From Elusimicrobiota bacterium (GTDB lineage Bacteria; CG03; SLGR01; PWQF01), in contig PWOI01000179.1 of assembly GCA_003557485.1 (NCBI GenBank), forward strand, positions 13,789 through 77,788: DNA of 64,000 nucleotides. Direction: 5' to 3'. This document shows, one piece after another, positions 1 to 64,000 of this stretch. The notes beneath the pieces were generated by a model. It saw only the letters and a list, made by a program, of their open reading frames with translations. It made no database searches and was not told where the DNA came from. Position 1 is the first letter of the stretch, and each line of letters opens with the position of its first letter. Position numbers and translations under genes: made by a program.

Positions 1-3000
1 TTGTTAGGGTTGTTAGTTTTTGTCTGTTTTAATCTATATGCGGAAAGTCCGCCTGCTCCTTCAGAATTAAGTTTAAGAGTTGAGGGAACATCAGGGTCAG
101 GTATTCCGGAAAATTATGCAGGCATAGAGAATCCTTATCCGCAATTTAGTTGGGACTCCGCTAATCAGGAGGCTTTTCAGATTCAGCTTGGAATAGGGAA
201 TCCTGCAAATCCGTATAATGTTATATGGGATACGGAAAAAGTTATATCATCTAACAGTTACTGCTATTATGACGGTTCGGAACCCCTTCAATCCAGAGAA
301 CGATATCACTGGCGTGTGAGAATATGGGACAATAATGACCCCGAAGCGTCTCCTTCAGACTGGGCTCTGGACTCTCCTTCTTTTGAAATGAATACCTTTA
401 TATTTAACCGGGACTTTGAACCTATTGGTAATCAGAGTCCGGCGTTTGCTTTCGGGGATGTAACTGGCAACGGTCTGAGAGATATAGTTATCTCCGCTCA
501 TACCGGAACTACGGGGGAATTAATTGTATACGGGAATACTGGCAGCGGCGAATACGAAGCAGTATGGAGTACAGATTCGGTTGTTTCCGAATCAATAGCG
601 CTTGCAGACCTTAACTCCAATGGCTCTCTCGACTTGATAGTGCTTAACAGGCAATCGGCTATGGACAGTCTCTATATTTTCAAAAACAAGGGAGACGGTA
701 CTTTCGAAAAAATATTTCAGAGGACGGGTGACGGAAGCAGAGCTGTAGCTGTAGGGGATATTAATAGAAATGGTAGAATTGATATTGTTGAGGCATTTTA
801 CGGTGTAAACCGGGTTTGGTTAAACAGGAAAGAAAACTTTGATTTTACAGAGTATACTTTTGGAGGAAATAAAAATAATAATGATATTGCACTGGCAGAT
901 CTTAATGGAAATGGATATCTTGATCTTATAGTAGCTAACAGCGGGGCAAATGAAGTTTATCTTAATACGGGTCAATTAAATTCACCATTTGAAAACACAG
1001 CTGATTGGAACGACGAATCTCTTACTCCGGTTACAAGTAATTCGTTGGTGGTTATTGATATAAACGGAAATGGACTCTGGGATTTTGTCATAGGTGGCAG
1101 AATAGGCGACGATCCGGCTTTTTACAGGCTTTATATGAATGAAGGTGACGGTACTTTTAATGGCGATGGGACTACCGAACCATACGATGCCGATTCAAGG
1201 GCACTTACATCGGGTGACATAAATAATAACGGGTTACTGGACCTTGCAGACGGGAATCTGGATAGGGACCTTATTCTTATTAATGAAGGAGGTAGTTTCG
1301 ATCTGTTAAATGAAGGTTTTTATTCTAATGAACAGACTTACCGCGCAGTTCTTGCAGATTTTACGGGAAACGGGAAAGCAGACCTCCTTAGAGGGTTTAC
1401 AGATTCTAAAAGCAAACTGCTTATACAGGTTCCGGATGACTTGTATGTTCCCTATGAGCCTCCCGCTCCCCCGACAGATAATTTTGCAGGATATTACTCA
1501 ACTAGTACAGGAAAACTGCATTTAAGCTGGGGGCACGGGGAGAGCGGGTTTACTCCCCAGAGTCAGCTTTCCTACAATATACGCATAGGAACCTATCCGG
1601 GAGGAGGCAGTATTATCTCCGGCGCTCTGGGCTCAACTGATAATTCAGGGTCATTTTGGGGCAATATAGGACGTTCAACATATGTAAATCTGCAAGTTGA
1701 CCCACAAACTTTTTTCTGGAGTGTACAGGCTATTGATGGAGTTAAAAATGCCGGCCAATGGTCGGTTGAACATATAATTAATACTCCGCCGTCAATTGGT
1801 TGGGCCGAGGAGGGAGTTCTTCTTTCAACTTGCGCGCGCCAGTGGAGTTTTGACAAAATTACCGATAAAGAATATTTAACTTTCATATATCATGAAGATC
1901 GCAGAGGACTTATAGACATAGACTTTAGGGTAAGTGATATTGAGGGAAACAGGGTGAGGCTTACCGGGTTTTCGTATTCCACTGCCGGAGCCGACGGAAC
2001 ATGGTATGACGTTGCCGATGATAGCCCGAATCTGACTCTTTCAGGTAATCAGGAAACGTCCAACTGGCCGGATAAAAATGGAGAGTGGTTTAAGGCAACC
2101 GGAGATCTGGAAACGGAACATATGTTTACTTTTACTGCAGCTGATATGCTTAGGGATGAAGGCATTATAACAGGCAATAATTATAACTTTAAAACTTCCT
2201 CTTTTACTGTTAGGTTTACGGTTGTTGATGAACATGATGCCGAATCCGAGCCCGTGGTATCGGAATACTTTTCTGTTGATTTGAAGAGCCCCTCTGTTCC
2301 CGGATCCCTTATCACAACCGGAACTTACGATAAAGATTCTATTACTCTTGAGTTCAGCACACCTTCTGCCGATGATAACTTTAAAAAATATATGATTTTT
2401 TACGGTGAGACTCCGGGTGAAGCAGGTCATTATTACCCGGGTTACGGTACTATACATGCCGATGAAGCTCTTTTGAGTTATGATTTCGCAGGCGCCACGT
2501 CAACTGTCTTCGAGGGATTAAATCCAGACACCACCTATTATTTCAGAATATGGGCCTATGATAAATTCGGTAATTACAGCAGGCAGCCGGAAGAAGAGAT
2601 AACCGTTCGGAAAACAAACCATCCTCCAGATATTGAAATATATTCCGTATACCAGGCAACCGACGGAAGCGGGCTGGTCTATATTTCCTTCACCGGGTTT
2701 GATAACGATGTTGAATATTCAAGTTATTCCTGGAGCCAGTGCACCTTCAGCTTAGGGGGAAGTACATACGAAATGAAGCCTTCTACCGGTAATATTCTTT
2801 TTTCCGGAGAGCCGCTGCTCTTTACAAAAGATGTCTCTACTTCTGTTTTTGTATGGGATGCCGGACAGCAGCTTGCAGAGTTAACGGCCCTGTCGGATAA
2901 TATACAGGTGAATATTACTCTTACTGTTTTTGACGGAAGAGATACGGGATCAGCGGGATATTCTAATTTTAATGTAGACAATAAACCTCCATATTTTGAG

Positions 3001-5793
3001 GCTGGAGACCTGGAAATAGGGGAAGTTACTTCAGGGACTATAGAATGGCTTTGGCCAAGGGCCGTTGAGGAGAATTTTGTCAGGTACGAGCTTTGGTATT
3101 CTTCCGTAAGCGCTGAATCAGTCATTAACAGGTCAACACAAACGGCGCATTTTGAAACATTTGTAGATATCAATAAGACTGATGATATTACAGAAGAACT
3201 TCTTTCCCAAACACGGTACTGGGGGCAGGTTTGGGCTTATGACGGGCTGGGTTATGAAACCTATACATCAACGGTCTCACGAACTACCGGTTATCCTCCA
3301 AGTCTCTGGGTTTCGGCTCAGCCGGATCCAAAACGGGACGGCAGCGGCCACGTTGAATTTGAAGTTAAAATAAATGATCCTGATGGGTACGACAACTGGA
3401 TAAGTGTCAAGTTTTCTACAGATGGTGTTCTATTCCATAATGCCCACATAGGTCAAATAACAGATAAGGACGGAATACAGCGCACACCCTATAACATTGA
3501 GGAATACCAGATAAGCGGTATTCCTACAAAAGAAGGTGAGGACCTTATTACCAATACTCTGGTGATACGCTGGGATTCGAAAGACCAGCTTCCGGGTCAT
3601 ACATACGGATTGGATGGGCAGAATCACGAAAATGTCTATCTGCGTATAACTCCTTTTGATGGTTATTCAACAGGTGAAAGCACGCAGACCCAGGCCGTGC
3701 GAATAGATAATTCCAGGCCCGAACTTATAGTTTTTGATGATCCTGATCCTCTTATTAAAAGTTATAGTTGGTATAGTCACGATGATAGTGAATTAACGCT
3801 TTATTTTCATGGCGAATACGGCGAGCAAGGTGAATTTTTGTATGTGAGTACCGCATCTGTTGATTTTTCAAAAATTATGGTTTCAACAGGTACCGGACAG
3901 CCAGGGCAGTATATAGATCTTGAAGGTTCTGATGTTGAATTCTCGTTATGCGGAGATTATGTTCATATTACAATAACCGATACACACAGAAACTGGATTG
4001 CAAGACGTGATGGGGAGGGGAAGAGAGAAAATGTTTTTCTCAGGCTTTTATCCGGTGCTGTTGTTGACAGTTACGGTAATCCCAATATAGAGGAAGAACA
4101 GGTTAATTTTCACTGGATTGATAAAAGTGATCCAGTTTATCGATCTAATTACCTGACTTGGTATCCTGCCTGGTATTCGTATCCTTTTGATACTTTACCT
4201 CAGCTTACGACAGCTACCTATGAAATTATAGGAGGGGATATCAAGCTTAAACTGGAATTTGATGAGTATATGGATGTGCGCAGTTTTAGGGATACTGATT
4301 TAAGTTCAATAGTTATTTATGCGACATCACCATTTGACAGCAGGGATCTTTCTCATGATGAGAATATAACTGTTTTAACAGAGGAAAGTGATTCAAAGAT
4401 AATTGAATTTGACATACCTACGGGATTTCATCTGCTGATATGGGATTTTCAGGACGGAAATTTGTTTCTTTCCATTCCTGAAGAAAGCGACCTTAGGGAT
4501 TTATCAGGAAATCATTTGCTTGAGATTTCAACTGATGGTTCCCGCAGGATAGAAACACCATCGGAAGAAGATGCGCCGACTGTCAGTACGCAGACTGTTT
4601 CTCCGAAACCCGGAGAATATAATGTGTCAAAGACAACAAGTATTTATGTTGGATTCAGTACTTTTCTTGTTGATGACCCCCCGGAGAGAAAAAGTCCCAG
4701 GGAAAGTATAAATATCCGTCAGATTGAAGGGCCTACAGGCGAAAAATTAAGTAATGAAATATCGCCCGAAATAATAGTATACTGTAGAGAAGACAAACTT
4801 CTTGAATTTGTTCCTTCGAAACCCTTTCCGGGAAATTCCCTGATTGAAGTTACCATTGATGGGAATGAGATCTCTAATTTTTTTGGGGAACATATGGAGG
4901 AGGATTTTATATGGAGATTCAGGACGCAGTTGGATAGAGGGAAAGATAATCTTATAAGAAGCCCTTCGGGCATAGTTGAAATACTTGTTCCCGCTGGTCA
5001 GTTTGTATCAGACGGCGTAATAAATTTTACTGAAGGAATACCGTCCAAAGATCCCCATGATAAGGTATCAATAGATGCCTACAATGAGGCAGTAAGAAAA
5101 GAGAGATCTTGGGGTAACCCTTATAAATACCCTATAGAGGAGTTGAGCTTTGAGGTTCTTTTTTCAACTGATAGGAATAATCATTTTGACAGGGTTGCAT
5201 TCACGGAGAATGCGCAGATAACTATAAACTACTCAACGGTTATAATAAGCGGCTTAACGAAAACAGGAACCTGGGACTATATTCGTTCTGATTCAAAAGA
5301 TTACCGGCACAGTCCTCCTGTCGCTGAAAAGACTTTGCGAATCTATTACCTGGATGAGGACTCCCGGATGTGGCGCCCTCTTGCCTCGGAAGTAGATACG
5401 GACGAAAAAACCATTACGGCACCTATGAGGCATTTTAGTATTTATACTGTTATGGGAGGGAAGAATTACAGTGCCGAAGATGCCTATGCGTATCCGGTTC
5501 CCTATAAACCCTCGGAAATACCAGAAGATTTTAAAGGCGACCCGGCAAGATCCGGAATAAGGTTTACGCGCCTTCCCTCAGAGTGCGAAATAGAAATATA
5601 TACAATTTCAGGCCGGCTGGTAAATTCGTTTACCCATTCTGACGACAATCTGCTTCCGGGAGCGCAGGCAGGAAGCAGTTACTGGTACCCGGTGGAAAAC
5701 AGAAACGGACGGCCTTTAGAGAGCGGTGTTTATATATATGTGGTTGAAAGTTCCGGAAACAGGAAAAGCGGAAAGCTTATGATAATACGATGA
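1..5793 (+). CDS. Giant secreted FG-GAP / fibronectin-III surface protein with type IX-like C-terminal domain (5' end probably cut)
   Basis: About 1930 residues. The reading frame is open at base 1. The first residues are a hydrophobic stretch ending in LYAES, like the end of a signal peptide without its charged N-region, so the true start is probably upstream. In order: a fibronectin/Ig-like domain (about 15-125); seven FG-GAP/VCBS repeats (about 150-480) with DxNxNGxxD calcium-loop motifs such as DLNGNGYLDL; fibronectin-III-like domains (about 490-600, 750-870, 990-1110); further Ig-like segments; and a Big_5-like domain near 1530-1640. The last ~100 residues resemble a type A sorting domain of the type IX secretion system (IYTISGRLV, then ESGVYIYVVE and a basic end). 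The next gene overlaps its stop by 4 nt and encodes a PorV-like protein, the usual partner of such domains. I infer an exported adhesin or surface protein; its ligand is unknown. Confidence 0.8.
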   Translation: MLGLLVFVCFNLYAESPPAPSELSLRVEGTSGSGIPENYAGIENPYPQFSWDSANQEAFQIQLGIGNPANPYNVIWDTEKVISSNSYCYYDGSEPLQSRERYHWRVRIWDNNDPEASPSDWALDSPSFEMNTFIFNRDFEPIGNQSPAFAFGDVTGNGLRDIVISAHTGTTGELIVYGNTGSGEYEAVWSTDSVVSESIALADLNSNGSLDLIVLNRQSAMDSLYIFKNKGDGTFEKIFQRTGDGSRAVAVGDINRNGRIDIVEAFYGVNRVWLNRKENFDFTEYTFGGNKNNNDIALADLNGNGYLDLIVANSGANEVYLNTGQLNSPFENTADWNDESLTPVTSNSLVVIDINGNGLWDFVIGGRIGDDPAFYRLYMNEGDGTFNGDGTTEPYDADSRALTSGDINNNGLLDLADGNLDRDLILINEGGSFDLLNEGFYSNEQTYRAVLADFTGNGKADLLRGFTDSKSKLLIQVPDDLYVPYEPPAPPTDNFAGYYSTSTGKLHLSWGHGESGFTPQSQLSYNIRIGTYPGGGSIISGALGSTDNSGSFWGNIGRSTYVNLQVDPQTFFWSVQAIDGVKNAGQWSVEHIINTPPSIGWAEEGVLLSTCARQWSFDKITDKEYLTFIYHEDRRGLIDIDFRVSDIEGNRVRLTGFSYSTAGADGTWYDVADDSPNLTLSGNQETSNWPDKNGEWFKATGDLETEHMFTFTAADMLRDEGIITGNNYNFKTSSFTVRFTVVDEHDAESEPVVSEYFSVDLKSPSVPGSLITTGTYDKDSITLEFSTPSADDNFKKYMIFYGETPGEAGHYYPGYGTIHADEALLSYDFAGATSTVFEGLNPDTTYYFRIWAYDKFGNYSRQPEEEITVRKTNHPPDIEIYSVYQATDGSGLVYISFTGFDNDVEYSSYSWSQCTFSLGGSTYEMKPSTGNILFSGEPLLFTKDVSTSVFVWDAGQQLAELTALSDNIQVNITLTVFDGRDTGSAGYSNFNVDNKPPYFEAGDLEIGEVTSGTIEWLWPRAVEENFVRYELWYSSVSAESVINRSTQTAHFETFVDINKTDDITEELLSQTRYWGQVWAYDGLGYETYTSTVSRTTGYPPSLWVSAQPDPKRDGSGHVEFEVKINDPDGYDNWISVKFSTDGVLFHNAHIGQITDKDGIQRTPYNIEEYQISGIPTKEGEDLITNTLVIRWDSKDQLPGHTYGLDGQNHENVYLRITPFDGYSTGESTQTQAVRIDNSRPELIVFDDPDPLIKSYSWYSHDDSELTLYFHGEYGEQGEFLYVSTASVDFSKIMVSTGTGQPGQYIDLEGSDVEFSLCGDYVHITITDTHRNWIARRDGEGKRENVFLRLLSGAVVDSYGNPNIEEEQVNFHWIDKSDPVYRSNYLTWYPAWYSYPFDTLPQLTTATYEIIGGDIKLKLEFDEYMDVRSFRDTDLSSIVIYATSPFDSRDLSHDENITVLTEESDSKIIEFDIPTGFHLLIWDFQDGNLFLSIPEESDLRDLSGNHLLEISTDGSRRIETPSEEDAPTVSTQTVSPKPGEYNVSKTTSIYVGFSTFLVDDPPERKSPRESINIRQIEGPTGEKLSNEISPEIIVYCREDKLLEFVPSKPFPGNSLIEVTIDGNEISNFFGEHMEEDFIWRFRTQLDRGKDNLIRSPSGIVEILVPAGQFVSDGVINFTEGIPSKDPHDKVSIDAYNEAVRKERSWGNPYKYPIEELSFEVLFSTDRNNHFDRVAFTENAQITINYSTVIISGLTKTGTWDYIRSDSKDYRHSPPVAEKTLRIYYLDEDSRMWRPLASEVDTDEKTITAPMRHFSIYTVMGGKNYSAEDAYAYPVPYKPSEIPEDFKGDPARSGIRFTRLPSECEIEIYTISGRLVNSFTHSDDNLLPGAQAGSSYWYPVENRNGRPLESGVYIYVVESSGNRKSGKLMIIR

Positions 5794-6857
5794 AAAGGAT
5801 TATTATAAAATCTATTTTTTCTTTTGCCGCAATTATAATAGTTGCAACTGCTCCCGTATTCTCTGTTTTCGGAGACGGGCCCGGAAGCACAGGATATGAT
5901 TTTCTCAATATACCCATAGGTGCGCGCCGCATAGGAATGGCCGCCGGGACAGCCGTAACCGGAGATAGTGACATATACTGGTGGAATCCTGCCGGGGTGG
6001 CATATGTGGAAAGGCCAGTTGTGAGCCTGATGCATAACCAGTTTATAGAAGGCATAAGCCAGCAGAGAGCAGGGTTCACGTTTCCGATGGAGGGCATGTC
6101 GGCGGGCGCTGTTAACCTTACAATGTTGTCGTATGGTGATATAGACGGGTATGACTGGGACGGCAGTCCGACCGGAGGGGTTTCTGCCGGAAGTTACAGT
6201 ATATCCTATACTCAGGCAAAAAGATTTACTTATGATACTGCTGCTGGCTTAAGTTTAAAAGTTATACATGAACAGCTTGATGATGAAAGCGCCTTTGCCG
6301 CAGCTCTTGACGGTGGAGCTTTGTTTGAACCATATGAAGGAGTTTCTGTGGGGCTGGGATGGAGGAACCTCGGCGTAAGCGGTAATTTTATTGATGAGGC
6401 GCCACAGCTTCCTTTATCCTTGTTTTTCGGAGCCGGGTTGAGACTTAATTATTTTACTCTTTTTGTAACAGATATTTCTTATCTGGACGGAGAACTTAAA
6501 TATGGTGCAGGGGTAGAGCTTAGTCTATGGGACTCTTTCTTTTTCCGTGGCGGTTGGGAAAGTTTTGCTGATGTTGATGAGACCTTCCGGCTTGGAGCGG
6601 GCTGGAGCTTCCGGGGAACCGGTATAAATTATGCGTTTGCTCCTTATGATAAGTTCGGCAGTACTCATAGGATGGATATAAGCTTTCAATTTGGTGAGCC
6701 GCCGCTTATAGAGAGAATATACCGCAGGGGGCAGAGTTTATATAGGCAGGAGAAATTTGAAGAAGCCTGGGTTGAATTCAATAAGGTAAAAGCTTTAAAC
6801 TCCAGGTATAAACGCATAAATTACTGGGTTGAAAGAGTGGAGGATGAAATAAAATAA
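5790..6857 (+). CDS. PorV/UPF0164-like outer-membrane beta-barrel protein with short TPR tail
   Basis: 355 residues with a clear signal peptide (basic start, long hydrophobic core, cleavage near VFG-DG). The mature start (GYDFLNIPIGARRIGMAAG, then a WWNPAGVA motif) is the hallmark of the PorV/PorQ (UPF0164) family. Alternating beta-strands follow to about residue 305. The last ~50 residues (RRGQSLYRQEKFEEAWVEF) look like one or two TPR helical hairpins, which classical PorV lacks. In Bacteroidetes, PorV shuttles cargo with type IX C-terminal domains. The upstream neighbour carries such a domain and is translationally coupled to this gene (ATGA overlap), which fits. Whether a real type IX translocon exists in this organism cannot be told from this window. 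Confidence 0.82.
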   Translation: MKRIIIKSIFSFAAIIIVATAPVFSVFGDGPGSTGYDFLNIPIGARRIGMAAGTAVTGDSDIYWWNPAGVAYVERPVVSLMHNQFIEGISQQRAGFTFPMEGMSAGAVNLTMLSYGDIDGYDWDGSPTGGVSAGSYSISYTQAKRFTYDTAAGLSLKVIHEQLDDESAFAAALDGGALFEPYEGVSVGLGWRNLGVSGNFIDEAPQLPLSLFFGAGLRLNYFTLFVTDISYLDGELKYGAGVELSLWDSFFFRGGWESFADVDETFRLGAGWSFRGTGINYAFAPYDKFGSTHRMDISFQFGEPPLIERIYRRGQSLYRQEKFEEAWVEFNKVKALNSRYKRINYWVERVEDEIK

Positions 6858-6875
6858 AGCGGACACTGTTTTGTC

Positions 6876-6904
6876 TTGACAAAATCGGATATGCGTGTTA
6901 TTAA
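6876..6904 (+). promoter_or_regulatory. Sigma70-type promoter for the riboswitch/motor transcript
   Basis: TTGACA at 6876-6881, a 17-nt spacer, then TATTAA at 6899-6904. The predicted start is near 6911. The RNA would begin with a GGGAG/CTCCC hairpin (6911-6928) before the riboswitch. The -35 is a perfect match and the -10 is moderate. Confidence 0.7.
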
Positions 6905-6950
6905 TTTAGTGGGAGAGAGAAGGCTCCCATATTAGGTGAAAATTTAATAT

Positions 6951-7042
6951 AGCCTGCTGATAAGGGCAACCGTCGGGTAACCGGCGGCTCGCAAAGTCAC
7001 AGCTCCGGGTTAACCGGAGGGCTGGTCTGCCGGTGGGACGTT
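6951..7042 (+). promoter_or_regulatory. GEMM-type (c-di-GMP-I / cGAMP) riboswitch aptamer
   Basis: The core shows the GEMM landmarks in order: AAGGGCAACC (6962-6971), a 7-bp stem CCGTCGG/CCGGCGG closed by a GTAA GNRA tetraloop, the invariant CGCAAAG stretch (about 6990-6996), a second stem CTCCGG/CCGGAG, and a 3' strand GGTCTGCCGG that resembles the family's closing GGTTGCCG. GEMM-I RNAs bind c-di-GMP and some variants bind 3',3'-cGAMP. I cannot decide which from a by-eye alignment. A perfect ACTGCAAT/ATTGCAGT hairpin (7050-7072) and a terminator follow, making a complete expression platform upstream of the gene at 7131. The 3' half departs somewhat from consensus. Confidence 0.8.
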
Positions 7043-7083
7043 TAATTTAAACTGCAATATCAAAATTGCAGTAAAAGGAAATT

Positions 7084-7123
7084 AACGGCCGGTTTGCCTT
7101 TATCAGGTAATCCGGCTGTTTTT
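7084..7123 (+). terminator. Riboswitch-associated intrinsic terminator
   Basis: A 9-bp outer stem (7084-7092 with 7112-7120), one mismatch, then a 6-bp inner stem (7094-7099 with 7105-7110) around a 5-nt loop. A T run at 7119-7123 follows. The ATG of the next gene is at 7131, so termination would stop transcription just before the start codon. No Shine-Dalgarno sequence separates them. Confidence 0.8.
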
Positions 7124-7130
7124 ATTATAT

Positions 7131-8726
7131 ATGAACAAACTGTTTAAAAATTTAACGGTTTTTTGCCTGGCCCTTATTTACGCGGCCGCGCTGGGGTGGC
7201 TTTGCGTTGGACTGGTTTTTGCCGGTAGCGGCGGAATGCCTGGCGCTTTTATGTCCTGGGGAGCAGGCGCAAGGTCCCTGGGAATGGGAAAGGCTTTTGT
7301 TTCAATTGCTGATGATGCTACGGCTGCGTACTGGAACCCGGCAGGGCTTGCCGGTATTTCCCGTCCCGAACTGACGGCCCTGCATACAATACTCTGGGGC
7401 GGCACGGTTTATGATTTTATAAGTTATGTTCAGCCTACAGAATTCGGGGGGACCTTCGGATTCAGCGGGACCAGGTTGTTTTTGGGCGGTATCGAGGGAA
7501 GGGACTCAGATAACAGAAAAACTTATGACTTTGAAGACATACAGAGCGCTTACGGCATATCATACGGCCAGCGCGTGCTTGATAATCTTTCTGTAGGAGG
7601 CGGATTTAAACGAATGACGCATACTCTCGATGACCATACAAGCGGAAATTATACTATGGATATTGGAGTTCTCTATTCTCCGATTGACAGTCTCAGCCTC
7701 GGTATGAACCTGCAGAATCTTTTTGCAGTTAAGTTTGGAGATTCCACCGATACCAGCCTTCCTATGAACCTGCGCCTGGGCGCAAGCTATAGACTTTTAA
7801 GGGACAGGCTTCTTCTTGCTACTGATTTAGCCGCTTCGGTTTATGGATGGGATATGGGGCTTCCGGTTTTTATGGGAGCCGAGTACAAGGCTATGGATTT
7901 TCTTGATATAAGGTTTGGTGTCGACAGGGAAGAGATAAATATAGGCTTTGGTCTTACATATCTTGATTACGGGTTGGATTATTCATATGCTGCTCACGAT
8001 TTAGGCGGTTCCCACAGGGTTTCCGCAACTGTAAAACTAGGAAGCTCTGTCGAAGAAGCAAAGCGCCGTACTGCCCGGGAACGTGAAGCTGCCGGCGATG
8101 CAGCCTACAGGGCGGGGTTATTCAGAGAGGCTGCCGGATACTATGAGCGCGCTTATGCAATGGATCCTTCTGACAGGGACCTTGCCCGAAAGCTGAATCT
8201 TCTTACAAGAATAGCGCAGGTCATACCTTCTCGTGATGACGACACTCGCGAGGGTGAGCTTTTAAGGAGAGGGCTTAGGGAATATATAGAAGAAAATAAT
8301 ACCGACCTGCTTCTCCTTACACTGAACCATATGCTGGCCCTTGATCCCGGTGACCGTCAGGCGGAAAACCTGCTGCGACTTATCTCTTCAATAGAGGGTA
8401 TCAGCCAGCCAAGGATAAGGGTTGCTTCCGGAATGAGCCTTTCCGAATACAAGCTGCACAGATCTCTGCAACGGTTTTATGAGGGGGAATATGCCAGGGC
8501 GATAGAACTGGCGCAGGATGTTCTTGTTATTGAACCGCGCAACGCTGAAGCCTACAAAAGAATAGGTTCGGCTTTTTATGCAATAGGCAATGAAGAGAGA
8601 GCAGTAGAAAACTGGGAAGAATCGCTTAGAATTAATCCTGCGGATACCCAGCTGGAAAGGTTTCTTGAGAGAGTTCGTGGAGAAGAGGAGAGTCCTCCGG
8701 TAGAAAATATGTTAGATGAGTTTTAA
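7131..8726 (+). CDS. PorV/UPF0164-like outer-membrane protein with C-terminal TPR domain
   Basis: 531 residues with a signal peptide ending near FAGSG. The mature start (MPGAFMSWGAGARSLGMGKA, then AAYWNPAGLAG) is a second PorV/UPF0164 signature, and a beta-rich barrel runs to about residue 305. The rest is helical. It has TPR units at about 310-345 (AAGYYERAYAMDPSD) and 430-515 (ARAIELAQDVLVIEPRNAEA and AVENWEESLRINPAD). The gene is first after the riboswitch-terminator and 12 nt upstream of the FliF-FliG fusion, so the two are almost certainly co-transcribed. No ribosome-binding site precedes the ATG, which lies 7 nt after the terminator T run. I infer an outer-membrane component with a TPR docking surface, possibly linking the motor to the cell surface. 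Confidence 0.82.
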   Translation: MNKLFKNLTVFCLALIYAAALGWLCVGLVFAGSGGMPGAFMSWGAGARSLGMGKAFVSIADDATAAYWNPAGLAGISRPELTALHTILWGGTVYDFISYVQPTEFGGTFGFSGTRLFLGGIEGRDSDNRKTYDFEDIQSAYGISYGQRVLDNLSVGGGFKRMTHTLDDHTSGNYTMDIGVLYSPIDSLSLGMNLQNLFAVKFGDSTDTSLPMNLRLGASYRLLRDRLLLATDLAASVYGWDMGLPVFMGAEYKAMDFLDIRFGVDREEINIGFGLTYLDYGLDYSYAAHDLGGSHRVSATVKLGSSVEEAKRRTAREREAAGDAAYRAGLFREAAGYYERAYAMDPSDRDLARKLNLLTRIAQVIPSRDDDTREGELLRRGLREYIEENNTDLLLLTLNHMLALDPGDRQAENLLRLISSIEGISQPRIRVASGMSLSEYKLHRSLQRFYEGEYARAIELAQDVLVIEPRNAEAYKRIGSAFYAIGNEERAVENWEESLRINPADTQLERFLERVRGEEESPPVENMLDEF

Positions 8727-8738
8727 AGGAATCAAAGC

Positions 8739-10646
8739 ATGAATAAAATGATAAAAGTTCTGGTACTTCTTATGGCGCCCCTTTTTCTGGGCGCCTCTGA
8801 TTTTATGGACTATACAACTTTAATGAATCAGAAAATGGAAACCGAGAGGCGCCTTGAAGACCATCTGCAGGGAATTGTTTCCAGAATAGTCGGGGAAGGA
8901 CGTTCCACAGTTTTAGTCAGCGTAAATCTTTCCGACCTGAGCCGCAGCCGTGAAACTGTAGAAGAATGGCTTGAGCGGGGTGAGGATGCCGAAAGGCGGC
9001 TTCCGATGCGGGAAGAATACCTTCCCGGTATACCCCGCAGGGAAGATATGGCAGAAAGAGAAACGGAAGTCGCCGAGCGGGCCGGTGGAAAACGCCTCCA
9101 GGACGTAATAACTCTGCCTTCGGAATTTATAGAGAGTATGCGCATAAGCCTTATACTTGATTCCACTATATCCGAGACTGTAATCGCAACGGTGGAAAAC
9201 GTTATAACCGAGGTTATGGACCTGGATGCAGCCCGGGGCGATCGTTTAACTATACAGACAGTGGATTTTGCGGGTAGAACGGTAGATTTTATGGGTTTCC
9301 TATTTAATCCATATTTTTATGTTATATCCCTGGTACTTATAATTATAACCATACTCGCGCTTTTTCTTTTCGGGCCGCTGAAAAAATTTCTTTTCGCTAC
9401 TTTACAGACGATGAAAGACTTAAAAGGAATGAAGAGCGAAACCGAATACTCAGGAGGCGGGGGCGGGGGCGGGGGCGGATTTGGCATAACGCCGGACGGC
9501 GAAATTGAAATGGAAGAAGAGATAGAAGAAGATGAAGAATTGAAAGAGGGGGAAGAAGCAGATATAGAAGGCGAAGAAGAAGACGAGGAGTTTAAAAAGA
9601 TGACATATATACCGCTTAAGTTTCTGGAAAACAAGGATTTGAAGAAACTGGCTTACCTTTTAAGTTTTGAAAAACCGGAAGTAGGGGCTCTTCTTCTTAA
9701 ATATCTTTCGCCTCCGCGCGCTGCAAAAGTCCTCAGCTCAATTCCGGGAGAAGAAAGAACTATAGGAATAACAAGGGAGATTGTAAAATTTCAGAGAACT
9801 TCTAAGGAGGTCATGCAGAAAATAGATGAGTTTCTTAGCAGAAAAATAGATTACATTGCCGGCGGCGCCGAAAGTCTTGTGGAAATGATTGAAATGATGG
9901 ATGAAGAAAAAAGAGAGCAGCTCCTAAACCAGATTTCTTCTGAGGATCCTGAATTTGCCGAAAAAATTAAAAAGCGTATTTTCAGTTTTGAAAATATTGT
10001 AAATATGGATGACCCGTCCATACAGACACTAATACAGGAAATGGAGACTGCCGACCTTGGCGCAGCCCTTAAAAATGTATCTGAAGAAGTAAGAAACAAA
10101 TTTGTTTCCAATATGAGCGAAGGTGCGGCTGCTCTTTTAAAAGAGGAAATAGAATTTGGAAAGAAAATGACCGAGGAGCAGATAAAACAGAAACAAATGG
10201 AAGTTGTCGCAAAAATAAAAGATCTGGAGACGTCCGGCTCAATAGCACCCGTGACCGGCGCATCCAAAGAGGAATTATGGGTGGAAGAGCTGGGTGAGGG
10301 AGAAAAAGAAGGAGTTCTTGAGGAAATTATAAAGGCGGCCCAGGAAGCTTACGATAAGAAACAGGAACTTGAAGCTGCTGAGGCTGCCGGCCGTCAGGAT
10401 GATGAAGCTGCATTTGAAAGCTACCGTAAAGGTTTGGAACTCTATAAACACCAGGATTACGATAATGCAATAAAAGAGTTTAATAAATCCATTGCCTCCA
10501 ATCCATCCCTGTGGCAGAGCTATCAATATATAGGTTCCTGCTATCTTGCGCTCGATAATCAGGATGGAGCTAAAAAAGCCTACCGAAAAGCCCTTGAGCT
10601 TAATCCGTCAAACGAGCAGCTCAGGCAATGGTTGGAAAGTCATTGA
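8739..10646 (+). CDS. FliF(C-terminal)-FliG-TPR fusion protein, motor rotor-like
   Basis: 635 residues. There is a signal peptide (1-19), then a region matching the C-terminal periplasmic part of FliF: GIVSRIVGEGRSTVLVSVNL (45-64) and the hallmark RGDRLTIQTVDF (166-177). One membrane helix follows (about 192-213). A linker contains nine glycines (239-247) and then a very acidic stretch (255-287). A FliG-like region spans about 293-503, including DPEFAEKIKKRIFSFENIV and ALKNVSEEVRNKFVSNMSE, which align well with the FliG C-terminal domain. A TPR pair occupies 556-632. The FliF N-terminal ring domains are missing, and the FliG N-terminal FliF-binding domain is reduced or absent, as a covalent fusion would allow. 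In flagella these parts form the MS-ring and the rotor that meets MotA. Here it sits with motA/motB, so I infer the rotor of a motor without a flagellum. SD AAAGGA precedes the start. Confidence 0.85.
   Translation: MNKMIKVLVLLMAPLFLGASDFMDYTTLMNQKMETERRLEDHLQGIVSRIVGEGRSTVLVSVNLSDLSRSRETVEEWLERGEDAERRLPMREEYLPGIPRREDMAERETEVAERAGGKRLQDVITLPSEFIESMRISLILDSTISETVIATVENVITEVMDLDAARGDRLTIQTVDFAGRTVDFMGFLFNPYFYVISLVLIIITILALFLFGPLKKFLFATLQTMKDLKGMKSETEYSGGGGGGGGGFGITPDGEIEMEEEIEEDEELKEGEEADIEGEEEDEEFKKMTYIPLKFLENKDLKKLAYLLSFEKPEVGALLLKYLSPPRAAKVLSSIPGEERTIGITREIVKFQRTSKEVMQKIDEFLSRKIDYIAGGAESLVEMIEMMDEEKREQLLNQISSEDPEFAEKIKKRIFSFENIVNMDDPSIQTLIQEMETADLGAALKNVSEEVRNKFVSNMSEGAAALLKEEIEFGKKMTEEQIKQKQMEVVAKIKDLETSGSIAPVTGASKEELWVEELGEGEKEGVLEEIIKAAQEAYDKKQELEAAEAAGRQDDEAAFESYRKGLELYKHQDYDNAIKEFNKSIASNPSLWQSYQYIGSCYLALDNQDGAKKAYRKALELNPSNEQLRQWLESH
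9459..9476 (+). repeat. (GGGGGC)3 hexanucleotide repeat in the fusion linker
   Basis: Three tandem GGGGGC units flanked by GGAGGC and GG. They encode part of the nine-glycine hinge between the membrane helix and the FliG-like half. The run could form a G-quadruplex. Gain or loss of a unit would add or remove two glycines without a frameshift. Confidence 0.85.
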
Positions 10647-10709
10647 AAGCGAAAATAGAATGCAGAACTTGAAAAAAAATAAATACTGTATTAGTACTTT
10701 ACAATTCTT

Positions 10710-13700
10710 ATGAATCCTGAAAACAACCAAAATCATAATAAAGGGCAGGGACTTCCCGGACCGCCTCCGCCTCCCTTTTCGGGAGATGCCGGGAAGAATC
10801 CTTCGCCCGGAATACCGGATATGCCGCCAATTCCCGGCTCTGCGCCACCCCCTCAGTCTATTGATGATGTTTTTACTCCTCAGGACCCCGGCATGGCAAA
10901 AGAAAAAAAACGTCCTTCTGAGAGAGAGAAACAGATTGAAGAAGAAATTTCCAGGCTGGACAGCCGTATGGAAAAAGAACGGCTTCAGCTGATGGAAAGG
11001 CTTAAGGAAAAAGAAAACGAAAACCTACGCCTGCAGGAACAGTTTCTTGAAAAAGAAAAAGAGGATGCCCGCCGTAAAAAGGAAGAGTTTGATAGATTGA
11101 AAGAAAAGCTTCATGAACAGTTTGTCGAAAAGGAAAATAAACTTAAAGAGGAAAGAGAACAGTGGCGCAGAGAGCTTGACGAAATAAGAAAAGAAAACAG
11201 AAGCAGACTTGCCCTTGAGCAGACGCAGAACCAGATCCGCATAGAGGCCCAGCAGCAGGCTCGCGAAGAATTTCAGCAACAGATGAAAGAAATGAAAAAG
11301 GAGCTTGAAAATGCCCGCCGCCGCGCTTACGAAGAGGCAATTAAACACAAGGAAGAAGAGAAAAATTCCATTAAGGTAGAGCAGGCCCTTAAAGAGGTCC
11401 TCCAATCAACTTCAATGAGCCAGAAAGCCGAGCAGGTTGAAAAGGAAAAAGAAAAACTCCGCGAAGAACTTTATCATCTTGAAAAAGAACTGGCATCCCA
11501 GAAAATTAATATGACTCGCAAGCTGCAGGAGAGCGAGAATTTAAGAGACAATATCAGGCTTGACTATCATAATAGGATCCGTGAAAGCCGGAGTCAGTAT
11601 GAAAGTAAAATTGCAGAGTTGAGAGAGACTGCTTCCGAGCTTGGCAATAAACTCTGGCAGGCCCGGAACAGCTATGAGAACAAAAAGGAGCTGTGGGAAG
11701 AAAGGGTCCGGGAAAATATTCAGGAAAAGGAAAATCTTACACTGCAGTACCAGAAACAGATAAGCGAACTCAGACTTGAATATGAACAGAAAATTACCGA
11801 TGCGTTAAGCGCAAAAGAATCTGCAGAAAACAGGTATTGGGGAATTAAGGAAAAATTTGATGAGCAAACGGTTGAGCTTAATTCGCGTATTAAAGAACTT
11901 GAAAAAGAGAAAGACCTTATAGAAAAAGAATACGGAATGAAAGTCGCCTCTCTTGAAAGCGCCCTTAATGAAGAGAAAGCCGAACTTGCTGCCCAGAAAA
12001 AGATAAGCGAGGAAAGACTTAACCGAATTAACGATGAACTTCACGCAAAGGAGAACAGGTATAAGGAAAAAATAAGCGATATAGAAATAAATTATTCCGA
12101 AAAAATCCAGAATATAAAAGAAAAATATAAATCCGGCCTTTCTGAAAATGAAAGAGAAATAGAAAAGCTTAAGGCGCTTCTGAAGGAAAGCCGTGAGAAA
12201 TTATCACAGAATTCCGGAGGATCTCACCGGGATTTTGAAAACAGCAAAAAAGAGGTAGAAGAAGCCCGCCGTCTAATGGAGAAGGAAAAGAACAGGTTCA
12301 ATTTCCGGCTCAGAGAAATAGAGAATGATTATGAAAAGCGTCTCTCTGAACTTAAAGTTAAAAACAGCCGTCTTGAATCAAGGATATCAGCCCTTGAAGA
12401 AAAAAGAGAGACCTCTATAGATAAATATAACGACAAGATAGAAGAACTCAACGGAAAAATAAATGAACTTAAAATTGAAAACGCAGCTTTACAGGGAGAT
12501 TTACTGAAAACCGAGAGGCAGATTGAGAGTTCCGACAGAGCTTTAGAGGATATGGCCCGCAAAAATGCCGAAATTCACCACCGCCTTGTCAGCAGCCGAA
12601 AAGAAAATGATGAGGACATTTACCGGTTGAGAGAAGAAATAAATTCTCTGCGCAGGGAAAAAACCGAAGCTCTTCTAAGGATTGAGAACGAGCATTCCAG
12701 GGAATCGGAACTCTATGAGAACCAGCTTCTTCAGGCGCGCAGGGCAACAGAGGATCTCAGGCGCGAAAAAGACCGGCAGATAGATTCAATTAAACAGCAG
12801 TTTGATAATTACAGAAAGAACTTTCAGTGGCTTAAACAGGAGTGGCAGCAGCAAAAAGAAGAACTCCGGGAAAATTTCAGCGTGAAGGAAAAGGGATATG
12901 AAAATGAGATAAAACAGCTTGAATCGGCTCTGAGCGAAGTGCAGAAACTGAAAACACATTCTGAAAGTGAACTTAACGCTGAAATTGAAGCTGTCAGGAA
13001 GGAAAAACAATCCCTGCAGGAAAAATTTGAATCAAAAATTCAGCAGATGAGGGATGAATTTGCAGCTAAAAAGACGGATCTTTATGAAAAACTGAATGAA
13101 AAACAAAGGAATATAAGCGAATTGGAAGCCCGTCTGGATACAGAAAGAGTTGACTATACAGCCCGGATCCAGCAAGCGGAAAAAGAGAAAACTGCTGTTT
13201 TGCGGGAAAAAGAGATCCTTGATGTAGAAACTGAAAAACTGAAAAAAGAGACTCATAGCCTCCAGCTCAGGTACGAAAGAGAAGCAGAAGAAAACCGTAA
13301 ACTGAGAGAGGCTCTTCATCATGGTGAAAAGAAGTACAGAAACGAAATAGGAAAGCTTAAGGAATACTACGAGAAAAACCTTGAATCCCTTCGCAGAAGG
13401 CAGGATGGTATTGCAAATGTAGAGTATGACAGCCTTGATACTGAGAATAGAGAATTGAAGCATCAGCTTAAGTCTGCTGAATCTGAGATAAGCCGGCTTA
13501 AGTCACAGCTTGTAGAAAAAGAAGAGGCTCAGGAAAAAATACAGGCTGAAATAGATAAATATACAGCAGAAATTGATGACCTTACACAGGAATTGAAGCA
13601 AAGACAGTCTGTTATTGAACAACTTGAACGGAAAGTTTCTGATATTGATGATTCGCAGGCTGTGCAGGAGGATATAAGCCAGCTTAAAAAAGAAAACAGC

Positions 13701-14618
13701 GAATTAACCGGACATTTGGAAGAATCATTGCGGGAAAGGGATATTCTTAAAGAGAAAAATGCCAGCCTTTTGTCGGAAAATGAAGCTAAAAAGCAGCAAA
13801 TAGAACAGCTTTCCCTTAAACTTGAGGAAAAAGAAAGCCAAATAGGCCAGCTTCAAGGTAAAATTCCCGGAGAAGATATTATATCCGGTAAGAATGAGGA
13901 AATAGCAGAACTTGAAGATGAAATTAAAGAGCTAAGGTCCGCCCTTTCGGATTCTGAATCTAAAATAAAGCAGCTTTCAGAGGCTGCATCCCGTGCGGAT
14001 TCTCTTATGGACAGCAAAAAAGAGATAGAAGAACTTTCCGCTTCACTTGCGGAAAAACATTTGAAAGAAATTGAAGAGAAAGAAAGAATTATAGAAGAAT
14101 TAAGAAAAGAACTTGAGGAGTCCCTTGAAGAACTTGAAGAGAGGGAGCAGCAGCCTGTGACCGATGGGCTTAAATCTGAAAGGCTGCAGGTTCTTGCCGG
14201 GGAGAATGCTGAACTCAAGGAAAAAATAAGAGAATTGGAGTCTCAGCTTGAGATAGGAATGGAGCAGCTTCGCAGTGAGAAGATGGTTCCGGAATATGAT
14301 ACAGAAAAAACAGACGAAAAAATAAAGCAAATCAATGAAAAATGGAGGAAAAAATGGGCCGGCCGCGAACAGAAAGTAAAAGATTTCATATCACAGGCAA
14401 AAGCCAGGCACAGCCAGCTTAAAGACAAGCTTCAGGTTGCTCTTGAAGACCAGAAAATTCTTTCACAGCTTGCAGAAAAGGAAAAACAACAGAAACAGAA
14501 GCTTGCTTCAGAGCAGGCCGAACTTATAAAAGAGCTTCAGGAAAGCAACAGGTCTTTTGTCAGTAAAATACTTGCCAAACTGAAAAAAGGCGGGCCTAAA
14601 GGCGTACTCATCCTTTAA
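10710..14618 (+). CDS. Giant coiled-coil protein with proline-rich N-terminus
   Basis: 1302 residues, not assignable to a named family. Residues 1-60 are proline-rich (GLPGPPPPPF, MPPIPGSAPPP) and likely disordered. From about residue 65 to 1285 the protein is almost unbroken charged heptad-type helix rich in E, K, R, Q and L, with no signal peptide or membrane segment. It should therefore be cytoplasmic and could span well over 100 nm if fully extended. It ends in a short basic-hydrophobic tail (SKILAKLKKGGPKGVLIL). It lies between the FliF-FliG fusion and flbD-motA-motB, so I infer a scaffold or cytoplasmic filament for the motor, comparable in place to AglZ of Myxococcus gliding but without its receiver domain. 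No SD precedes the ATG. A TACAAT box at 10700-10705 without a good -35 may mark an internal promoter. Confidence 0.8.
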   Translation: MNPENNQNHNKGQGLPGPPPPPFSGDAGKNPSPGIPDMPPIPGSAPPPQSIDDVFTPQDPGMAKEKKRPSEREKQIEEEISRLDSRMEKERLQLMERLKEKENENLRLQEQFLEKEKEDARRKKEEFDRLKEKLHEQFVEKENKLKEEREQWRRELDEIRKENRSRLALEQTQNQIRIEAQQQAREEFQQQMKEMKKELENARRRAYEEAIKHKEEEKNSIKVEQALKEVLQSTSMSQKAEQVEKEKEKLREELYHLEKELASQKINMTRKLQESENLRDNIRLDYHNRIRESRSQYESKIAELRETASELGNKLWQARNSYENKKELWEERVRENIQEKENLTLQYQKQISELRLEYEQKITDALSAKESAENRYWGIKEKFDEQTVELNSRIKELEKEKDLIEKEYGMKVASLESALNEEKAELAAQKKISEERLNRINDELHAKENRYKEKISDIEINYSEKIQNIKEKYKSGLSENEREIEKLKALLKESREKLSQNSGGSHRDFENSKKEVEEARRLMEKEKNRFNFRLREIENDYEKRLSELKVKNSRLESRISALEEKRETSIDKYNDKIEELNGKINELKIENAALQGDLLKTERQIESSDRALEDMARKNAEIHHRLVSSRKENDEDIYRLREEINSLRREKTEALLRIENEHSRESELYENQLLQARRATEDLRREKDRQIDSIKQQFDNYRKNFQWLKQEWQQQKEELRENFSVKEKGYENEIKQLESALSEVQKLKTHSESELNAEIEAVRKEKQSLQEKFESKIQQMRDEFAAKKTDLYEKLNEKQRNISELEARLDTERVDYTARIQQAEKEKTAVLREKEILDVETEKLKKETHSLQLRYEREAEENRKLREALHHGEKKYRNEIGKLKEYYEKNLESLRRRQDGIANVEYDSLDTENRELKHQLKSAESEISRLKSQLVEKEEAQEKIQAEIDKYTAEIDDLTQELKQRQSVIEQLERKVSDIDDSQAVQEDISQLKKENSELTGHLEESLRERDILKEKNASLLSENEAKKQQIEQLSLKLEEKESQIGQLQGKIPGEDIISGKNEEIAELEDEIKELRSALSDSESKIKQLSEAASRADSLMDSKKEIEELSASLAEKHLKEIEEKERIIEELRKELEESLEELEEREQQPVTDGLKSERLQVLAGENAELKEKIRELESQLEIGMEQLRSEKMVPEYDTEKTDEKIKQINEKWRKKWAGREQKVKDFISQAKARHSQLKDKLQVALEDQKILSQLAEKEKQQKQKLASEQAELIKELQESNRSFVSKILAKLKKGGPKGVLIL

Positions 14619-14622
14619 AAAA

Positions 14623-14850
14623 ATGATAAATGTGACCAAATTAAACGGCGATGGTATAATCCTTAACGCCGAACTTATAGAAACGGTTGAATCGCGCCCC
14701 GACACTCTTATAACCCTTACTACTGGAAATAAAATTATGGTAAAGGAAAAAGTTGAGGATATAATAAAAAGGGTTGAGGATTATAAAAGGCAGGTAAATA
14801 TGCTTACCCGAGAGAAGCTTAGTGCGTTGCTCAGGGAAGAAGAGGAATAA
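14623..14850 (+). CDS. flbD: FlbD/SwrD family flagellar motor accessory protein
   Basis: 75 residues, the usual family length. It starts MINVTKLNGDGIILNAELIE and continues PDTLITLTTGNKIMVKE, which matches the FlbD/SwrD signature (ITLTNG-K-VKE). In Bacillus subtilis, SwrD raises flagellar motor power. In most genomes the gene sits next to motA, as it does here, 3 nt upstream. Its presence supports the view that MotA and MotB here are flagellar-type stators rather than ExbBD or Tol homologues. Confidence 0.9.
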   Translation: MINVTKLNGDGIILNAELIETVESRPDTLITLTTGNKIMVKEKVEDIIKRVEDYKRQVNMLTREKLSALLREEEE

Positions 14851-14853
14851 ATT

Positions 14854-15711
14854 ATGGACCTGACGACAGTAATAGGGCTTTCCGGAGGCATTATAATAGT
14901 TTTTACAGCGGTTGCTCTCCGTGGTGGTATGGCAGGCCTGCAGGGGTTTCTGGATATGCCTTCCGCTATGATTACTTACGGGGGAACCTTTGCCGCTCTT
15001 ATGGTGAACTATCCGATAGATAAAGTTGTAAAAGCCTTTAAAGTCGTCAAAAAAGTATTTACCGAACAGCAGGACGACCCTAACGATTATATTGAAAAAT
15101 TCCGCCAGCTGATTATCAAAGCCTCAAAACAGGGAGTTCTTTCCCTTGAGGAAGATATAAAAAAAATGGACAACGAATTTTTAAGAAATGGAGTTAAAAT
15201 GGTCATGGACGGCCAGAGCCAGGAGCATATAGAAGAAGAAATGGAGACTGAACTGGCATTTACCAGGGAAAGGCATAAAATAGGCCAGGAAATTTTTGTG
15301 ACACTTGGCACTTACTCCCCTGCGTTCGGTATGATAGGGACTATTATGGGTCTTATCCTGATGCTAGCCGACCTTCAGGATACTGCCCAGATAGCTGCCG
15401 GTATGGCGGTAGCTCTATTGACAACCTTTTACGGCGCCCTTGGCGCTTATCTTATTTTTCTTCCCATCGCCGGCAAGCTGAAAAGGCGTTCGGAAGAGGA
15501 GCTTTTTCTTAAAAGTGTCATAACCAGAGGCGTCATGTCCCTTCATGCGGGAGAGGTTCCTTCAATAGCGGTAGCTAAACTGCGCGCGTATATACCGAGA
15601 TCCTCTTTTATGGAGCCTTCCGGCACAAAAAAAGGGAAGGCTGACGAAAAAGAAGAAGGAAACAAGAAGAAAAAAACAAAGGTAAAATACCGTAAAAAGA
15701 AGAAGAAATGA
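14854..15711 (+). CDS. motA: MotA-type stator (proton/sodium channel) protein
   Basis: 285 residues with four membrane helices (about 2-22, 33-53, 148-171 and 181-204) and a long cytoplasmic loop between helices 2 and 3, the MotA topology. The motifs YSPAFGMIGTIMGLI (154-168) and TTFYGAL (190-196) are family hallmarks. MotA forms a pentamer around a MotB dimer, and its loop drives FliG. The last 30 residues are an unusual lysine-rich tail (KKKKTKVKYRKKKKK at the end) that ordinary MotA lacks. It may bind an acidic partner, for example the acidic linker of the FliF-FliG fusion, but that is inference. It overlaps motB by 4 nt (ATGA). Confidence 0.93.
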   Translation: MDLTTVIGLSGGIIIVFTAVALRGGMAGLQGFLDMPSAMITYGGTFAALMVNYPIDKVVKAFKVVKKVFTEQQDDPNDYIEKFRQLIIKASKQGVLSLEEDIKKMDNEFLRNGVKMVMDGQSQEHIEEEMETELAFTRERHKIGQEIFVTLGTYSPAFGMIGTIMGLILMLADLQDTAQIAAGMAVALLTTFYGALGAYLIFLPIAGKLKRRSEEELFLKSVITRGVMSLHAGEVPSIAVAKLRAYIPRSSFMEPSGTKKGKADEKEEGNKKKKTKVKYRKKKKK

Positions 15712-16562
15712 GCAAAATTGCCGCATTTAAGAGGAGTCTTCCTAAAGACGAGGGGGATATTGAGGTCGGTAAAGGCTCCCCCCCGTGGATGACTACTTAT
15801 GGAGACCTTGTTACCCAGCTCCTGATTTTTTTTGTTATGATGTTTGCGCTTGCCGCCACGCTCAATGAGCTGCAGTTGATAAGCATAAAACGCAGAATTG
15901 AGAACTACGCATACCAGAACCAGCTTGGCCATCTTATAATGCTCGATATTAACCCCAAAGGATTGGTAATAACCCTTAGCGAAAAAATGATGTTTGATTC
16001 CGGCCAGGCCGAGATATATGAGGATGCAAAAGCCATTCTCTCCGCAATAGCAGGTGAAATAATAGATGTACCCAATCCTGTCAGAATTGAAGGTCATACG
16101 GATAGCGTACCCATCAGTACAGATAGGTTTCCTTCCAACTGGGAACTGTCAACAGCCCGGGCGACAAATGTAGCAAGATATCTTGTAGAGAACCTGGAAT
16201 TTCCGCCTGACCGGATAGCTGCCGGGGGGTACAGTAAATACCATCCTGCGGTAGGAACGGAAATTGAAGATGAAATATTCAACTACAAGTTAAAAGTAAG
16301 AGAGGTTCCACAGCATTATTCCCTTGAGCTCAGGCGCGCATCCACTCCGGAGGAGGAAGACCTGGTTATGTTGAGAATAAGAGAAGAACAGCTTGAGATA
16401 CAACGGGAAATGCAGGGAATAATTATGGAGCATATACGTATTGCAAACCTTGATGCGGACAGAAGAGCCCGGAACAGGAGGGTTGACATAATAGTGGAGA
16501 GGATAGGCACTACTGTTGAAAGAAGAACGGATATCGCGGCGCCTGTTGCCGTTTCTCATTAG
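15708..16562 (+). CDS. motB: MotB-type stator protein with OmpA-like peptidoglycan-binding domain and a C-terminal insertion
   Basis: 284 residues with a short cytoplasmic N-terminus, then WMTTYGDLVTQLLIFFV (27-43). Asp33 falls at the conserved ion-carrying aspartate of MotB. The OmpA-like domain follows, with IEGHTDS (127-133) and NWELSTARA (144-152), which binds peptidoglycan and anchors the stator. About 65 extra residues (roughly 184-250, charged and helical) separate GYSKYHPAV from the final NRRVDIIVERI strand; ordinary MotB has about ten there. This is the last gene of the motor block. The trp promoter and leader begin just after it. Confidence 0.93.
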   Translation: MSKIAAFKRSLPKDEGDIEVGKGSPPWMTTYGDLVTQLLIFFVMMFALAATLNELQLISIKRRIENYAYQNQLGHLIMLDINPKGLVITLSEKMMFDSGQAEIYEDAKAILSAIAGEIIDVPNPVRIEGHTDSVPISTDRFPSNWELSTARATNVARYLVENLEFPPDRIAAGGYSKYHPAVGTEIEDEIFNYKLKVREVPQHYSLELRRASTPEEEDLVMLRIREEQLEIQREMQGIIMEHIRIANLDADRRARNRRVDIIVERIGTTVERRTDIAAPVAVSH

Positions 16563-16571
16563 AATTGTGAT

Positions 16572-16600
16572 TTGCAAAAGTTGGAAAATTTTATTATAAG
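16572..16600 (+). promoter_or_regulatory. trp operon promoter
   Basis: TTGCAA at 16572-16577, a 17-nt spacer and TATAAG at 16595-16600. The expected start is near 16607, about 30 nt before the leader peptide. I see no clear TrpR-type operator. Confidence 0.65.
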
Positions 16601-16636
16601 TGCTATATGACGGTTAGATATATAAGTATTACAGAA

Positions 16637-16660
16637 ATGAACTGGTGGTGGCCCATGTAG
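16637..16660 (+). CDS. trpL: trp leader peptide MNWWWPM
   Basis: A 7-codon frame, ATG AAC TGG TGG TGG CCC ATG TAG, with three consecutive tryptophan codons. It lies 30 nt inside the predicted trp transcript and just before mutually exclusive hairpins, the classic arrangement of ribosome-mediated attenuation. When charged tRNA-Trp is scarce, a ribosome would stall on the TGG codons and let the antiterminator form. The ribosome-binding site is weak. Confidence 0.9.
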   Translation: MNWWWPM

Positions 16661-16720
16661 GGAGCGCTGCCGTGTCTTTATTTTTTAATCAGCGGCGCGC
16701 CCTCTGGCGGCCGTTTTTTT
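16660..16720 (+). terminator. trp attenuator (antiterminator and terminator)
   Basis: Antiterminator: 16660-16670 pairs with 16692-16702 in an 11-position stem with a single A-G mismatch. Terminator: 16693-16701 pairs with 16706-16713, giving 8 bp with one bulged G, followed by seven T (16714-16720). The two structures share 16693-16701 and so exclude each other. The antiterminator's 5' arm begins at the last base of the leader-peptide stop codon, so a ribosome reaching the stop would cover it and allow termination. Confidence 0.88.
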
Positions 16721-16725
16721 ATTTA

Positions 16726-16754
16726 GGGCCGCCTTTAAGGCGGCTCTTTTTTTT
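16726..16754 (+). terminator. Second terminator-like hairpin abutting trpE
   Basis: GGGCCGCC (16726-16733) pairs with GGCGGCTC (16739-16746) around TTTAA: 8 bp with one G-T pair, followed by eight T (16747-16754). The trpE ATG is the next base. The 3' arm contains AAGGCGG, the only Shine-Dalgarno-like sequence upstream of trpE, so the hairpin could also hide the ribosome-binding site. Confidence 0.8.
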
Positions 16755-18209
16755 ATGCAAACAAAAATTATACCAGTAAGAGAAAAAATTGTAGCGGATT
16801 TTATAACCCCGGTTTCCGGGTATATAAGAATGGGAAGCGGAGATTATTCGTTTCTGCTGGAGTCTGCTGAAAAAGGAAAGGCCGGCAGGTTTTCTTTCGT
16901 AGGGTTCTGCCCCCGGCGGGTTTATGAACTCTACACTGACCGGGTAGATATTATGGAGAGGGCACAGGAGAATCCGAATGTTCTGACGCCTAAAAAGACC
17001 GTAAGAAGCAGTGACCCTCTCGCAGTAATTCAGGAAGTTCAGGACAGGTTTAAAGTTGAGGATAACGGCAGCCTTCCTCCTTTCTGCGGCGGGCTTGTGG
17101 GATACTCTTCATATGAGATGATTGAAACTTTTGAAAACCTTTGCCTTGAAAACCGGCCGGCTGCCGGGGAACCGCTCGGTGTTTTCATCTTTAGTGATGA
17201 AATAATCGCATTTGACCACCTTCACAATACCGCTGAGATAATAAAACTCGTAAGTGAAGAGGAGGGGGAGGATAAGGCCCGCCTACGCATACTGCAGATT
17301 AAGAACAGATTATTGAATACTCAGGTCCAAATAAAACCGATGGCGATGGCGGGCGAGGGCCGCCCTGAATATAAATCAAATTTTACAGAGAGTGAGTTTA
17401 AAAAGGGTGTTAACAAAATAAAAGAAGAAATTATGTCCGGGGAAATAATACAGGGGGTTTTCTCCCAGAGGCTCACAGCCGACGCGCCGGATGACGTTTT
17501 TGACTGCTACAGGGCTTTAAGGGTAGTAAACCCCTCTCCTTATATGTTTTACCTTAAACTTAAGGATACTGTCCTGTGCGGCTCTTCACCTGAAGTTATG
17601 GTAAAGTCTTCCGGCGGAAAAGCATGCCTGAAGCCGATAGCCGGCACGCGTAAAAGGAGCCTTTGCAGCAACGAGGAAAAAGAACTCAAGGAGGATCTAA
17701 AAAAAGACCCTAAAGAAATAGCGGAGCATATAATGCTGGTTGACCTTGGAAGAAATGATCTCGGGAAAGTCTGCAGTCCGGGCAGCGTTAAGGTTAAAAA
17801 TCTTATGGCGGTGGAAAAGTATTCGCACGTAATGCATATGGTAACAGAGATAGAGGGAAACCTGGCTGAAGGGATAGGGAATACGGATGTTTTTAAAGCA
17901 TGTTTTCCCGCCGGCACGGTGAGCGGCGCGCCCAAACTCAGGGCAATGCAGATAATAGACAGTCTGGAAAAAACACCGCGCGGGCCTTATGCGGGCGCAG
18001 TAGGTTATTTTTCTTTTACAGGTGATATGGATACCTGCATTGCAATAAGGACTATGGTGGTAAAGGGAAAGAAAGTTTTTATACAGGCCGGAGCGGGGAT
18101 TGTTGCGGATTCGGTCCCGGAGAAAGAATATATCGAAACTATGAATAAAGCCGGCGCTCTGCTACAGGCCCTTTATATGGCCGGCAGCGGGAAGGAAGAG
18201 AATTTATGA
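16755..18209 (+). CDS. trpE: Anthranilate synthase component I
   Basis: 484 residues, usual length. It converts chorismate and ammonia (or glutamine via TrpG) to anthranilate, the first step of tryptophan synthesis. The N-terminal region includes the feedback-site motif FLLESAEKG (tryptophan binding) and GRFSFVGF. The C-terminal chorismate-binding domain shows IMSGEIIQGVFSQR, LKPIAGTRKR, DLGRNDLGKV, AGTVSGAPKLRA and GAVGYFSFTGDMD. The start at 16755 directly follows the attenuator T run and keeps the conserved IIPVREKIVADFITPV N-terminus. It is the first structural gene of the trp operon. trpD follows after 24 nt. Confidence 0.96.
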   Translation: MQTKIIPVREKIVADFITPVSGYIRMGSGDYSFLLESAEKGKAGRFSFVGFCPRRVYELYTDRVDIMERAQENPNVLTPKKTVRSSDPLAVIQEVQDRFKVEDNGSLPPFCGGLVGYSSYEMIETFENLCLENRPAAGEPLGVFIFSDEIIAFDHLHNTAEIIKLVSEEEGEDKARLRILQIKNRLLNTQVQIKPMAMAGEGRPEYKSNFTESEFKKGVNKIKEEIMSGEIIQGVFSQRLTADAPDDVFDCYRALRVVNPSPYMFYLKLKDTVLCGSSPEVMVKSSGGKACLKPIAGTRKRSLCSNEEKELKEDLKKDPKEIAEHIMLVDLGRNDLGKVCSPGSVKVKNLMAVEKYSHVMHMVTEIEGNLAEGIGNTDVFKACFPAGTVSGAPKLRAMQIIDSLEKTPRGPYAGAVGYFSFTGDMDTCIAIRTMVVKGKKVFIQAGAGIVADSVPEKEYIETMNKAGALLQALYMAGSGKEENL

Positions 18210-18233
18210 TTCACTGCCGGCAAAGGAGTTGAA

Positions 18234-19244
18234 ATGATAGTTAAAAAGTGCATAGAAATCCTGATAGAGAAGAAAGACCTATCAGCAGAACAGATGAGAA
18301 AAGCTATGGAGGAGATAATGGACGGTAATGCCGATTCCGCCGTAATAGGGGCTTTTCTTTCCCTGTTAAGATGCAAAGGCGAGACAGTTGAAGAAATAAC
18401 CGCGGCCGCATCCGTTATGAGAGATAAGTCCGAAAAAATCAGTATAGAGGGAGACCTTCTGGATACCTGTTCAACCGGGGGGACAGGAATAAATCATTTT
18501 AATATATCTACGGCAGCTTCTTTTGTGGCTGCCGGGTGCGGCCTAAAGGTGGCAAAACACGGGAACCGGGCTGTTTCGGGCCGGTGCGGCAGCGCGGATG
18601 TACTTGAAAAACTGGGTGTCTGTATCCAGCTGCCTCCGCATCAGGTAAAAAAATGCATTGAAAAAGCCGGAATAGGTTTTCTTTTTGCTCCAATTTTTCA
18701 CCGGGCAATGAAAAATGTTGCGGTACCCCGCAGGGAACTCGGAATACGGACGGTTTTTAATATACTAGGCCCCCTGACCAACCCGGCAGGGGCCTCTTTT
18801 CAGCTTCTCGGAGTATTTGATGCGGAGTTAGCCGAACCGCTTGCGCGTGTGCTGGGTAATCTGGGCGTAAAAAAAGCTATGGTTGTTCACGGCGCCGGCG
18901 GAATGGATGAAGTATCTCTTGCCGGTCCGAGTTTAGTCTGCGAGCTTAAAGAAGGCGATGTCCGCCGGTATGAAATCGGTCCGGATGATTTCGGACTTAA
19001 AAGAAGCGGCATAGATGAAATTGCCGGCGGCAACGCCGAAATTAATGCATTAGCAATTAAAAAAATTCTCAAGGGAGAGAAGGGGGCCTTCCGGGATATA
19101 GTCCTTGCTAACACTTCCGCTGCTCTTGTGACCGCAGGGCGAGCGGAAAACTTTAAGGATGGAGTAGAAATTGCACGCTGCTCTCTTGATTCCGGTAGCG
19201 CACTGAAAAAACTTAAAGAACTTATATCAATTTCAGGAGAATAA
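18234..19244 (+). CDS. trpD: Anthranilate phosphoribosyltransferase
   Basis: 336 residues. It transfers phosphoribosyl from PRPP to anthranilate. Visible motifs: CSTGGTGINHFNISTAASFV (a variant of the usual GTGGDG-FNIST phosphate loop), KHGNRAVSGRCGSADVLEKLG, and GPLTNPAG. The phosphate-loop variant SGRCGSAD differs slightly from the common SS-SGSAD, but the frame is intact. SD AAAGGAG precedes the ATG. The stop overlaps the start of trpG (TAATG). Confidence 0.96.
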   Translation: MIVKKCIEILIEKKDLSAEQMRKAMEEIMDGNADSAVIGAFLSLLRCKGETVEEITAAASVMRDKSEKISIEGDLLDTCSTGGTGINHFNISTAASFVAAGCGLKVAKHGNRAVSGRCGSADVLEKLGVCIQLPPHQVKKCIEKAGIGFLFAPIFHRAMKNVAVPRRELGIRTVFNILGPLTNPAGASFQLLGVFDAELAEPLARVLGNLGVKKAMVVHGAGGMDEVSLAGPSLVCELKEGDVRRYEIGPDDFGLKRSGIDEIAGGNAEINALAIKKILKGEKGAFRDIVLANTSAALVTAGRAENFKDGVEIARCSLDSGSALKKLKELISISGE

Positions 19245-19825
19245 TGAATATTACAGTAATAGATAATTATGATTCGTTTGTTTACAACCTGGTTGATTAT
19301 ATGGGCAGGAGCCGCGGAGTGAAGGTAAGGATTTACAGGAACGACAGCGTATCTGCCACAGCTGTTATTGAGGAAAAACCTGATGCCGTGGTAATATCAC
19401 CCGGGCCCGGACGCCCGGAAAATGCGGGTATATGTATCGAGCTTATCAGGAAAATGCCGGACGGAATACCTTTACTGGGAGTCTGCCTGGGCCATCAGGC
19501 CATCGGAGCTGCTTTAGGAGCGGAGATAATAAGGGCGGCAAATATTTTTCACGGAAAGACTTCATCTGTCAGCCACAACGGCAAAGGGCTCTTCAATTCT
19601 ATAGAAAATCCGATGACGGCTACACGCTATCATTCACTTGTAATAGACAGAAAGACCCTCCCCGGCGAGCTTGAAGTTACCGCTGTTTCCGAAGACGGCG
19701 AAATTATGGGAGTAAAACACAAAACACGTAAAATATACGGCGTTCAGTTTCATCCGGAATCCATTCTTACGGAAGACGGACTAAAGTTAATGCGGAATTT
19801 TATGGATATAGCCCGGGAAAAATGA
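19244..19825 (+). CDS. trpG: Anthranilate synthase component II (glutamine amidotransferase)
   Basis: 193 residues, class I glutamine amidotransferase. It opens ITVIDNYDSFVYNLVDYMG, then SPGPGRPENAG. The nucleophile is in GVCLGHQAIG (Cys of the oxyanion loop) and the catalytic His-Glu in VQFHPESI. It supplies ammonia to TrpE. It sits after trpD rather than next to trpE, overlapping trpD by one base and trpC by four. It could also serve PabB, since no separate pabA is visible here. Confidence 0.95.
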   Translation: MNITVIDNYDSFVYNLVDYMGRSRGVKVRIYRNDSVSATAVIEEKPDAVVISPGPGRPENAGICIELIRKMPDGIPLLGVCLGHQAIGAALGAEIIRAANIFHGKTSSVSHNGKGLFNSIENPMTATRYHSLVIDRKTLPGELEVTAVSEDGEIMGVKHKTRKIYGVQFHPESILTEDGLKLMRNFMDIAREK

Positions 19826-20583
19826 CAGTTTTAGATAAGATAATTAAAAGAAAGAAAGAAATGCTTGCCGGGGGCAGGTTTCCTGGGGCGCCGCCCGCGA
19901 CTTGCGCAGAATATGAGAATTCCTTTAAAAAAAGGCTTACCGGAAAAGGCCTTTCAGTAATAGCTGAAATAAAAAGATGCTCTCCTTCTGCCGGGGAGAT
20001 TACAGAAAAAAGCGTTGAAGAACTCGCCGAAATTTACGCAGACAGTACCGCAGCCTGCATATCCGTTCTGACAGAAGATCTATATTTCGGAGGAAGCCCT
20101 GAAGATATTACAAAAGTTAAAAAAATAACCTCAAAGCCGGTTCTTATGAAGGATTTCATAATTTTTAAAGAACAGATCTACCTTGCCCGCCTGTGCGGTG
20201 CAGACGCAGTTCTTCTGATATCTTCCATATTAAGTGAAGAAGAGATAAAAATATTAAACGAGACAGCTAAGCAGTGCGGCTTGTCGGTATTGAATGAAGT
20301 ACATAGTCTGTCTGACATCAAAAAGCTGCAGGGTAACAAAAAGATTGAAATAACAGGTGTAAACAGCAGAGATCTTGTAAGCCTTAAGGTTGATGAATCT
20401 GTTCACGAAAAACTTATTCCCTTTCTTGACAGAAGAACGTTGAAAATTGCCGAGAGCGGAGTAAGCCGGCCCGACCGCGCGCGGCAGCTTGAGAATATGG
20501 GATATGATGCAGTTCTGGCAGGAGAGTCCGTTATAGTTTCTTCTGATCCGGCCGGAAAAATAAAGGAGCTTGGAGGAAAGTGA
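19822..20583 (+). CDS. trpC: Indole-3-glycerol-phosphate synthase
   Basis: 253 residues, a TIM-barrel enzyme that closes the indole ring of CdRP. Motifs in order: VIAEIKRCSPSAG (with the catalytic Lys), PVLMKDFIIFKEQIYLARL, GADAVLLISSIL, LNEVHSLSD, GVNSRDL, IAESGVSRPD and AVLAGESV. It is a single-domain TrpC, not fused to TrpF. It overlaps trpG by 4 nt and trpF by 4 nt, showing tight translational coupling. Confidence 0.96.
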   Translation: MTVLDKIIKRKKEMLAGGRFPGAPPATCAEYENSFKKRLTGKGLSVIAEIKRCSPSAGEITEKSVEELAEIYADSTAACISVLTEDLYFGGSPEDITKVKKITSKPVLMKDFIIFKEQIYLARLCGADAVLLISSILSEEEIKILNETAKQCGLSVLNEVHSLSDIKKLQGNKKIEITGVNSRDLVSLKVDESVHEKLIPFLDRRTLKIAESGVSRPDRARQLENMGYDAVLAGESVIVSSDPAGKIKELGGK

Positions 20584-21203
20584 CTCTTCTTAAAATATGC
20601 GGAATAACAAGCTTCGAGGACCTGAAAATGTGCTTTGAAGAAGGTGCGGATATCGCCGGCTTCAACCTGTATCCCGGGTCGGTGAGATATATTTCGGAGA
20701 ATATGCTCAGGGATCTTGTGGCGGCCGCTACAGGTAAATCAGCTGTTGTGACAGTTGATATGGAACCGGAAAAACTGATAAATACAGTTAAAGACTGCAG
20801 ACCGGAATATATACAGCTCCACGGATCCGAAGATTACGGCTACTGCATGAAGATTAAGGACAGGTTCCCGGATATTAAATTAATCAGGAAAGTTACAATT
20901 GATATGAAAAATCAATTTGACGAAGTCCTTAAATCGGCGGATTTTATTCTATGTGACGTTAAAACATTTCTGCACGGTGGCACAGGGCTGAAGTTTGACT
21001 GGAAAATACTGCGCCAAGTTCCGGATGGGATAAAAAAGAAAATGTTTATTGCAGGGGGAGTTACACCGGAAAACGTATCGCAGCTTGCCGGGTTAGGACT
21101 GGCCGGTATAGATGTCGCTTCCGGCAGTGAAGTGTCAGCCGGTATAAAAGACCGCATAAAAATAAGAAAACTGACAGGAATAATAAAAAAGAGAGAAATA
21201 TAA
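20580..21203 (+). CDS. trpF: Phosphoribosylanthranilate isomerase
   Basis: 207 residues, GTG start overlapping trpC. It catalyses the Amadori rearrangement of PRA to CdRP. It starts LLKICGITSFEDL, containing the general-base Cys. It continues YIQLHGSED, LCDVKTFLHGGTGLKFDW (containing the expected general-acid Asp) and FIAGGVTPENV, and ends with GIDVASGSE. Length and motifs are normal, so this is the functional TrpF. A degenerate relative lies at 23177. Confidence 0.95.
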   Translation: MTLLKICGITSFEDLKMCFEEGADIAGFNLYPGSVRYISENMLRDLVAAATGKSAVVTVDMEPEKLINTVKDCRPEYIQLHGSEDYGYCMKIKDRFPDIKLIRKVTIDMKNQFDEVLKSADFILCDVKTFLHGGTGLKFDWKILRQVPDGIKKKMFIAGGVTPENVSQLAGLGLAGIDVASGSEVSAGIKDRIKIRKLTGIIKKREI

Positions 21204-22321
21204 TGAAAAACGGATATTACGGAAATTACGGCGGGAGTTTTGTTCCGGAAACTCTTATAGAGCCTCTCAATGAGCTTATTGCAAATTACAAAAACCTTAA
21301 AAAATCACCACGGTTCAAAGCAGAACTGAAAAAGCTGCTTACAGATTTTGCGGGAAGGCCTACTCCGCTTTTTAAATCAGAAAAACTGTCCGCGCGCGCC
21401 GGCTGCGAAGTTTACCTTAAAAGGGAAGACCTTGCCCATACAGGATCCCATAAAATAAATAATGCTGTCGGGCAGGCCCTGGTAGCCAGGTTTTCCGGAA
21501 AGAAGAAAATAATAGCAGAAACAGGGGCAGGCCAGCACGGGGTTGCCGCCGCCTCCGCCGCAGTTGTAACCGGCCTTAAATGCAGGGTTTTTATGGGGGA
21601 AGTCGATATATCCCGGCAGCAGGAAAACGTAAGAAGAATGAAACTTTTAGGGGCCGAAGTAGTTCCTGTAAAAGAAGGAACCCGCACTCTCCGGGAAGCG
21701 GTAAGCGCAGCTATACGGAGCTGGGTTTCGGATCCCCGTGATTCTTATTATCTTCTGGGTTCCTGCGTAGGCCCGCATCCCTATCCAATGATGGTGCGGG
21801 ATTTTCAGTCTGTAATAGGAAAGGAAGTTAAAAAACAGCTCTCATACCCGCCGACACACTTGGTGGCCTGTGTGGGTGGAGGGTCCAATTCAATAGGGCT
21901 TTTTCATCCTTTTTTCGAAGATAGGAATGTGAAACTTATAGGAGTGGAAGCCGGCGGGGCAGCATCTATTAATAACGGCAGGATAGGGGTTCTTCACGGG
22001 ACCCGTAGCTACCTTCTTTACGGACGCAGCGGCCAGATAAAAGATACGCATTCCGTGGCTCCCGGACTTGATTATTGTGGAGTAGGGCCTGAACATTCCT
22101 ATTATAACGATATCCGCCGGGCTGATTATTTTACTGTAAGCGATGGCGGAGCGCTTAAAGCCTTCAGGTGGCTTTCGAAAAATGAGGGGGTAATACCTGC
22201 GCTGGAATCTTCCCATGCGATATGGTGGATGATGAATAATAAATTCAGCAAGGGTGACCGGGTTGTGGTTTGTCTTTCGGGAAGAGGAGATAAGGATCTG
22301 TCAGCCGCCGGTCAGGGTTAA
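21203..22321 (+). CDS. trpB: Tryptophan synthase beta chain
   Basis: 372 residues, a TrpB1-type, PLP-dependent enzyme condensing indole with serine. It shows YYGNYGGSFVPETLIEPL, LKREDLAHTGSHKINNA (PLP lysine in HTGSHK), AETGAGQHGVA, CVGGGSNSIG and LSGRGDKD. It is about 20-30 residues shorter than the common length, lacking a little at both ends, but all core motifs are present. It overlaps trpF by one base (TAATG). Confidence 0.96.
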   Translation: MKNGYYGNYGGSFVPETLIEPLNELIANYKNLKKSPRFKAELKKLLTDFAGRPTPLFKSEKLSARAGCEVYLKREDLAHTGSHKINNAVGQALVARFSGKKKIIAETGAGQHGVAAASAAVVTGLKCRVFMGEVDISRQQENVRRMKLLGAEVVPVKEGTRTLREAVSAAIRSWVSDPRDSYYLLGSCVGPHPYPMMVRDFQSVIGKEVKKQLSYPPTHLVACVGGGSNSIGLFHPFFEDRNVKLIGVEAGGAASINNGRIGVLHGTRSYLLYGRSGQIKDTHSVAPGLDYCGVGPEHSYYNDIRRADYFTVSDGGALKAFRWLSKNEGVIPALESSHAIWWMMNNKFSKGDRVVVCLSGRGDKDLSAAGQG

Positions 22322-22339
22322 AGAAAGTTGTGACATGAA

Positions 22340-23131
22340 ATGAATGAACTTGAAAGAAAAATTAACTGGTTGAAAGAGGAAAAACTGACAGGCATAAGTT
22401 TTTTTATGACTGCCGGGTATCCGGATATGAAAACCTTCAGTGATACAGTCAGGGAACTTGACCGCCGCAGCCTTGCAGATTTTATTGAGGTAGGCGTGCC
22501 ATTTTCGGATCCCCTTGCGGACGGCCCGGTTATTCAGAATTCTTCCAGGGAGGCAATAAAGCAGGGGGCAAGCCTTGGTAATATTTTTGAAGCAGTCAGG
22601 AAGATTAAAAAGGATACGGCTCTGCCCATGGTGATGATGAGTTATCTTAACCCTCTTACTTCCGGGGCCGGACTGGAAAAAAATCTTAAATGCGCCGCTG
22701 ATTCGGGATTTTCAGCAGTAATAATACCGGATCTCCCGGCCGGTGAATCTGCGGAAATTGAAAAAACAGTAAAAAAGCCGGGTCTTGGACACGTATTTCT
22801 TGCTGCTCCTTCAACCCCGGATGAAAGGATAAGAGAAATATCCCTAAAGAGCTCACCTTTTCTTTATTATGTAAGTTCATACGGCGTAACAGGGGCGCGC
22901 CGCAGCCTGGACAGTAAGCTTGCCTCCAGACTTGAAAGAGTAAGAAAATTGTCCCGTGTTCCTGTTTACTGCGGTTTTGGTATCTCAACCCCCGCGCAGG
23001 CCGCTTTATTGAAAAAAAGTCTTGACGGTATTATTATAGGTTCGGCGTTCATTGATAAATTAAAAACAAGACACTTTAAAGCCCCGTTAAAATTTGCTAT
23101 AAGTATAAATAAATCTCTGGGAAGGATGTAG
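22340..23131 (+). CDS. trpA: Tryptophan synthase alpha chain
   Basis: 263 residues, a TIM barrel that cleaves indole-3-glycerol phosphate to indole and GAP. It shows FFMTAGYPD, FIEVGVPFSDPLADGPVIQ (catalytic Glu and Asp), FLAAPSTPDERI, YYVSSYGVTGARRS and CGFGISTPAQA. It is the last recognised enzyme gene of the trp operon. No terminator is visible after it, so the TrpF-like gene downstream may be co-transcribed. Confidence 0.95.
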   Translation: MNELERKINWLKEEKLTGISFFMTAGYPDMKTFSDTVRELDRRSLADFIEVGVPFSDPLADGPVIQNSSREAIKQGASLGNIFEAVRKIKKDTALPMVMMSYLNPLTSGAGLEKNLKCAADSGFSAVIIPDLPAGESAEIEKTVKKPGLGHVFLAAPSTPDERIREISLKSSPFLYYVSSYGVTGARRSLDSKLASRLERVRKLSRVPVYCGFGISTPAQAALLKKSLDGIIIGSAFIDKLKTRHFKAPLKFAISINKSLGRM

Positions 23132-23176
23132 GTGCGCTGCCCGGGCGGCGGAAGGAAAACAGGGTAAAAGTATCAA

Positions 23177-23779
23177 ATGCCTGCTGTAGATATATGCGGA
23201 ATAACTAGTACAGAAGATGCCAAATGGGCCGCTATTCACGGAGTAGAGTATGTTACGGTTTACAGGGATCCTGAATCGGCTAGAACCATTTCTGTTTCCC
23301 GTGCGGAAGAAATAAGGCATCTCCTGCCGGATTACAGCGAGGTATCTCTTGACTTCGGGTCTGCTGAAAATATAAATTTAAAAGAACTGGATAAGATTGC
23401 GCCATCAATAGTTAAGTTTTATATGCCGGAAGATCATTCTGAATTTGAAAATATTAAAGAACTGCTGGAGGGAAAAAATTACAAGCTGGTTATTAAAATT
23501 CGTCCCGGAAGCATTTCTTCATATATGGAAGGGTTCAGCGGAATGATTCAGCTCGAATTGGATGAAAATGTGCAGGATGAGGAAATAAGCGTGCCGGAAT
23601 ACATAAACAATGAAAAATTTATGATTCTGGGTGATTTGCCGCTTGAGAGAATTAAAAAACTCTGCGGGATTACACAACCCCATGCATGGTGCCTGGAAAA
23701 TATTATTTCCAGCGCGTCCTCAAGAAGGATAGATTACAGTAAAATGAAAAAATTTATCAGGGAGATAACTCTTTTATAG
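23177..23779 (+). CDS. Degenerate TrpF-like protein of unknown function
   Basis: 200 residues. The N-terminus (MPAVDICGITSTEDAKWAAI) is unmistakably like phosphoribosylanthranilate isomerase KICGIT, and GVEYVTVYRDPESARTISVS matches the GADYIGF-SPR strand. The core then drifts: the QLHG motif, the GGTG phosphate loop, the AGG-PENV strand and the final D-SSGVE motif are not recognisable. The frame is intact. It sits 46 nt after trpA and 2 nt before accD. I infer a diverged duplicate of the trpF in the same operon. It may have lost isomerase activity and gained a binding or regulatory role; no function can be assigned. Confidence 0.6.
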   Translation: MPAVDICGITSTEDAKWAAIHGVEYVTVYRDPESARTISVSRAEEIRHLLPDYSEVSLDFGSAENINLKELDKIAPSIVKFYMPEDHSEFENIKELLEGKNYKLVIKIRPGSISSYMEGFSGMIQLELDENVQDEEISVPEYINNEKFMILGDLPLERIKKLCGITQPHAWCLENIISSASSRRIDYSKMKKFIREITLL

Positions 23780-23781
23780 CA

Positions 23782-24603
23782 ATGAATTCCAAAAAAAATA
23801 ATGTTCCGCACGGACTCTTTAAAAGGTGCCCTAAATGCGATTACTCTATTTACAGCAAAGAACTTCAGCTGTCGCTGTGGGTCTGCCCTAAATGCGATTA
23901 TCACTTCCGGCTACCGGCGCGGCGCCGCATAAAAATGCTTATAGATGAAGGGACTTTCAAGGAGTACGATTCTGATATATCAACTTCGGATCCGTTAGGT
24001 TTCAAAGATATAAAAACGTATCCGGAAAAAGTTTCCGAATATGTAAAAAAATCAGGATTAAACGAAGCAGCAGTTTCCGGAACGGCAAAAATCGGGGGAT
24101 ATGATGTATCCCTCTGCGTTCTTGATTTTTATTTTATGGGCGGCAGTATGGGCTCGGCTGTCGGAGAAAAGGTTTGCCGCGCCGGTGAACGCGCTCTGCG
24201 TAAAAAAATACCTTTCATTGCAGTATCTGCTTCCGGGGGAGCCAGGATGCAGGAGGGAATTCTATCTCTTATGCAGATGGCAAAAACTTCAGCGGTTATA
24301 GCCAAGCTGGATAAGGAAAAGATACCTTATTTCTCGGTTATGTGCGATCCGACAACCGGAGGAGTCTCCGCATCTTTCGCCATGCTTGGTGATGTTAATA
24401 TAGCCGAATCGAGAGCTTTAATAGCTTTCGCCGGACCGAGAGTTATAAAACAGACTATTAAACAGGATCTTCCGCCTGATTTCCAGAGCGCAGAATTTGT
24501 CCGGGACCACGGTATGATAGATATAGTCGTTGACAGGGAAGACCTGCGCGGTGAACTCATAAGACTACTCAGGCTTTTCTCGGGAAAGCCAGCCAATAAA
24601 TAA
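23782..24603 (+). CDS. accD: Acetyl-CoA carboxylase carboxyltransferase subunit beta
   Basis: 273 residues. An N-terminal four-cysteine zinc ribbon (CPKCDYSIY and VCPKCDYHF) is followed by the crotonase-like carboxyltransferase domain, with SGGARMQEGILSLMQMAKT, DPTTGGVSASFAMLGDV and FAGPRVIKQT. It works with AccA to carboxylate acetyl-CoA for fatty-acid synthesis. The accD-folC neighbourhood is common in bacteria. accA is not in this window. The ATG has no clear SD. Confidence 0.95.
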   Translation: MNSKKNNVPHGLFKRCPKCDYSIYSKELQLSLWVCPKCDYHFRLPARRRIKMLIDEGTFKEYDSDISTSDPLGFKDIKTYPEKVSEYVKKSGLNEAAVSGTAKIGGYDVSLCVLDFYFMGGSMGSAVGEKVCRAGERALRKKIPFIAVSASGGARMQEGILSLMQMAKTSAVIAKLDKEKIPYFSVMCDPTTGGVSASFAMLGDVNIAESRALIAFAGPRVIKQTIKQDLPPDFQSAEFVRDHGMIDIVVDREDLRGELIRLLRLFSGKPANK

Positions 24604-25848
24604 TTGCGGAAAATAAGGCTTGACCTGGAGCCATTAAAAAAAGTTCTTACTGATATGGGTTCCCCTCATCTTGAGATTCCCGTTATATCTGTAGCCGGAA
24701 CAAATGGAAAGGGCTCGGTTTGCGCTTTTTTGGACAGCATTATGGATAAAAAAGGGCTAAAGACGGGACTCTATACTTCACCGCATTTTAGAAACCTTCT
24801 GGAAAGGATAAAATGCGGCCGTCGAAGCATCTCTTCCGGAATATATTCCCAACTAGAAGATAGAATACATGCGGCAGAAGAAAAATCCGGCGAAAAATTA
24901 ACGGAATTTGAGTTTTCAACTGCGGCTGCGATACTCTACTTTAATATGGAAAAATGCGATTTAAATATAATGGAAACAGGAATGGGCGGCCGGCTTGATG
25001 CAACAAATGTATGCCTTAACAAGAAAGCTGCCGTGATAACTTCAATTGATATAGACCATAGCGAATTTCTGGGAGAGACAAAAGAAGAGATAGCAAAAGA
25101 GAAAGCCGGAATTATAACAAACTCTGCACCGGTTATAGATGCCTCGGGTACGGATGCGGTTGAGCGGGAAGCTGTCAGGAAGGGCGCGCCGGTAAAAAAA
25201 TACGGCAGGGATTTTGATGCTCTAAATATCAAAAAAGCAGGAGATAATGGATTGTTTTCTTTTGATTATATAAGCGGTAAAGTTGAAATTAAAGAGCTTA
25301 TTCCTTCACTCAGAGGAATTCATCAATGTTGTAACGCCGCAGCTGCAGTGGCAGCGGCATTTGAATCAGGCTTTAGTGTTTCAGAGGATGATATAAGAAA
25401 CGGGTTGAAAGACGTCTGTCTTCAGGGAAGACTGCAGTTTATCGGACTGCCGGATGGAAAAACAGCTATACTTGATACGGCGCATAATCCTGCTGCCTGC
25501 CGGTCAGTAGCAGAATTTGTCAGGCAGCACCTGCCTCCCGAAAGGCGGCTTTTTACTGTTGCAGGTATGTTAAAGGATAAAAAATACCGGGAAATGATGG
25601 CTATTCTGGAACAAGTTTCATATAAAATATTTACATTTACCCCTCCTTCTGAAAGAGGTCTTGAAGGAAAGAAACTTGCCGGTTTTGGCAGTGGTGCCCG
25701 CGGCTTTGAAACCTTCAAGGAAGCCTACGGAGCAGTTCTTGAAATAATGCAGCCGGGTGAAGCTATGCTTGTATGCGGTTCCTTCGCTTCGGTGTCCGCC
25801 GCGCTTGATGCTTTAAGAGCAGGAAGAAATAAACGAAATGTTTGTTAA
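24604..25848 (+). CDS. folC: Folylpolyglutamate synthase / dihydrofolate synthase
   Basis: 414 residues, Mur-ligase family. ATP loop VISVAGTNGKGSVCAFLDSI, then GLYTSPHF, NIMETGMGGRLDATNV, SIDIDHSEFLG (carbamylated-Lys/His region), AILDTAHNP and VCGSFASVSA. It starts at a TTG placed directly after the accD stop. The protein lacks about 20 residues before the usual lLe-LGsP segment, so the start is not certain. It adds glutamate to folates. It overlaps the next gene by 11 nt. Confidence 0.92.
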   Translation: MRKIRLDLEPLKKVLTDMGSPHLEIPVISVAGTNGKGSVCAFLDSIMDKKGLKTGLYTSPHFRNLLERIKCGRRSISSGIYSQLEDRIHAAEEKSGEKLTEFEFSTAAAILYFNMEKCDLNIMETGMGGRLDATNVCLNKKAAVITSIDIDHSEFLGETKEEIAKEKAGIITNSAPVIDASGTDAVEREAVRKGAPVKKYGRDFDALNIKKAGDNGLFSFDYISGKVEIKELIPSLRGIHQCCNAAAAVAAAFESGFSVSEDDIRNGLKDVCLQGRLQFIGLPDGKTAILDTAHNPAACRSVAEFVRQHLPPERRLFTVAGMLKDKKYREMMAILEQVSYKIFTFTPPSERGLEGKKLAGFGSGARGFETFKEAYGAVLEIMQPGEAMLVCGSFASVSAALDALRAGRNKRNVC

Positions 25849-27838
25849 AAAAATAATTATAATGCTGCTTGTTTTTCTGCTTCCTCTGGCCCGTCCCTTT
25901 TTTGGTGAAGCTTCTTCAGAAGAGAAAATCGAAACGTTTGAAGAATGGGATGTTCAGATTACAGCCGATGAAATAGAATACGCCCGTGAAGATGAGATTA
26001 TAAATGCCCGGGGTAGCGTCACAATTACCTACAGGGATATGGTTATGACGGCTGACAGAATGTCTTATTCAAGAGATAAGGCCCTGATCGAGGCGTATGG
26101 CAACATTTTTTTTGAAAGAGATTTTTTCTGCGTATGGAGTTCAAGTATGGTTTATAATATAGAAACTTCAACCGGCCATGTCTTTGCAGCCAGAGTTGTA
26201 TCAAAGGAGATTCTCGGAGAAGAAAATGAACTGTCTACTCCTCCGCTTATAATTGAAGCCGAAAGCCTTGAACTCCGCGGCGACGATGAATTTTTTATTC
26301 CCCGGGGCAGGATAACAACCTGTGATGATGACACTCCTCACTACTATTTTAAAGGCAGCAGTATATATGTGAAGCTTGAAGACAGGTTCAGCCTCAGAAA
26401 TGCTCTTTTTGTGGTAAGGGGAGTTCCGGTTTTTTATTATCCCTATTACTGGAGAAATCTTGGCGAGCAGAAGTTGATATGGTATCTGGATATAGGGTCA
26501 AGCAATATAAAGGGTACTTTTGTCAGAGCGGGCGCATCCTATCCGTTTACCGAAAATTCACGTACCGGGCTGGGACTGGAAATTATGCAGAAGGGAGGGC
26601 CCGGAATTTACGCTTCCCACAGGTATTCAACTGCCGGCGGCCGTGCGGATTTTGACGTTTATTATCTTGCGGAAGAAGAGAGCCGTCAGGGACGGGTTCA
26701 GGCATCGGGCCGCCAGAACATTGATGAAAGACTGACCCTGCGCTATCGCGGGAGATACTCGAGTATGCGTATGATAGAGCAGGACTATTTCAGGGCGGAA
26801 AAGTACGGGGTCGACAGTCTTTACTGGCTCGGGGGAGTTGATTATGCCGGGGACGGGTATGCCCTGTCTGCATATTTTGACAGGGAAGACAGATGGCGGA
26901 CGGATCGGGATTCATACAGTCTTTACCGGCAGACGCTTCCGGGTCTGAGCGCCCGCAAGTATCCTTTTAATGTAGGAAGAAGAATTATCGCAGAAGGATC
27001 TGCAGACTACAGGAGAAGATATGATGCAGCAGATGATACCCATTATTCTTATGTTAACTGGGATTCTAATTTGAGAAGAAATTTCAGGATTAATGTCGCA
27101 CGAAGGACATACACGTCTTTTTCACCCGGAGCCGGTTATGACGGCAGTTATGCAAGGGAAGAAACTAAACATTATGGTTCCGTTTTTACGGAAAATAGGT
27201 TTGTTTACAGGGGGTATCTTACACTTGACAGTAATTACAGGTATAGAAGCGAACTGGGATATTATGACAGTCCGGCAACTAATTTGCTTGATTGGAGACT
27301 TACTTTCCGGCCCCGCAGGACCTTCAGAATGACCACCCGGAGCCGGTATGATTTTACTGCCGATAAAAGGCCGGTTGGGGATTTTATAAGCGAAGCCGAA
27401 TATTTATTAGGATCAATTAACTTTTATTTGAGAAACAGGTATGATTATTATGACCGGTACGCAAAGCAGTGGCTGGGAGAACTTTCAGCCGGAAGTTTTT
27501 CAAGGACAATTGTGCGTTATGAAAGGCCGGATCCGGGTTTTGACCCAAAAGTTCTGGATATAGAACAGCAGGTAAGGTTCCAGGCGGGACCCTTAGACCT
27601 GATTCCGGCTGTCAGGTTTGAGACAAAGGACTATTATGATTTCAATGAGTTTACCGAACAGCGGCTTGATGTTTTATGGGATATGCACTGCTGGGAATCC
27701 CGTATCCGGTTCAGACAGCGGGGAGATGAAAGTGAAGTATGGCTTCTTTTTAATATAAAAGTATTTGATGAAAACAGAATAGGGCTTTACGGAAATTTTT
27801 CTCCCGACATAATGGATTTCAGGTACCATAACGAATAA
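25838..27838 (+). CDS. lptD: LptD-like LPS-assembly outer-membrane protein
   Basis: 666 residues with a signal peptide (LLVFLLPLARPFFGEAS). The N-terminal OstA/LptA-like jellyroll has repeated ITADEIEYAREDEIINARGS- and MTADRMSYSRDKALIEAYGN-type strands. RITTCDDDTPHYYF matches the conserved cysteine region near the domain border. A C-terminal beta-barrel follows (GVPVFYYPYYW, then many alternating aromatic strands). LptD inserts LPS in the outer leaflet, so this is strong evidence for an LPS-type outer membrane. It is a little shorter than the E. coli protein. The ATG lies inside the end of folC. Confidence 0.85.
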   Translation: MFVKKIIIMLLVFLLPLARPFFGEASSEEKIETFEEWDVQITADEIEYAREDEIINARGSVTITYRDMVMTADRMSYSRDKALIEAYGNIFFERDFFCVWSSSMVYNIETSTGHVFAARVVSKEILGEENELSTPPLIIEAESLELRGDDEFFIPRGRITTCDDDTPHYYFKGSSIYVKLEDRFSLRNALFVVRGVPVFYYPYYWRNLGEQKLIWYLDIGSSNIKGTFVRAGASYPFTENSRTGLGLEIMQKGGPGIYASHRYSTAGGRADFDVYYLAEEESRQGRVQASGRQNIDERLTLRYRGRYSSMRMIEQDYFRAEKYGVDSLYWLGGVDYAGDGYALSAYFDREDRWRTDRDSYSLYRQTLPGLSARKYPFNVGRRIIAEGSADYRRRYDAADDTHYSYVNWDSNLRRNFRINVARRTYTSFSPGAGYDGSYAREETKHYGSVFTENRFVYRGYLTLDSNYRYRSELGYYDSPATNLLDWRLTFRPRRTFRMTTRSRYDFTADKRPVGDFISEAEYLLGSINFYLRNRYDYYDRYAKQWLGELSAGSFSRTIVRYERPDPGFDPKVLDIEQQVRFQAGPLDLIPAVRFETKDYYDFNEFTEQRLDVLWDMHCWESRIRFRQRGDESEVWLLFNIKVFDENRIGLYGNFSPDIMDFRYHNE

Positions 27839-27844
27839 TTATCT

Positions 27845-27872
27845 TTGACATTGACGCATTTACAGGTAAAAT
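27845..27872 (+). promoter_or_regulatory. Promoter for the Crp/Fnr gene, probably leaderless
   Basis: TTGACA at 27845-27850, 16-nt spacer, TAAAAT at 27867-27872. The ATG is at 27879, six bases after the -10 box, so the transcript would begin at or next to the start codon. There is no Shine-Dalgarno sequence. Confidence 0.7.
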
Positions 27873-27878
27873 AATCCT

Positions 27879-28571
27879 ATGAGTATTATAGAAATTTTAG
27901 AAAAAATACCTCTTTTTTCTGAGATGGATAAAGCAGACCTGAATAAAATAAAAGAGGTGCTTAAAGAAAAAAGATATTCAAGGGACGAATCTATTTTCTT
28001 TGAAACCGACCTGGGAGATATATTTTACATAGTATATGAGGGAAGAGTTAAAATTTACAATATATCTCTTCAGGGGCAGGTGAAAATACTTGATTTTCTT
28101 GGAAAAGGAGATTTTTTCGGTGAGATGGCTCTCATAGATGAGATGCCCCGCTCTGCAAACGCGCTGGCTGTTGAAGATACTGTTCTTTTAACCATAAGCC
28201 ACAGTGAGTTTCAGCAGTTTCTCCAGAAGCAGCCGGATATTCTTTTTAAAATAACTAAAACTTTGTGCCGTAGGCTGAGAAAAGCTGATCTGGAGATAGA
28301 ACTTATGGCTTTCGGAGATGTAAAAAGCCGCCTTGTATCATGCCTTCTTAATATAATTAAAAAGTATGGGATACAGAAAGGCGGCTCTGATATAATACCC
28401 CCCATATTTACACATAAAGATTTAAGTGAAATAGTAGGGACTTCAAGAGAAGTTATTTCAAGGATACTTAAACAACTGAAAGAAGATAAACTTATTAAAA
28501 TCGGAAAGAAAAGGGAAATATTAATACCTTCATCCGCCGCCCTTGAAAAACTTCTTAAAGAGTCCCATTAA
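27879..28571 (+). CDS. Crp/Fnr family transcriptional regulator
   Basis: 230 residues. An N-terminal cyclic-nucleotide-binding beta-roll contains GDFFGEMALIDEMPRSANA, whose GE and RSA residues match the phosphate-binding cassette of CRP, so a cyclic nucleotide ligand is plausible. A dimer helix follows. The C-terminal Crp-type winged helix has a recognition helix around GTSREVISRILKQLKED. There is no FNR-type cysteine cluster. It has its own promoter and starts a new transcript that may run into ogt and the following genes. Its targets are unknown. Confidence 0.9.
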   Translation: MSIIEILEKIPLFSEMDKADLNKIKEVLKEKRYSRDESIFFETDLGDIFYIVYEGRVKIYNISLQGQVKILDFLGKGDFFGEMALIDEMPRSANALAVEDTVLLTISHSEFQQFLQKQPDILFKITKTLCRRLRKADLEIELMAFGDVKSRLVSCLLNIIKKYGIQKGGSDIIPPIFTHKDLSEIVGTSREVISRILKQLKEDKLIKIGKKREILIPSSAALEKLLKESH

Positions 28572-28572
28572 A

Positions 28573-28902
28573 ATGTATCCGGTGCGGGACCTAAAAGCTG
28601 AAAAACTTTACGCTGCTGTAAAAAGAATTCCTCCGGGAAGAATCTCTACGTATATTGAAGCTTCCCGCGCCGCCGGAATTAAAAGCCCCCGTCATACGGG
28701 AAGGCTTCTTTCTAAAAATCCTTGTATTGGAAAAATACCCTGCCACAGGATAGTCAGAAGTGACGGCAGCGTCGGGGGATATTCCGGAGAGGGAGGAAAA
28801 GACGGAAAAATAAATATTTTGCGTTCGGAAGGGATAGAGTTTGAAGGAGACGTAATTAAGAATTTTTCGGACAGGTTTGTTCCGTTATCAAAAACACCGT
28901 GA
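28573..28902 (+). CDS. ogt: Methylated-DNA-[protein]-cysteine S-methyltransferase, catalytic domain only
   Basis: 109 residues from the ATG at 28573, which I prefer because it follows the crp stop directly; an upstream ATG at 28543 would overlap crp. It matches the C-terminal domain of O6-alkylguanine-DNA alkyltransferase: VKRIPPGRISTYIEASRAAG, then the active-site motif IPCHRIVRSDGSVGGYSG with the acceptor Cys. The N-terminal domain of the long Ogt/Ada-C form is missing. It should repair O6-methylguanine in a suicide reaction. Confidence 0.88.
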   Translation: MYPVRDLKAEKLYAAVKRIPPGRISTYIEASRAAGIKSPRHTGRLLSKNPCIGKIPCHRIVRSDGSVGGYSGEGGKDGKINILRSEGIEFEGDVIKNFSDRFVPLSKTP

Positions 28903-29180
28903 AAGAAGAAAGAAAAGTAATACATGACAGAGAGGGTGAGAGGTTTTATATCGACACTTCCTATGGGGAAGCAACTATTAATTATACCTTGAAGAACGGA
29001 ATCATGGAAGTTTATCATACTTTTGTGCCCGGTGAATTGAGGGGCCGGGGTTTTGCCGGCCTTCTGGGCGAGGAAGCTGCCCGCACTGCCTGCAGGGAAG
29101 GACTTAGAATTAAACCCTCATGCGGATTTATGGCGGCTTTTCTTAAAAAAAACAGAAAGTACTCTCATCTTAAAAAATGA
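28899..29180 (+). CDS. Small YjdJ-type GNAT-like acetyltransferase
   Basis: 93 residues with a GTG start overlapping the ogt stop by 4 nt. It matches the small single-domain GNAT family represented by YjdJ/COG2388: EVYHTFVPGELRGRGFAGLL (acetyl-CoA-binding R-GRG-A loop), then AAFLKKNRKYSHL near the C-terminus. The substrate is unknown. It overlaps the DUF368 gene by 4 nt, so the genes are coupled. Confidence 0.8.
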   Translation: MKEERKVIHDREGERFYIDTSYGEATINYTLKNGIMEVYHTFVPGELRGRGFAGLLGEEAARTACREGLRIKPSCGFMAAFLKKNRKYSHLKK

Positions 29181-30079
29181 TTCTGAACTTTACAAAGGGA
29201 GTTCTTATCGGTATCGCAAACATAATTCCGGGTGTAAGCGGCGGGACATTTGCCCTGGTTCTGGGAATATACACACGCCTCATTGATTCATTAAGCTGTT
29301 TGAGTTTCAATATTCTTCTTCCCTCGAAATTTCGTGAGGAATTTAAACGGATAGACGGAGCTTTCTTATTTCAGGTGCTGCTCGGCGGGGTTGCCGGCAT
29401 AGCTCTTTTGGCGGGACTGATGGATTACCTGTTAAAGTTTTACCCGGAATATACTCTTTCTTTTTTTGCCGGTCTTATACTGGTCTCCATATCAATTCCC
29501 TATAGGATGATCGAAAGTAAAGAAATTAAAAATATTATATATATGCTGCCGGGCCTTCTTCTTGTTGCTGCAGTCTACAGGTTCTGGCATATAGGGCATA
29601 ATTCACAGATATCGCTTGTGTTGGTTTTTATAAGTGCGGCATTAGGCATATCTGCTATGGTTCTTCCCGGGCTCAGCGGGTCATTTGTTTTACTGATTAT
29701 GGGGGTATATGAACCGGTGGTGGGACACATTAAAGATTTTTTCAGCCTCCCTCCTTCGTTAAACTCCTTCAAGTTCCTTGTGGTATTCGGGCTGGGGTGC
29801 GTCGCCGGCCTGGTTTTATTTGTAAGAATAATGAAGTATCTGCTTCACAGAAAAAGGAACCAGACCCTTTCTTTCCTGACAGGCCTCGTGGCCGGATCCT
29901 TTATTGTTCTGTGGCCTTTTAAAGATTATCCCCGCGCTATTGATGGGGCAATAGATATCAGCATAATAACGGCAGAAAACATAATTCCCTCCGACATGCG
30001 GCTAATAATTTTTTGTCTGATGCTTTTTACCGCCGGTGCGGCTGCCGGCGCAGGTCTTAAAATGCTTGAAAAAACCTGA
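29177..30079 (+). CDS. DUF368 membrane protein (PopT-type undecaprenyl-phosphate transporter)
   Basis: 300 residues, about eight or nine hydrophobic segments. The family signature GIANIIPGVSGGTFALVLGIY lies near the N-terminus, with an inverted-repeat counterpart SAMVLPGLSGSFVLLIMGVY near residues 155-180. DUF368 proteins (PopT) have been shown to recycle undecaprenyl phosphate across the membrane for cell-envelope synthesis. The assignment rests on the twin PG-SG motifs and topology. Confidence 0.88.
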   Translation: MILNFTKGVLIGIANIIPGVSGGTFALVLGIYTRLIDSLSCLSFNILLPSKFREEFKRIDGAFLFQVLLGGVAGIALLAGLMDYLLKFYPEYTLSFFAGLILVSISIPYRMIESKEIKNIIYMLPGLLLVAAVYRFWHIGHNSQISLVLVFISAALGISAMVLPGLSGSFVLLIMGVYEPVVGHIKDFFSLPPSLNSFKFLVVFGLGCVAGLVLFVRIMKYLLHRKRNQTLSFLTGLVAGSFIVLWPFKDYPRAIDGAIDISIITAENIIPSDMRLIIFCLMLFTAGAAAGAGLKMLEKT

Positions 30080-30085
30080 TATAAT
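30057..30085 (+). promoter_or_regulatory. Possible promoter for nfu-tatA-tatC
   Basis: TTAAAA at 30057-30062, 17-nt spacer, perfect TATAAT at 30080-30085, overlapping the end of the DUF368 gene. The -35 is weak. The predicted start is near 30092, giving a ~55-nt leader with SD AAAGGA. Confidence 0.5.
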
Positions 30086-30145
30086 TGATATAGTCCGAAT
30101 TGAATAGCAGGAAATTACAGTTGAATACAGAGAAAGGAAAAAACT

Positions 30146-30373
30146 ATGATAGATGAAAAGAAAATATGTCAGGTACTGGAAGAAGTCAGGCCGTCGCTCC
30201 AGGCTGACGGCGGGGACATAGAGTTTGTTGAATTAAGCCAGGACGGAATAGTCAAAGTTCGACTGAAGGGTGCCTGTTCGGGATGTCCGATGTCGCAGAT
30301 GACGCTTAAAAACGGTGTGGAAAGTATTTTAAAGGAAAGAATACCGGAAGTTAAATCCGTAGAGGCGGTGTAA
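30146..30373 (+). CDS. NifU-like iron-sulfur scaffold (Nfu domain)
   Basis: 75 residues, a stand-alone NifU C-terminal domain: VRPSLQADGGDIEFVEL, then the cluster-binding CSGCPMSQMTLKNGVE with the CxxC pair. It should carry or deliver [4Fe-4S] clusters to target enzymes such as PduS in this window. The stop is followed one base later by the tatA ATG. Confidence 0.92.
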   Translation: MIDEKKICQVLEEVRPSLQADGGDIEFVELSQDGIVKVRLKGACSGCPMSQMTLKNGVESILKERIPEVKSVEAV

Positions 30374-30374
30374 A

Positions 30375-30578
30375 ATGCTGGGAGTAAAAGAGCTAGTAAT
30401 AATATTTCTTATTATTTTCCTTTTATTTGGCGCGAAACAGTTGCCGAAAATAGCAAGAGCTCTCGGGAAGGCAAAGAAAGAGTTTGAAAACCCTTCCGGG
30501 GATGAAGAAAACGAAGACAAACCGGCATGTGAAAGTGATGCCGGGGAAGAAGAAAAAACCGGCGGCGACATACTGTAA
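30375..30578 (+). CDS. tatA: Sec-independent translocase TatA
   Basis: 67 residues with a short membrane helix (LVIIFLIIFLLFGAKQLPKI), the FGAKQLP hinge, an amphipathic helix (ARALGKAKKEFE) and an acidic tail. This is the classic TatA/E layout. It oligomerises to pass folded proteins with twin-arginine signals. No separate tatB is present, so TatA probably serves both roles in a minimal TatAC system. tatC follows after 3 nt. Confidence 0.93.
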   Translation: MLGVKELVIIFLIIFLLFGAKQLPKIARALGKAKKEFENPSGDEENEDKPACESDAGEEEKTGGDIL

Positions 30579-30581
30579 GGT

Positions 30582-31298
30582 TTGGATATAAGCCTCCCGT
30601 TTACCGAGCACCTGGAGGAACTGCGTCTCAGGGTACTTTATTCCGCAGCCGGAATAATTGCCGCTTCGGCGGTGTCGTTCTTTTTCCACGGAAAACTTCT
30701 GTCTCTGATTAGAGCTCCAATGGCAGGCAGCCTGATATTTATTTCTCCACATGAGGCTTTTATTGTTTCCCTGCGTGTTTCTGTTCTTTCAGGTATAGTT
30801 CTTTCGTTCCCTTTTGTTGCTTACCAGTTGTGGAAGTTTATTGAATCCGGGCTGAAGCCGGCAGAAAAAAAGTTTGTTTACTACTATCTGCCTTCTGCAA
30901 TATTGCTCTTTGCGGCAGGTGTTGCTTTTTCTTTTATGGTTGTAATGCCCGCTGCGCTTAACTTTCTGCTTGGTTTCGGGGGAACCGGAATAAGTCCCTA
31001 TATATCACTGGAAAGATATGTCTCTTTTGCATTCGGTTTTATAGTAGCTTTCGGAATTGTTTTCCAACTGCCTCTTGTAATGCGTATGCTTACATCACTG
31101 GGTATTGTTGAAAGGGAAACTTTCAGGTCCGGCAGAAAATATGCTGTTGTATTGATTTTTATATCAGCAGCATTGCTGACGCCTCCTGATATTTTCAGCC
31201 AGATTGCGCTGGCTCTCCCGTCACTGTTGCTGTATGAATTGGGACTGCTGGTTTGTGGCAGAGCAAGGAAGAAGTATGCCGTTGAGGAGGCGGCTTGA
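30582..31298 (+). CDS. tatC: Sec-independent translocase TatC
   Basis: 238 residues, six membrane helices, TTG start. It starts with LPFTEHLEELRLRVLYSAAG (the conserved signal-binding N-terminus). It includes FVAYQLWKFIESGLKPAEKK and FGIVFQLPLVMRML, including the first-loop F-P and helix-4 residues of the family. It recognises twin-arginine signal peptides. GTAAGG just before the TTG may serve as SD. Confidence 0.93.
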   Translation: MDISLPFTEHLEELRLRVLYSAAGIIAASAVSFFFHGKLLSLIRAPMAGSLIFISPHEAFIVSLRVSVLSGIVLSFPFVAYQLWKFIESGLKPAEKKFVYYYLPSAILLFAAGVAFSFMVVMPAALNFLLGFGGTGISPYISLERYVSFAFGFIVAFGIVFQLPLVMRMLTSLGIVERETFRSGRKYAVVLIFISAALLTPPDIFSQIALALPSLLLYELGLLVCGRARKKYAVEEAA

Positions 31299-31322
31299 CA
31301 ATAATTAATTTTTTAATAGAAT
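31295..31322 (+). promoter_or_regulatory. rpsP promoter overlapping the tatC stop, probably leaderless
   Basis: TTGACA at 31295-31300 contains the tatC TGA stop. A 16-nt AT-rich spacer and TAGAAT at 31317-31322 follow. The rpsP ATG at 31331 is eight bases beyond the -10 box and has no SD. Confidence 0.7.
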
Positions 31323-31330
31323 AACTCAAA

Positions 31331-32032
31331 ATGACTGTAAAAATAAGACTAAAAAAAGCGGGAAGAAAAAAAGATCCCCACTATAAGGTTGTAGCTGTTG
31401 ATTCGAGAAAGAAACGAGACGGCCGCGTACTGGACTATCTTGGACATTATCATCCGCAGGATAGATTTCCAAATCTTGTTGTTGATATGGAAAGATATGA
31501 ACATTTCATAAAAACCGGCGCCCAGGTGACGGATACGGTTAGAACCCTGATAAATAAGCTCAAACGTAATTATGTTGAGCCTGAAGAGGGAAAACCGAAA
31601 AAACCGGCACCGGATAAAGTTAAGGATACCTCAGATGCGGAAACTCCGGTTGCTACTGCTGAACCCTCGGAAAAAACTGAAGAGCAGGCACAGGAACCTG
31701 CCGTAGAGCCTTCGGCTGATGAAAAACCGGCACCGGATGAAGTTAAGGATACTGCAGATGCGGAAGCTCCGGCTGCTACTGCTGAATCTTCGGAGAAAAC
31801 TAAAGAACAGGCACAGGAACCTGCCGTAGAGCCTTCGGCTGATGAAAAAACTGATACCGGTGAAGAGTCCGGGGAACCATCTGATCTTAAAAAAGACATA
31901 GAAAAACCGGAAACTGAAAATAAAAAGGAAGAATCTGAAAGCAAAGAAAAAGAAGAAATAAAAGAAAATTCTCCGGAAGAAAAAGCCGTTTCCGAAAAAG
32001 ATAACGAAACCGGAGAAAAGGAAGAAAAATAA
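31331..32032 (+). CDS. rpsP: Ribosomal protein S16 with long acidic repeat tail
   Basis: 233 residues. Residues 1-82 are ordinary bS16 (VKIRLKKAGRKKDPHYKVVA, DYLGHYHPQDR, GAQVTDTVRTLINK). The remaining ~150 residues are a low-complexity tail rich in E, A, P, K and D, including two near-identical 41-residue repeats from Lys91. Normal S16 is 80-90 residues, and some lineages have short tails, but this one is longer than the ribosomal part. The frame is intact and the tail is codon-biased like its neighbours, so it is probably translated. Its role is unknown; it would protrude from the 30S subunit. Confidence 0.93.
   Translation: MTVKIRLKKAGRKKDPHYKVVAVDSRKKRDGRVLDYLGHYHPQDRFPNLVVDMERYEHFIKTGAQVTDTVRTLINKLKRNYVEPEEGKPKKPAPDKVKDTSDAETPVATAEPSEKTEEQAQEPAVEPSADEKPAPDEVKDTADAEAPAATAESSEKTKEQAQEPAVEPSADEKTDTGEESGEPSDLKKDIEKPETENKKEESESKEKEEIKENSPEEKAVSEKDNETGEKEEK
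31601..31846 (+). repeat. Two tandem 123-nt repeats in the rpsP tail
   Basis: Units 31601-31723 and 31724-31846 encode 41 residues each, both beginning KPAPD and ending AVEPSADE, with a few substitutions. The unit is a multiple of three, so expansion or loss keeps the frame. Confidence 0.9.
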
Positions 32033-32071
32033 GTTCGCAGGAAACATCCGATACGGCGAAAAGGAGGAGAA

Positions 32072-32314
32072 ATGAAAGACGTAGTAATCGAAATTGTAAA
32101 AAGGCTGGTTGACAATCCGGATGACGTTGATGCCAAAGAGGTGGAAGGCGAACAGACTACAATAATTGAAATCACCACAAATCCCGAAGATATAGGTAAA
32201 GTTATCGGGAAAAAGGGAAGGACAATAAAAGCTCTCAGGACAATAGTAAACGCCGCAGCGGTAAAAGACGATAAAAGAGTCACTGTTGAAATAGTAGAAC
32301 CTGACAGACGTTAA
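32072..32314 (+). CDS. khpA: KH-domain RNA-binding protein KhpA
   Basis: 80 residues, a single KH domain with the GxxG loop in IGKVIGKKGRTIKALRTIV. The family (UPF0109/KhpA) binds RNA, often with KhpB, and sits between rpsP and rimM/trmD in many genomes, as here. A strong SD (AAGGAGG) precedes the ATG. Confidence 0.95.
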   Translation: MKDVVIEIVKRLVDNPDDVDAKEVEGEQTTIIEITTNPEDIGKVIGKKGRTIKALRTIVNAAAVKDDKRVTVEIVEPDRR

Positions 32315-32330
32315 GGTTCCAAACAAAAAG

Positions 32331-32385
32331 AAAAACCCCTTTCTCTTCGGGCAGCGCTTCTGGCGTAAGAGTGAGGGGTTTTTTT
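32331..32385 (+). terminator. Intrinsic terminator between khpA and trmD
   Basis: A 13-position stem (32335-32347 with 32367-32379) with one mismatch and an internal partly paired loop. It is followed by TTTTTTTG (from 32379). It would end or attenuate the rpsP-khpA message. trmD begins only 16 nt later with no evident separate promoter, so partial read-through is likely. Confidence 0.85.
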
Positions 32386-32400
32386 GTTTAGACCCCTGTT

Positions 32401-33045
32401 TTGAAAAAAGAAATAAGTGTAAATATTCTGACTATATTTCCTGAGGCAATCAGAGAATATACAAGGGTCGGCATACTTGAACAGGCCCGGAAGAAGGGCC
32501 TTGCCGGTTTCAGAATAATTGATTTAAGAGATTTTTCATCAGACAAGCATAAGAAAGTCGACGATTCTCCTTATGGAGGCGGTCCCGGTATGGTTATGTC
32601 GGTTGAACCGATTGTAAAAGCCCTGGAAAGTATAGAAAATCCGGGGGTGAAAATACTTCTTTCACCTACGGGAGAATTGTTTAACAGAAAATTTGCCGCC
32701 AAACTTGCAGGAAAAAATTTAACTCTTATATGCGGCAGATATGCGGGCATTGACGAACGGGTAAAGAAGTATGTTGACAGAGTCATTTCTATAGGTGACT
32801 TTGTTTTATCGGGAGGCGAGCTGCCTGCCCTGGTTGTGGTTGAAGCGGCTCTGCGCCTTATTCCGGGTGTTTTAGGAAATGAGCAGTCTTACCGGGAAGA
32901 CCTGGGTTATCCGAGTTATACTCGCCCGCAGGTTTTCAGGGGTGAGAAGGTTCCGGAAGTTCTTCTTTCGGGGGACCACCGGGAAATAGAAAAATTCAGA
33001 AAACAGGAGGCAAGATATGGTAAAGATGATAAAAGATCAGGTTAG
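32401..33045 (+). CDS. trmD: tRNA (guanine-N1-)-methyltransferase
   Basis: 214 residues, TTG start. The family N-terminus VNILTIFPEAI requires this start. SAM-knot motifs are VDDSPYGGGPGMVM, LICGRYAGIDERV, SIGDFVLSGGELPALVVVEA and GDHREIEKFRKQ. It methylates G37 of tRNAs to prevent frameshifting. It is slightly shorter at the C-terminus than the 240-residue norm, ending inside rplS (29-nt overlap). rimM, which normally sits just upstream, is absent. Confidence 0.94.
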   Translation: MKKEISVNILTIFPEAIREYTRVGILEQARKKGLAGFRIIDLRDFSSDKHKKVDDSPYGGGPGMVMSVEPIVKALESIENPGVKILLSPTGELFNRKFAAKLAGKNLTLICGRYAGIDERVKKYVDRVISIGDFVLSGGELPALVVVEAALRLIPGVLGNEQSYREDLGYPSYTRPQVFRGEKVPEVLLSGDHREIEKFRKQEARYGKDDKRSG

Positions 33046-33352
33046 GAATAATATTCCGGAATTCAGGCCCGGAGATGAAGTTAGGGTTGATTGGAAAGTA
33101 GGTCAGGATAGAAAAAGGATCCAAAGCTACGAAGGGCTTGTAATAGCAGTTAAAGGAAAAGGGATTAATAAAACTTTCACGGTCAGGAAACAGGCTTTCG
33201 GTATCGGGGTAGAAAAAATATTTCCGCTCCATTCTCCTCTCATAAGCAGTATAGAAGTTCTCAGAAGGGGGAAAGTACGAAGATCTAAGCTTTACTTTAT
33301 GAGAGAGCGCTATGGCAAAGCCGCGAAGTTGAAAGAAAAAAGAGAATTCTGA
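33017..33352 (+). CDS. rplS: Ribosomal protein L19
   Basis: 111 residues, bL19 of the large subunit. It shows FRPGDEVRVDWKV, RIQSYEGLVIAVKGKGINKTFTVRK, GVEKIFPLHSPLISSIEVLRRGKVRRSKLYFMRE. The SD AGGAGG (33006-33011) lies inside trmD and fits this start. The TGA stop overlaps the probable CTG start of yraN. Confidence 0.95.
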   Translation: MVKMIKDQVRNNIPEFRPGDEVRVDWKVGQDRKRIQSYEGLVIAVKGKGINKTFTVRKQAFGIGVEKIFPLHSPLISSIEVLRRGKVRRSKLYFMRERYGKAAKLKEKREF

Positions 33353-33696
33353 AAAACAATTTTTCAAAAGGAAGAGAGGCCGAAGAGAAAGCGGCCTGTT
33401 TTCTTTCTTCGAAAAACTATTCAATAATTGAAAGAAACTGGCGTTGTCCTTCGGGCGAAATAGATATAGTGGCCCGTGATGGTGAATATATCTGCTTTAT
33501 TGAAGTCAAATACAGAAGTTCCGATTCCCACGGCAGTCCCGCCGAAGCAGTAAGTGATCTGAAAATAGAAAAGCTGCAGGAACTTGCCAGATTCTACATT
33601 AGTTCTAAAAATTTAAATAATACGGATATAAGATTTGATGTTGTTTCTGTAATGAGAGACCGCATAAGTCTTATAAAAAACGCCTTTGGGATATAA
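33349..33696 (+). CDS. YraN/UPF0102 family nuclease-like protein, probable CTG start
   Basis: The frame is open from 33289 to 33696. The nearest ordinary start (GTG 33469) would give only 75 residues and remove the conserved front half. Upstream in frame the family N-terminus is clearly coded: SKGREAEEKAACFLSSKNYS, then IIERNWRCPSGEIDIV and EYICFIEVKYR, the UPF0102 signature with nuclease-fold Glu-Asp-Glu residues. There is no ATG, GTG or TTG in this part. CTG at 33349, overlapping the rplS stop as CTGA, gives 115 residues, the usual family length; ATT at 33346 is the alternative. The function is uncertain; it is a predicted endonuclease-fold protein often near comM. Confidence 0.8.
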   Translation: MKNNFSKGREAEEKAACFLSSKNYSIIERNWRCPSGEIDIVARDGEYICFIEVKYRSSDSHGSPAEAVSDLKIEKLQELARFYISSKNLNNTDIRFDVVSVMRDRISLIKNAFGI

Positions 33697-33714
33697 TAAA
33701 GAGAATATAAATAA

Positions 33715-35253
33715 ATGACAATAAGCATAGGAAGGAGTTTCTCTCTTGCCGGAATAGATGCCCACCCTGTCACTGTCGAAGTTGACATAAGAAGGGGCCT
33801 TCCTTCGTACACTACCGTCGGGCTTGCCGATAAGGCGGTGAAAGAAAGCAAAAACAGGATAAATGCCGCCGTTAAAAACTCGGGTTATGAATTTCCAGTT
33901 AAAAGGATAACGGTAAATCTTGCGCCGGCCTCGGTAAAAAAAGAGGGTTCCTCTTTTGATTTTCCCATAGCGCTCGGAATACTCCAGTCTTCGGGTACAA
34001 TAAAACCCGGCCGGTTGGACGGCATAGCTTCTGTGGGAGAACTCTCTCTGGACGGAAACCTGAGGAGAGTGCGTGGTGTTCTTCCGATGGCTCGTTGCCT
34101 TAAAGAATCAGGCCTTAAAAAAATACTTCTGCCTGAAGAAAACGGTAAAGAGGCTGCTGTTGTGGAGGGAATAGACGTAATTCCCGTTGATAACCTGAAA
34201 ACTGCCGTAGATTATTTAAACGGTGATAAAAGCATTGAACCTTTTAAGCTTGACCTTCAGCAGGAGTTTCGCCACTCCTGCAGCTACAGGGAGGATTTTT
34301 CAGACATTAAAGGGCAGTACATGGCCAAAAGAGCTATGGAAATAGCTGCTGCAGGGGGGCATAATATTCTTATGACCGGTCCTCCCGGCGCCGGCAAAAC
34401 TATGCTTGCCCGCCGCCTTCTTACAATTCTTCCTTCTTTAAGCATTAGGGAGGCAATACAGGTAACGATTATTCAGTCTGTTGCGGGAAAAGTCTCGCCG
34501 GGAAGTTCTCTTGTCTCCAGGAGGCCATTCAGGTCTCCCCACCATACTGTATCCGATATCGCGCTTGTAGGAGGAGGAAGCAATCCAAGGCCGGGTGAGA
34601 TATCCCTTGCTCACAGAGGAGTTCTTTTTCTTGATGAATTTCCTGAATTCAAGCGTCAGGCAATAGAAGTTATACGGCAGCCTATGGAGGATGGGACAAT
34701 AACAGTTTCCCGCGCTGCGGATTCTGCAACCTATCCGGCATCTTTTATGCTGGTTGCGGCAATGAATCCCTGTCCGTGCGGTTATTTCGCTGTAAGCGGA
34801 AGGGAGTGTACCTGTACAGCGGTTGAAATAAAAAAGTACCGCTCTAAAATTTCAGGGCCGGTTATGGATAGAATAGATATGCATATTTATGTTCCTGCCC
34901 TGGGCAAGAAGGATATCGACTCTCTGGACAGGGGGGAAACTTCGAATATAATAAGAAAAAGAGTAATTGAAGCCAGAAATATACAGAGAGAGCGTTACTT
35001 TCGTGAAGAAAATATTTTTGCCAATGCGGAAGTTGACGGAAAAGTAATAGATAAATACTGCCGGCCTTCAAAAACGGCGTCCGGGCTGCTTATTGATTCA
35101 ATGGAAAAGTACGGGCTTTCGGTGAGGGCTTACAATAAAACGCTTAAAATAGCAAGGACAATTGCCGATATTGAGAACAGTGAGGAAATAACAGAACAGC
35201 ATGCCGCCGAGGCCCTGCAGTACAGAATAGGGGACAGGCAATGGGACCTATAG
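33715..35253 (+). CDS. comM: ComM/YifB-type Mg-chelatase-like AAA+ ATPase
   Basis: 512 residues. An N-terminal Lon-protease-like domain (SLAGIDAHPVTVEVDIRRGL, VNLAPASVKKEG) is followed by an AAA+ module with Walker A GPPGAGKTMLARRLL, Walker B LFLDEFPEF and SPHHTVSDIALVGGG. A cysteine loop (NPCPCGYF, CTCT) and a C-terminal Mg-chelatase-like region follow. ComM is a helicase that promotes branch migration during natural transformation. dprA at 42.6 kb is another DNA-uptake-related gene. Confidence 0.93.
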   Translation: MTISIGRSFSLAGIDAHPVTVEVDIRRGLPSYTTVGLADKAVKESKNRINAAVKNSGYEFPVKRITVNLAPASVKKEGSSFDFPIALGILQSSGTIKPGRLDGIASVGELSLDGNLRRVRGVLPMARCLKESGLKKILLPEENGKEAAVVEGIDVIPVDNLKTAVDYLNGDKSIEPFKLDLQQEFRHSCSYREDFSDIKGQYMAKRAMEIAAAGGHNILMTGPPGAGKTMLARRLLTILPSLSIREAIQVTIIQSVAGKVSPGSSLVSRRPFRSPHHTVSDIALVGGGSNPRPGEISLAHRGVLFLDEFPEFKRQAIEVIRQPMEDGTITVSRAADSATYPASFMLVAAMNPCPCGYFAVSGRECTCTAVEIKKYRSKISGPVMDRIDMHIYVPALGKKDIDSLDRGETSNIIRKRVIEARNIQRERYFREENIFANAEVDGKVIDKYCRPSKTASGLLIDSMEKYGLSVRAYNKTLKIARTIADIENSEEITEQHAAEALQYRIGDRQWDL

Positions 35254-35288
35254 GATCTGGTTTTTTTAAAGATAAGTGGAGGATCATC

Positions 35289-37181
35289 ATGTCAGCCGTA
35301 TGGTTAATAGCGGTTCTCGCATTCTATTGCTGCTTGAATCCTGCTCCTCTTGGAAATTTTTTTCCGCCTCTTGCAGGGATGTTTTTTATCGGGCTTGCCG
35401 CCATCGGAAGCGGATTAAAAGTGCTTAATAAGTTAAATCTCCGGACCGATACTTTTCTTGAAAATATTACTTTTTCAGGAGGTTTCGGATTGGGAATCCT
35501 TTATATTGCAAGTCTTGCTTTAGGCCTTGCCGGGCTTTACAGGAGCGTATATGCATCGGGTGTTGTTTTTCTTCTTTTGCTTATTTCATTTCCGGAATTA
35601 AAAGACTGGATTAATAAATCGGTTTATAAACTAAAACAGCATTCTGGAAACAGGTTTTCACTTATAGGCGCCCTGTTTTTAATTGTTCTTGTTTCATTCC
35701 TGGGGATAGCCCTTCTTTCAGCAATAACCCCTCCAGTCAGCGAATATGCGTTGTCAGGATCCCTTGCAACATCCGGAAGCTATGTGATTCAGGGCGGCAT
35801 CACCGCTTTCCCGTACAGCTATCAGATTCACCTTCCCCCCGGTATGAGTTCTCTTCAGGCTTTGGGGCTGCTCATAGCCGGTGAAACAGGTGCGGGCCCG
35901 GTGTCTTTTTTCTTTCTTTTTTTTCTTTTAACAGGCGTTTATTCAATGACCAGAAAGTTTTTTCACCGTAAAATAGCTCTTTTTGCATGTGCGATAATGC
36001 TGTCTACTCCTGCTCTGATTAATTTTTACGTTTCCGGACATCCTTTTATGGGAAGTGTGTTTTTCGGATTTCTTGCAGTATACTGTTATATATGCTGGAC
36101 TTCACGTTCGGGGGAAATCACAGGGATGTCTGATAAGTGGATTGTAGCTTGCGGAATATTCGCCGGACTTTCAATATCATTCGGGTTCTACAGTATATTC
36201 GTGCCTATGGCACTTGTTATAATGATAATATATTCCATAGCAGCAATAAAAAAAGATATAAGTTTTCAGGATGCAGTAAATCACGCTGCCTGGTTTCTAA
36301 TTCCTTTTATTGCCGTGCTGCTCCCTCACGTTATTAAAAATCTTATCACAGCAGGGAACCCTTTATTTCCGTTTTTTTCCCGCGCTTTTATCCCTTTAGG
36401 TATAGAAGGAGCAAGGGAAAGTCTCTGGGGCTACCTTATGCCTCTGTGGAATATACCTTTTGCAGAAAACATTAGATGGAGCAATTTTTTCCTGATGGGG
36501 CCGCTTTACTTTCTCTTTATTCCGGCTGTAATTGCAGTAAGAGAGATAGGAAAAACCGTTAAGCTGCTTCTCCGCTTCACTGTATTATATCTGATTATTT
36601 ATATTGTTGCGGGAAGAGATATGGCCTTTATTTATTTCCTTATGCCGGTTTTGAGCATTATTACGGCATATATAATAGTTAACCTTTACGGGCAGAAAAA
36701 GTATTTTTATCATTTTGTAATGGCAGTATTTTTCATAGGTCTTTTCATAAATTTTAATCTAATAATGGGAAGTACAAAAAGTTACGGGAATATATACTTT
36801 ACATTAGGATTGGAAAGCAGAGAAGAGCATCTTAAGAATAATCTCCCGGGGTATAGTGTGTTTCGGTATATAAACGAAAACACTCCTGCAGAAAGCGTCA
36901 TACTTATTGCCGGAGAAACGAGAACATTTTATATTGAGCGCCCTGTTGTCGGCGGCGACGTTTTTATAGACAATCCGATTCTGGATATGATTCGCCGGCA
37001 CGGCACACCGGAAGGATTTCTTGAAGAAATTCAAGAGATGAATATTACGCATATTCTTATCGGAGAGGGGTTCGGCAGATACTGGCCGGAGAGGGATAGG
37101 TTTATTTTTGATAACATTATCAAAAATAATACTATCTTGCTTTTAGATAAAAAAGGCTACCGTCTTTATAGGTTTCTTTAA
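35289..37181 (+). CDS. Polytopic membrane protein, probable GT-C-type glycosyltransferase
   Basis: 630 residues from ATG 35289, chosen because GGAGG lies 6 nt upstream; an earlier in-frame ATG at 35241 would overlap comM by 13 nt. Roughly a dozen hydrophobic segments fill residues 1-530. A soluble C-terminal segment of about 110 residues follows (YRINENTPAESVI-like region, then EMNITHILIGEGFGRYWPE). The architecture, many helices plus a C-terminal periplasmic domain, resembles lipid-linked-sugar glycosyltransferases of the PMT/ArnT group. I did not find a clear DD/DE motif, so the enzymatic assignment is tentative. It precedes a glycosyltransferase but is separated from it by a hairpin and promoter. 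Confidence 0.6.
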   Translation: MSAVWLIAVLAFYCCLNPAPLGNFFPPLAGMFFIGLAAIGSGLKVLNKLNLRTDTFLENITFSGGFGLGILYIASLALGLAGLYRSVYASGVVFLLLLISFPELKDWINKSVYKLKQHSGNRFSLIGALFLIVLVSFLGIALLSAITPPVSEYALSGSLATSGSYVIQGGITAFPYSYQIHLPPGMSSLQALGLLIAGETGAGPVSFFFLFFLLTGVYSMTRKFFHRKIALFACAIMLSTPALINFYVSGHPFMGSVFFGFLAVYCYICWTSRSGEITGMSDKWIVACGIFAGLSISFGFYSIFVPMALVIMIIYSIAAIKKDISFQDAVNHAAWFLIPFIAVLLPHVIKNLITAGNPLFPFFSRAFIPLGIEGARESLWGYLMPLWNIPFAENIRWSNFFLMGPLYFLFIPAVIAVREIGKTVKLLLRFTVLYLIIYIVAGRDMAFIYFLMPVLSIITAYIIVNLYGQKKYFYHFVMAVFFIGLFINFNLIMGSTKSYGNIYFTLGLESREEHLKNNLPGYSVFRYINENTPAESVILIAGETRTFYIERPVVGGDVFIDNPILDMIRRHGTPEGFLEEIQEMNITHILIGEGFGRYWPERDRFIFDNIIKNNTILLLDKKGYRLYRFL

Positions 37182-37198
37182 GTCCGGAAAAACGGCAT

Positions 37199-37233
37199 AA
37201 AAAAGCGCCGGTATCGGGGGGAGACACCGGCGC
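37199..37233 (-). terminator. Hairpin with T run on the minus strand
   Basis: GCGCCGGT (37205-37212) pairs with ACCGGCGC (37226-37233), extended by two inner pairs around a G-rich loop. On the minus strand it is followed by six T (complement of 37199-37204), an intrinsic terminator for leftward transcription. On the plus strand there is no T run, but the hairpin may still stabilise or pause the 3' end of the preceding mRNA. Confidence 0.6.
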
Positions 37234-37328
37234 AGTAGAATAATAACACAAAGTTCGTGAACCTGTCAAATATTTGAGCCAGGTATTCTTATAACACTAA
37301 ATACCGGAAAATATAAAAGGTCAAATTC

Positions 37329-37357
37329 TTGAAAATGGACCCGGTATTAGATATAAT
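37329..37357 (+). promoter_or_regulatory. Sigma70-type promoter for the glycosyltransferase gene
   Basis: TTGAAA at 37329-37334, 17-nt spacer, perfect TATAAT at 37352-37357. The predicted start near 37364 gives a ~37-nt leader with AAAGGA before the ATG at 37401. The rest of the 220-nt gap holds only the hairpin described at 37199. Confidence 0.75.
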
Positions 37358-37400
37358 TTAGTGTAACTTGAGCCAATTCAGTCAATAAAGGAAAGCATTT

Positions 37401-38948
37401 ATGAGTGAACAAAAACAAAAGCTGACTATCTGCCTTTTAAACCCGCAGGGTCATGTGAGATGGAAAGAACCCCAGATTGCCGAACATCCCGATACCGGCG
37501 GCCAGATTGTATATATACTGGAGCTTGCCAAGGAATTTGAAAAAGCCGGATGCCGGGTTGATATTTTCACCAGGTATTTTAAAGATCCCGATTGGCCCGG
37601 TTACGACAGGGAAATAGAAGATTACAATGAGAATCTAAGAATAGCAAGAATAAAATGCGGTAAGGAAGACAGGTTTATACGCAAAGAGAAGCTCTGGCCT
37701 TTAATAAAAGATTTTTCCGCCGGTGTGAAAAAGTTTTACAGGGATCAGGGATACCAGCCCGATATTATTACATCTCACTATGCTGATGCGGGCCTTGCCG
37801 CCGGTATACTTAAAAAAGATCTCAAAAAACCCTATGTACATACCGGTCATTCACTCGGAGGAAAAAAAATGGACAATCTCAACCTTTCCCGTTCTAATTT
37901 TGAAATGATAAACAAAAACTTCAGTTTTCATCTAAGAATTTCTGCTGAGAGAATATCTTTCAAGAACGCTAACAGGGTAATTGTTTCAACACAGGAGGAA
38001 ATAGATCAGCAATACGGACACAGAGTTTATAAGTCGATAGTAAGCAGAAATAAGGAAAAATTCTGCATAATACCTCCGGGAATTGACCCGGAAAACTTTT
38101 TTTCATATCACCGGCAGGAAAAAGATACGGAAAAATATAAAAAAGCAGTAGGGTTGTTGAAGAAGCAGTTAAAAAGATCCATATCAAAAGAAAGAAAAGA
38201 TTTGCCCTGTGTCTTTTCTGCTGCCCGCTTTGATGCAAAGAAAAACCCTACGGGACTCTTAAGGGCTTATGCCAGCAGCCGGCAACTTCAGGAGAATATG
38301 AACCTGCTTATTGTGGCAGGAAACGTAGAGAACCCTCTTACCCCTAAAAACAGGAATAAGTTTAAAGAGCATGAGAAATATATTATTGAGGATATAGCCA
38401 GCATAATAGAAGGCTGGAAGCTTAAGGGAAAAGTCTGTCTCAGTCCGGGGTTTGATTATATGGATGAAATGCCGTACATATACAGATATGCCGGTAGGAA
38501 TAAGTGGATTTTTGTTAATCCGGCTCTTCACGAGCCGTTCGGGCTGACTATAATTGAGGCAATGGCCTCGGGGCTTCCCGTTGTGGCTACAAAACACGGG
38601 GGTCCTGCTGAGATCCTTAATGGCGGAGAGTTCGGAATCCTTACCGAATCAATAGATCCTCTTTTGCTGGCCTCTTCCCTGGAAGAGCTTCTTATAGCGG
38701 GAAAATGGAGAAATTTCTCTAAAAAAGGAATGGAGAGAGTTAAGAAAAAATTTACCTGGAAGGCAGCGACGGCCAGTTATATGAAAGTTTTTAAGAAAGT
38801 AAAAAAAGAGGGAGTACAGAATAAAGGTGATTTTCCCATTCCCGATTATTTTCTTAAACGGACAAAAAAAAATGAAAGTCATCTTATGAAGGAATTGAGA
38901 AGTTTAATGTTCAGTCAGAAGAGAGGAGGAAAGAATGCTGGGAGATAA
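37401..38948 (+). CDS. GT4 glycosyltransferase, sucrose-phosphate-synthase-like
   Basis: 515 residues, GT-B fold. The N-terminal half has NPQGHVRWKEPQIAEHPDTG (the HPDTGGQ-VY donor loop typical of sucrose-phosphate and mannosylfructose-phosphate synthases), DIITSHYADAGLAAGIL, and HTGHSLGGKKM. The C-terminal half has VFSAARFDAKKNPTGLLRAY, NPALHEPFGLTIIEAMASGL and the EX7E motif. The closest functional models use UDP- or GDP-sugars and a sugar-phosphate acceptor. Donor and acceptor here are not known. It is followed with a 14-nt overlap by a P-loop kinase, which suggests a small sugar-nucleotide or compatible-solute operon. Confidence 0.85.
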   Translation: MSEQKQKLTICLLNPQGHVRWKEPQIAEHPDTGGQIVYILELAKEFEKAGCRVDIFTRYFKDPDWPGYDREIEDYNENLRIARIKCGKEDRFIRKEKLWPLIKDFSAGVKKFYRDQGYQPDIITSHYADAGLAAGILKKDLKKPYVHTGHSLGGKKMDNLNLSRSNFEMINKNFSFHLRISAERISFKNANRVIVSTQEEIDQQYGHRVYKSIVSRNKEKFCIIPPGIDPENFFSYHRQEKDTEKYKKAVGLLKKQLKRSISKERKDLPCVFSAARFDAKKNPTGLLRAYASSRQLQENMNLLIVAGNVENPLTPKNRNKFKEHEKYIIEDIASIIEGWKLKGKVCLSPGFDYMDEMPYIYRYAGRNKWIFVNPALHEPFGLTIIEAMASGLPVVATKHGGPAEILNGGEFGILTESIDPLLLASSLEELLIAGKWRNFSKKGMERVKKKFTWKAATASYMKVFKKVKKEGVQNKGDFPIPDYFLKRTKKNESHLMKELRSLMFSQKRGGKNAGR

Positions 38949-39597
38949 AATAGTTGTCAGGGATCACCACACCCGCGCCGCTGAAGGAGTCTATGGACTT
39001 GTAAGGGAAAGAGTCCTTAATTCACCGGGAAGAATTGCCATAACAGTAGCCGGAGAGTCAGGAAGCGGTAAAAGTGAAATAGCAACCGAAGTGGGTAGGT
39101 TATTCAGGGAAAAGGATAATTTCAAATCCATTTTATTTCATCAGGACGATTACTTTATCAGGCCTCCTAAAACAAATACTGAATACAGAAAGAAAGGTTT
39201 AAAGCATGTGGGAATTCATGAAGTAAAAATGGACCTTCTTGACAGCCACCTGAAAGAGGCTAAGAGTCCGGAATTTTCTGAAAGCGGACAGATAAAAAAA
39301 CCCCTTATAGATTACGATAAAGACTGTATACTTGAAGAAAAGGTAGATGTTGAAAACATAAAACTTTTAATTGCCGAAGGAACTTATACCACAAGCCTTG
39401 AAAATGCTGATATAAAAGTTTTTATAGATTTAGATTATAAAGAAACAAAAAAGCACCGAGAAGACCGTGGCCGTGATAAACTGGATAGTTATACAGAAAA
39501 AATATTAAAAAAAGAGCACAAAACAATTTCTTCGCATAAAAAGCATGCGGATATTATTATTGACAGCCGTTACACGGCTTTGAAATCCGGCGTTTGA
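38935..39597 (+). CDS. Uridine kinase / phosphoribulokinase-like P-loop kinase
   Basis: 220 residues. Walker A is GESGSGKSEIATEVGRLF and is followed by HQDDYFIRPPKTNTEYR (the DDYY-type substrate loop), a Walker-B-like LIAEGTYTT, and KKHREDRGRDK (lid arginines). These fit the uridine kinase/PRK superfamily. The exact substrate cannot be read from sequence; a sugar or nucleoside is likely given the coupled glycosyltransferase. The TGA stop is part of the next promoter's TTGACA. Confidence 0.75.
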   Translation: MLGDKIVVRDHHTRAAEGVYGLVRERVLNSPGRIAITVAGESGSGKSEIATEVGRLFREKDNFKSILFHQDDYFIRPPKTNTEYRKKGLKHVGIHEVKMDLLDSHLKEAKSPEFSESGQIKKPLIDYDKDCILEEKVDVENIKLLIAEGTYTTSLENADIKVFIDLDYKETKKHREDRGRDKLDSYTEKILKKEHKTISSHKKHADIIIDSRYTALKSGV

Positions 39598-39622
39598 CAA
39601 AAAAAATAAGTAATATTATCAT
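39594..39622 (+). promoter_or_regulatory. Promoter for the LysM gene, overlapping the kinase stop codon
   Basis: TTGACA at 39594-39599 overlaps the upstream TGA stop. A 17-nt spacer and TATCAT at 39617-39622 follow. The predicted start near 39629 gives a short leader with SD AAGGAG. Confidence 0.72.
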
Positions 39623-39660
39623 TACAATTAGATATTCAGAAGTCTAAATAAGGAGTTAAA

Positions 39661-40365
39661 ATGAATATTGAAACAAAAAATTGCCTTTTTGCAGTGCTTC
39701 TGGCAGCGGCCTTAATTGTCCCAGAAATAATTTATTCTGCCTCGCCTCCCCGGGTAACAATTCAGGCTGATGACATAGATGTGCCGGACGGGATGGAACT
39801 CGTACTGGATGTCTATACCGTAAAGAAAACAGATTCTCTTGCAGAAATTGCCCGTAGAAAGTTTGGAGACTGGAAGAAATGGCGAATTATTTATGAATAT
39901 AATGATTATGTAAGGGACCCCCACTGGATTTTCCCTGGTGATACACTTATCGTTCCAGAACTTGTTAAAAAATTGCCGCAGGTGCCTGAGGCCGAGGTAG
40001 GAGAACCGGAAGAAGTTGAAATTGAAAAACCACGGCAGTATAGTGATTTTATTGCCCCGGAAACTTTTACTTTCGATGGGTCAATTGTTGACTTCAGAGA
40101 CAGGAAGCAGATGTATGCTCACCATGATTACTGTTTCATAGACCTGGGACGGCTTGACGGAGTAAGGGAAGGTTATAAATTTAATATATACCGCACTGAC
40201 CGGCGTGTTCCTCACCCCCAGACCGGGCGGCTTCTCGGAACTCTTATGAAAAAAGTGGGAGAACTCAGAGTCACCTCGGATGTGGAAGACCGTTCTTCTA
40301 CGGCTTTGATAACGATGTCGCATACCCTTATAGAGAAAGGGGACCTTCTACTTCTCGCTGAATAA
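39661..40365 (+). CDS. Secreted LysM-domain protein
   Basis: 234 residues with a signal peptide (LAAALIVPEIIYSAS). A LysM domain at about 48-100 (DVYTVKKTDSLAEIARRKFG, then IFPGDTLIVPELV) should bind peptidoglycan. A unique C-terminal domain (about 125-234) contains DHHDYCFIDLGRLDGVREGY-type beta strands, a pattern also seen in LysM proteins with an OB- or FlgT-like domain. I infer a periplasmic envelope protein. The next gene starts 8 nt later. Confidence 0.82.
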   Translation: MNIETKNCLFAVLLAAALIVPEIIYSASPPRVTIQADDIDVPDGMELVLDVYTVKKTDSLAEIARRKFGDWKKWRIIYEYNDYVRDPHWIFPGDTLIVPELVKKLPQVPEAEVGEPEEVEIEKPRQYSDFIAPETFTFDGSIVDFRDRKQMYAHHDYCFIDLGRLDGVREGYKFNIYRTDRRVPHPQTGRLLGTLMKKVGELRVTSDVEDRSSTALITMSHTLIEKGDLLLLAE

Positions 40366-40373
40366 GACAGACT

Positions 40374-40757
40374 GTGCTGAAAAAGGTCTTTTTGGTGGCT
40401 GTGCTGATCGGGGCGGCGGCATATTTATTCTATGATTTTGTTGATACCGGCCTGGCCCGTGATTTCATAATTGAAAATAGTGAAGAGTCCTGGGCGCCTC
40501 CGGCTCTATATTATCTCGGGCATCTGTTCGCAATTATTCAGAACAATGACCGGGCAGAAGAGATATACGGAGACTATATCGAAAATTTCGGCGGGGAAAA
40601 ACACTACCGCAGAGCACTTTACAGGTATTATTATATAGCTGCGCGGCAGAGGAGAGGTAAGGAAGCTTTTGAACGCGGGCAGCGTTATATTGAAGAATTT
40701 CCCGATAGCGAGCGGGTAAATATTATAGAAAGGCGCCTGCAGATGCTGAGAAAATAG
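40374..40757 (+). CDS. Small membrane-anchored TPR-like protein
   Basis: 127 residues, GTG start. An N-terminal hydrophobic anchor (VFLVAVLIGAAAYLFYDFV) is followed by helical hairpins with TPR spacing (PPALYYLGHLFAIIQNNDRA, EIYGDYIENFGGEKHYRRA, AFERGQRYIEEFPDSERV). No family name is recognised. It is likely co-transcribed with the LysM gene and may act with it in the periplasm. Confidence 0.65.
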   Translation: MLKKVFLVAVLIGAAAYLFYDFVDTGLARDFIIENSEESWAPPALYYLGHLFAIIQNNDRAEEIYGDYIENFGGEKHYRRALYRYYYIAARQRRGKEAFERGQRYIEEFPDSERVNIIERRLQMLRK

Positions 40758-40761
40758 AAGT

Positions 40762-40790
40762 CACTATAGAGAAATTAAATATATATAGTG
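40762..40790 (+). promoter_or_regulatory. Possible operator upstream of the XRE regulator
   Basis: A perfect 7-bp inverted repeat, CACTATA at 40762-40768 and TATAGTG at 40784-40790, with a 15-nt AT-rich centre, lies 20 nt before an HTH gene. A self-regulating operator is plausible but unproven. Confidence 0.4.
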
Positions 40791-40809
40791 TGCAGGAGTT
40801 AAATAAAAA

Positions 40810-41199
40810 ATGAATTATTCTGGTTTTTCCCGTATAATAAAACAGGGCATAAAGAAAGAAGGAATAAGTTTGAGGGAACTGGCCCGTCGAAGTTCTCTTG
40901 ACGTATCTTTTTTGTCAAAAATACTTTCCGGAAATAGAAACCCTCCCTCAAGCGAAGAAGATATAAAAAAAATAGCCAAAGGAATTAATGTTATGCCTGA
41001 AAAACTTATAATATCCAGCGGCCGCATACCTTCAAGTATGATGAAAATATTTGAAAATGAAGATTTTATTGACAATCTTATGAGGGGAGGAGCAAAAAAT
41101 TCGGATATTCCGGATAGAACTGCGGAAATGGAAGAAGCGCCTCTCGCATCTATCGGTGATTTCACCGGACAGGGCCATATAGAGGACGAACTTCTTTAG
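40810..41199 (+). CDS. XRE-family helix-turn-helix protein
   Basis: 129 residues. A Cro/CI-type HTH spans about 8-65 (ISLRELARRSSLDVSFLSKI, then SGNRNPPSSEEDIKKIAKGI). The C-terminal half is short and acidic with no recognised sensor domain. SD AGGAG precedes the ATG. An inverted repeat lies just upstream. Targets unknown; no toxin or phage genes are adjacent. Confidence 0.8.
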   Translation: MNYSGFSRIIKQGIKKEGISLRELARRSSLDVSFLSKILSGNRNPPSSEEDIKKIAKGINVMPEKLIISSGRIPSSMMKIFENEDFIDNLMRGGAKNSDIPDRTAEMEEAPLASIGDFTGQGHIEDELL

Positions 41200-41298
41200 G
41201 GCTGTTGTATAATTTCCGTTTCCTTAAAGATGCAACTGCCGGCCTGAGGATTTATTTCAAGGATATCCTGTATTCACTTTGTTAAGTCTTAAAATAAA

Positions 41299-42594
41299 AT
41301 GAGAAAATACATTTCGCCAAAAGCATTAATAATATTTATCTTTTTTTTCATCTCCTGTATACCCTTAAAGGTAGAGTCTGGCGGTCCTTTTGAACTTGAA
41401 GGCCCGGCTGACCTGGATCCTCTTATAAAACATATTGCGCCGGCGAAAATGGTTCTTCTCGGTGAAGCTTCACACGGTACTTTGGAGTTTTACAGGTGGA
41501 GGAAAGAGATAACGAAAACACTTATAAATGATTACGGTTTTGACTTTGTTGTTGTTGAAGGAGACTGGCCTGCTCATATCCGGCTGAACAGATACGTTAA
41601 AGGGAAAAAAGAGATTTCCGGTATGGAAGAACTGTTTGATATTTTTGACCGGTGGCCGCCCTGGATGTGGAAAAACAAAACAGTAGTTGACTTGATAAAG
41701 TGGCTCTCCGGATACAATGCAGGAACTGATTCAAAAGCCGGATTTTACGGGATGGATGTTTACGGTGTTGAACTTGCCTATCATGATTTAATTGAAAAAT
41801 TCCGGAATGAAGGCACGGAGTTTGCCTCCGGTATAATCTCGCTTATTAAGTGTATGGAGCAGTATGCGGGTGATATGCATGCCTATGCCAGGGCGTACTC
41901 GATGTCTCTGGCAGACTGCAGCACTCAGTTAAGGGAGGCCCGCCGCATGGTCAAAGAAAACATGCCTGAAAATTTCGAAAAAGATGAAGCACTTAACCTT
42001 GAACGCAATATAGCCGTACTATTTTATGGTGAGAAACATTTTCGCGCTATGGTAGATCCTTCTATGGACAACTGGAATGTAAGGGTAGAATTTATGAAAG
42101 AAACCGTCGAAAGACTTCGTGAGTACTACGGCCCGTCAAGCCGGGGAATAGTATGGGCGCACAATACTCACATAGGAGATGCCCGGGCCACAACAATGGC
42201 GCAGCAGGGGAGGATCAATATAGGGCAGCTTATGAGAGAGAATCTTGGTTATGAGAATGTGCGGCTTGTTGGTTTCGGTACAGGAAGCGGAACTGTAAAA
42301 GCCGGAAGTTCATGGGGGGCCCGGGGTGAAGTAATGACCATTCCCGATCCGGTAGAGAACAGTTATGAATATCTTTTTAATCAGAAAGGGTACGATATAC
42401 TGCTGTACCTTTTTGATGAAACAAACCGGGAGGGAGAACTTATGAACCCGCGGGGCCACAGGGCCATAGGTGTTGTATATAACCCCGATACCGAGCACCT
42501 TGGAAACTTTGTTCCCACAATACTGCCTCTCAGGTATGATGCCTTTATATATTTTCGCACTACCGAAGCTCTTCACGAATGGAAAAATGAGTAA
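41299..42594 (+). CDS. Erythromycin-esterase-family lipoprotein
   Basis: 431 residues. The N-terminus has a hydrophobic signal ending FFISC, a lipobox-like cysteine at residue 20, so an envelope lipoprotein is likely. The body matches the erythromycin esterase (EreA/B-like) family: MVLLGEASHGTLEFYRWR (GE-xx-H catalytic motif), FVVVEGDWP and GIVWAHNTHIGDA. Only some family members hydrolyse macrolides; chromosomal relatives are often of unknown substrate, so resistance should not be assumed. dprA overlaps its stop by 8 nt. Confidence 0.82.
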   Translation: MRKYISPKALIIFIFFFISCIPLKVESGGPFELEGPADLDPLIKHIAPAKMVLLGEASHGTLEFYRWRKEITKTLINDYGFDFVVVEGDWPAHIRLNRYVKGKKEISGMEELFDIFDRWPPWMWKNKTVVDLIKWLSGYNAGTDSKAGFYGMDVYGVELAYHDLIEKFRNEGTEFASGIISLIKCMEQYAGDMHAYARAYSMSLADCSTQLREARRMVKENMPENFEKDEALNLERNIAVLFYGEKHFRAMVDPSMDNWNVRVEFMKETVERLREYYGPSSRGIVWAHNTHIGDARATTMAQQGRINIGQLMRENLGYENVRLVGFGTGSGTVKAGSSWGARGEVMTIPDPVENSYEYLFNQKGYDILLYLFDETNREGELMNPRGHRAIGVVYNPDTEHLGNFVPTILPLRYDAFIYFRTTEALHEWKNE

Positions 42595-43711
42595 GTTCCG
42601 GAATAAAAATCCGGCATTATGCATAAGACTTGCCTCCGCTGAGGGTATAGGGCCCGTTACTGTTAAAAAACTATTAGACGCTTTCGGAGAAAATACAGAG
42701 AATATTTTCAGTTGTTCTGAGAAAGAAATCTCCGAAACAGCAGGGGTGACAGTTAATACTGCCTCACTGATTAAGAGAGCTCTTTCGGATATGTCCGGAG
42801 CCCGGCGGGAACTTGAAAAAGTAAAAAAGAATGGTTACAGGGTTTACTGTTACGGTGATAGTGATTATCCCTTTCTGCTTAAACAGATACATGATCCGCC
42901 GGCCGTACTTTATTCTAGCAGCCGGCTGCAGGAGTCTGACTATAATTCCATAGCGGTTGTAGGTACGAGAAGGGCATCGGATTACGGAAAAACGGTGGCT
43001 TCGCTTATTTCTCAAGGGCTGGCTTCGTACAATATATGCGTTGTGTCGGGAGCTGCTGCCGGAATAGATACGGAGGCGCACAGGTCGGCTCTTAAAGCAG
43101 GGGGAAGAACTATAGCTGTTATGGGAGGAGGACTGAACAGGCCCTACCCTAGCAGTAATAGAAGGCTACTTGAAAAAATAGGTTTATCCGGTACAGTTCT
43201 CAGTGAATATTCTCCCGACGAGATTCCGAGTCCTGTCAACTTTCCCCGGCGCAACAGAATAATAAGCGGATTGTCACACGGAGTTGTTGTGGTAGAAGCA
43301 GCCCGGCGCAGCGGAGCTCTTATAACCGCATCCTTTGCGGCCGAACAGGGTAGGCAGGTCTATGCCGTTCCGGGAAGTGTTTTTGCAGGAGGCAGCCGCG
43401 GCTGCCTTGATCTTATAAGGGACGGGGCTGTACCCGTATCCGGGGCTGAAGAAATAATAGATGATATAAGAGGACAGCTTGACAGCGGTAAGCTGGAGAA
43501 ATCGCGTGCTGAATTTGAAACTAAATACTTCTCCGGATATGCCTCTGAAATCTTAAATTTTTTAAGTTCCAGGCCGGCGCATGTTGACATAATAAAAAAC
43601 AAACTTAAAATGGATATAAGTTTTCTTGCTTCTCAGCTGACCAGCCTGGAGTTAAAGGGACTGATTAAAAAAATAGACGGAGATAAGTATATTAAATTAA
43701 CAGATGAATAA
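42587..43711 (+). CDS. dprA: DNA processing protein DprA
   Basis: 374 residues from ATG 42587 (MSKFRNKNPALCIRLASAEG), which I prefer over longer in-frame starts inside the previous gene. A helix-hairpin-helix/SAM-like N-terminus is followed by the Rossmann-like DprA core: VVGTRRASDYG, VVSGAAAGIDTEAHRSAL, AVMGGGLNRPYP, SEYSPDEIP, FPRRNRIISGLSHGVVVVEA. A C-terminal winged-helix domain (DIIKNKLKMDISFLASQLTS) is present. It loads RecA on incoming single-stranded DNA. It overlaps topA by 8 nt. Confidence 0.94.
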   Translation: MSKFRNKNPALCIRLASAEGIGPVTVKKLLDAFGENTENIFSCSEKEISETAGVTVNTASLIKRALSDMSGARRELEKVKKNGYRVYCYGDSDYPFLLKQIHDPPAVLYSSSRLQESDYNSIAVVGTRRASDYGKTVASLISQGLASYNICVVSGAAAGIDTEAHRSALKAGGRTIAVMGGGLNRPYPSSNRRLLEKIGLSGTVLSEYSPDEIPSPVNFPRRNRIISGLSHGVVVVEAARRSGALITASFAAEQGRQVYAVPGSVFAGGSRGCLDLIRDGAVPVSGAEEIIDDIRGQLDSGKLEKSRAEFETKYFSGYASEILNFLSSRPAHVDIIKNKLKMDISFLASQLTSLELKGLIKKIDGDKYIKLTDE

Positions 43712-45842
43712 ACCACTCATAATAGTTGAATCACCTACAAAAGCCAAAGTAATTGATAAATTTCTTGGAGGCAGCCATAAAGTAATTTCCAGTATGGGGC
43801 ATGTTATGGACCTTCCGAAAAAGAAACTGGGTGTGGATATAGAAAAAAACTTTGAACCTCAGTATGAGGTTATAAGGGGCAAGGGTAAAATAATAAAAGA
43901 AATTTCCGGCTTAATGAAAAAAGCAGACAGGGTTTATCTTGGAATGGATGAAGACCGTGAAGGTGAAGCTATAGGATGGCATATTCTGCAGGCCGGCGGA
44001 CTGGCCGGTACGGAAGAAAAAGCTGACAGGATAGTTTTCCATGAAATAACCAAGAGGGCTATAGAAAATGCCCTTCAGTCACCACGGAGTATAGATGTAA
44101 ACCTGGTAGACGCCCAGAAAGCAAGAAGAATTCTTGATAGAATAGTCGGATACAAGGTTTCTTCTTTACTTTCAAAAAAAATAAGGAGAGGGCTTTCAGC
44201 CGGCCGGGTTCAGTCTGTTGCCCTGCGTCTTATTGTAAACAGGGAGCAGGAAAGAGAAGCGTTTACCCCCCGGGACTATTACACGGTCGAGGGAAAGATC
44301 GGCAAAGAAAATATATCTCTTGAAACTTCCCTGTGGGGCCGGCAGGGAAAGAAAATAAAGAAATTTGAACTGGATAAAGAAGCCTCGGACAGGATAGTAA
44401 GTGAATGTCTCAAGTCTGAGGCTGTTGTTGAAAAAATAACAAAAAAAAGCCGGAAAAACCATCCCTACGCTCCTTTTATAACATCTACTCTACAGCAGGA
44501 GGCTTACAGCAGACTGAAGATGACACCATATGCGACAATGAGAGAAGCTCAGAAACTTTACGAGGGAGTAGAACTTCCGGATGGTAGTTCAGGGGGATTG
44601 ATCACTTATATGAGAACCGATTCTGTGAAAATTGCCAGAGAGGCAGTTGAAAATTCCAGAAAGTTCATAGCTAATAATATAGGGCCGGAATATGTTCCGG
44701 AAAAACCTAATTTTTATAAGTCAAAGAAGTCGGCCCAGGAAGCCCATGAATGTATAAGGCCCACAGATGTCACACTAAGGCCGGAGTCTCTTAAGGACAC
44801 ACTGGATAAAAACCAGTACCGGCTCTATGATCTTATCTGGCGAAGATTTGTCGCCTGCCAAATGAAGCCGGCTTTACTGGAGATGGTAAAAGTTGATATA
44901 AAATGTTCGGGATACGATTTCAGGTCAAACGGCCAGAAAATTGTTTTTGACGGTTACAACAGGGTTTGGAAGGCAGAAATAAAAGAACAGAGCGTTGCCG
45001 GTGTTGAAGAAGGAAATGTACTTAACTGGCAAGAACTAGGGGCAATTGCACACCAGACCCAGCCTCCTCCGCGCTACACTATGGCAACACTTGTTAAAGA
45101 ACTTGAAAACAATGGTGTAGGCCGACCTTCAACGTATGCATCCATACTGAATACTCTTTTTAAAAGGAAATATATTTTTTCTGAGAAGGGACGGCTTGTT
45201 CCGGATGAAATATCTTTTGAAGTTATAAAAGGGCTTCAGGATCATTTTCAGACAATTGTTGACTTGGAATTCACTGCGAAAATGGAAGAAAACCTAGATC
45301 TTGTTGCTGAAGGTAAAATGCAATGGAAAGAAATGCTTGAAGTATTTTACGAAAGTTTCAGGGATCAATTGGAAAAAGCAACTGAAAATATGGAAAAAAC
45401 AAAAGATGAAGAAACAGATAAAATATGTCCGGACTGCAAGGAGCCTATGGTTATAAGAAGAGGAAGGAACGGTAAATTTTTGGCCTGCACAGGATTTCCT
45501 GCCTGTAAAAAAACATATAATATTGATGAAGAGGGCAATATTGTTGAAGAAAAAAAATCAGATATAAAATGTCCGAAGTGTTCTTCTGCCATGATTGAAA
45601 AAAACGGAAGATACGGTAAGTTTTTAGCCTGCAGCAAATTTCCGGGTTGCAAAACTACTCTGGCCATAGATAAGGAAGGAGAACTGATAAAAATACCTCT
45701 GGGCTTTGAAAGATGTCCCGAATGCGGAAAGAATACTACTATAAAAAGAGGAAGAAAGGGTATGTTTCTTGCCTGCAGCGGATACCCTAAATGCAGGTTT
45801 TCCATGAATTATGAAAAGGCTCTGGAAAAATCCCGAAAGTAA
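43704..45842 (+). CDS. topA: DNA topoisomerase I
   Basis: 712 residues, type IA. A Toprim domain (LIIVESPTKAKVIDKFLGG; YLGMDEDREGEAIGWH) is followed by the active-site tyrosine in GLITYMRTDSVKIA. Three C-terminal four-cysteine zinc fingers follow (CPDCKEPM, CPKCSSAM, CPECGKNT starts, each closing with a C-x(5-6)-C pair). It relaxes negative supercoils. dprA-topA-xerC order is common in bacteria. Confidence 0.96.
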   Translation: MNKPLIIVESPTKAKVIDKFLGGSHKVISSMGHVMDLPKKKLGVDIEKNFEPQYEVIRGKGKIIKEISGLMKKADRVYLGMDEDREGEAIGWHILQAGGLAGTEEKADRIVFHEITKRAIENALQSPRSIDVNLVDAQKARRILDRIVGYKVSSLLSKKIRRGLSAGRVQSVALRLIVNREQEREAFTPRDYYTVEGKIGKENISLETSLWGRQGKKIKKFELDKEASDRIVSECLKSEAVVEKITKKSRKNHPYAPFITSTLQQEAYSRLKMTPYATMREAQKLYEGVELPDGSSGGLITYMRTDSVKIAREAVENSRKFIANNIGPEYVPEKPNFYKSKKSAQEAHECIRPTDVTLRPESLKDTLDKNQYRLYDLIWRRFVACQMKPALLEMVKVDIKCSGYDFRSNGQKIVFDGYNRVWKAEIKEQSVAGVEEGNVLNWQELGAIAHQTQPPPRYTMATLVKELENNGVGRPSTYASILNTLFKRKYIFSEKGRLVPDEISFEVIKGLQDHFQTIVDLEFTAKMEENLDLVAEGKMQWKEMLEVFYESFRDQLEKATENMEKTKDEETDKICPDCKEPMVIRRGRNGKFLACTGFPACKKTYNIDEEGNIVEEKKSDIKCPKCSSAMIEKNGRYGKFLACSKFPGCKTTLAIDKEGELIKIPLGFERCPECGKNTTIKRGRKGMFLACSGYPKCRFSMNYEKALEKSRK

Positions 45843-45884
45843 CTTTAAAGGGTGTATGTATCACGCCGCAAGGACATATGCCTT

Positions 45885-46802
45885 ATGAATAAAGAACGAG
45901 AAAAAACTGGAAAATGCCTGGAAGACTGCCGAAAGAAATTTATTGAATATATACGCTACGAAAAAGAATATTCTCCCGCAACTAGAAACGCATACGGGAA
46001 AGATATTAAGCACTTCATAGAATTTTTAATAAGAAAGGGATTGACAGATTTTTCCCTGGTTAAACATACTGATATACGAGAGTACCTTGGGGAACTTCAG
46101 GGTAGATTATCCAGGTCTTCGATAAACCGGAAACTTTCTTCTATCAGGAGTCTTTTTTCATATATGCTTAAAGCAGGAATGATAGAGTCGGACCCTACCG
46201 GCAAAGTTTATTCTCCGGCCGCGCCGTCCCGGTCTCCGGAAGTTCTTACTGTTAAAGAGGTCGCGGCAATGATAAACGCCGCTGTTGAAAACAAAAAACT
46301 TAAAATACGGAACAGGGCGATTATGGAATTTATGTATTCTACCGGATGCCGCGTTGAAGAAGCCGCCGCCCTTAATGTAAAAGACCTGGATTTACTGGGC
46401 GGCACGGTCCTTTTAAAGGGAAAAGGCAGGAAGGAAAGAATTGCGCCTATGGGACGCCCTGCAGTAGAATCTGTTCACAGATACCTGGTTTTCAGGGAAC
46501 ATAGCGGATGGGGAGAGGGATTTCCTGCGGTTTTTATAACCTATCGCGGCAACCGCCTGACTCAAAGAAGCATCCGAAGAATAGTTAAGAAGCAGGCGGC
46601 ACTTGCGGGGATAACTAAGAATACAGGACCGCATACTTTAAGGCACAGTTTTGCAACGCATATGCTTGAAAACGGTTGCAATTTAAGGACTGTTCAGGAG
46701 TTGCTGGGCCATGTGCGCCTGCAGACAACCCAGAGATATACGCATCTTTCCAGAAAAAAATTAAAGGAGGTATACCTGCAATCGCATCCAAGAAACCTGT
46801 AA
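45885..46802 (+). CDS. Tyrosine recombinase XerC/XerD
   Basis: 305 residues from ATG 45885; a GTG 33 nt earlier is possible but has no better SD. The N-terminal SAM-like DNA-binding domain (FIEYIRYEKEYSPATRNAYG) is followed by the catalytic domain. It has the full set: Arg in STGCRVEEAAAL, Lys in KGKGRKERIAP, HTLRHSFATHML, and GHVRLQTTQRYTHLS with the nucleophile Tyr. It resolves chromosome dimers at dif. Position next to topA suggests the housekeeping enzyme, not a phage integrase. I cannot decide between XerC and XerD. Confidence 0.92.
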   Translation: MNKEREKTGKCLEDCRKKFIEYIRYEKEYSPATRNAYGKDIKHFIEFLIRKGLTDFSLVKHTDIREYLGELQGRLSRSSINRKLSSIRSLFSYMLKAGMIESDPTGKVYSPAAPSRSPEVLTVKEVAAMINAAVENKKLKIRNRAIMEFMYSTGCRVEEAAALNVKDLDLLGGTVLLKGKGRKERIAPMGRPAVESVHRYLVFREHSGWGEGFPAVFITYRGNRLTQRSIRRIVKKQAALAGITKNTGPHTLRHSFATHMLENGCNLRTVQELLGHVRLQTTQRYTHLSRKKLKEVYLQSHPRNL

Positions 46803-47806
46803 GTAAGGCCGATATAGAAGTTCTAACTGAAGAAACAGGGTGTAGTCCTGATGAAGCAAAGGAATATTATCGCAACGTGGATGGAAATATCTCGCTGGCT
46901 CTACAGAATATTTCAAGAGACATACATCCCATCGGTATTCTTAAATGCCGCTTCAGTTCGGTTAAGGCCGGCATATACGGACTTTTTCTTTTTATATTTA
47001 ATGTAAGATATGAAAAAATAGTGAGAATAGCTTCGGTCGCCGGATGCAATCCGGAAATATGCGAAACCAATATTAATGACAATTGGTTTTCTTTCGAAAA
47101 GGAGTTATATTCCAAACGCCTTAAAGAAGGGAGTCTCCGTGATGTAACCCAGAATATGGAACAGACTCTCCTGAAAAAACTTGATGATAAAAAACCCGGG
47201 GGCTTTTTTGATATGTACAGAGCCGGCGACAGTGAAGGAATAAGTGCGCTTATGGAACAGGGCATTAGGGAAGTAGTTAAATATGACACCGGTGAAGATT
47301 GTCTTGTGGATTTAATGGTCAGGGCCCAGCGTCTAAATCTTAGACAGTTCAGGTACCTTACGGATTCAGAATCAGTTGCTGAGGAATTCAAGCTGCAACA
47401 TGGCGACGAGCCTGCATATAGCACTCTTGTTGCACTGGATACAGAAATTGTTAAGGTTTCCGGCACTCCTGTCGTAAGAGTCGAGAAAATAGAAGCAGGA
47501 GATATGGTTTTTACCAAGATCAAGGATATGAGGGATATAGGAATATATCTTTCACATCTTCTGGGAGCAAGAAAAGATGATGATTTTCTTCCTATTCCGT
47601 CAACAGTTGCCGATGTGAAGGAAACAAAAGAAGGGATAGAGTTGGTTGTTCGTTTCGGGCCCGGTATCGTTGGAAGGTCCCTTGAAGACCCAAGAAAAAA
47701 AATAAGTATATGGAGGCCGACAGAGGCAAAACCCCCCTGGAGGCTATACGTAGGGACAGTTGCGCTTGCTCTAATAGTTTTGTATTATCTATTATTCCTT
47801 AGATAA
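46781..47806 (+). CDS. Hypothetical protein with UBA-like N-terminus and C-terminal membrane anchor, start unusual
   Basis: About 341 residues, no family recognised. A UBA/TS-N-like three-helix segment (EVLTEETGCSPDEAKEYYRN) lies near the N-terminus, followed by GNISLALQNI. The middle is a mixed alpha/beta region (residues ~60-310). One hydrophobic helix ends the protein (LYVGTVALALIVLYYLLFLR). A strong SD (AAAGGAGG, ending at 46770) sits inside the end of the recombinase gene, but the frame has no ATG, GTG or TTG after it. ATC at 46781 is the best-spaced codon. An ATG at 46676 would overlap the recombinase gene by 127 nt and adds a sequence that looks like out-of-frame translation. The true start is unresolved. 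Confidence 0.6.
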   Translation: MASKKPVSKADIEVLTEETGCSPDEAKEYYRNVDGNISLALQNISRDIHPIGILKCRFSSVKAGIYGLFLFIFNVRYEKIVRIASVAGCNPEICETNINDNWFSFEKELYSKRLKEGSLRDVTQNMEQTLLKKLDDKKPGGFFDMYRAGDSEGISALMEQGIREVVKYDTGEDCLVDLMVRAQRLNLRQFRYLTDSESVAEEFKLQHGDEPAYSTLVALDTEIVKVSGTPVVRVEKIEAGDMVFTKIKDMRDIGIYLSHLLGARKDDDFLPIPSTVADVKETKEGIELVVRFGPGIVGRSLEDPRKKISIWRPTEAKPPWRLYVGTVALALIVLYYLLFLR

Positions 47807-47847
47807 GATTGTAACTGCCGGAATTTTACTTTCATTAAAATTTTATT

Positions 47848-48969
47848 ATGAAAAAAACCTTTAATATTAATTTAGAAAAAATAAAGAAAACTGCTTCAAA
47901 ATCAGCACTGATCACTTTTGCAGCTGTCATTGTCGCCGGAGTAATCGGTACATGGTCAGTCAATATACTCATAAAACAGATAATACATGACCGCAGTGAA
48001 GTTTTAGTGCCCGATATAGAAGGTATGCCGCTGGAAGAGGCACTTGAACTTTTAAGCGAAAGAAATCTTTCTCTATCCCTGATTGCAAGGAAATATGATC
48101 CGGATATTCCCTCGGGAAGTGTAATATCGCAGACCCCGCCTCCGGGCCTCATGGTAAGGGAAGGAGGGGTTATTGAAACTGTTATTTCTTCCGGTGGACA
48201 GGTTGTTTTTGTCCCCAGGGTTGAGGGAAGGGTTCTCAGAGAGGCCGAAATGCTTATACGCCAGGCAGGCCTGCAGATGGGTGAACAGACCCGGACTTAT
48301 TCCCGTACGGTGGAAGAAGGTTACGTGGTTTCCCAGTCCCCGCCTCCAGACGAAGTCGTTCAGGGTGATTCGTATGTTGATATTGTGGTAAGTCTCGGAT
48401 CTGCGGATTATGATAAAGTGGCCTATATGCCGGACCTGGAAGGAATGAGGATAAGAAATGCAGAGAGGGTCCTTAATGAGATGGGGCTCAGAATAGCGGC
48501 AGTAAAAGCGGAAATATATGAAGAATTGCCGGAGGGGACGGTTGTTAAACAGTCACCTGAGGCTGGTGTTGAAATAGAGACAGGTAAAAGCGTTGACCTT
48601 ATTATTTCAAGAAAAAAACAGGAAACCCTTCAGGTTAGAGAAGAAATCATCAGATACAATATAACATCTGAAGATATCGGAAGTGATATAAAAATAATAT
48701 TGTCCGACGATATTAGGGACGAATATGTTCTATACGAAGAAACTGCTGAAGATGTGGAGAAAATTGAAATTCCGGTAAGGGTACTCGGCAAAGCAAAAGT
48801 CCAGGTTTTTTCAGGGAAAAATATTATTTCCGAAAAGATATATGAAGAAAAAAAAGAAACAGAAGAATACGAGGAGCTTTTAGATACGGAAGATCCCGGT
48901 GAAGATTTGTTTTTTGAAGATATTTTTCCTGAAGATTACGGGGAAATCGAAGAGTTTTTTATTGAATAA
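47848..48969 (+). CDS. PASTA-domain membrane protein without kinase domain
   Basis: 373 residues. An N-terminal membrane helix (ALITFAAVIVAGVIGTW) is followed by three PASTA repeats (about 50-120, 122-190 and 192-255; VPDIEGMPLEEALELL, VPRVEGRVLREAEMLI, MPDLEGMRIRNAERVL, each closing with QSPPP or QSPEAG-type loops). An acidic C-terminal region completes the protein. PASTA modules bind peptidoglycan or muropeptides. They usually sit on Ser/Thr kinases or PBPs; here they stand alone, so this is likely a cell-wall sensor or tether. rpe overlaps the stop (TAATG). Confidence 0.88.
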   Translation: MKKTFNINLEKIKKTASKSALITFAAVIVAGVIGTWSVNILIKQIIHDRSEVLVPDIEGMPLEEALELLSERNLSLSLIARKYDPDIPSGSVISQTPPPGLMVREGGVIETVISSGGQVVFVPRVEGRVLREAEMLIRQAGLQMGEQTRTYSRTVEEGYVVSQSPPPDEVVQGDSYVDIVVSLGSADYDKVAYMPDLEGMRIRNAERVLNEMGLRIAAVKAEIYEELPEGTVVKQSPEAGVEIETGKSVDLIISRKKQETLQVREEIIRYNITSEDIGSDIKIILSDDIRDEYVLYEETAEDVEKIEIPVRVLGKAKVQVFSGKNIISEKIYEEKKETEEYEELLDTEDPGEDLFFEDIFPEDYGEIEEFFIE

Positions 48970-49625
48970 TGAATAAGAAATTTGAAATATCAGCATCTGT
49001 TCTCAATATGGATTTTTCCATGATGAGAGAGAGTATTGCTAAGATCGAAGAAACCGGTATAGATTCTTTCCACCTTGATATCATGGATGGAAATTTTGTC
49101 AATAATATTTCTTTCGGGCCGGATATATCAAAAACAATTATTTCTCTTGCGACAGTCCCGGTACATTCACACCTTATGGTAAAAAATCCTGAGAAATATG
49201 CAGACAGGTTTTTTGATGCCGGGACAGAAAGTGTAACAGTGCATGCAGAGGTTTTAAATAAAGAAAACCGGGGTTTGCTTGACAGGCCCCGTATGGGCCT
49301 GTCTCTTAATCCTGATATCCCTCTGGAAATTCTGGATCCGTACCTTGAAAAAGCTGAAAGGATTCTAGTAATGAGCGTTATGGCAGGGTTCGGCGGCCAG
49401 AAGTTTATGGATGGCAGCCTTAAAAGAATTGAATCCCTCAGAAATAAAAGAGAAAAAAAGGGTTATTCTTTTCTTATTGAGGTGGACGGTGGAATAAATG
49501 GTGCAAATGCTCCTCTCTGCATAAAAGCCGGTGCGGATGTTGTTATAGTAGGTTCCTGGATAACTCTTTCGGATGATCCGTCCGGTAGGGTAAAAATTCT
49601 TAAAAGTATTCCCGGCCGGAAATAA
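48969..49625 (+). CDS. rpe: Ribulose-phosphate 3-epimerase
   Basis: 218 residues, TIM barrel. ASVLNMDF, SFHLDIMDGNFVNNISFGP (metal-binding His and Asp), VHSHLMVKNPEKY, VHAE, MSVMAGFGGQKFMDG and EVDGGINGANAP are the family motifs, with the metal-ligand Asp in VDGGI. It interconverts Ru5P and Xu5P in the pentose phosphate pathway. It could supply the pentose phosphates handled by the RpiB-like proteins at the end of the window. Confidence 0.95.
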   Translation: MNKKFEISASVLNMDFSMMRESIAKIEETGIDSFHLDIMDGNFVNNISFGPDISKTIISLATVPVHSHLMVKNPEKYADRFFDAGTESVTVHAEVLNKENRGLLDRPRMGLSLNPDIPLEILDPYLEKAERILVMSVMAGFGGQKFMDGSLKRIESLRNKREKKGYSFLIEVDGGINGANAPLCIKAGADVVIVGSWITLSDDPSGRVKILKSIPGRK

Positions 49626-49654
49626 CCGGAACCGGTTGTGTAAAACTTTTCATA

Positions 49655-50104
49655 ATGGTAAAAACAGCAGCAAGAAATAAGTCCGCGTATTACAATTTTA
49701 ATATTATTAAAAAATTTGAGGCCGGAATATGCCTTAAAGGGTGCGAAGTCAAATCTTTAAGAGGCGGGCAGGCAGATATAAAGCAGAGCTTTGCAAAAAT
49801 AATTGAAGAGGAGATATTTCTTCTGAATGCTCATATAGCACCTTATGACAAGGCGTCCGGAAACGAACAGTACGACCCTCTCCGGCCAAGGAAACTGCTT
49901 CTTAATAAAAAAGAAATACGGCAGATTGATAAGAAACTGCAGACAAAAGGATTTACCCTTGTCCCTGTTGAAATATATTTTAAGAGAGGCCGGGCGAAAG
50001 TAACCATAGGGCTGGCTGAGGGAAAGACAAAAACCGATAAAAGGCAGGCCATAAAAAAGCGGATAATGGAAAGGGAAATGGACAGGGAAAAGAAAAATTA
50101 TTGA
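49655..50104 (+). CDS. smpB: SsrA-binding protein SmpB
   Basis: 149 residues. ARNKSAYYNFNIIKKFEAGI, LKGCEVKSLRGG, NAHIAPY, RPRKLLLNKKEI and YFKRGRAKVTIGLAEGK are the family motifs, with a basic C-terminal tail. It delivers tmRNA to stalled ribosomes. I do not find an ssrA gene in the window; the 250-nt gap that follows does not show the tmRNA ends. Confidence 0.95.
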   Translation: MVKTAARNKSAYYNFNIIKKFEAGICLKGCEVKSLRGGQADIKQSFAKIIEEEIFLLNAHIAPYDKASGNEQYDPLRPRKLLLNKKEIRQIDKKLQTKGFTLVPVEIYFKRGRAKVTIGLAEGKTKTDKRQAIKKRIMEREMDREKKNY

Positions 50105-50129
50105 CAAATAGTTGTTTTATATGTATAAA
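50101..50129 (+). promoter_or_regulatory. Promoter upstream of polA, overlapping the smpB stop
   Basis: TTGACA at 50101-50106 overlaps the smpB stop codon. A 17-nt spacer and TATAAA at 50124-50129 follow. The predicted start near 50136 gives a ~215-nt leader before polA. That leader holds a small ATCCG/CGGAT hairpin (about 50177-50190) with a TCTTTTTT run ~10 nt on, and nothing else I can name. Confidence 0.65.
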
Positions 50130-50351
50130 TAAAATGACATTCCGGTTTTAAAGCAACCCGATTTTATTAAAACTTTATCCGCGTCCGGATTTCGAATCTT
50201 TTTTACATTTAATCTTCTGTATGAAAATATCTGATAGTATTCTTAAGGTGCTTGTTATAACTGACATTCATAAAAAGCATAAATAAACTTTCCGCCGGGG
50301 GAAAACCTTAATTGATGAATCAAAAAAAGGTCGCCTGTTGCGGGCTTATTA

Positions 50352-52988
50352 ATGAAGAAAAATAAAATAATTATAATTGACGGCAATTCCTGTATCCACA
50401 GGGCGTATCACGCTTTACCTCCCCTTACTGATGCCGGGGGCAGGATTGTTAATGCTGTATTCGGTTTTTTGAAAATGCTGAAAAAAATAGTCAATAGCGA
50501 GAAACCAACGCATATTCTTGTGGCTTTTGACCACGAAAAGCCTACTTTCAGGCATAAAGATTTTAGTGAATATAAATCGCACAGGGCCCGTACTGATACA
50601 GAATTGACAGAGCAGTTTCCGGTTATGTATGAAATGCTTGATCTTCTCAATATAAAGAGGCTTTCCTGTGAGGGGTTTGAGGCCGATGATATAATTGCTA
50701 CTTTCGCTGTTAACGCCCGAAAAAAAAACTTGCCCGCTTCAATAGTAACTTCCGATAAGGATATTTTACAGATTGTTGAGGAAGGAGTAACGGTTATAGA
50801 CGGGATGAAAGAGAAGGTCTATGACGAAGAGGGAGTAAAGGAAAAACTTGGGATTGCTCCTCGTTATGTTAGAGATTATATTGCCCTTGTAGGCGACAAG
50901 TCCGATAATCTTCCCGGTGTAAGAGGAATAGGCCCGGTTACTGCCGTAAAACTAATTAACGAGTACGGAGACCTGGACAAAATATACGATTCAATTGAAG
51001 ATATAGACGGAAGGGTGAGAAAGAAACTGGTTGCGGAGAGGGATAACGCCTATATGACACGCCGGCTGGCAACGCTTATAAAAGACCTTGACCTGAATAT
51101 AAATATAGATGACTGCGTCTGGAAAGGCCCCGATACGGAAAAGCTCAGAAAAAAGCTCAGGGAGCTTAATTTTAATTCTCTTATATCGGATTGGGTTGAA
51201 AAAGATGAGCTGATGGGCGAGCTGAATGTGAAAGTACTGCGCCACGGGGATGATGTTGCCCGGTTTGTACGGAAAAACAGTTCCTGTGCCGAAGCTGTTT
51301 CAGAAGTTCTGTGTGAGTCAGATGAATTGATAGGAATAGGTATAAGTTTCGACTCCCGCAATTGTTTTTACATTCCGGTTGGGCATAAATATCTCGGTGC
51401 GGGAAAACAGGCCGGAGCGGCGGAAACAATTAAAATTCTTAGTGAAAGCATTTTTAAACAGTCTTGCGGAATCTGCGCTTATGATTTTAAGAGTCTTTAT
51501 AAGCAGTTGCGGAAAGAAGGAGTTGATAATATAACTCCCTCCTTTGACTGCATAACAGCCGACTATGTTTTAAGTGGCCGTGCCGGTGTCCGGACTCTTA
51601 AGGAAATAGCGGCTGGATGTCTTGAATGGGTGCCCCCCGATTTGCCGGAGCAGCCTTCTGAGTCAGAAATAGAAAAGACAGCTTATGCTGTGTCAACAAG
51701 AATTAATGCGGTTTTTAATATAAGGAAAAAACTCGAAAAGAGAATAAGAGAAGCTTCAATCAGTGACCTTTATGAAAACGTGGAACTTCCTGTTTTAAAG
51801 ATACTTGGAGAAATGGAACTGACCGGCATAAAAGTAAACATTGAAATGCTGGGGGAAGTAGAAAAAGAACTTAAGCAGGAACTGAAGGAGGTTGAAGAAG
51901 ACGTGTTTGAAGCGGCCGGAGAAACATTCAATATAAATTCTCCATCCCAGCTTTCAAGGATATTGTTTCATAAGCTTAAACTGGAATCAGTCAGAAAAAC
52001 AAAGACCGGATACTCAACGGCAGATGATGTCCTTGAGGAATTGAAAGATAAGCATCCTCTGCCAGCAAAAATTCAGAAATACAGGCAGATACAGAAGCTT
52101 TTATCAACTTATATACAGCCTTTACCGGAAGCTGTAGACGGTGAAACCGGCAGAATTCATACAAATTTCAATATAACCGGAACTTCGACCGGGCGGCTCT
52201 CATCAACCGAGCCGAACCTGCAGAATATTCCCGTTAGGACAAAAAAAGGAACAAGGGTCAGGGAAAGCTTTACGGCCGGTGAGGGTAGTGTTTTTCTGAG
52301 CGCAGACTATTCACAGATTGATTTAAGGGTTCTGGCTCATATTTCCGGTGATGAACAGCTTATTGAGAGCTTTCTTAAGGAGGAAGACATACATAGACGG
52401 ACGGCTGCTCTGGTATTTGAAGTTTCCGGAGAACAGGTGACAGATGAGATGCGGAACCGAGCCAAAGCCATAAACTTCGGCATTGTATACGGTATGAGCG
52501 CCTGGGGCCTTGAAAAAAGAGTTGAGGGTATGAATAAGGGCGAATCCGAGGAATTTATCAGAAAATATTTCTTAAAATATCCGGCAATTGAAGAATATAT
52601 GAAAAATACAATTCAGCAGGTCAGGAAAAATAAATATGTTTCGACTATCCTCAACAGGCGCAGATATCTGCCGGAAATAAATTCGTCAAGCTACATGAGG
52701 AGAAAATCGTCAGAGAGGATGGCCATAAATACTCCGATACAGGGAAGCTCTGCAGATATTATTAAAAAAGCTATGGTAGATTTGGATGCGGTATTCAGTT
52801 TCAATCATAAACCGGTGAAACTGCTTCTTCAGATACATGACGAACTGCTTTTTGAGATGCCGGCCGGAGATGAGAAGAAGGCGCGGGAAATTATCAGAGA
52901 TAAAATGGAAAAAGCAGTAAAACTGAAAGTTCCTCTAAAAGTTGATTTTAAGAAAGGAATAAACTGGGGTTCCCTGGAAAGATGCTGA
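50352..52988 (+). CDS. polA: DNA polymerase I, 3'-5' exonuclease site lost
   Basis: 878 residues. The 5'-3' exonuclease (FEN) domain spans 1-290 (IIIDGNSCIHRAYHALPPL, FEADDIIATFA, VGDKSDNLPGVRGIGPVTAV). The middle exonuclease-fold domain (~300-470) lacks the catalytic DxE: the expected strand reads IGIGISFDSRN, so proofreading is probably absent, as in Taq polymerase. The family A polymerase domain shows LSADYSQIDLRVLAHISGDE (motif A), RNRAKAINFGIVYGMSAWGL (motif B) and LLQIHDELLFE (motif C). It repairs DNA and removes RNA primers. coaE overlaps its end by 7 nt. Confidence 0.95.
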   Translation: MKKNKIIIIDGNSCIHRAYHALPPLTDAGGRIVNAVFGFLKMLKKIVNSEKPTHILVAFDHEKPTFRHKDFSEYKSHRARTDTELTEQFPVMYEMLDLLNIKRLSCEGFEADDIIATFAVNARKKNLPASIVTSDKDILQIVEEGVTVIDGMKEKVYDEEGVKEKLGIAPRYVRDYIALVGDKSDNLPGVRGIGPVTAVKLINEYGDLDKIYDSIEDIDGRVRKKLVAERDNAYMTRRLATLIKDLDLNINIDDCVWKGPDTEKLRKKLRELNFNSLISDWVEKDELMGELNVKVLRHGDDVARFVRKNSSCAEAVSEVLCESDELIGIGISFDSRNCFYIPVGHKYLGAGKQAGAAETIKILSESIFKQSCGICAYDFKSLYKQLRKEGVDNITPSFDCITADYVLSGRAGVRTLKEIAAGCLEWVPPDLPEQPSESEIEKTAYAVSTRINAVFNIRKKLEKRIREASISDLYENVELPVLKILGEMELTGIKVNIEMLGEVEKELKQELKEVEEDVFEAAGETFNINSPSQLSRILFHKLKLESVRKTKTGYSTADDVLEELKDKHPLPAKIQKYRQIQKLLSTYIQPLPEAVDGETGRIHTNFNITGTSTGRLSSTEPNLQNIPVRTKKGTRVRESFTAGEGSVFLSADYSQIDLRVLAHISGDEQLIESFLKEEDIHRRTAALVFEVSGEQVTDEMRNRAKAINFGIVYGMSAWGLEKRVEGMNKGESEEFIRKYFLKYPAIEEYMKNTIQQVRKNKYVSTILNRRRYLPEINSSSYMRRKSSERMAINTPIQGSSADIIKKAMVDLDAVFSFNHKPVKLLLQIHDELLFEMPAGDEKKAREIIRDKMEKAVKLKVPLKVDFKKGINWGSLERC

Positions 52989-53584
52989 AAATAGGAATAA
53001 CCGGACTTATAGGAACAGGGAAAAGCAGAGTTCTTAAAATGTTTGCTGAAAACGGCATACCGGGAATCTCGGCCGATGAACTGATAAGGAGCTTCCAGAG
53101 CCCCGGAAATATACTCTGGCAGCATATTCGTAAAAGATGGGGAAAAGTTTTTTTTAAAGAGGACGGAGAACTCAACAGGGAAAAAATATCCGATGGACTT
53201 ATCAGGGATCCTGTTTTCAAAAAGGAACTGGAAGATCTGGCACATCCTCTTGTGAGAACAGAGATGCTGAAAATTTTTAACATATGGGAAAATGAAGGCA
53301 AAGAGTGCGCCGCAGCGGAAGTTCCCCTTCTTTTTCAGGCAGGATGGGAAAATATGTTTGATATTACAATACTTACGAAAACACGACCTGACATTCAGGC
53401 CGAAAGAATTATGAATAAAAGAAAAATATCCCGGAGTAAAGCCGAGAAATGGATATATATGCAATCCGGTGCAGGTATAAATGGTGAAAAAGCGGATATC
53501 GTTCTGGATACTTCGGTTCCGCCCGTGGAAACGGAAAAAAAGGTAAGGGAAATAATAAGAAAAATAAAGGAGGAGAAACAGTGA
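52982..53584 (+). CDS. coaE: Dephospho-CoA kinase
   Basis: 200 residues. P-loop [16 protein letters not shown], then [11 protein letters not shown] (the D-D substrate region in variant form), [24 protein letters not shown] and the lid-region [12 protein letters not shown]. It performs the last step of CoA synthesis. The usual order polA-coaE-rho is kept. It overlaps polA by 7 nt and rho by 4 nt. Confidence 0.93.
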
Positions 53585-54843
53585 CATTAACTGAACTGCA
53601 GAAAAAGAAGGTTTCGGAGCTGAAAAATATGGCAAAGAAACTTAAGGTTGAAAATTATAACGGTCTTAATAAAAAAGCATTAGCCGTAAGTGTTCTCAAG
53701 GCAGAAAATGAGAAAGATAAAGAAAATATCTACAAAGAAGGAGTCCTTGAAATACTTCCTGACGGTTTCGGATTTTTACGGTCGGCAGCCAATAACTATA
53801 TAAGCTGCAACGACGATATATATATCTCTCCCTCGCAGATTAAAAAGTTTCTGCTTAGAAAAGGAGATACGGTTTACGGTACCGTGAGGCCTCCAAAAAA
53901 CAGTGAGAGTTATTATGCGCTGCTTAAGGTTCTTTCGGTCAATGGCGAGGATCCGTCTATTATAAGAAGCCGGGAAAAATTTGAAAATCTTATGCCCCTG
54001 TATGCCCAGGAACGCATTGAACTGGAAACTGAACAGCATGAAGTGGAAATGAGGATAATGAATCTTCTTACGCCTATAGGAAAAGGTCAGAGAGGGCTTA
54101 TAGTTTCTCCTCCCCGTGCGGGGAAGACCATTATACTTCAAAAACTGGCAAACGCTATGACTAACAATCATCCGGAGATAAAACTTATAGTACTTCTGGT
54201 AGGGGAGCGTCCGGAGGAAGTCACCGATATGATGCGCTCGGTTAAGGGAGACGTTATAAGCTCTACCTTTGACGAGGCTGCCAAACGTCATATACAGGTA
54301 AGTGAAATGGCTATTGAAAAGGCTAAAAGATTGGTGGAGCACGGACATGATGTGGTTATACTGCTGGACTCTATTACACGTCTTGCTCGTGCATATAACA
54401 CGATAGCGCCTTCATCGGGAAGAGTTCTTACCGGGGGCGTGGATTCCCAGGCACTTCAGAAACCTAAGAAGTTTTTCGGTACTGCGAGAAATATCGAGGG
54501 CGGCGGAAGCCTTACAATTTTGGCAACAGCCTTGATCGAGACCGGTAGCCGCATGGATGACGTGATATTTGAGGAATTCAAAGGAACTGGAAATATGGAA
54601 GTCAACCTTGACAGAAGACTTGTCGATAAACGCGTATTTCCGGCTATTGATATTTTCCGTTCAGGTACCAGAAAAGAAGAACTTCTTCTTACTGAAGATG
54701 AGATAAACAAGGTCTGGATACTCCGTAAAATTCTTAACCCCCTTGGTATGGTTGAGGCAATGGAACTTGTAGTTGAAAAGATGAGAAATACAAAATCCAA
54801 CAAGGAATTCCTTAAGTCAATGGAGGTTGAAGGGGTAGGTTGA
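53581..54843 (+). CDS. rho: Transcription termination factor Rho
   Basis: 420 residues, GTG start. An N-terminal Rho_N/SAP helix bundle ([19 protein letters not shown]) is followed by the cold-shock-like RNA-binding domain ([40 protein letters not shown]). The ATPase core has Walker [16 protein letters not shown], the Q-loop region, [31 protein letters not shown] and [17 protein letters not shown]. All hexameric helicase motifs are present. Confidence 0.97.
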
Positions 54844-54869
54844 CACTAAGCTGAAGTTTTAGATAAAAT
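54840..54869 (+). promoter_or_regulatory. Promoter of the 5'-nucleotidase gene, overlapping the rho stop, probably leaderless
   Basis: TTGACA at 54840-54845 contains the rho TGA stop. An 18-nt spacer and TAAAAT at 54864-54869 follow. The ATG at 54879 is nine bases after the -10 box and has no SD. Confidence 0.65.
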
Positions 54870-54878
54870 AAATATACC

Positions 54879-56420
54879 ATGGAATACTTAAAAAGACTGT
54901 CGGCCCTTATTGTCCTTGTTCTTTTAAGTGCAGGGATATATTTTATATATTGGTCCTCCAGTGTACACAGAATTGAAATAGTATTTACCACAGACGGCCA
55001 CGGCCATATACTGCCTTCAAGAGTTCACAGTGAAGAAGGAAGCCCTTTAATGGGCGGGCTTTCCGCTTTGGGCGGCTTTCTTAAAACAGTTCAGGAGCCG
55101 TACCTTCTTACCGATTCCGGAGACATTTATCAGGGAACTCCGGAAGGTTTCAGAACCAGGGGGACTATAGTGGTTGAGCTTATGAACATGCTTGGTTATG
55201 ATGCGCTTGCCGTTGGAAACCATGAATTCGATCACGGTCTTGATAACCTAAGAAATCTTTCATCAATGGCGGACTTCCCTTTTCTGGGAGCAAATATAAT
55301 TGACCTGGAAACGGGCACCAGTCCGGATTTCATATCTCCGGGTTTTCTTACAAAGATAAAAGATGTTAATGCCGGCATCGCAGGAGTCATAACCGAAGAT
55401 ATGGAGAATCTTGTTTTTCCCGGACATATAAAAGGGCTTGAGTTTATATCCGCCCGACAGGCCCTGCAAACTGAGATAGAGCGTCTCAAGGAAGAAGGAG
55501 CGCAGATAATAGTAGTATTGAGCCATATGGGACTTGATGACGATATAGAGCTTGCCCGTGGTTTAGATTCAATAGATGTAATTCTGGGGGGTCACACGCA
55601 TCTTATTCTTGAAAAACCGCATCTGGCAGGAAGGACTATTATAACGCAGGCCGGAAGCAATTTTACGCATGCAGGCCGTCTTACTCTTTATTACAGCGCT
55701 ACAGCCGGAAGAATACTCTCTTTTTCTCATGCAATTGTGCCGCTTTATGCTGATAAGTACGGTGGGTACGAGTCGGTGGAAAGAATAATTGAAGCGCGCC
55801 TGGACGATGTTGTATCGGAGATGTCGCGCGTTATCGGAAAATCAAATGTTAGGATGTCCCGCAGCCTTACAGGTGAAGTAGCGAAACACGGAGAGCTTTC
55901 AATAGGTAATTTTCAGACCGATATTATGCGCGCACTTACCGGGGCGGATTTTGCATTCCAGAACACAGGGGGAATCCGCGGAGAAATTCCGGAAGGTGAT
56001 ATTACTGTCAGGGATATATGGAACCTTTCTCCTTTCGGCAACAGTATAGTAACAATGCATCTCAACGGAAAACAGTTAAAAGAACTGCTTGAATTGAGCG
56101 TTTCTCACAGATATTCAAAACTTCAGATGTCCGGACTAAGAATTATTTACAACAGTTCGCTTCCCCCGGGTAGGAGGGTTCTTAATGTTTTCGTTATAAC
56201 CGATGAGGGAGAGGAGCCGTTGGACCTGAAGGAAAAGTATAAAGTTGCAACCAATTCTTTTCTTGCACAGGGAGGCGATGGTTACAGGACTTTCAGGGAA
56301 GGAGAGGATGTGAGGGATACATCTATTCTTTTAAGGGAAGCTCAGATAGAATATATTGAAGAAAAATCACCTGTAACGGCCCGCCGAACCGGAAGAATGG
56401 TAAATGTTAGTATTGAATAA
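54879..56420 (+). CDS. UshA-like 5'-nucleotidase / metallophosphatase, membrane-anchored
   Basis: 513 residues. An N-terminal membrane helix (LIVLVLLSAGIYFIYW) without a clear cleavage site is followed by the calcineurin-like metallophosphatase domain: FTTDGHGHILPS, LLTDSGDIYQG, AVGNHEFDHGLDNL, VLSHMGLD and ILGGHTHLIL. The C-terminal 5'-nucleotidase domain has FQNTGGIRGEIPEGDITVRD, NLSPFGNSIV and FLAQGGDGYRTF. It should hydrolyse extracytoplasmic nucleotides to nucleosides. Released deoxynucleosides could in principle feed the deoxyribose-phosphate route proposed for the microcompartment downstream; that link is speculative. Confidence 0.9.
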   Translation: MEYLKRLSALIVLVLLSAGIYFIYWSSSVHRIEIVFTTDGHGHILPSRVHSEEGSPLMGGLSALGGFLKTVQEPYLLTDSGDIYQGTPEGFRTRGTIVVELMNMLGYDALAVGNHEFDHGLDNLRNLSSMADFPFLGANIIDLETGTSPDFISPGFLTKIKDVNAGIAGVITEDMENLVFPGHIKGLEFISARQALQTEIERLKEEGAQIIVVLSHMGLDDDIELARGLDSIDVILGGHTHLILEKPHLAGRTIITQAGSNFTHAGRLTLYYSATAGRILSFSHAIVPLYADKYGGYESVERIIEARLDDVVSEMSRVIGKSNVRMSRSLTGEVAKHGELSIGNFQTDIMRALTGADFAFQNTGGIRGEIPEGDITVRDIWNLSPFGNSIVTMHLNGKQLKELLELSVSHRYSKLQMSGLRIIYNSSLPPGRRVLNVFVITDEGEEPLDLKEKYKVATNSFLAQGGDGYRTFREGEDVRDTSILLREAQIEYIEEKSPVTARRTGRMVNVSIE

Positions 56421-56460
56421 AAGGACGTTTTAATATAACTGATTTTGTAGGAGGAAATTT

Positions 56461-57558
56461 TTGTCATACTTAAGTAAATGCCTGATTGCATCCGCAGCGG
56501 TACTTCTAATATTCGCATATATATATGTATATATTAAAAAACAGAAAAGAACAGCAGAAAAGTGTAAAACCGCGGTCAACGATTTAAAACTGGTGCAGGA
56601 GCTTGGAAAGGAAATATCTTCAAAGCTTCAAATGTCGGAACTTCTCCCTGCCATAATGGATGCTTTTGTAAAAGCGGGTGATGTAAGTAAGGGTTCGCTT
56701 ATGCTTTATGACAGGGAAAGAGATATTCTGGAAATACATTCTTCCGTTGGATTGAGCGACAGGGCCCGTAAATATATTAAACTTAAGATAGGGGAAGGTA
56801 TTGCCGGCCGTGTAGCAGAAACGGGTAAGCCCATACTTGTGAATGATACAACCGGCGCCCGTATGTACAAGGATTTCTTTTCTGAAGACTCCAGAGGACG
56901 GCCTCAGGAAACCATTCTCAGTATGCCTCTTATATTCAAGGGCGAAGTGCTGGGAGTCATTACTCTTGATGCTAAAAAAAGCGGAGGACAGTTTATAAGA
57001 AATGATGAGAGACTTCTTTCCATACTTGCCTTACAGGCCGCTGTTTCCATTAATAATGCCAGAATGTACGAGATGGCTATTACCGACGATTTGACAAAAC
57101 TTTACAGTAAGAGGCATTTTATTATCCGGCTTCAGGAAGAAGTTGAAAAGGCCAGAAGGTACGACAGACCTCTTTCTCTTCTTTTTGTGGATATAGATCA
57201 TTTTAAAGAATTTAATGATACCTATGGCCACCAGCTGGGTGACAGAGCGCTTCAGCATCTGGGCGGAGTTATAAAAAAAACAACAAGAGCCGCAGATATA
57301 TCCGGAAGATACGGCGGTGAAGAGTTTGTGATAATTCTTCCTGAAACCGCCAGAGAAAGTGCATTGATTCTTGCCGAGCGCCTCCGTAAAAACATTGAAA
57401 AACAGTCATTTGTATCAAGAGGCAATGAATACAGGATAACCGTAAGCATAGGAATAGGAGAATACAAGGCAAAGATGACTTCCCCGTCCCAACTCATAAG
57501 CGAGGCCGACAAAAATCTCTATAAAGCAAAACAGAAGGGACGAAACAGGGTAGTTTAA
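56461..57558 (+). CDS. GAF-GGDEF diguanylate cyclase
   Basis: 365 residues, TTG start with SD AGGAGG. One N-terminal membrane helix (IASAAVLLIFAYIYVYIKK) is followed by a GAF domain (~40-200; GEGIAGRVAETGKPILVND) and a GGDEF domain (~205-365; DDLTKLYSKRHF, FVDIDHFKEFNDTYGHQLGD). The active site is GRYGGEEFVIIL, an intact GGEEF. An RxxD inhibitory site (RAAD) lies five residues before GRYGGEEF's glycine pair, so product feedback is likely. It should make c-di-GMP, the probable ligand of the riboswitch at 6951. The GAF ligand is unknown. Confidence 0.93.
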   Translation: MSYLSKCLIASAAVLLIFAYIYVYIKKQKRTAEKCKTAVNDLKLVQELGKEISSKLQMSELLPAIMDAFVKAGDVSKGSLMLYDRERDILEIHSSVGLSDRARKYIKLKIGEGIAGRVAETGKPILVNDTTGARMYKDFFSEDSRGRPQETILSMPLIFKGEVLGVITLDAKKSGGQFIRNDERLLSILALQAAVSINNARMYEMAITDDLTKLYSKRHFIIRLQEEVEKARRYDRPLSLLFVDIDHFKEFNDTYGHQLGDRALQHLGGVIKKTTRAADISGRYGGEEFVIILPETARESALILAERLRKNIEKQSFVSRGNEYRITVSIGIGEYKAKMTSPSQLISEADKNLYKAKQKGRNRVV

Positions 57559-57598
57559 CGAAAGACCTTTTCGCTCTTCTTCATACCGCCTGCCAACC

Positions 57599-57627
57599 TT
57601 GACTGTAAGTTAAAATATTACTATATT
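57599..57627 (+). promoter_or_regulatory. Promoter of the microcompartment operon
   Basis: TTGACT at 57599-57604, 17-nt spacer, TATATT at 57622-57627. The predicted start near 57634 gives a ~85-nt leader ending in AAAGGAGAGG before tpiA. I see no clear operator. The rest of the 160-nt gap shows nothing else. Confidence 0.7.
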
Positions 57628-57718
57628 AAACTTGAATTGAGGCCGTTTTGTTGACAGTATGACATCACCCGGTCTCTTTAAGCTGCTATAAAGGAGAATT
57701 GAAGAAAGGAGAGGTTAT

Positions 57719-58468
57719 ATGCGCAGACCTTTTATTGCCGGGAATTGGAAGATGTACAAAACAAACAGCGAGGCTGAGGAAACCATTCGGTACCTTAAAG
57801 ATAAACTCAAAGAAATAGAAAATGTAGATATAATGATTGCCCCCCCCTATACGGCTTTAACTATTGCTGCCGGAATAACAGCCGGAAGCAATATCTATCT
57901 TGGAGCACAGAATGTTCACTATGAAAATGAAGGCGCCTATACCGGAGAAATTTCTCCGCCGATGCTTGTTTCAGCCGGATGTCGATATGTAATTATAGGT
58001 CACTCCGAAAGAAGGCAGTATTTCGGATGTACCGACAAGGATGTGAACTTAAGGCTTAAATCAGCGGTCAGGTCAGGGCTTAAAACTGTGGTTTGTATAG
58101 GTGAGAAACTTGAGGAAAGGGAATCCGGAAAGACATTTGATATTCTTTCATCCCAGCTTTCCGAAAGTTTGAAAAACCTAAGTGAAGAAGAAAAAAATAT
58201 GCTTATTGTTGCCTATGAGCCTGTATGGGCAATAGGGACGGGTAAGACAGCAACTCCGGATATAGCGGAAGAAGCTCATAAATACATAAGGGGAAAAATT
58301 GCTGATATGTACGGTAGGGATTTTGCTTCCGGAGTCAGGATTCTATATGGAGGAAGTGTAAAACCTGATAACATAAGAGACCTTATGGCTCAGGACAATA
58401 TAGATGGGGCCCTGGTCGGCGGTGCCAGCCTTGATGCGGAATCTTTTTCAAAAATAGTGAATTTCTGA
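57719..58468 (+). CDS. tpiA: Triose-phosphate isomerase
   Basis: 249 residues, usual length. FIAGNWKMYKTN (catalytic Lys), VIIGHSERRQYF (catalytic His), VAYEPVWAIGTGKTATPDIA (catalytic Glu and loop 6) and LYGGSVKPDN are all intact. It interconverts GAP and DHAP. It is the first gene after the operon promoter and 6 nt upstream of pduL. It therefore appears to be part of the microcompartment operon, where it could drain glyceraldehyde-3-phosphate made by an aldolase. It has no obvious encapsulation peptide and may act in the cytosol. Confidence 0.96.
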   Translation: MRRPFIAGNWKMYKTNSEAEETIRYLKDKLKEIENVDIMIAPPYTALTIAAGITAGSNIYLGAQNVHYENEGAYTGEISPPMLVSAGCRYVIIGHSERRQYFGCTDKDVNLRLKSAVRSGLKTVVCIGEKLEERESGKTFDILSSQLSESLKNLSEEEKNMLIVAYEPVWAIGTGKTATPDIAEEAHKYIRGKIADMYGRDFASGVRILYGGSVKPDNIRDLMAQDNIDGALVGGASLDAESFSKIVNF

Positions 58469-58474
58469 GAAAAT

Positions 58475-59092
58475 ATGGATGAAGCAGTTATAACAGGGGA
58501 AGTTTTACTACGGCTGCAGCGATCGGAGAGGAGTATTGTCTGCAATGTTTCAAACCGCCACGCACATCTTACACAGGAACACATTGAAAAACTTTTTGGT
58601 CCGGGATACAGATTATCCAGGCTGAGAGACCTTGTACAGCCGGGGGAATACGCGGCTGAAGAAACATTGACTCTGAAAGGACCTAAAGGAAAAATTGAAA
58701 AGGTACGCATACTTGGGCCTCCGAGAGAATTCTCACAGCTGGAAATTTCCAGAACCGATACGTATACAAGCGGGATAAAAGCTCCGCTGAGGATTTCCGG
58801 AGATATCCAGGGGTCATCCGGAGGCTGGCTTATAGGCCCTCACGGGTCAGTTCAACTCACACAGGGTATAATAGTAGCCAGGCGTCATATACATATGACC
58901 CCCCGGGATGCCGATTTTTTTAAAGTAAAAGACAGACAGTATGTGCGGGTGAGGACCAGTCCCCCCAGATCGGTTGTTTTTGAGGATGTTCTTGTACGGG
59001 TCAGCCCTGACTACAGGCTTGAGTTCCACGTAGATACGGATGAAGCAAATGCCTGCGATTTGAAAAGCCCGGCAGAAGTATTTTTATCCTGA
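58475..59092 (+). CDS. pduL: PduL-type phosphotransacylase
   Basis: 205 residues. Two zinc-ligand motifs characteristic of PduL, VSNRHAHLTQEH and VARRHIHMTPRDA, lie in two beta-barrel-like repeats, with GSSGGWLIGPHGSV near the active site. The enzyme exchanges CoA for phosphate on acetyl- or propionyl-CoA, recycling CoA inside the shell and releasing acyl phosphate. Residues 1-20 (VITGEVLLRLQR) could form an amphipathic targeting helix. Microcompartment placement is strongly supported by the shell genes that follow. Confidence 0.94.
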   Translation: MDEAVITGEVLLRLQRSERSIVCNVSNRHAHLTQEHIEKLFGPGYRLSRLRDLVQPGEYAAEETLTLKGPKGKIEKVRILGPPREFSQLEISRTDTYTSGIKAPLRISGDIQGSSGGWLIGPHGSVQLTQGIIVARRHIHMTPRDADFFKVKDRQYVRVRTSPPRSVVFEDVLVRVSPDYRLEFHVDTDEANACDLKSPAEVFLS

Positions 59093-59113
59093 AAAAGGAA
59101 GGAGTAACTTATT

Positions 59114-59416
59114 ATGCAGAATCAGGCTCTTGGAATGATAGAGACAAGGGGTCTTGTCGGCATGATAGAAGCTGCGGATGCTATGGTAAAAGCGGCTGAT
59201 GTCAGGATGGCCGGCTACGAGAAGATAGGACACGGATACGTTACGGTTATGGTAAGGGGTGAAGTAGCCGCCTGCCGTGCAGCCTGTGAGGCAGGTAGCG
59301 CAGCTGCGCAGCGGGTAGGCGAACTTGTGTCTGTACATGTAATCCCCAATCCGCATAAGGACCTTGAGGGCAAACTTCCGATATCTCAGGAATTTTTCAA
59401 AAAAGCCCCCAAATAA
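59114..59416 (+). CDS. BMC-H hexameric shell protein
   Basis: 100 residues, a single BMC domain (Pfam BMC). [20 protein letters not shown] opens it, followed by [20 protein letters not shown] (pore loop KIGHG, a variant of the PduA-type KIGSG) and [20 protein letters not shown]. The end is the conserved [10 protein letters not shown] with a short tail. Hexamers of this protein tile the facets. It is the only BMC-H gene in the window. SD AAGGAAGGAG precedes it. Confidence 0.96.
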
Positions 59417-59477
59417 AAACCGGTCAGGAATGCCGGCTGAGATATAATGCCTGCAGGCATAAAGGGAGAGAAATAAA

Positions 59478-59777
59478 ATGAAGTTTGGAATAATAACCGG
59501 AAATGTCGTATGCACCAGGAAAGACGAGAAGATAGAAGGCAGAAAACTTCTGTTAGTCCAGCCTGTTGATGATAATATGAAGGAAGACGGAACAACTCTG
59601 GTTGGAATTGACACGGTCGGTGCAGGAGAAGGAGAACTTATCCTTTTTGTTACCGGCTCCTCTTCGAGACTCACAGAGATAACACAGGACCGTCCTGTTG
59701 ACTGTACGATAATGGGAATAGTCGATTATATAGAAAAAGGCGGGAAAGTAATATTTGACAAAAGTAAATCTGAATAA
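59478..59777 (+). CDS. BMC-P (EutN/CcmL) pentameric shell vertex protein
   Basis: 99 residues, typical EutN/CcmL/PduN length. FGIITGNVVCTRKDEKIEGR, KLLLVQPVD, GTTLVGIDTVGAGEGELILF, SSSRLTEI and DCTIMGIVDYIE are family motifs. Five copies cap each vertex of the icosahedral shell. It is 61 nt after BMC-H with SD GGGAGAG. Confidence 0.95.
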   Translation: MKFGIITGNVVCTRKDEKIEGRKLLLVQPVDDNMKEDGTTLVGIDTVGAGEGELILFVTGSSSRLTEITQDRPVDCTIMGIVDYIEKGGKVIFDKSKSE

Positions 59778-59817
59778 ATTGTCCCCCTTTTTTTGAATCT
59801 TTGAGGAGGCAGACCCT

Positions 59818-61248
59818 ATGGATATCAACAGAGATGAAATAGCCTCGGTGGTCAGGGAAGTAATTGCTCGTCTTGAAAAAGAAAAAATTTCTTCTTCAGG
59901 TCCGGAAGAAGTTTCTTCGGGGGGGGGTGTCCTCTATGATTCTATGGAAGATGCTGTAAGTGCTGCTAAAAGGGCACAGAAAAAATTTTTATCAATAAGT
60001 CTGGCTTCAAGACAGAATATAATAGAATCAATACGGAAAGCCGCAAGGTCTGAAGCCGGAAACCTGGCGCGCAATGCCGAAAAAGAAACCGGTATGGGAA
60101 GGTGGGAGGATAAGGTAAAAAAGAATCTGCTCGCCGCTGACAAAACACCGGGAATAGAAGACCTTCAGCCCGTTGCCTATACGGGTGACCGAGGGCTTAC
60201 CCTTATTGAAAATGCGCCTTTCGGAGTTATAGGTTCGGTAACTCCCTCAACAAATCCGACTTCAACTATTATCAACAATGCCATCAGTATAATTGCGGCC
60301 GGCAATGCCGCCGTCTTTGCTCCGCATCCCGCTGCAATGAAATGCTCACAGCAATGTATGCAAATTCTTTCAGATGCAGCAGTTGCAGCAGGTGCTCCGG
60401 AAGGGCTTATAACCGCAATGCGTAAACCCTCGCTGGAGGGAGCAGAAGTCCTTTTTACACATCCTGACATACGGCTTCTTATTGTAACCGGCGGGCCGGC
60501 TGTTGTTGAAAAAGCAATGAAAACTGATAAAAAAGTTATAGCGGCCGGACCGGGAAATCCTCCGGTTGTAGTTGACGAAACTGCGGATCCCGTAAAAACT
60601 GTTGACTCTATAATAAACGGTGCCGGTTTTGATAACGGAATATTATGTACGGCGGAAAAAGAGGTTCTTTTAGCCGGCGGTTGTCATGATTCAATTCTTA
60701 AGCAGATGCGTTCCGACGTCAGGGCTTTTGAACTGACGGAATCCCAGATGGAAAAACTTGCCTCCATCGCAATAGAAAAAAGCGGCCGTGGGGGGGGGCA
60801 TCCTATTGTCAATAGGGATTTTATCGGAAAAGACGCTTCTGTCATTGGAAAAGCGCTTGGCCTTGATGTAGGAAGTCAGGTCCGGCTTCTATGGGCGCTT
60901 GTGGATGAGAATAATGATTTCATGTGGACTGAACAGCTTATGCCGGTGCTCCCATTTGCTATATCCGGAGATATAAAAAGAACTATTGATCTGGCGGTGG
61001 AGATGGAAGGTGGGAATGGGCATACCGCTATAATGCACTCTCTTAATGTAGAATCTCTTACGGAAATGGCAAGAAAGTCGGCCTGTTCTATATTTGTTAA
61101 AAACGGGCCTTCTTATATGGGTCTTGGTATGGGGGAAGGTTATGCGACTCTCTCAATTGCCACTCCTACCGGGGACGGGCTTGTAAAAGCCCGGAATTTT
61201 ACACGGCCGCTAAGGTGTTCCCTGGTTGATTACTTCAGGATTACTTAA
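59818..61248 (+). CDS. pduP: PduP-type CoA-acylating aldehyde dehydrogenase
   Basis: 476 residues. Residues 1-20 (DINRDEIASVVREVIARLEK) form an amphipathic helix typical of encapsulation peptides, then a Ser/Gly linker and the ALDH domain. NAPFGVIGSVTPSTNPTSTI and the catalytic Cys in FDNGILCTAEKE identify the acylating PduP/EutE group. It oxidises an aldehyde with CoA and NAD to acyl-CoA. Acetaldehyde is the likely substrate if a deoxyribose-phosphate aldolase is present. Two nine-base G tracts interrupt the gene (59919-59927 and 60790-60798). Confidence 0.95.
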   Translation: MDINRDEIASVVREVIARLEKEKISSSGPEEVSSGGGVLYDSMEDAVSAAKRAQKKFLSISLASRQNIIESIRKAARSEAGNLARNAEKETGMGRWEDKVKKNLLAADKTPGIEDLQPVAYTGDRGLTLIENAPFGVIGSVTPSTNPTSTIINNAISIIAAGNAAVFAPHPAAMKCSQQCMQILSDAAVAAGAPEGLITAMRKPSLEGAEVLFTHPDIRLLIVTGGPAVVEKAMKTDKKVIAAGPGNPPVVVDETADPVKTVDSIINGAGFDNGILCTAEKEVLLAGGCHDSILKQMRSDVRAFELTESQMEKLASIAIEKSGRGGGHPIVNRDFIGKDASVIGKALGLDVGSQVRLLWALVDENNDFMWTEQLMPVLPFAISGDIKRTIDLAVEMEGGNGHTAIMHSLNVESLTEMARKSACSIFVKNGPSYMGLGMGEGYATLSIATPTGDGLVKARNFTRPLRCSLVDYFRIT

Positions 61249-61253
61249 AACGC

Positions 61254-62579
61254 ATGCAGAAAAGTAAAATCATAGAGAAAGTCCGTAATGCCGGGATAGT
61301 CGGCGCAGGCGGCGGCGGATTTCCGACTCATGTAAAGATAGATGCAGAAGTTGAAACCCTGATAGCTAACGGAGCCGAATGTGAACCGCTTCTCTCCACA
61401 GACAGGTATCTTATGGAAAATTATGCCGGGGATATAATAGATGGTCTGAGGTATGTAAAACAGGCGCTTGGTGCCCGGGATATTTATATAGGACTAAAAA
61501 GAAAATATGAAAAAGCTGTAAAAGTATTTAAGACAATCCTGGGTGAAACTTCTGATATAAAGCTGGCCCTGATGGATAACTATTACCCTGCAGGAGATGA
61601 GTTCGACCTTGTATATAATATTACCGGACGGATAATACCGGAGGGAGGGCTTCCTCTTGATGAAGGATGCGTGGTTATCAATGTAAATACTCTTTTGAAT
61701 ATAAAGCGGGCGGTTGACGGATCCGCCCCGGTAACCGATAGGTGGGTGACCGTGACCGGGGAAGTGGAATCGCCATACATCGCTCCTGTTCCGGTAGGCA
61801 TATCAGCTGCAGAGCTGATTAAAAAAGCAGGGGTTAAAATAAAAGATTACCGCCTGCTTGCAGGAGGCCCTATGATGGGAGTTCCGGTTGAGGACAATTA
61901 CCGGATAAAAAAAACCTGCAGCGGGATAATAGTATTGCCTGAAAAACACGGGGCTTTTGTAAAACAGGACATGACTCTGCAGGCACATAAAAAAAGAGGA
62001 AAATCAATATGTGATCAATGTTTTGACTGCACGATATTGTGCCCTCGTAATCTGCTGGGTCATTCGCTTGAACCTCACAGGATAATGCGAAATCTTTTCA
62101 TATCTGCGGAAAATTTTTCAGAGTATACACCGTCTTTTCTTTGTTCGCAATGCGGTTTATGTAATATGTTTGCCTGCCCTCTGGACCTGTCTCCCAGGAG
62201 TCTTCTCAAGGAAACCAGCGATACACTTTCACGCAGAGGCGTTGAAAATCCGCATAAAGAGCGGAATCTTAAGCCCCACCCGGAAAGAGAATACAGAAAA
62301 GTGAACTCTTCCCGTCTTGCAGCCAGAATAGGGGTTGATAAATATGAGAAGGAAGAGTTACCTGTTAAAGAGATCAAAACAGCAAAGGTGCACATAAGCA
62401 TGAGTCAGCATGCGGGTACGCCTGCTGTTGCGGTTGTCAAAAAAGGGGATACGGTGAAACGCGGCCAGTTAATAGGAGAGATACCCCGCGGAAAGCTAGG
62501 GTCCAGGGTTCATTCAAGCATTTCCGGAACAGTTAAAGAAATAACTTCCGGCTATATAGCAATAGAAAAAGGGGAGTAA
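61254..62579 (+). CDS. pduS: PduS-like iron-sulfur flavoprotein (RnfC/Nqo1-type)
   Basis: 441 residues. The N-terminal NADH/FMN-binding region has IVGAGGGGFPTHVKI and NGAECEPLLSTDRYLM. A SLBB-like domain follows, then two 4Fe-4S motifs: CDQCFDCTILCP and CSQCGLCNMFACP. A barrel-sandwich C-terminus (SSISGTVKEITSGYIAIEKG) ends it. PduS is thought to move electrons between NADH and the shell, in part through PduT. A PduT-like shell gene follows directly (4-nt gap), which supports that role. It may balance NADH made by PduP. Confidence 0.93.
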   Translation: MQKSKIIEKVRNAGIVGAGGGGFPTHVKIDAEVETLIANGAECEPLLSTDRYLMENYAGDIIDGLRYVKQALGARDIYIGLKRKYEKAVKVFKTILGETSDIKLALMDNYYPAGDEFDLVYNITGRIIPEGGLPLDEGCVVINVNTLLNIKRAVDGSAPVTDRWVTVTGEVESPYIAPVPVGISAAELIKKAGVKIKDYRLLAGGPMMGVPVEDNYRIKKTCSGIIVLPEKHGAFVKQDMTLQAHKKRGKSICDQCFDCTILCPRNLLGHSLEPHRIMRNLFISAENFSEYTPSFLCSQCGLCNMFACPLDLSPRSLLKETSDTLSRRGVENPHKERNLKPHPEREYRKVNSSRLAARIGVDKYEKEELPVKEIKTAKVHISMSQHAGTPAVAVVKKGDTVKRGQLIGEIPRGKLGSRVHSSISGTVKEITSGYIAIEKGE

Positions 62580-62583
62580 GAAA

Positions 62584-63132
62584 ATGCAGCATGCAATAGG
62601 ACTGATAGAGTTAAACAGCATAGCGAAAGGATTTGAGGTAACGGATATTCTTTTAAAGACTGCTTCAAGCCAGCTCGTAGAGGCCCATTCCGTATGTCCG
62701 GGTAAGTTTATAGTGCTGATAACAGGTACAACAGCAGATATTGAATCTTCAATGAAAAGCGGTATTGAACTGGCGGCGGAGTCACTGGTGGATAAAGTGG
62801 TTATTAACAATATAGACCCGCAGCTTGTACCTGCTATAAGAGGCGCCTCGGATGTTGAACGGCTTGATGCTCTGGGTATAATAGAAACTTTTTCTGCCGC
62901 TTCAAGCATTATTGCCGCTGACGCAGCGGTAAAAGCAGCCGATGTTAAACTTATTGACGTAAGGCTTGCCAATGCTCTGGGCGGAAAGGCATACCTTACC
63001 CTGACGGGCCAGATAGGGGCAGTAAGGTCGTCGGTAGCTGCCGGCTGCAATGCCTTAAAGGGGGAAGGAATACTTATCCGTCGGGTTGTTATACCGCAGC
63101 CGCATAAGGATTTACGCAGGAGCGTTTTATAA
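62584..63132 (+). CDS. PduT-like BMC-T trimeric shell protein
   Basis: 182 residues with two tandem BMC domains. The first has AIGLIELNSIAKGFEVTDIL, pore-loop HSVCPGKFIVL with Cys38, and VVINNIDPQLVPAI. The second has ALGIIETFSAASSIIAADAA and ends VIPQPHKDLRRS. The whole sequence lines up well with PduT, whose trimers carry a 4Fe-4S cluster in the central pore through cysteine ligands. Cys38 in the pore loop is a good candidate ligand here. The neighbour PduS is its known functional partner. The stop overlaps the start of rpiB by one base (TAATG). Confidence 0.93.
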   Translation: MQHAIGLIELNSIAKGFEVTDILLKTASSQLVEAHSVCPGKFIVLITGTTADIESSMKSGIELAAESLVDKVVINNIDPQLVPAIRGASDVERLDALGIIETFSAASSIIAADAAVKAADVKLIDVRLANALGGKAYLTLTGQIGAVRSSVAAGCNALKGEGILIRRVVIPQPHKDLRRSVL

Positions 63133-63584
63133 TGGACGATATAGTTATAGGTTCTGATCATGGTGGTTTTGAGCTGAAGGAAAAAATTAAAAAATTTCTG
63201 CAGGAAGCCGATTATAATGTGATGGATTTCGGAACTTATTCTGAAGATTCCTGTGATTATCCCGATTATGCCTTAATTGTGGCAGAAGCAGTCGCTTCAG
63301 GGGAGTATAAAAGGGGGATCCTTATTGACGGGACGGGCGGAGGCATGTGCCTTGCTTGCAATAAAATAAAAGGGATAAGGGCTGTAACCGCATACAATGC
63401 GCTTACAGGCGCTTATGCTGCAGAACATGATAATGCAAATATACTCTGTCTTGGAGGTAAGATGACAGGGGAGCTTGCCGCATCGGATATAGTTAAAAAA
63501 TGGCTCGAGACTCCTTTCGGAGGCGGCCGCCACGAAAGGCGTCTGAATAAAATAGAAAGTATTGAGGAAAAATATTTCAAATGA
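63132..63584 (+). CDS. RpiB-family isomerase with Asp in place of the catalytic Cys
   Basis: 150 residues, RpiB/LacA/LacB fold. IVIGSDHGGFELKEKI, then ILIDGTGGGMCLACNKIKGI and AEHDNANILCLGG, ending FGGGRHERRLNKI. In typical RpiB the strand reads CGTG with the base Cys66; here residue 66 is Asp, while Thr68, His99 and the terminal Arg residues are kept. RpiB members sit in SPU-type microcompartment loci. This copy may be a diverged ribose-5-phosphate isomerase or act on another sugar phosphate. No encapsulation peptide is clear. It overlaps the next gene by 4 nt. Confidence 0.88.
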   Translation: MDDIVIGSDHGGFELKEKIKKFLQEADYNVMDFGTYSEDSCDYPDYALIVAEAVASGEYKRGILIDGTGGGMCLACNKIKGIRAVTAYNALTGAYAAEHDNANILCLGGKMTGELAASDIVKKWLETPFGGGRHERRLNKIESIEEKYFK

Positions 63585-64000
63585 AAATTATACTGGCTTC
63601 TGATCACCGGGGTTTTGAACTTAAAGAAGAAATAAAAAAGTTCCTGAAAGAGAAAGGACATGACATTGTTGACGTAGGAACAGAGAGTTCTGAAAGAACA
63701 GATTATCCTTTTTATGCAAGAAAAGGAGCGGATATTATCAGAAAAACTGAAGGAAGTAAAGGTGTTTTTATATGTGGAAGCGGCCTGGGCATATGTATTG
63801 CAGCCAATAAAGTCCCGGGAGTAAGAGCTATTACCGCCCGCTGTCCCGAAGATTCCCGTATGGGTGTGATGCATAATAATGCTAATGTAATTTGCCTCGG
63901 CGCGGACAGGACCGGATTTAAAAAGGCAAAGAAAATAATAGCAGAGTTTCTCAACGGAAGTTTTGAGGGGGGGCGCCATCAGGACAGGTTGACTATGATA
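63581..64000 (+). CDS. rpiB: Ribose-5-phosphate isomerase B-like protein (3' end cut by window)
   Basis: At least 140 residues; the frame is open at base 64000, so the C-terminus is missing. IILASDHRGFELKEEIKKFL, VFICGSGLGICIAANKVPGV (catalytic Cys65 present) and VMHNNANVICLGADRTG, then EGGRHQDRL. It keeps the RpiB base Cys and the catalytic His98, so it is the better candidate for true R5P isomerase. It is a divergent paralogue of the gene before it, not a recent copy. It overlaps it by ATGA. Confidence 0.9.
   Translation, partial: MKIILASDHRGFELKEEIKKFLKEKGHDIVDVGTESSERTDYPFYARKGADIIRKTEGSKGVFICGSGLGICIAANKVPGVRAITARCPEDSRMGVMHNNANVICLGADRTGFKKAKKIIAEFLNGSFEGGRHQDRLTMI

Follow-up and report, generated by a model that had tools for sequence, protein, structure and literature searches.

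The window, i.e., the whole stretch of 64,000 nucleotides analyzed from the genome of an Elusimicrobiota bacterium, carries a block of genes (positions 5790-16562) in which a rotary motor of the flagellar kind is combined with outer-membrane proteins of a type that exports and displays surface adhesins (Table 1). This combination points to a hitherto undescribed motor serving surface movement or secretion. A preliminary description had placed these open reading frames in one co-directional block, and both their direction and their positions were confirmed. The gene of the giant exported protein preceding the block starts 48 nt upstream of the window and overlaps the PorV1 gene by 4 nt, as do the MotA and MotB genes with each other. 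The spacing between the remaining genes amounts to 12 nt (PorV2 to the rotor fusion), 63 nt (rotor fusion to coiled-coil protein), 4 nt (coiled-coil protein to FlbD), and 3 nt (FlbD to MotA), the sole large gap in the block being the 273 nt between PorV1 and PorV2. Directly after the block, tryptophan biosynthesis genes were identified (16755-19244; anthranilate synthase component I, followed by a Glycos_transf_3 family protein). The window also encodes an Erythromycin-esterase family protein (41299-42594; PF05139, E 1e-83) and two proteins of 666 and 646 aa (25838-27838 and 35241-37181) for which no Pfam match at E 1e-5 was obtained.

Table 1. Features of the motor block in the window and examples of type II loci encoding two MotB proteins.
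Feature	Position	Strand	Basis or remark
Giant exported protein (FG-GAP, Ig-like, fn3; FlgD-Ig/T9SS-type-A-like tail)	1..5793	+	Domain matches; candidate cargo or load
PorV1, PorV/PorQ-family outer-membrane barrel	5790..6857	+	NF033709 111.9 bits, cut-off 90
PorV2, PorV/PorQ-family barrel with C-terminal TPRs	7131..8726	+	NF033709 115.1 bits, cut-off 90; TPR matches
Rotor fusion FliF RBM3-FliG-TPR with signal peptide	8739..10646	+	Profile, profile-profile, and structure comparison
1302-aa cytoplasmic coiled-coil protein, proline-rich N-terminus	10710..14618	+	Heptad periodicity, no membrane helix
FlbD homologue	14623..14850	+	PF06289 E 6.9e-26
MotA stator subunit, flagellar type, not ExbB/TolQ type	14854..15711	+	Profiles, residues, tree
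MotB stator subunit with ion-binding Asp, plug, and OmpA peptidoglycan-binding domain	15708..16562	+	Profiles, residues
Two-MotB type II loci, examples	L031:12629-13902, L139:4708-6150, L140:5579-7024		

Most of the protein identities proposed in the preliminary description were upheld by profile matches, namely for FlbD (90 bits), MotA (MotA_ExbB, 104 bits), and MotB (OmpA 56 bits, MotB_plug 42 bits), as well as for the FliG portion of the rotor fusion (FliG_C 108 bits, FliG_M 53 bits, and TPR matches). Both barrels exceeded the cut-off of the NCBIfam PorV_fam model, and thus meet the PorV/PorQ-family feature of the type IX secretion system (T9SS); the TPR tail claimed for both was found only in PorV2, the tail of PorV1 being short and without a Pfam TPR match. 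For the 1302-aa protein, the coiled-coil character was corroborated by a heptad periodicity of z = 9.4 compared to shuffles, and no membrane helices were predicted.

The rotor fusion was also described correctly as FliF-FliG-TPR, with the specification that its FliF part comprises only the RBM3 domain and one C-terminal membrane helix. Following the signal peptide at its start, the protein consists of RBM3 with a collar insert (residues ~20-180), a membrane helix (193-211), the FliG middle and C-terminal domains (~300-505), and TPRs (~560-630). Comparison of the periplasmic domain with nine flagellar FliFs by means of hhalign resulted in a probability of 98.4% (E 5e-15, FliF columns 239-421). 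In a VIA-align search with a model of this domain, built from a single sequence, the top 11 rows were all FliF S-ring structures (Z 9.2-8.4), and rows of the unrelated OsmC fold reached Z ~8. On the basis of this profile alignment and the predicted model, the domain is the RBM3/S-ring domain of FliF with a collar insert. The FliG C-terminal domain superimposed on FliG of the solved MotAB-FliG complex 8ucs with a TM score of 0.91 (1.5 A). Since the AlphaFold model of the whole fusion was weak overall (pLDDT 64.6, pTM 0.28), the individual domains alone were used. RBM1, RBM2, the first membrane helix, and the C-terminal tail of flagellar FliF are missing from the fusion, as is the N-terminal domain of FliG, so that the fusion takes the place of the normal contact between both proteins.

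To determine the distribution of the block, 16 genomes of the phylum were analyzed, six of them with a completeness of 90% or more and a contamination of no more than 5%. Two kinds of loci were distinguished: type I, featuring PorV-TPR, FliF-FliG-TPR, the giant coiled coil, (FlbD), MotA, and MotB, and type II, featuring PorV, a shorter FliF-FliG, MotA, MotB, and usually a second MotB. FliG_C was detected in 12 of the 16 genomes in the first search; with the split loci of G004 and G007 added, a type I and/or type II locus is present in 14, the two genomes without a locus being 63% and 66% complete. A lack of conservation in relatives, which would have refuted the initial proposal, was therefore not encountered. 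A type II paralogue also occurs in the window's own genome (contig 165, L031). Among type I loci, PorV2 is kept, and the coiled-coil protein is retained in position and N-terminal style, and only weakly in sequence. Type II loci adjoin histidine kinases, response regulators, and a GGDEF protein, which suits regulated movement. Beyond the phylum, relatives belong to the families f190, f73, and f128; G353 encodes both types, G223 and G082 type II, and the flagellate G137 a FliF-FliG fusion, a second FliG-like protein, MotA, and MotB in addition to its own flagellar FliG. On contig 17 of G137 (L143, L159), the non-flagellar FliF-FliG/MotA/MotB locus adjoins a giant tailed protein and lies near a SprA-like gene. 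Apparent FliF-FliG fusions in G361, G232, and G132 turned out to be ordinary neighbouring flagellar fliF and fliG genes, the weak FliG_C match in G022 did not correspond to a locus of the block kind, and matches that many genomes gave to alignment A1 through TPRs alone were set aside.

The flagellum itself is absent from the phylum. Profile searches for the FlhA export gate, the FliM/FliN switch proteins (FliMN_C), and the rod/hook family Flg_bb_rod remained negative for all 16 genomes, while the positive controls (E. coli, B. subtilis, Caulobacter, and Thermotoga) were matched; the complete flagellar gene set elsewhere in the genome that would have contradicted the preliminary description thus did not appear. 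Flg_bb_rod was likewise not found in G353, G223, and G082, and was present in G137.

In the tree of FliG domains, 31 block sequences formed one clade fully apart from 23 flagellar sequences (SH-aLRT 100), the latter originating from many lineages. This was a quick tree containing long branches. The block FliG of G137 fell into the block clade although this genome possesses its own flagellar FliG. In the MotA tree, types I and II each formed one clade (98), both grouping with flagellar MotA, and a single clade of both types was not rejected (p 0.30). The Exb/Tol branch was separate from block MotA with a support of 100 (AglR itself being outside the tree), so that membership in the ExbB/TolQ clade was not met.

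The residues of rotor and stator were compared as well. In the E. coli reference sequences, the named residues coincided with published positions. Flagellar FliGs keep the FliM-binding motif, K264, R281, the acidic pair 288/289, and the basic residue 297, with R281 and EHPQ in 23/23 sequences (one H126Q). Block FliGs do not meet the FliM-binding motif (EHPQ/R160) and R281, neither H126 nor R281 being kept in any of the 31, and basic 297 is gone from nearly all of them. Loss of the motif fits the absence of FliM. In E. coli, R281 and R297 of FliG are necessary for torque; with both lost, the contact with MotA must differ. Type I FliGs retain K264 (R in one) and both acids 288/289 (12/12); type II, G137 included, is less strict, 12 of its 19 sequences carrying Glu and 7 carrying Gln at position 288, 16 carrying Glu at 289, and K264 being variable. 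The ion path of the stator is kept: P173, P222, T209, and E150 are found in all 24 block MotAs, and the ion-binding Asp of MotB in 10/10 type I and in 13/13 first type II MotBs (including G137), meeting the flagellar MotA/MotB features of conserved prolines and ion-binding Asp. MotA E98 is present in 8/10 type I and 1/14 type II/G137 sequences. In the second type II MotB, Asn, Thr, or Ser replaces the ion-binding Asp in 10/10, a possible sign of stators built with two unlike MotBs. The pairing of residues was taken from the literature (PMC12505986).

The genomes carrying the block also possess T9SS-like parts. A SprA/Sov homologue of 1729 aa is encoded on another contig of the window's own genome (TIGR04189, E 5.4e-59, 199.6 bits, cut-off 200), and SprA matches, in pieces, were obtained in 15/16 genomes of the phylum, as well as in G353, G223, and G082, and more weakly in G137. 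Only in G137 is SprA linked to the block, the SprA-like open reading frame being ~11 kb away from the motor locus. The tail of the window's giant protein matched TIGR04183 (T9SS type A) with 19.3 bits, below the cut-off of 23. The window's giant protein was the initial source of this C-terminal tail, which recurs on otherwise differing proteins beside many of the loci. Block genomes encode between 6 and 45 tailed proteins (20 in the window's own genome), compared to 0-7 in seven other genomes searched. A tailed gene occurs within 6 kb of 14 out of 29 loci (2.3 expected), an enrichment that is partly circular, because the tail profile came from these loci; for several type I loci, among them those of G005, G012, and G014, no tailed gene was found nearby. 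Upstream of the window, an open frame of 4266 aa that carries this tail at its C-terminus was observed (L157:1-12801), and a REP-type-like transposase (285 aa, recognized by eye) lies between this frame and the window's giant gene. On contig 3 of G137 (61379-61603), the tail is part of an open frame with 16,989 residues, whose predicted product is a surface protein of exceptional size.

The known motor subunit of the T9SS, GldL, was detected in no block genome (386 genomes searched). It exceeded the cut-off in three of the 386, none of them block carriers, and these strong matches indicate that the model works. The GldM model TIGR03517 matched no genome searched, so the absence of GldM remains unproven. 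Other SprA-bearing genomes exist without GldL and without the block, which indicates that T9SSs in general are not driven by the block. The co-inheritance of the block with PorV, SprA, and tailed proteins, and its genomic link to them, are matters of observation. Together with the absence of GldL and the retained catalytic residues of the stator, they support the earlier suggestion of a motor that acts on surface proteins. Assembly of the parts, their rotation, and any resulting movement of cells are inferred.

The explanation favored here is a non-flagellar, ion-driven rotor-stator of flagellar origin working with a T9SS-like outer-membrane system, which we consider probable, albeit only by a modest degree. 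Its anatomy, its conservation, the absence of a flagellum, and the retention of its catalytic residues were observed directly. Ring assembly, rotation, torque path, load, and the decision between motion, secretion, or both are inferred; neither a structure of the complex nor an experiment is available. In such a machine, MotA and MotB would constitute a stator fixed to peptidoglycan, in which ion flow would turn the MotA ring and push the FliG domain of the fusion. The FliF(RBM3)-FliG fusion would form an inner-membrane ring, which, with the flagellar FliF/FliG interface substituted, would be freed from FliM/FliN. The contact with MotA is presumably altered, the acidic pair being kept in type I and R281 lost. 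The S-ring-like periplasmic collar could transmit torque to outer-membrane proteins, perhaps via periplasmic TPR tails of the PorV-family barrels, and the proteins receiving it would carry or export the tailed giant surface proteins. The output might be adhesin movement (gliding) or energised export through SprA, and the coiled coil may serve as a cytoplasmic scaffold docked at the FliG-TPR end.

Loss of R281 and of the FliM site would also be expected of a decaying flagellar remnant, in which the export apparatus and filament were lost and rotor and stator genes linger without motor function, and the FlbD-MotA-MotB order is indeed a flagellar operon signature that also occurs in the flagellar loci L144 and L145. 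However, the single deep clade of block FliGs has stayed intact in several lineages, with its genes in the same order and joined by new partners. Moreover, conservation of the MotA/MotB ion path is complete, and paralogous copies coexist in one genome; a remnant was therefore rejected as very improbable. More serious, although still unlikely, is a stator-ring complex without continuous rotation, which would perform ion-driven conformational work across the envelope like TolQR/ExbBD for outer-membrane upkeep or surface-protein anchoring. The loss of R281 in all type I/II copies and of E98 in 13/14 type II and G137 MotAs is compatible with this, as are the peptidoglycan-binding domain of MotB and the single Asp-bearing MotB of type II. 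Ring-on-ring gearing is nevertheless indicated by the retained FliG C-terminal fold and S-ring domain and by a MotA of flagellar rather than Tol/Exb type.

The occurrence of SprA in many block-free genomes leaves room for a motor devoted to gliding only, in which tailed adhesins would travel along a track without any role in secretion and SprA would be powered otherwise. The signalling genes next to type II loci are expected of regulated motility, and the coiled-coil protein, long and cytoplasmic, is reminiscent of AglZ from the gliding system of Myxococcus. A motility phenotype is not known in these uncultured cells, though, and this restriction to gliding is regarded as rather improbable. 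Finally, Zorya-like phage defence, which employs MotA/MotB, received practically no credence: the window's MotB matches PADLOC ZorB at no more than 53 bits, flagellar stator models match MotA and MotB far better, FliF, FliG, and PorV are not Zorya parts, and the effector partners ZorC/ZorD were not found among the block proteins tested.

Compared to the known systems nearest to it, the motor proposed here shares with the flagellar motor the S-ring domain, the FliG middle and C-terminal domains, the MotAB ion path, and FlbD beside MotA. In contrast to it, the block lacks FliM/FliN, export gate, rod, hook, and filament; its FliF is devoid of RBM1, RBM2, and the first membrane helix, its FliG, devoid of the N-terminal domain and FliM-binding motif, is fused to FliF, and TPR tails and PorV partners are added. 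In the Agl/Glt gliding motor of Myxococcus, a stator of the MotAB superfamily is joined by outer-membrane, TPR, and long coiled-coil proteins, all of which have counterparts in the block, but no FliF/FliG ring is known from it. AglRS was placed in a generic ion transporter clade (PMC12505986), and block MotA falls outside the Exb/Tol clade, here a stand-in for Agl/Glt. With the T9SS/gliding machine of Bacteroidota (GldLM or PorLM, SprA/Sov, PorV, and SprB), which contains an ion-driven inner-membrane motor (PMC8986121), the block genomes have in common the PorV family, a SprA/Sov-like translocon, and giant surface proteins whose C-terminal tail resembles a sorting tail. They differ in that no GldL was found, the tail scores below the T9SS type A cut-off, and the motor consists of flagellar-type MotAB and a FliF-FliG ring. 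Artificial FliF-FliG fusions of Salmonella and Vibrio reportedly assemble into rings, either in non-motile hosts or as purified proteins (PMC6079021, PMC11481574); these are engineered full-length proteins, whereas the block encodes a natural RBM3-only fusion with TPRs. Neither a FliF-FliG ring outside flagella nor a system of the block's kind was found described in the open-access literature, preprints not included.

The block fails the defining tests of a flagellum and is without the tested T9SS motor subunit GldL. More tentatively, and with doubt outweighing confidence, it may represent a separate class of envelope machine, in which several deep lineages use a flagellar-type rotary motor of MotAB/FliF-FliG in place of GldL/GldM to drive both the T9SS-like export of tailed giant proteins and their surface movement, the axle of the type II stator consisting of one Asp-bearing MotB and one without an ion site. 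In the established picture, FliF and FliG are flagellar parts. A review counts three known ion-driven rotary machines, i.e., ATP synthase Fo, the flagellum, and the T9SS (PMC9127263); if the reading is true, a FliF-FliG ring with MotAB and without FliM/N, export gate, and filament would constitute a further class. Since one of its MotBs lacks the Asp, the type II stator would allow a test of whether the 5:2 motor needs both of its ion sites. The finding bears on two open questions, namely the origin or reuse of flagellar rotors and the power source of T9SS-like systems beyond the Bacteroidota, in which SprA is encountered without GldL.
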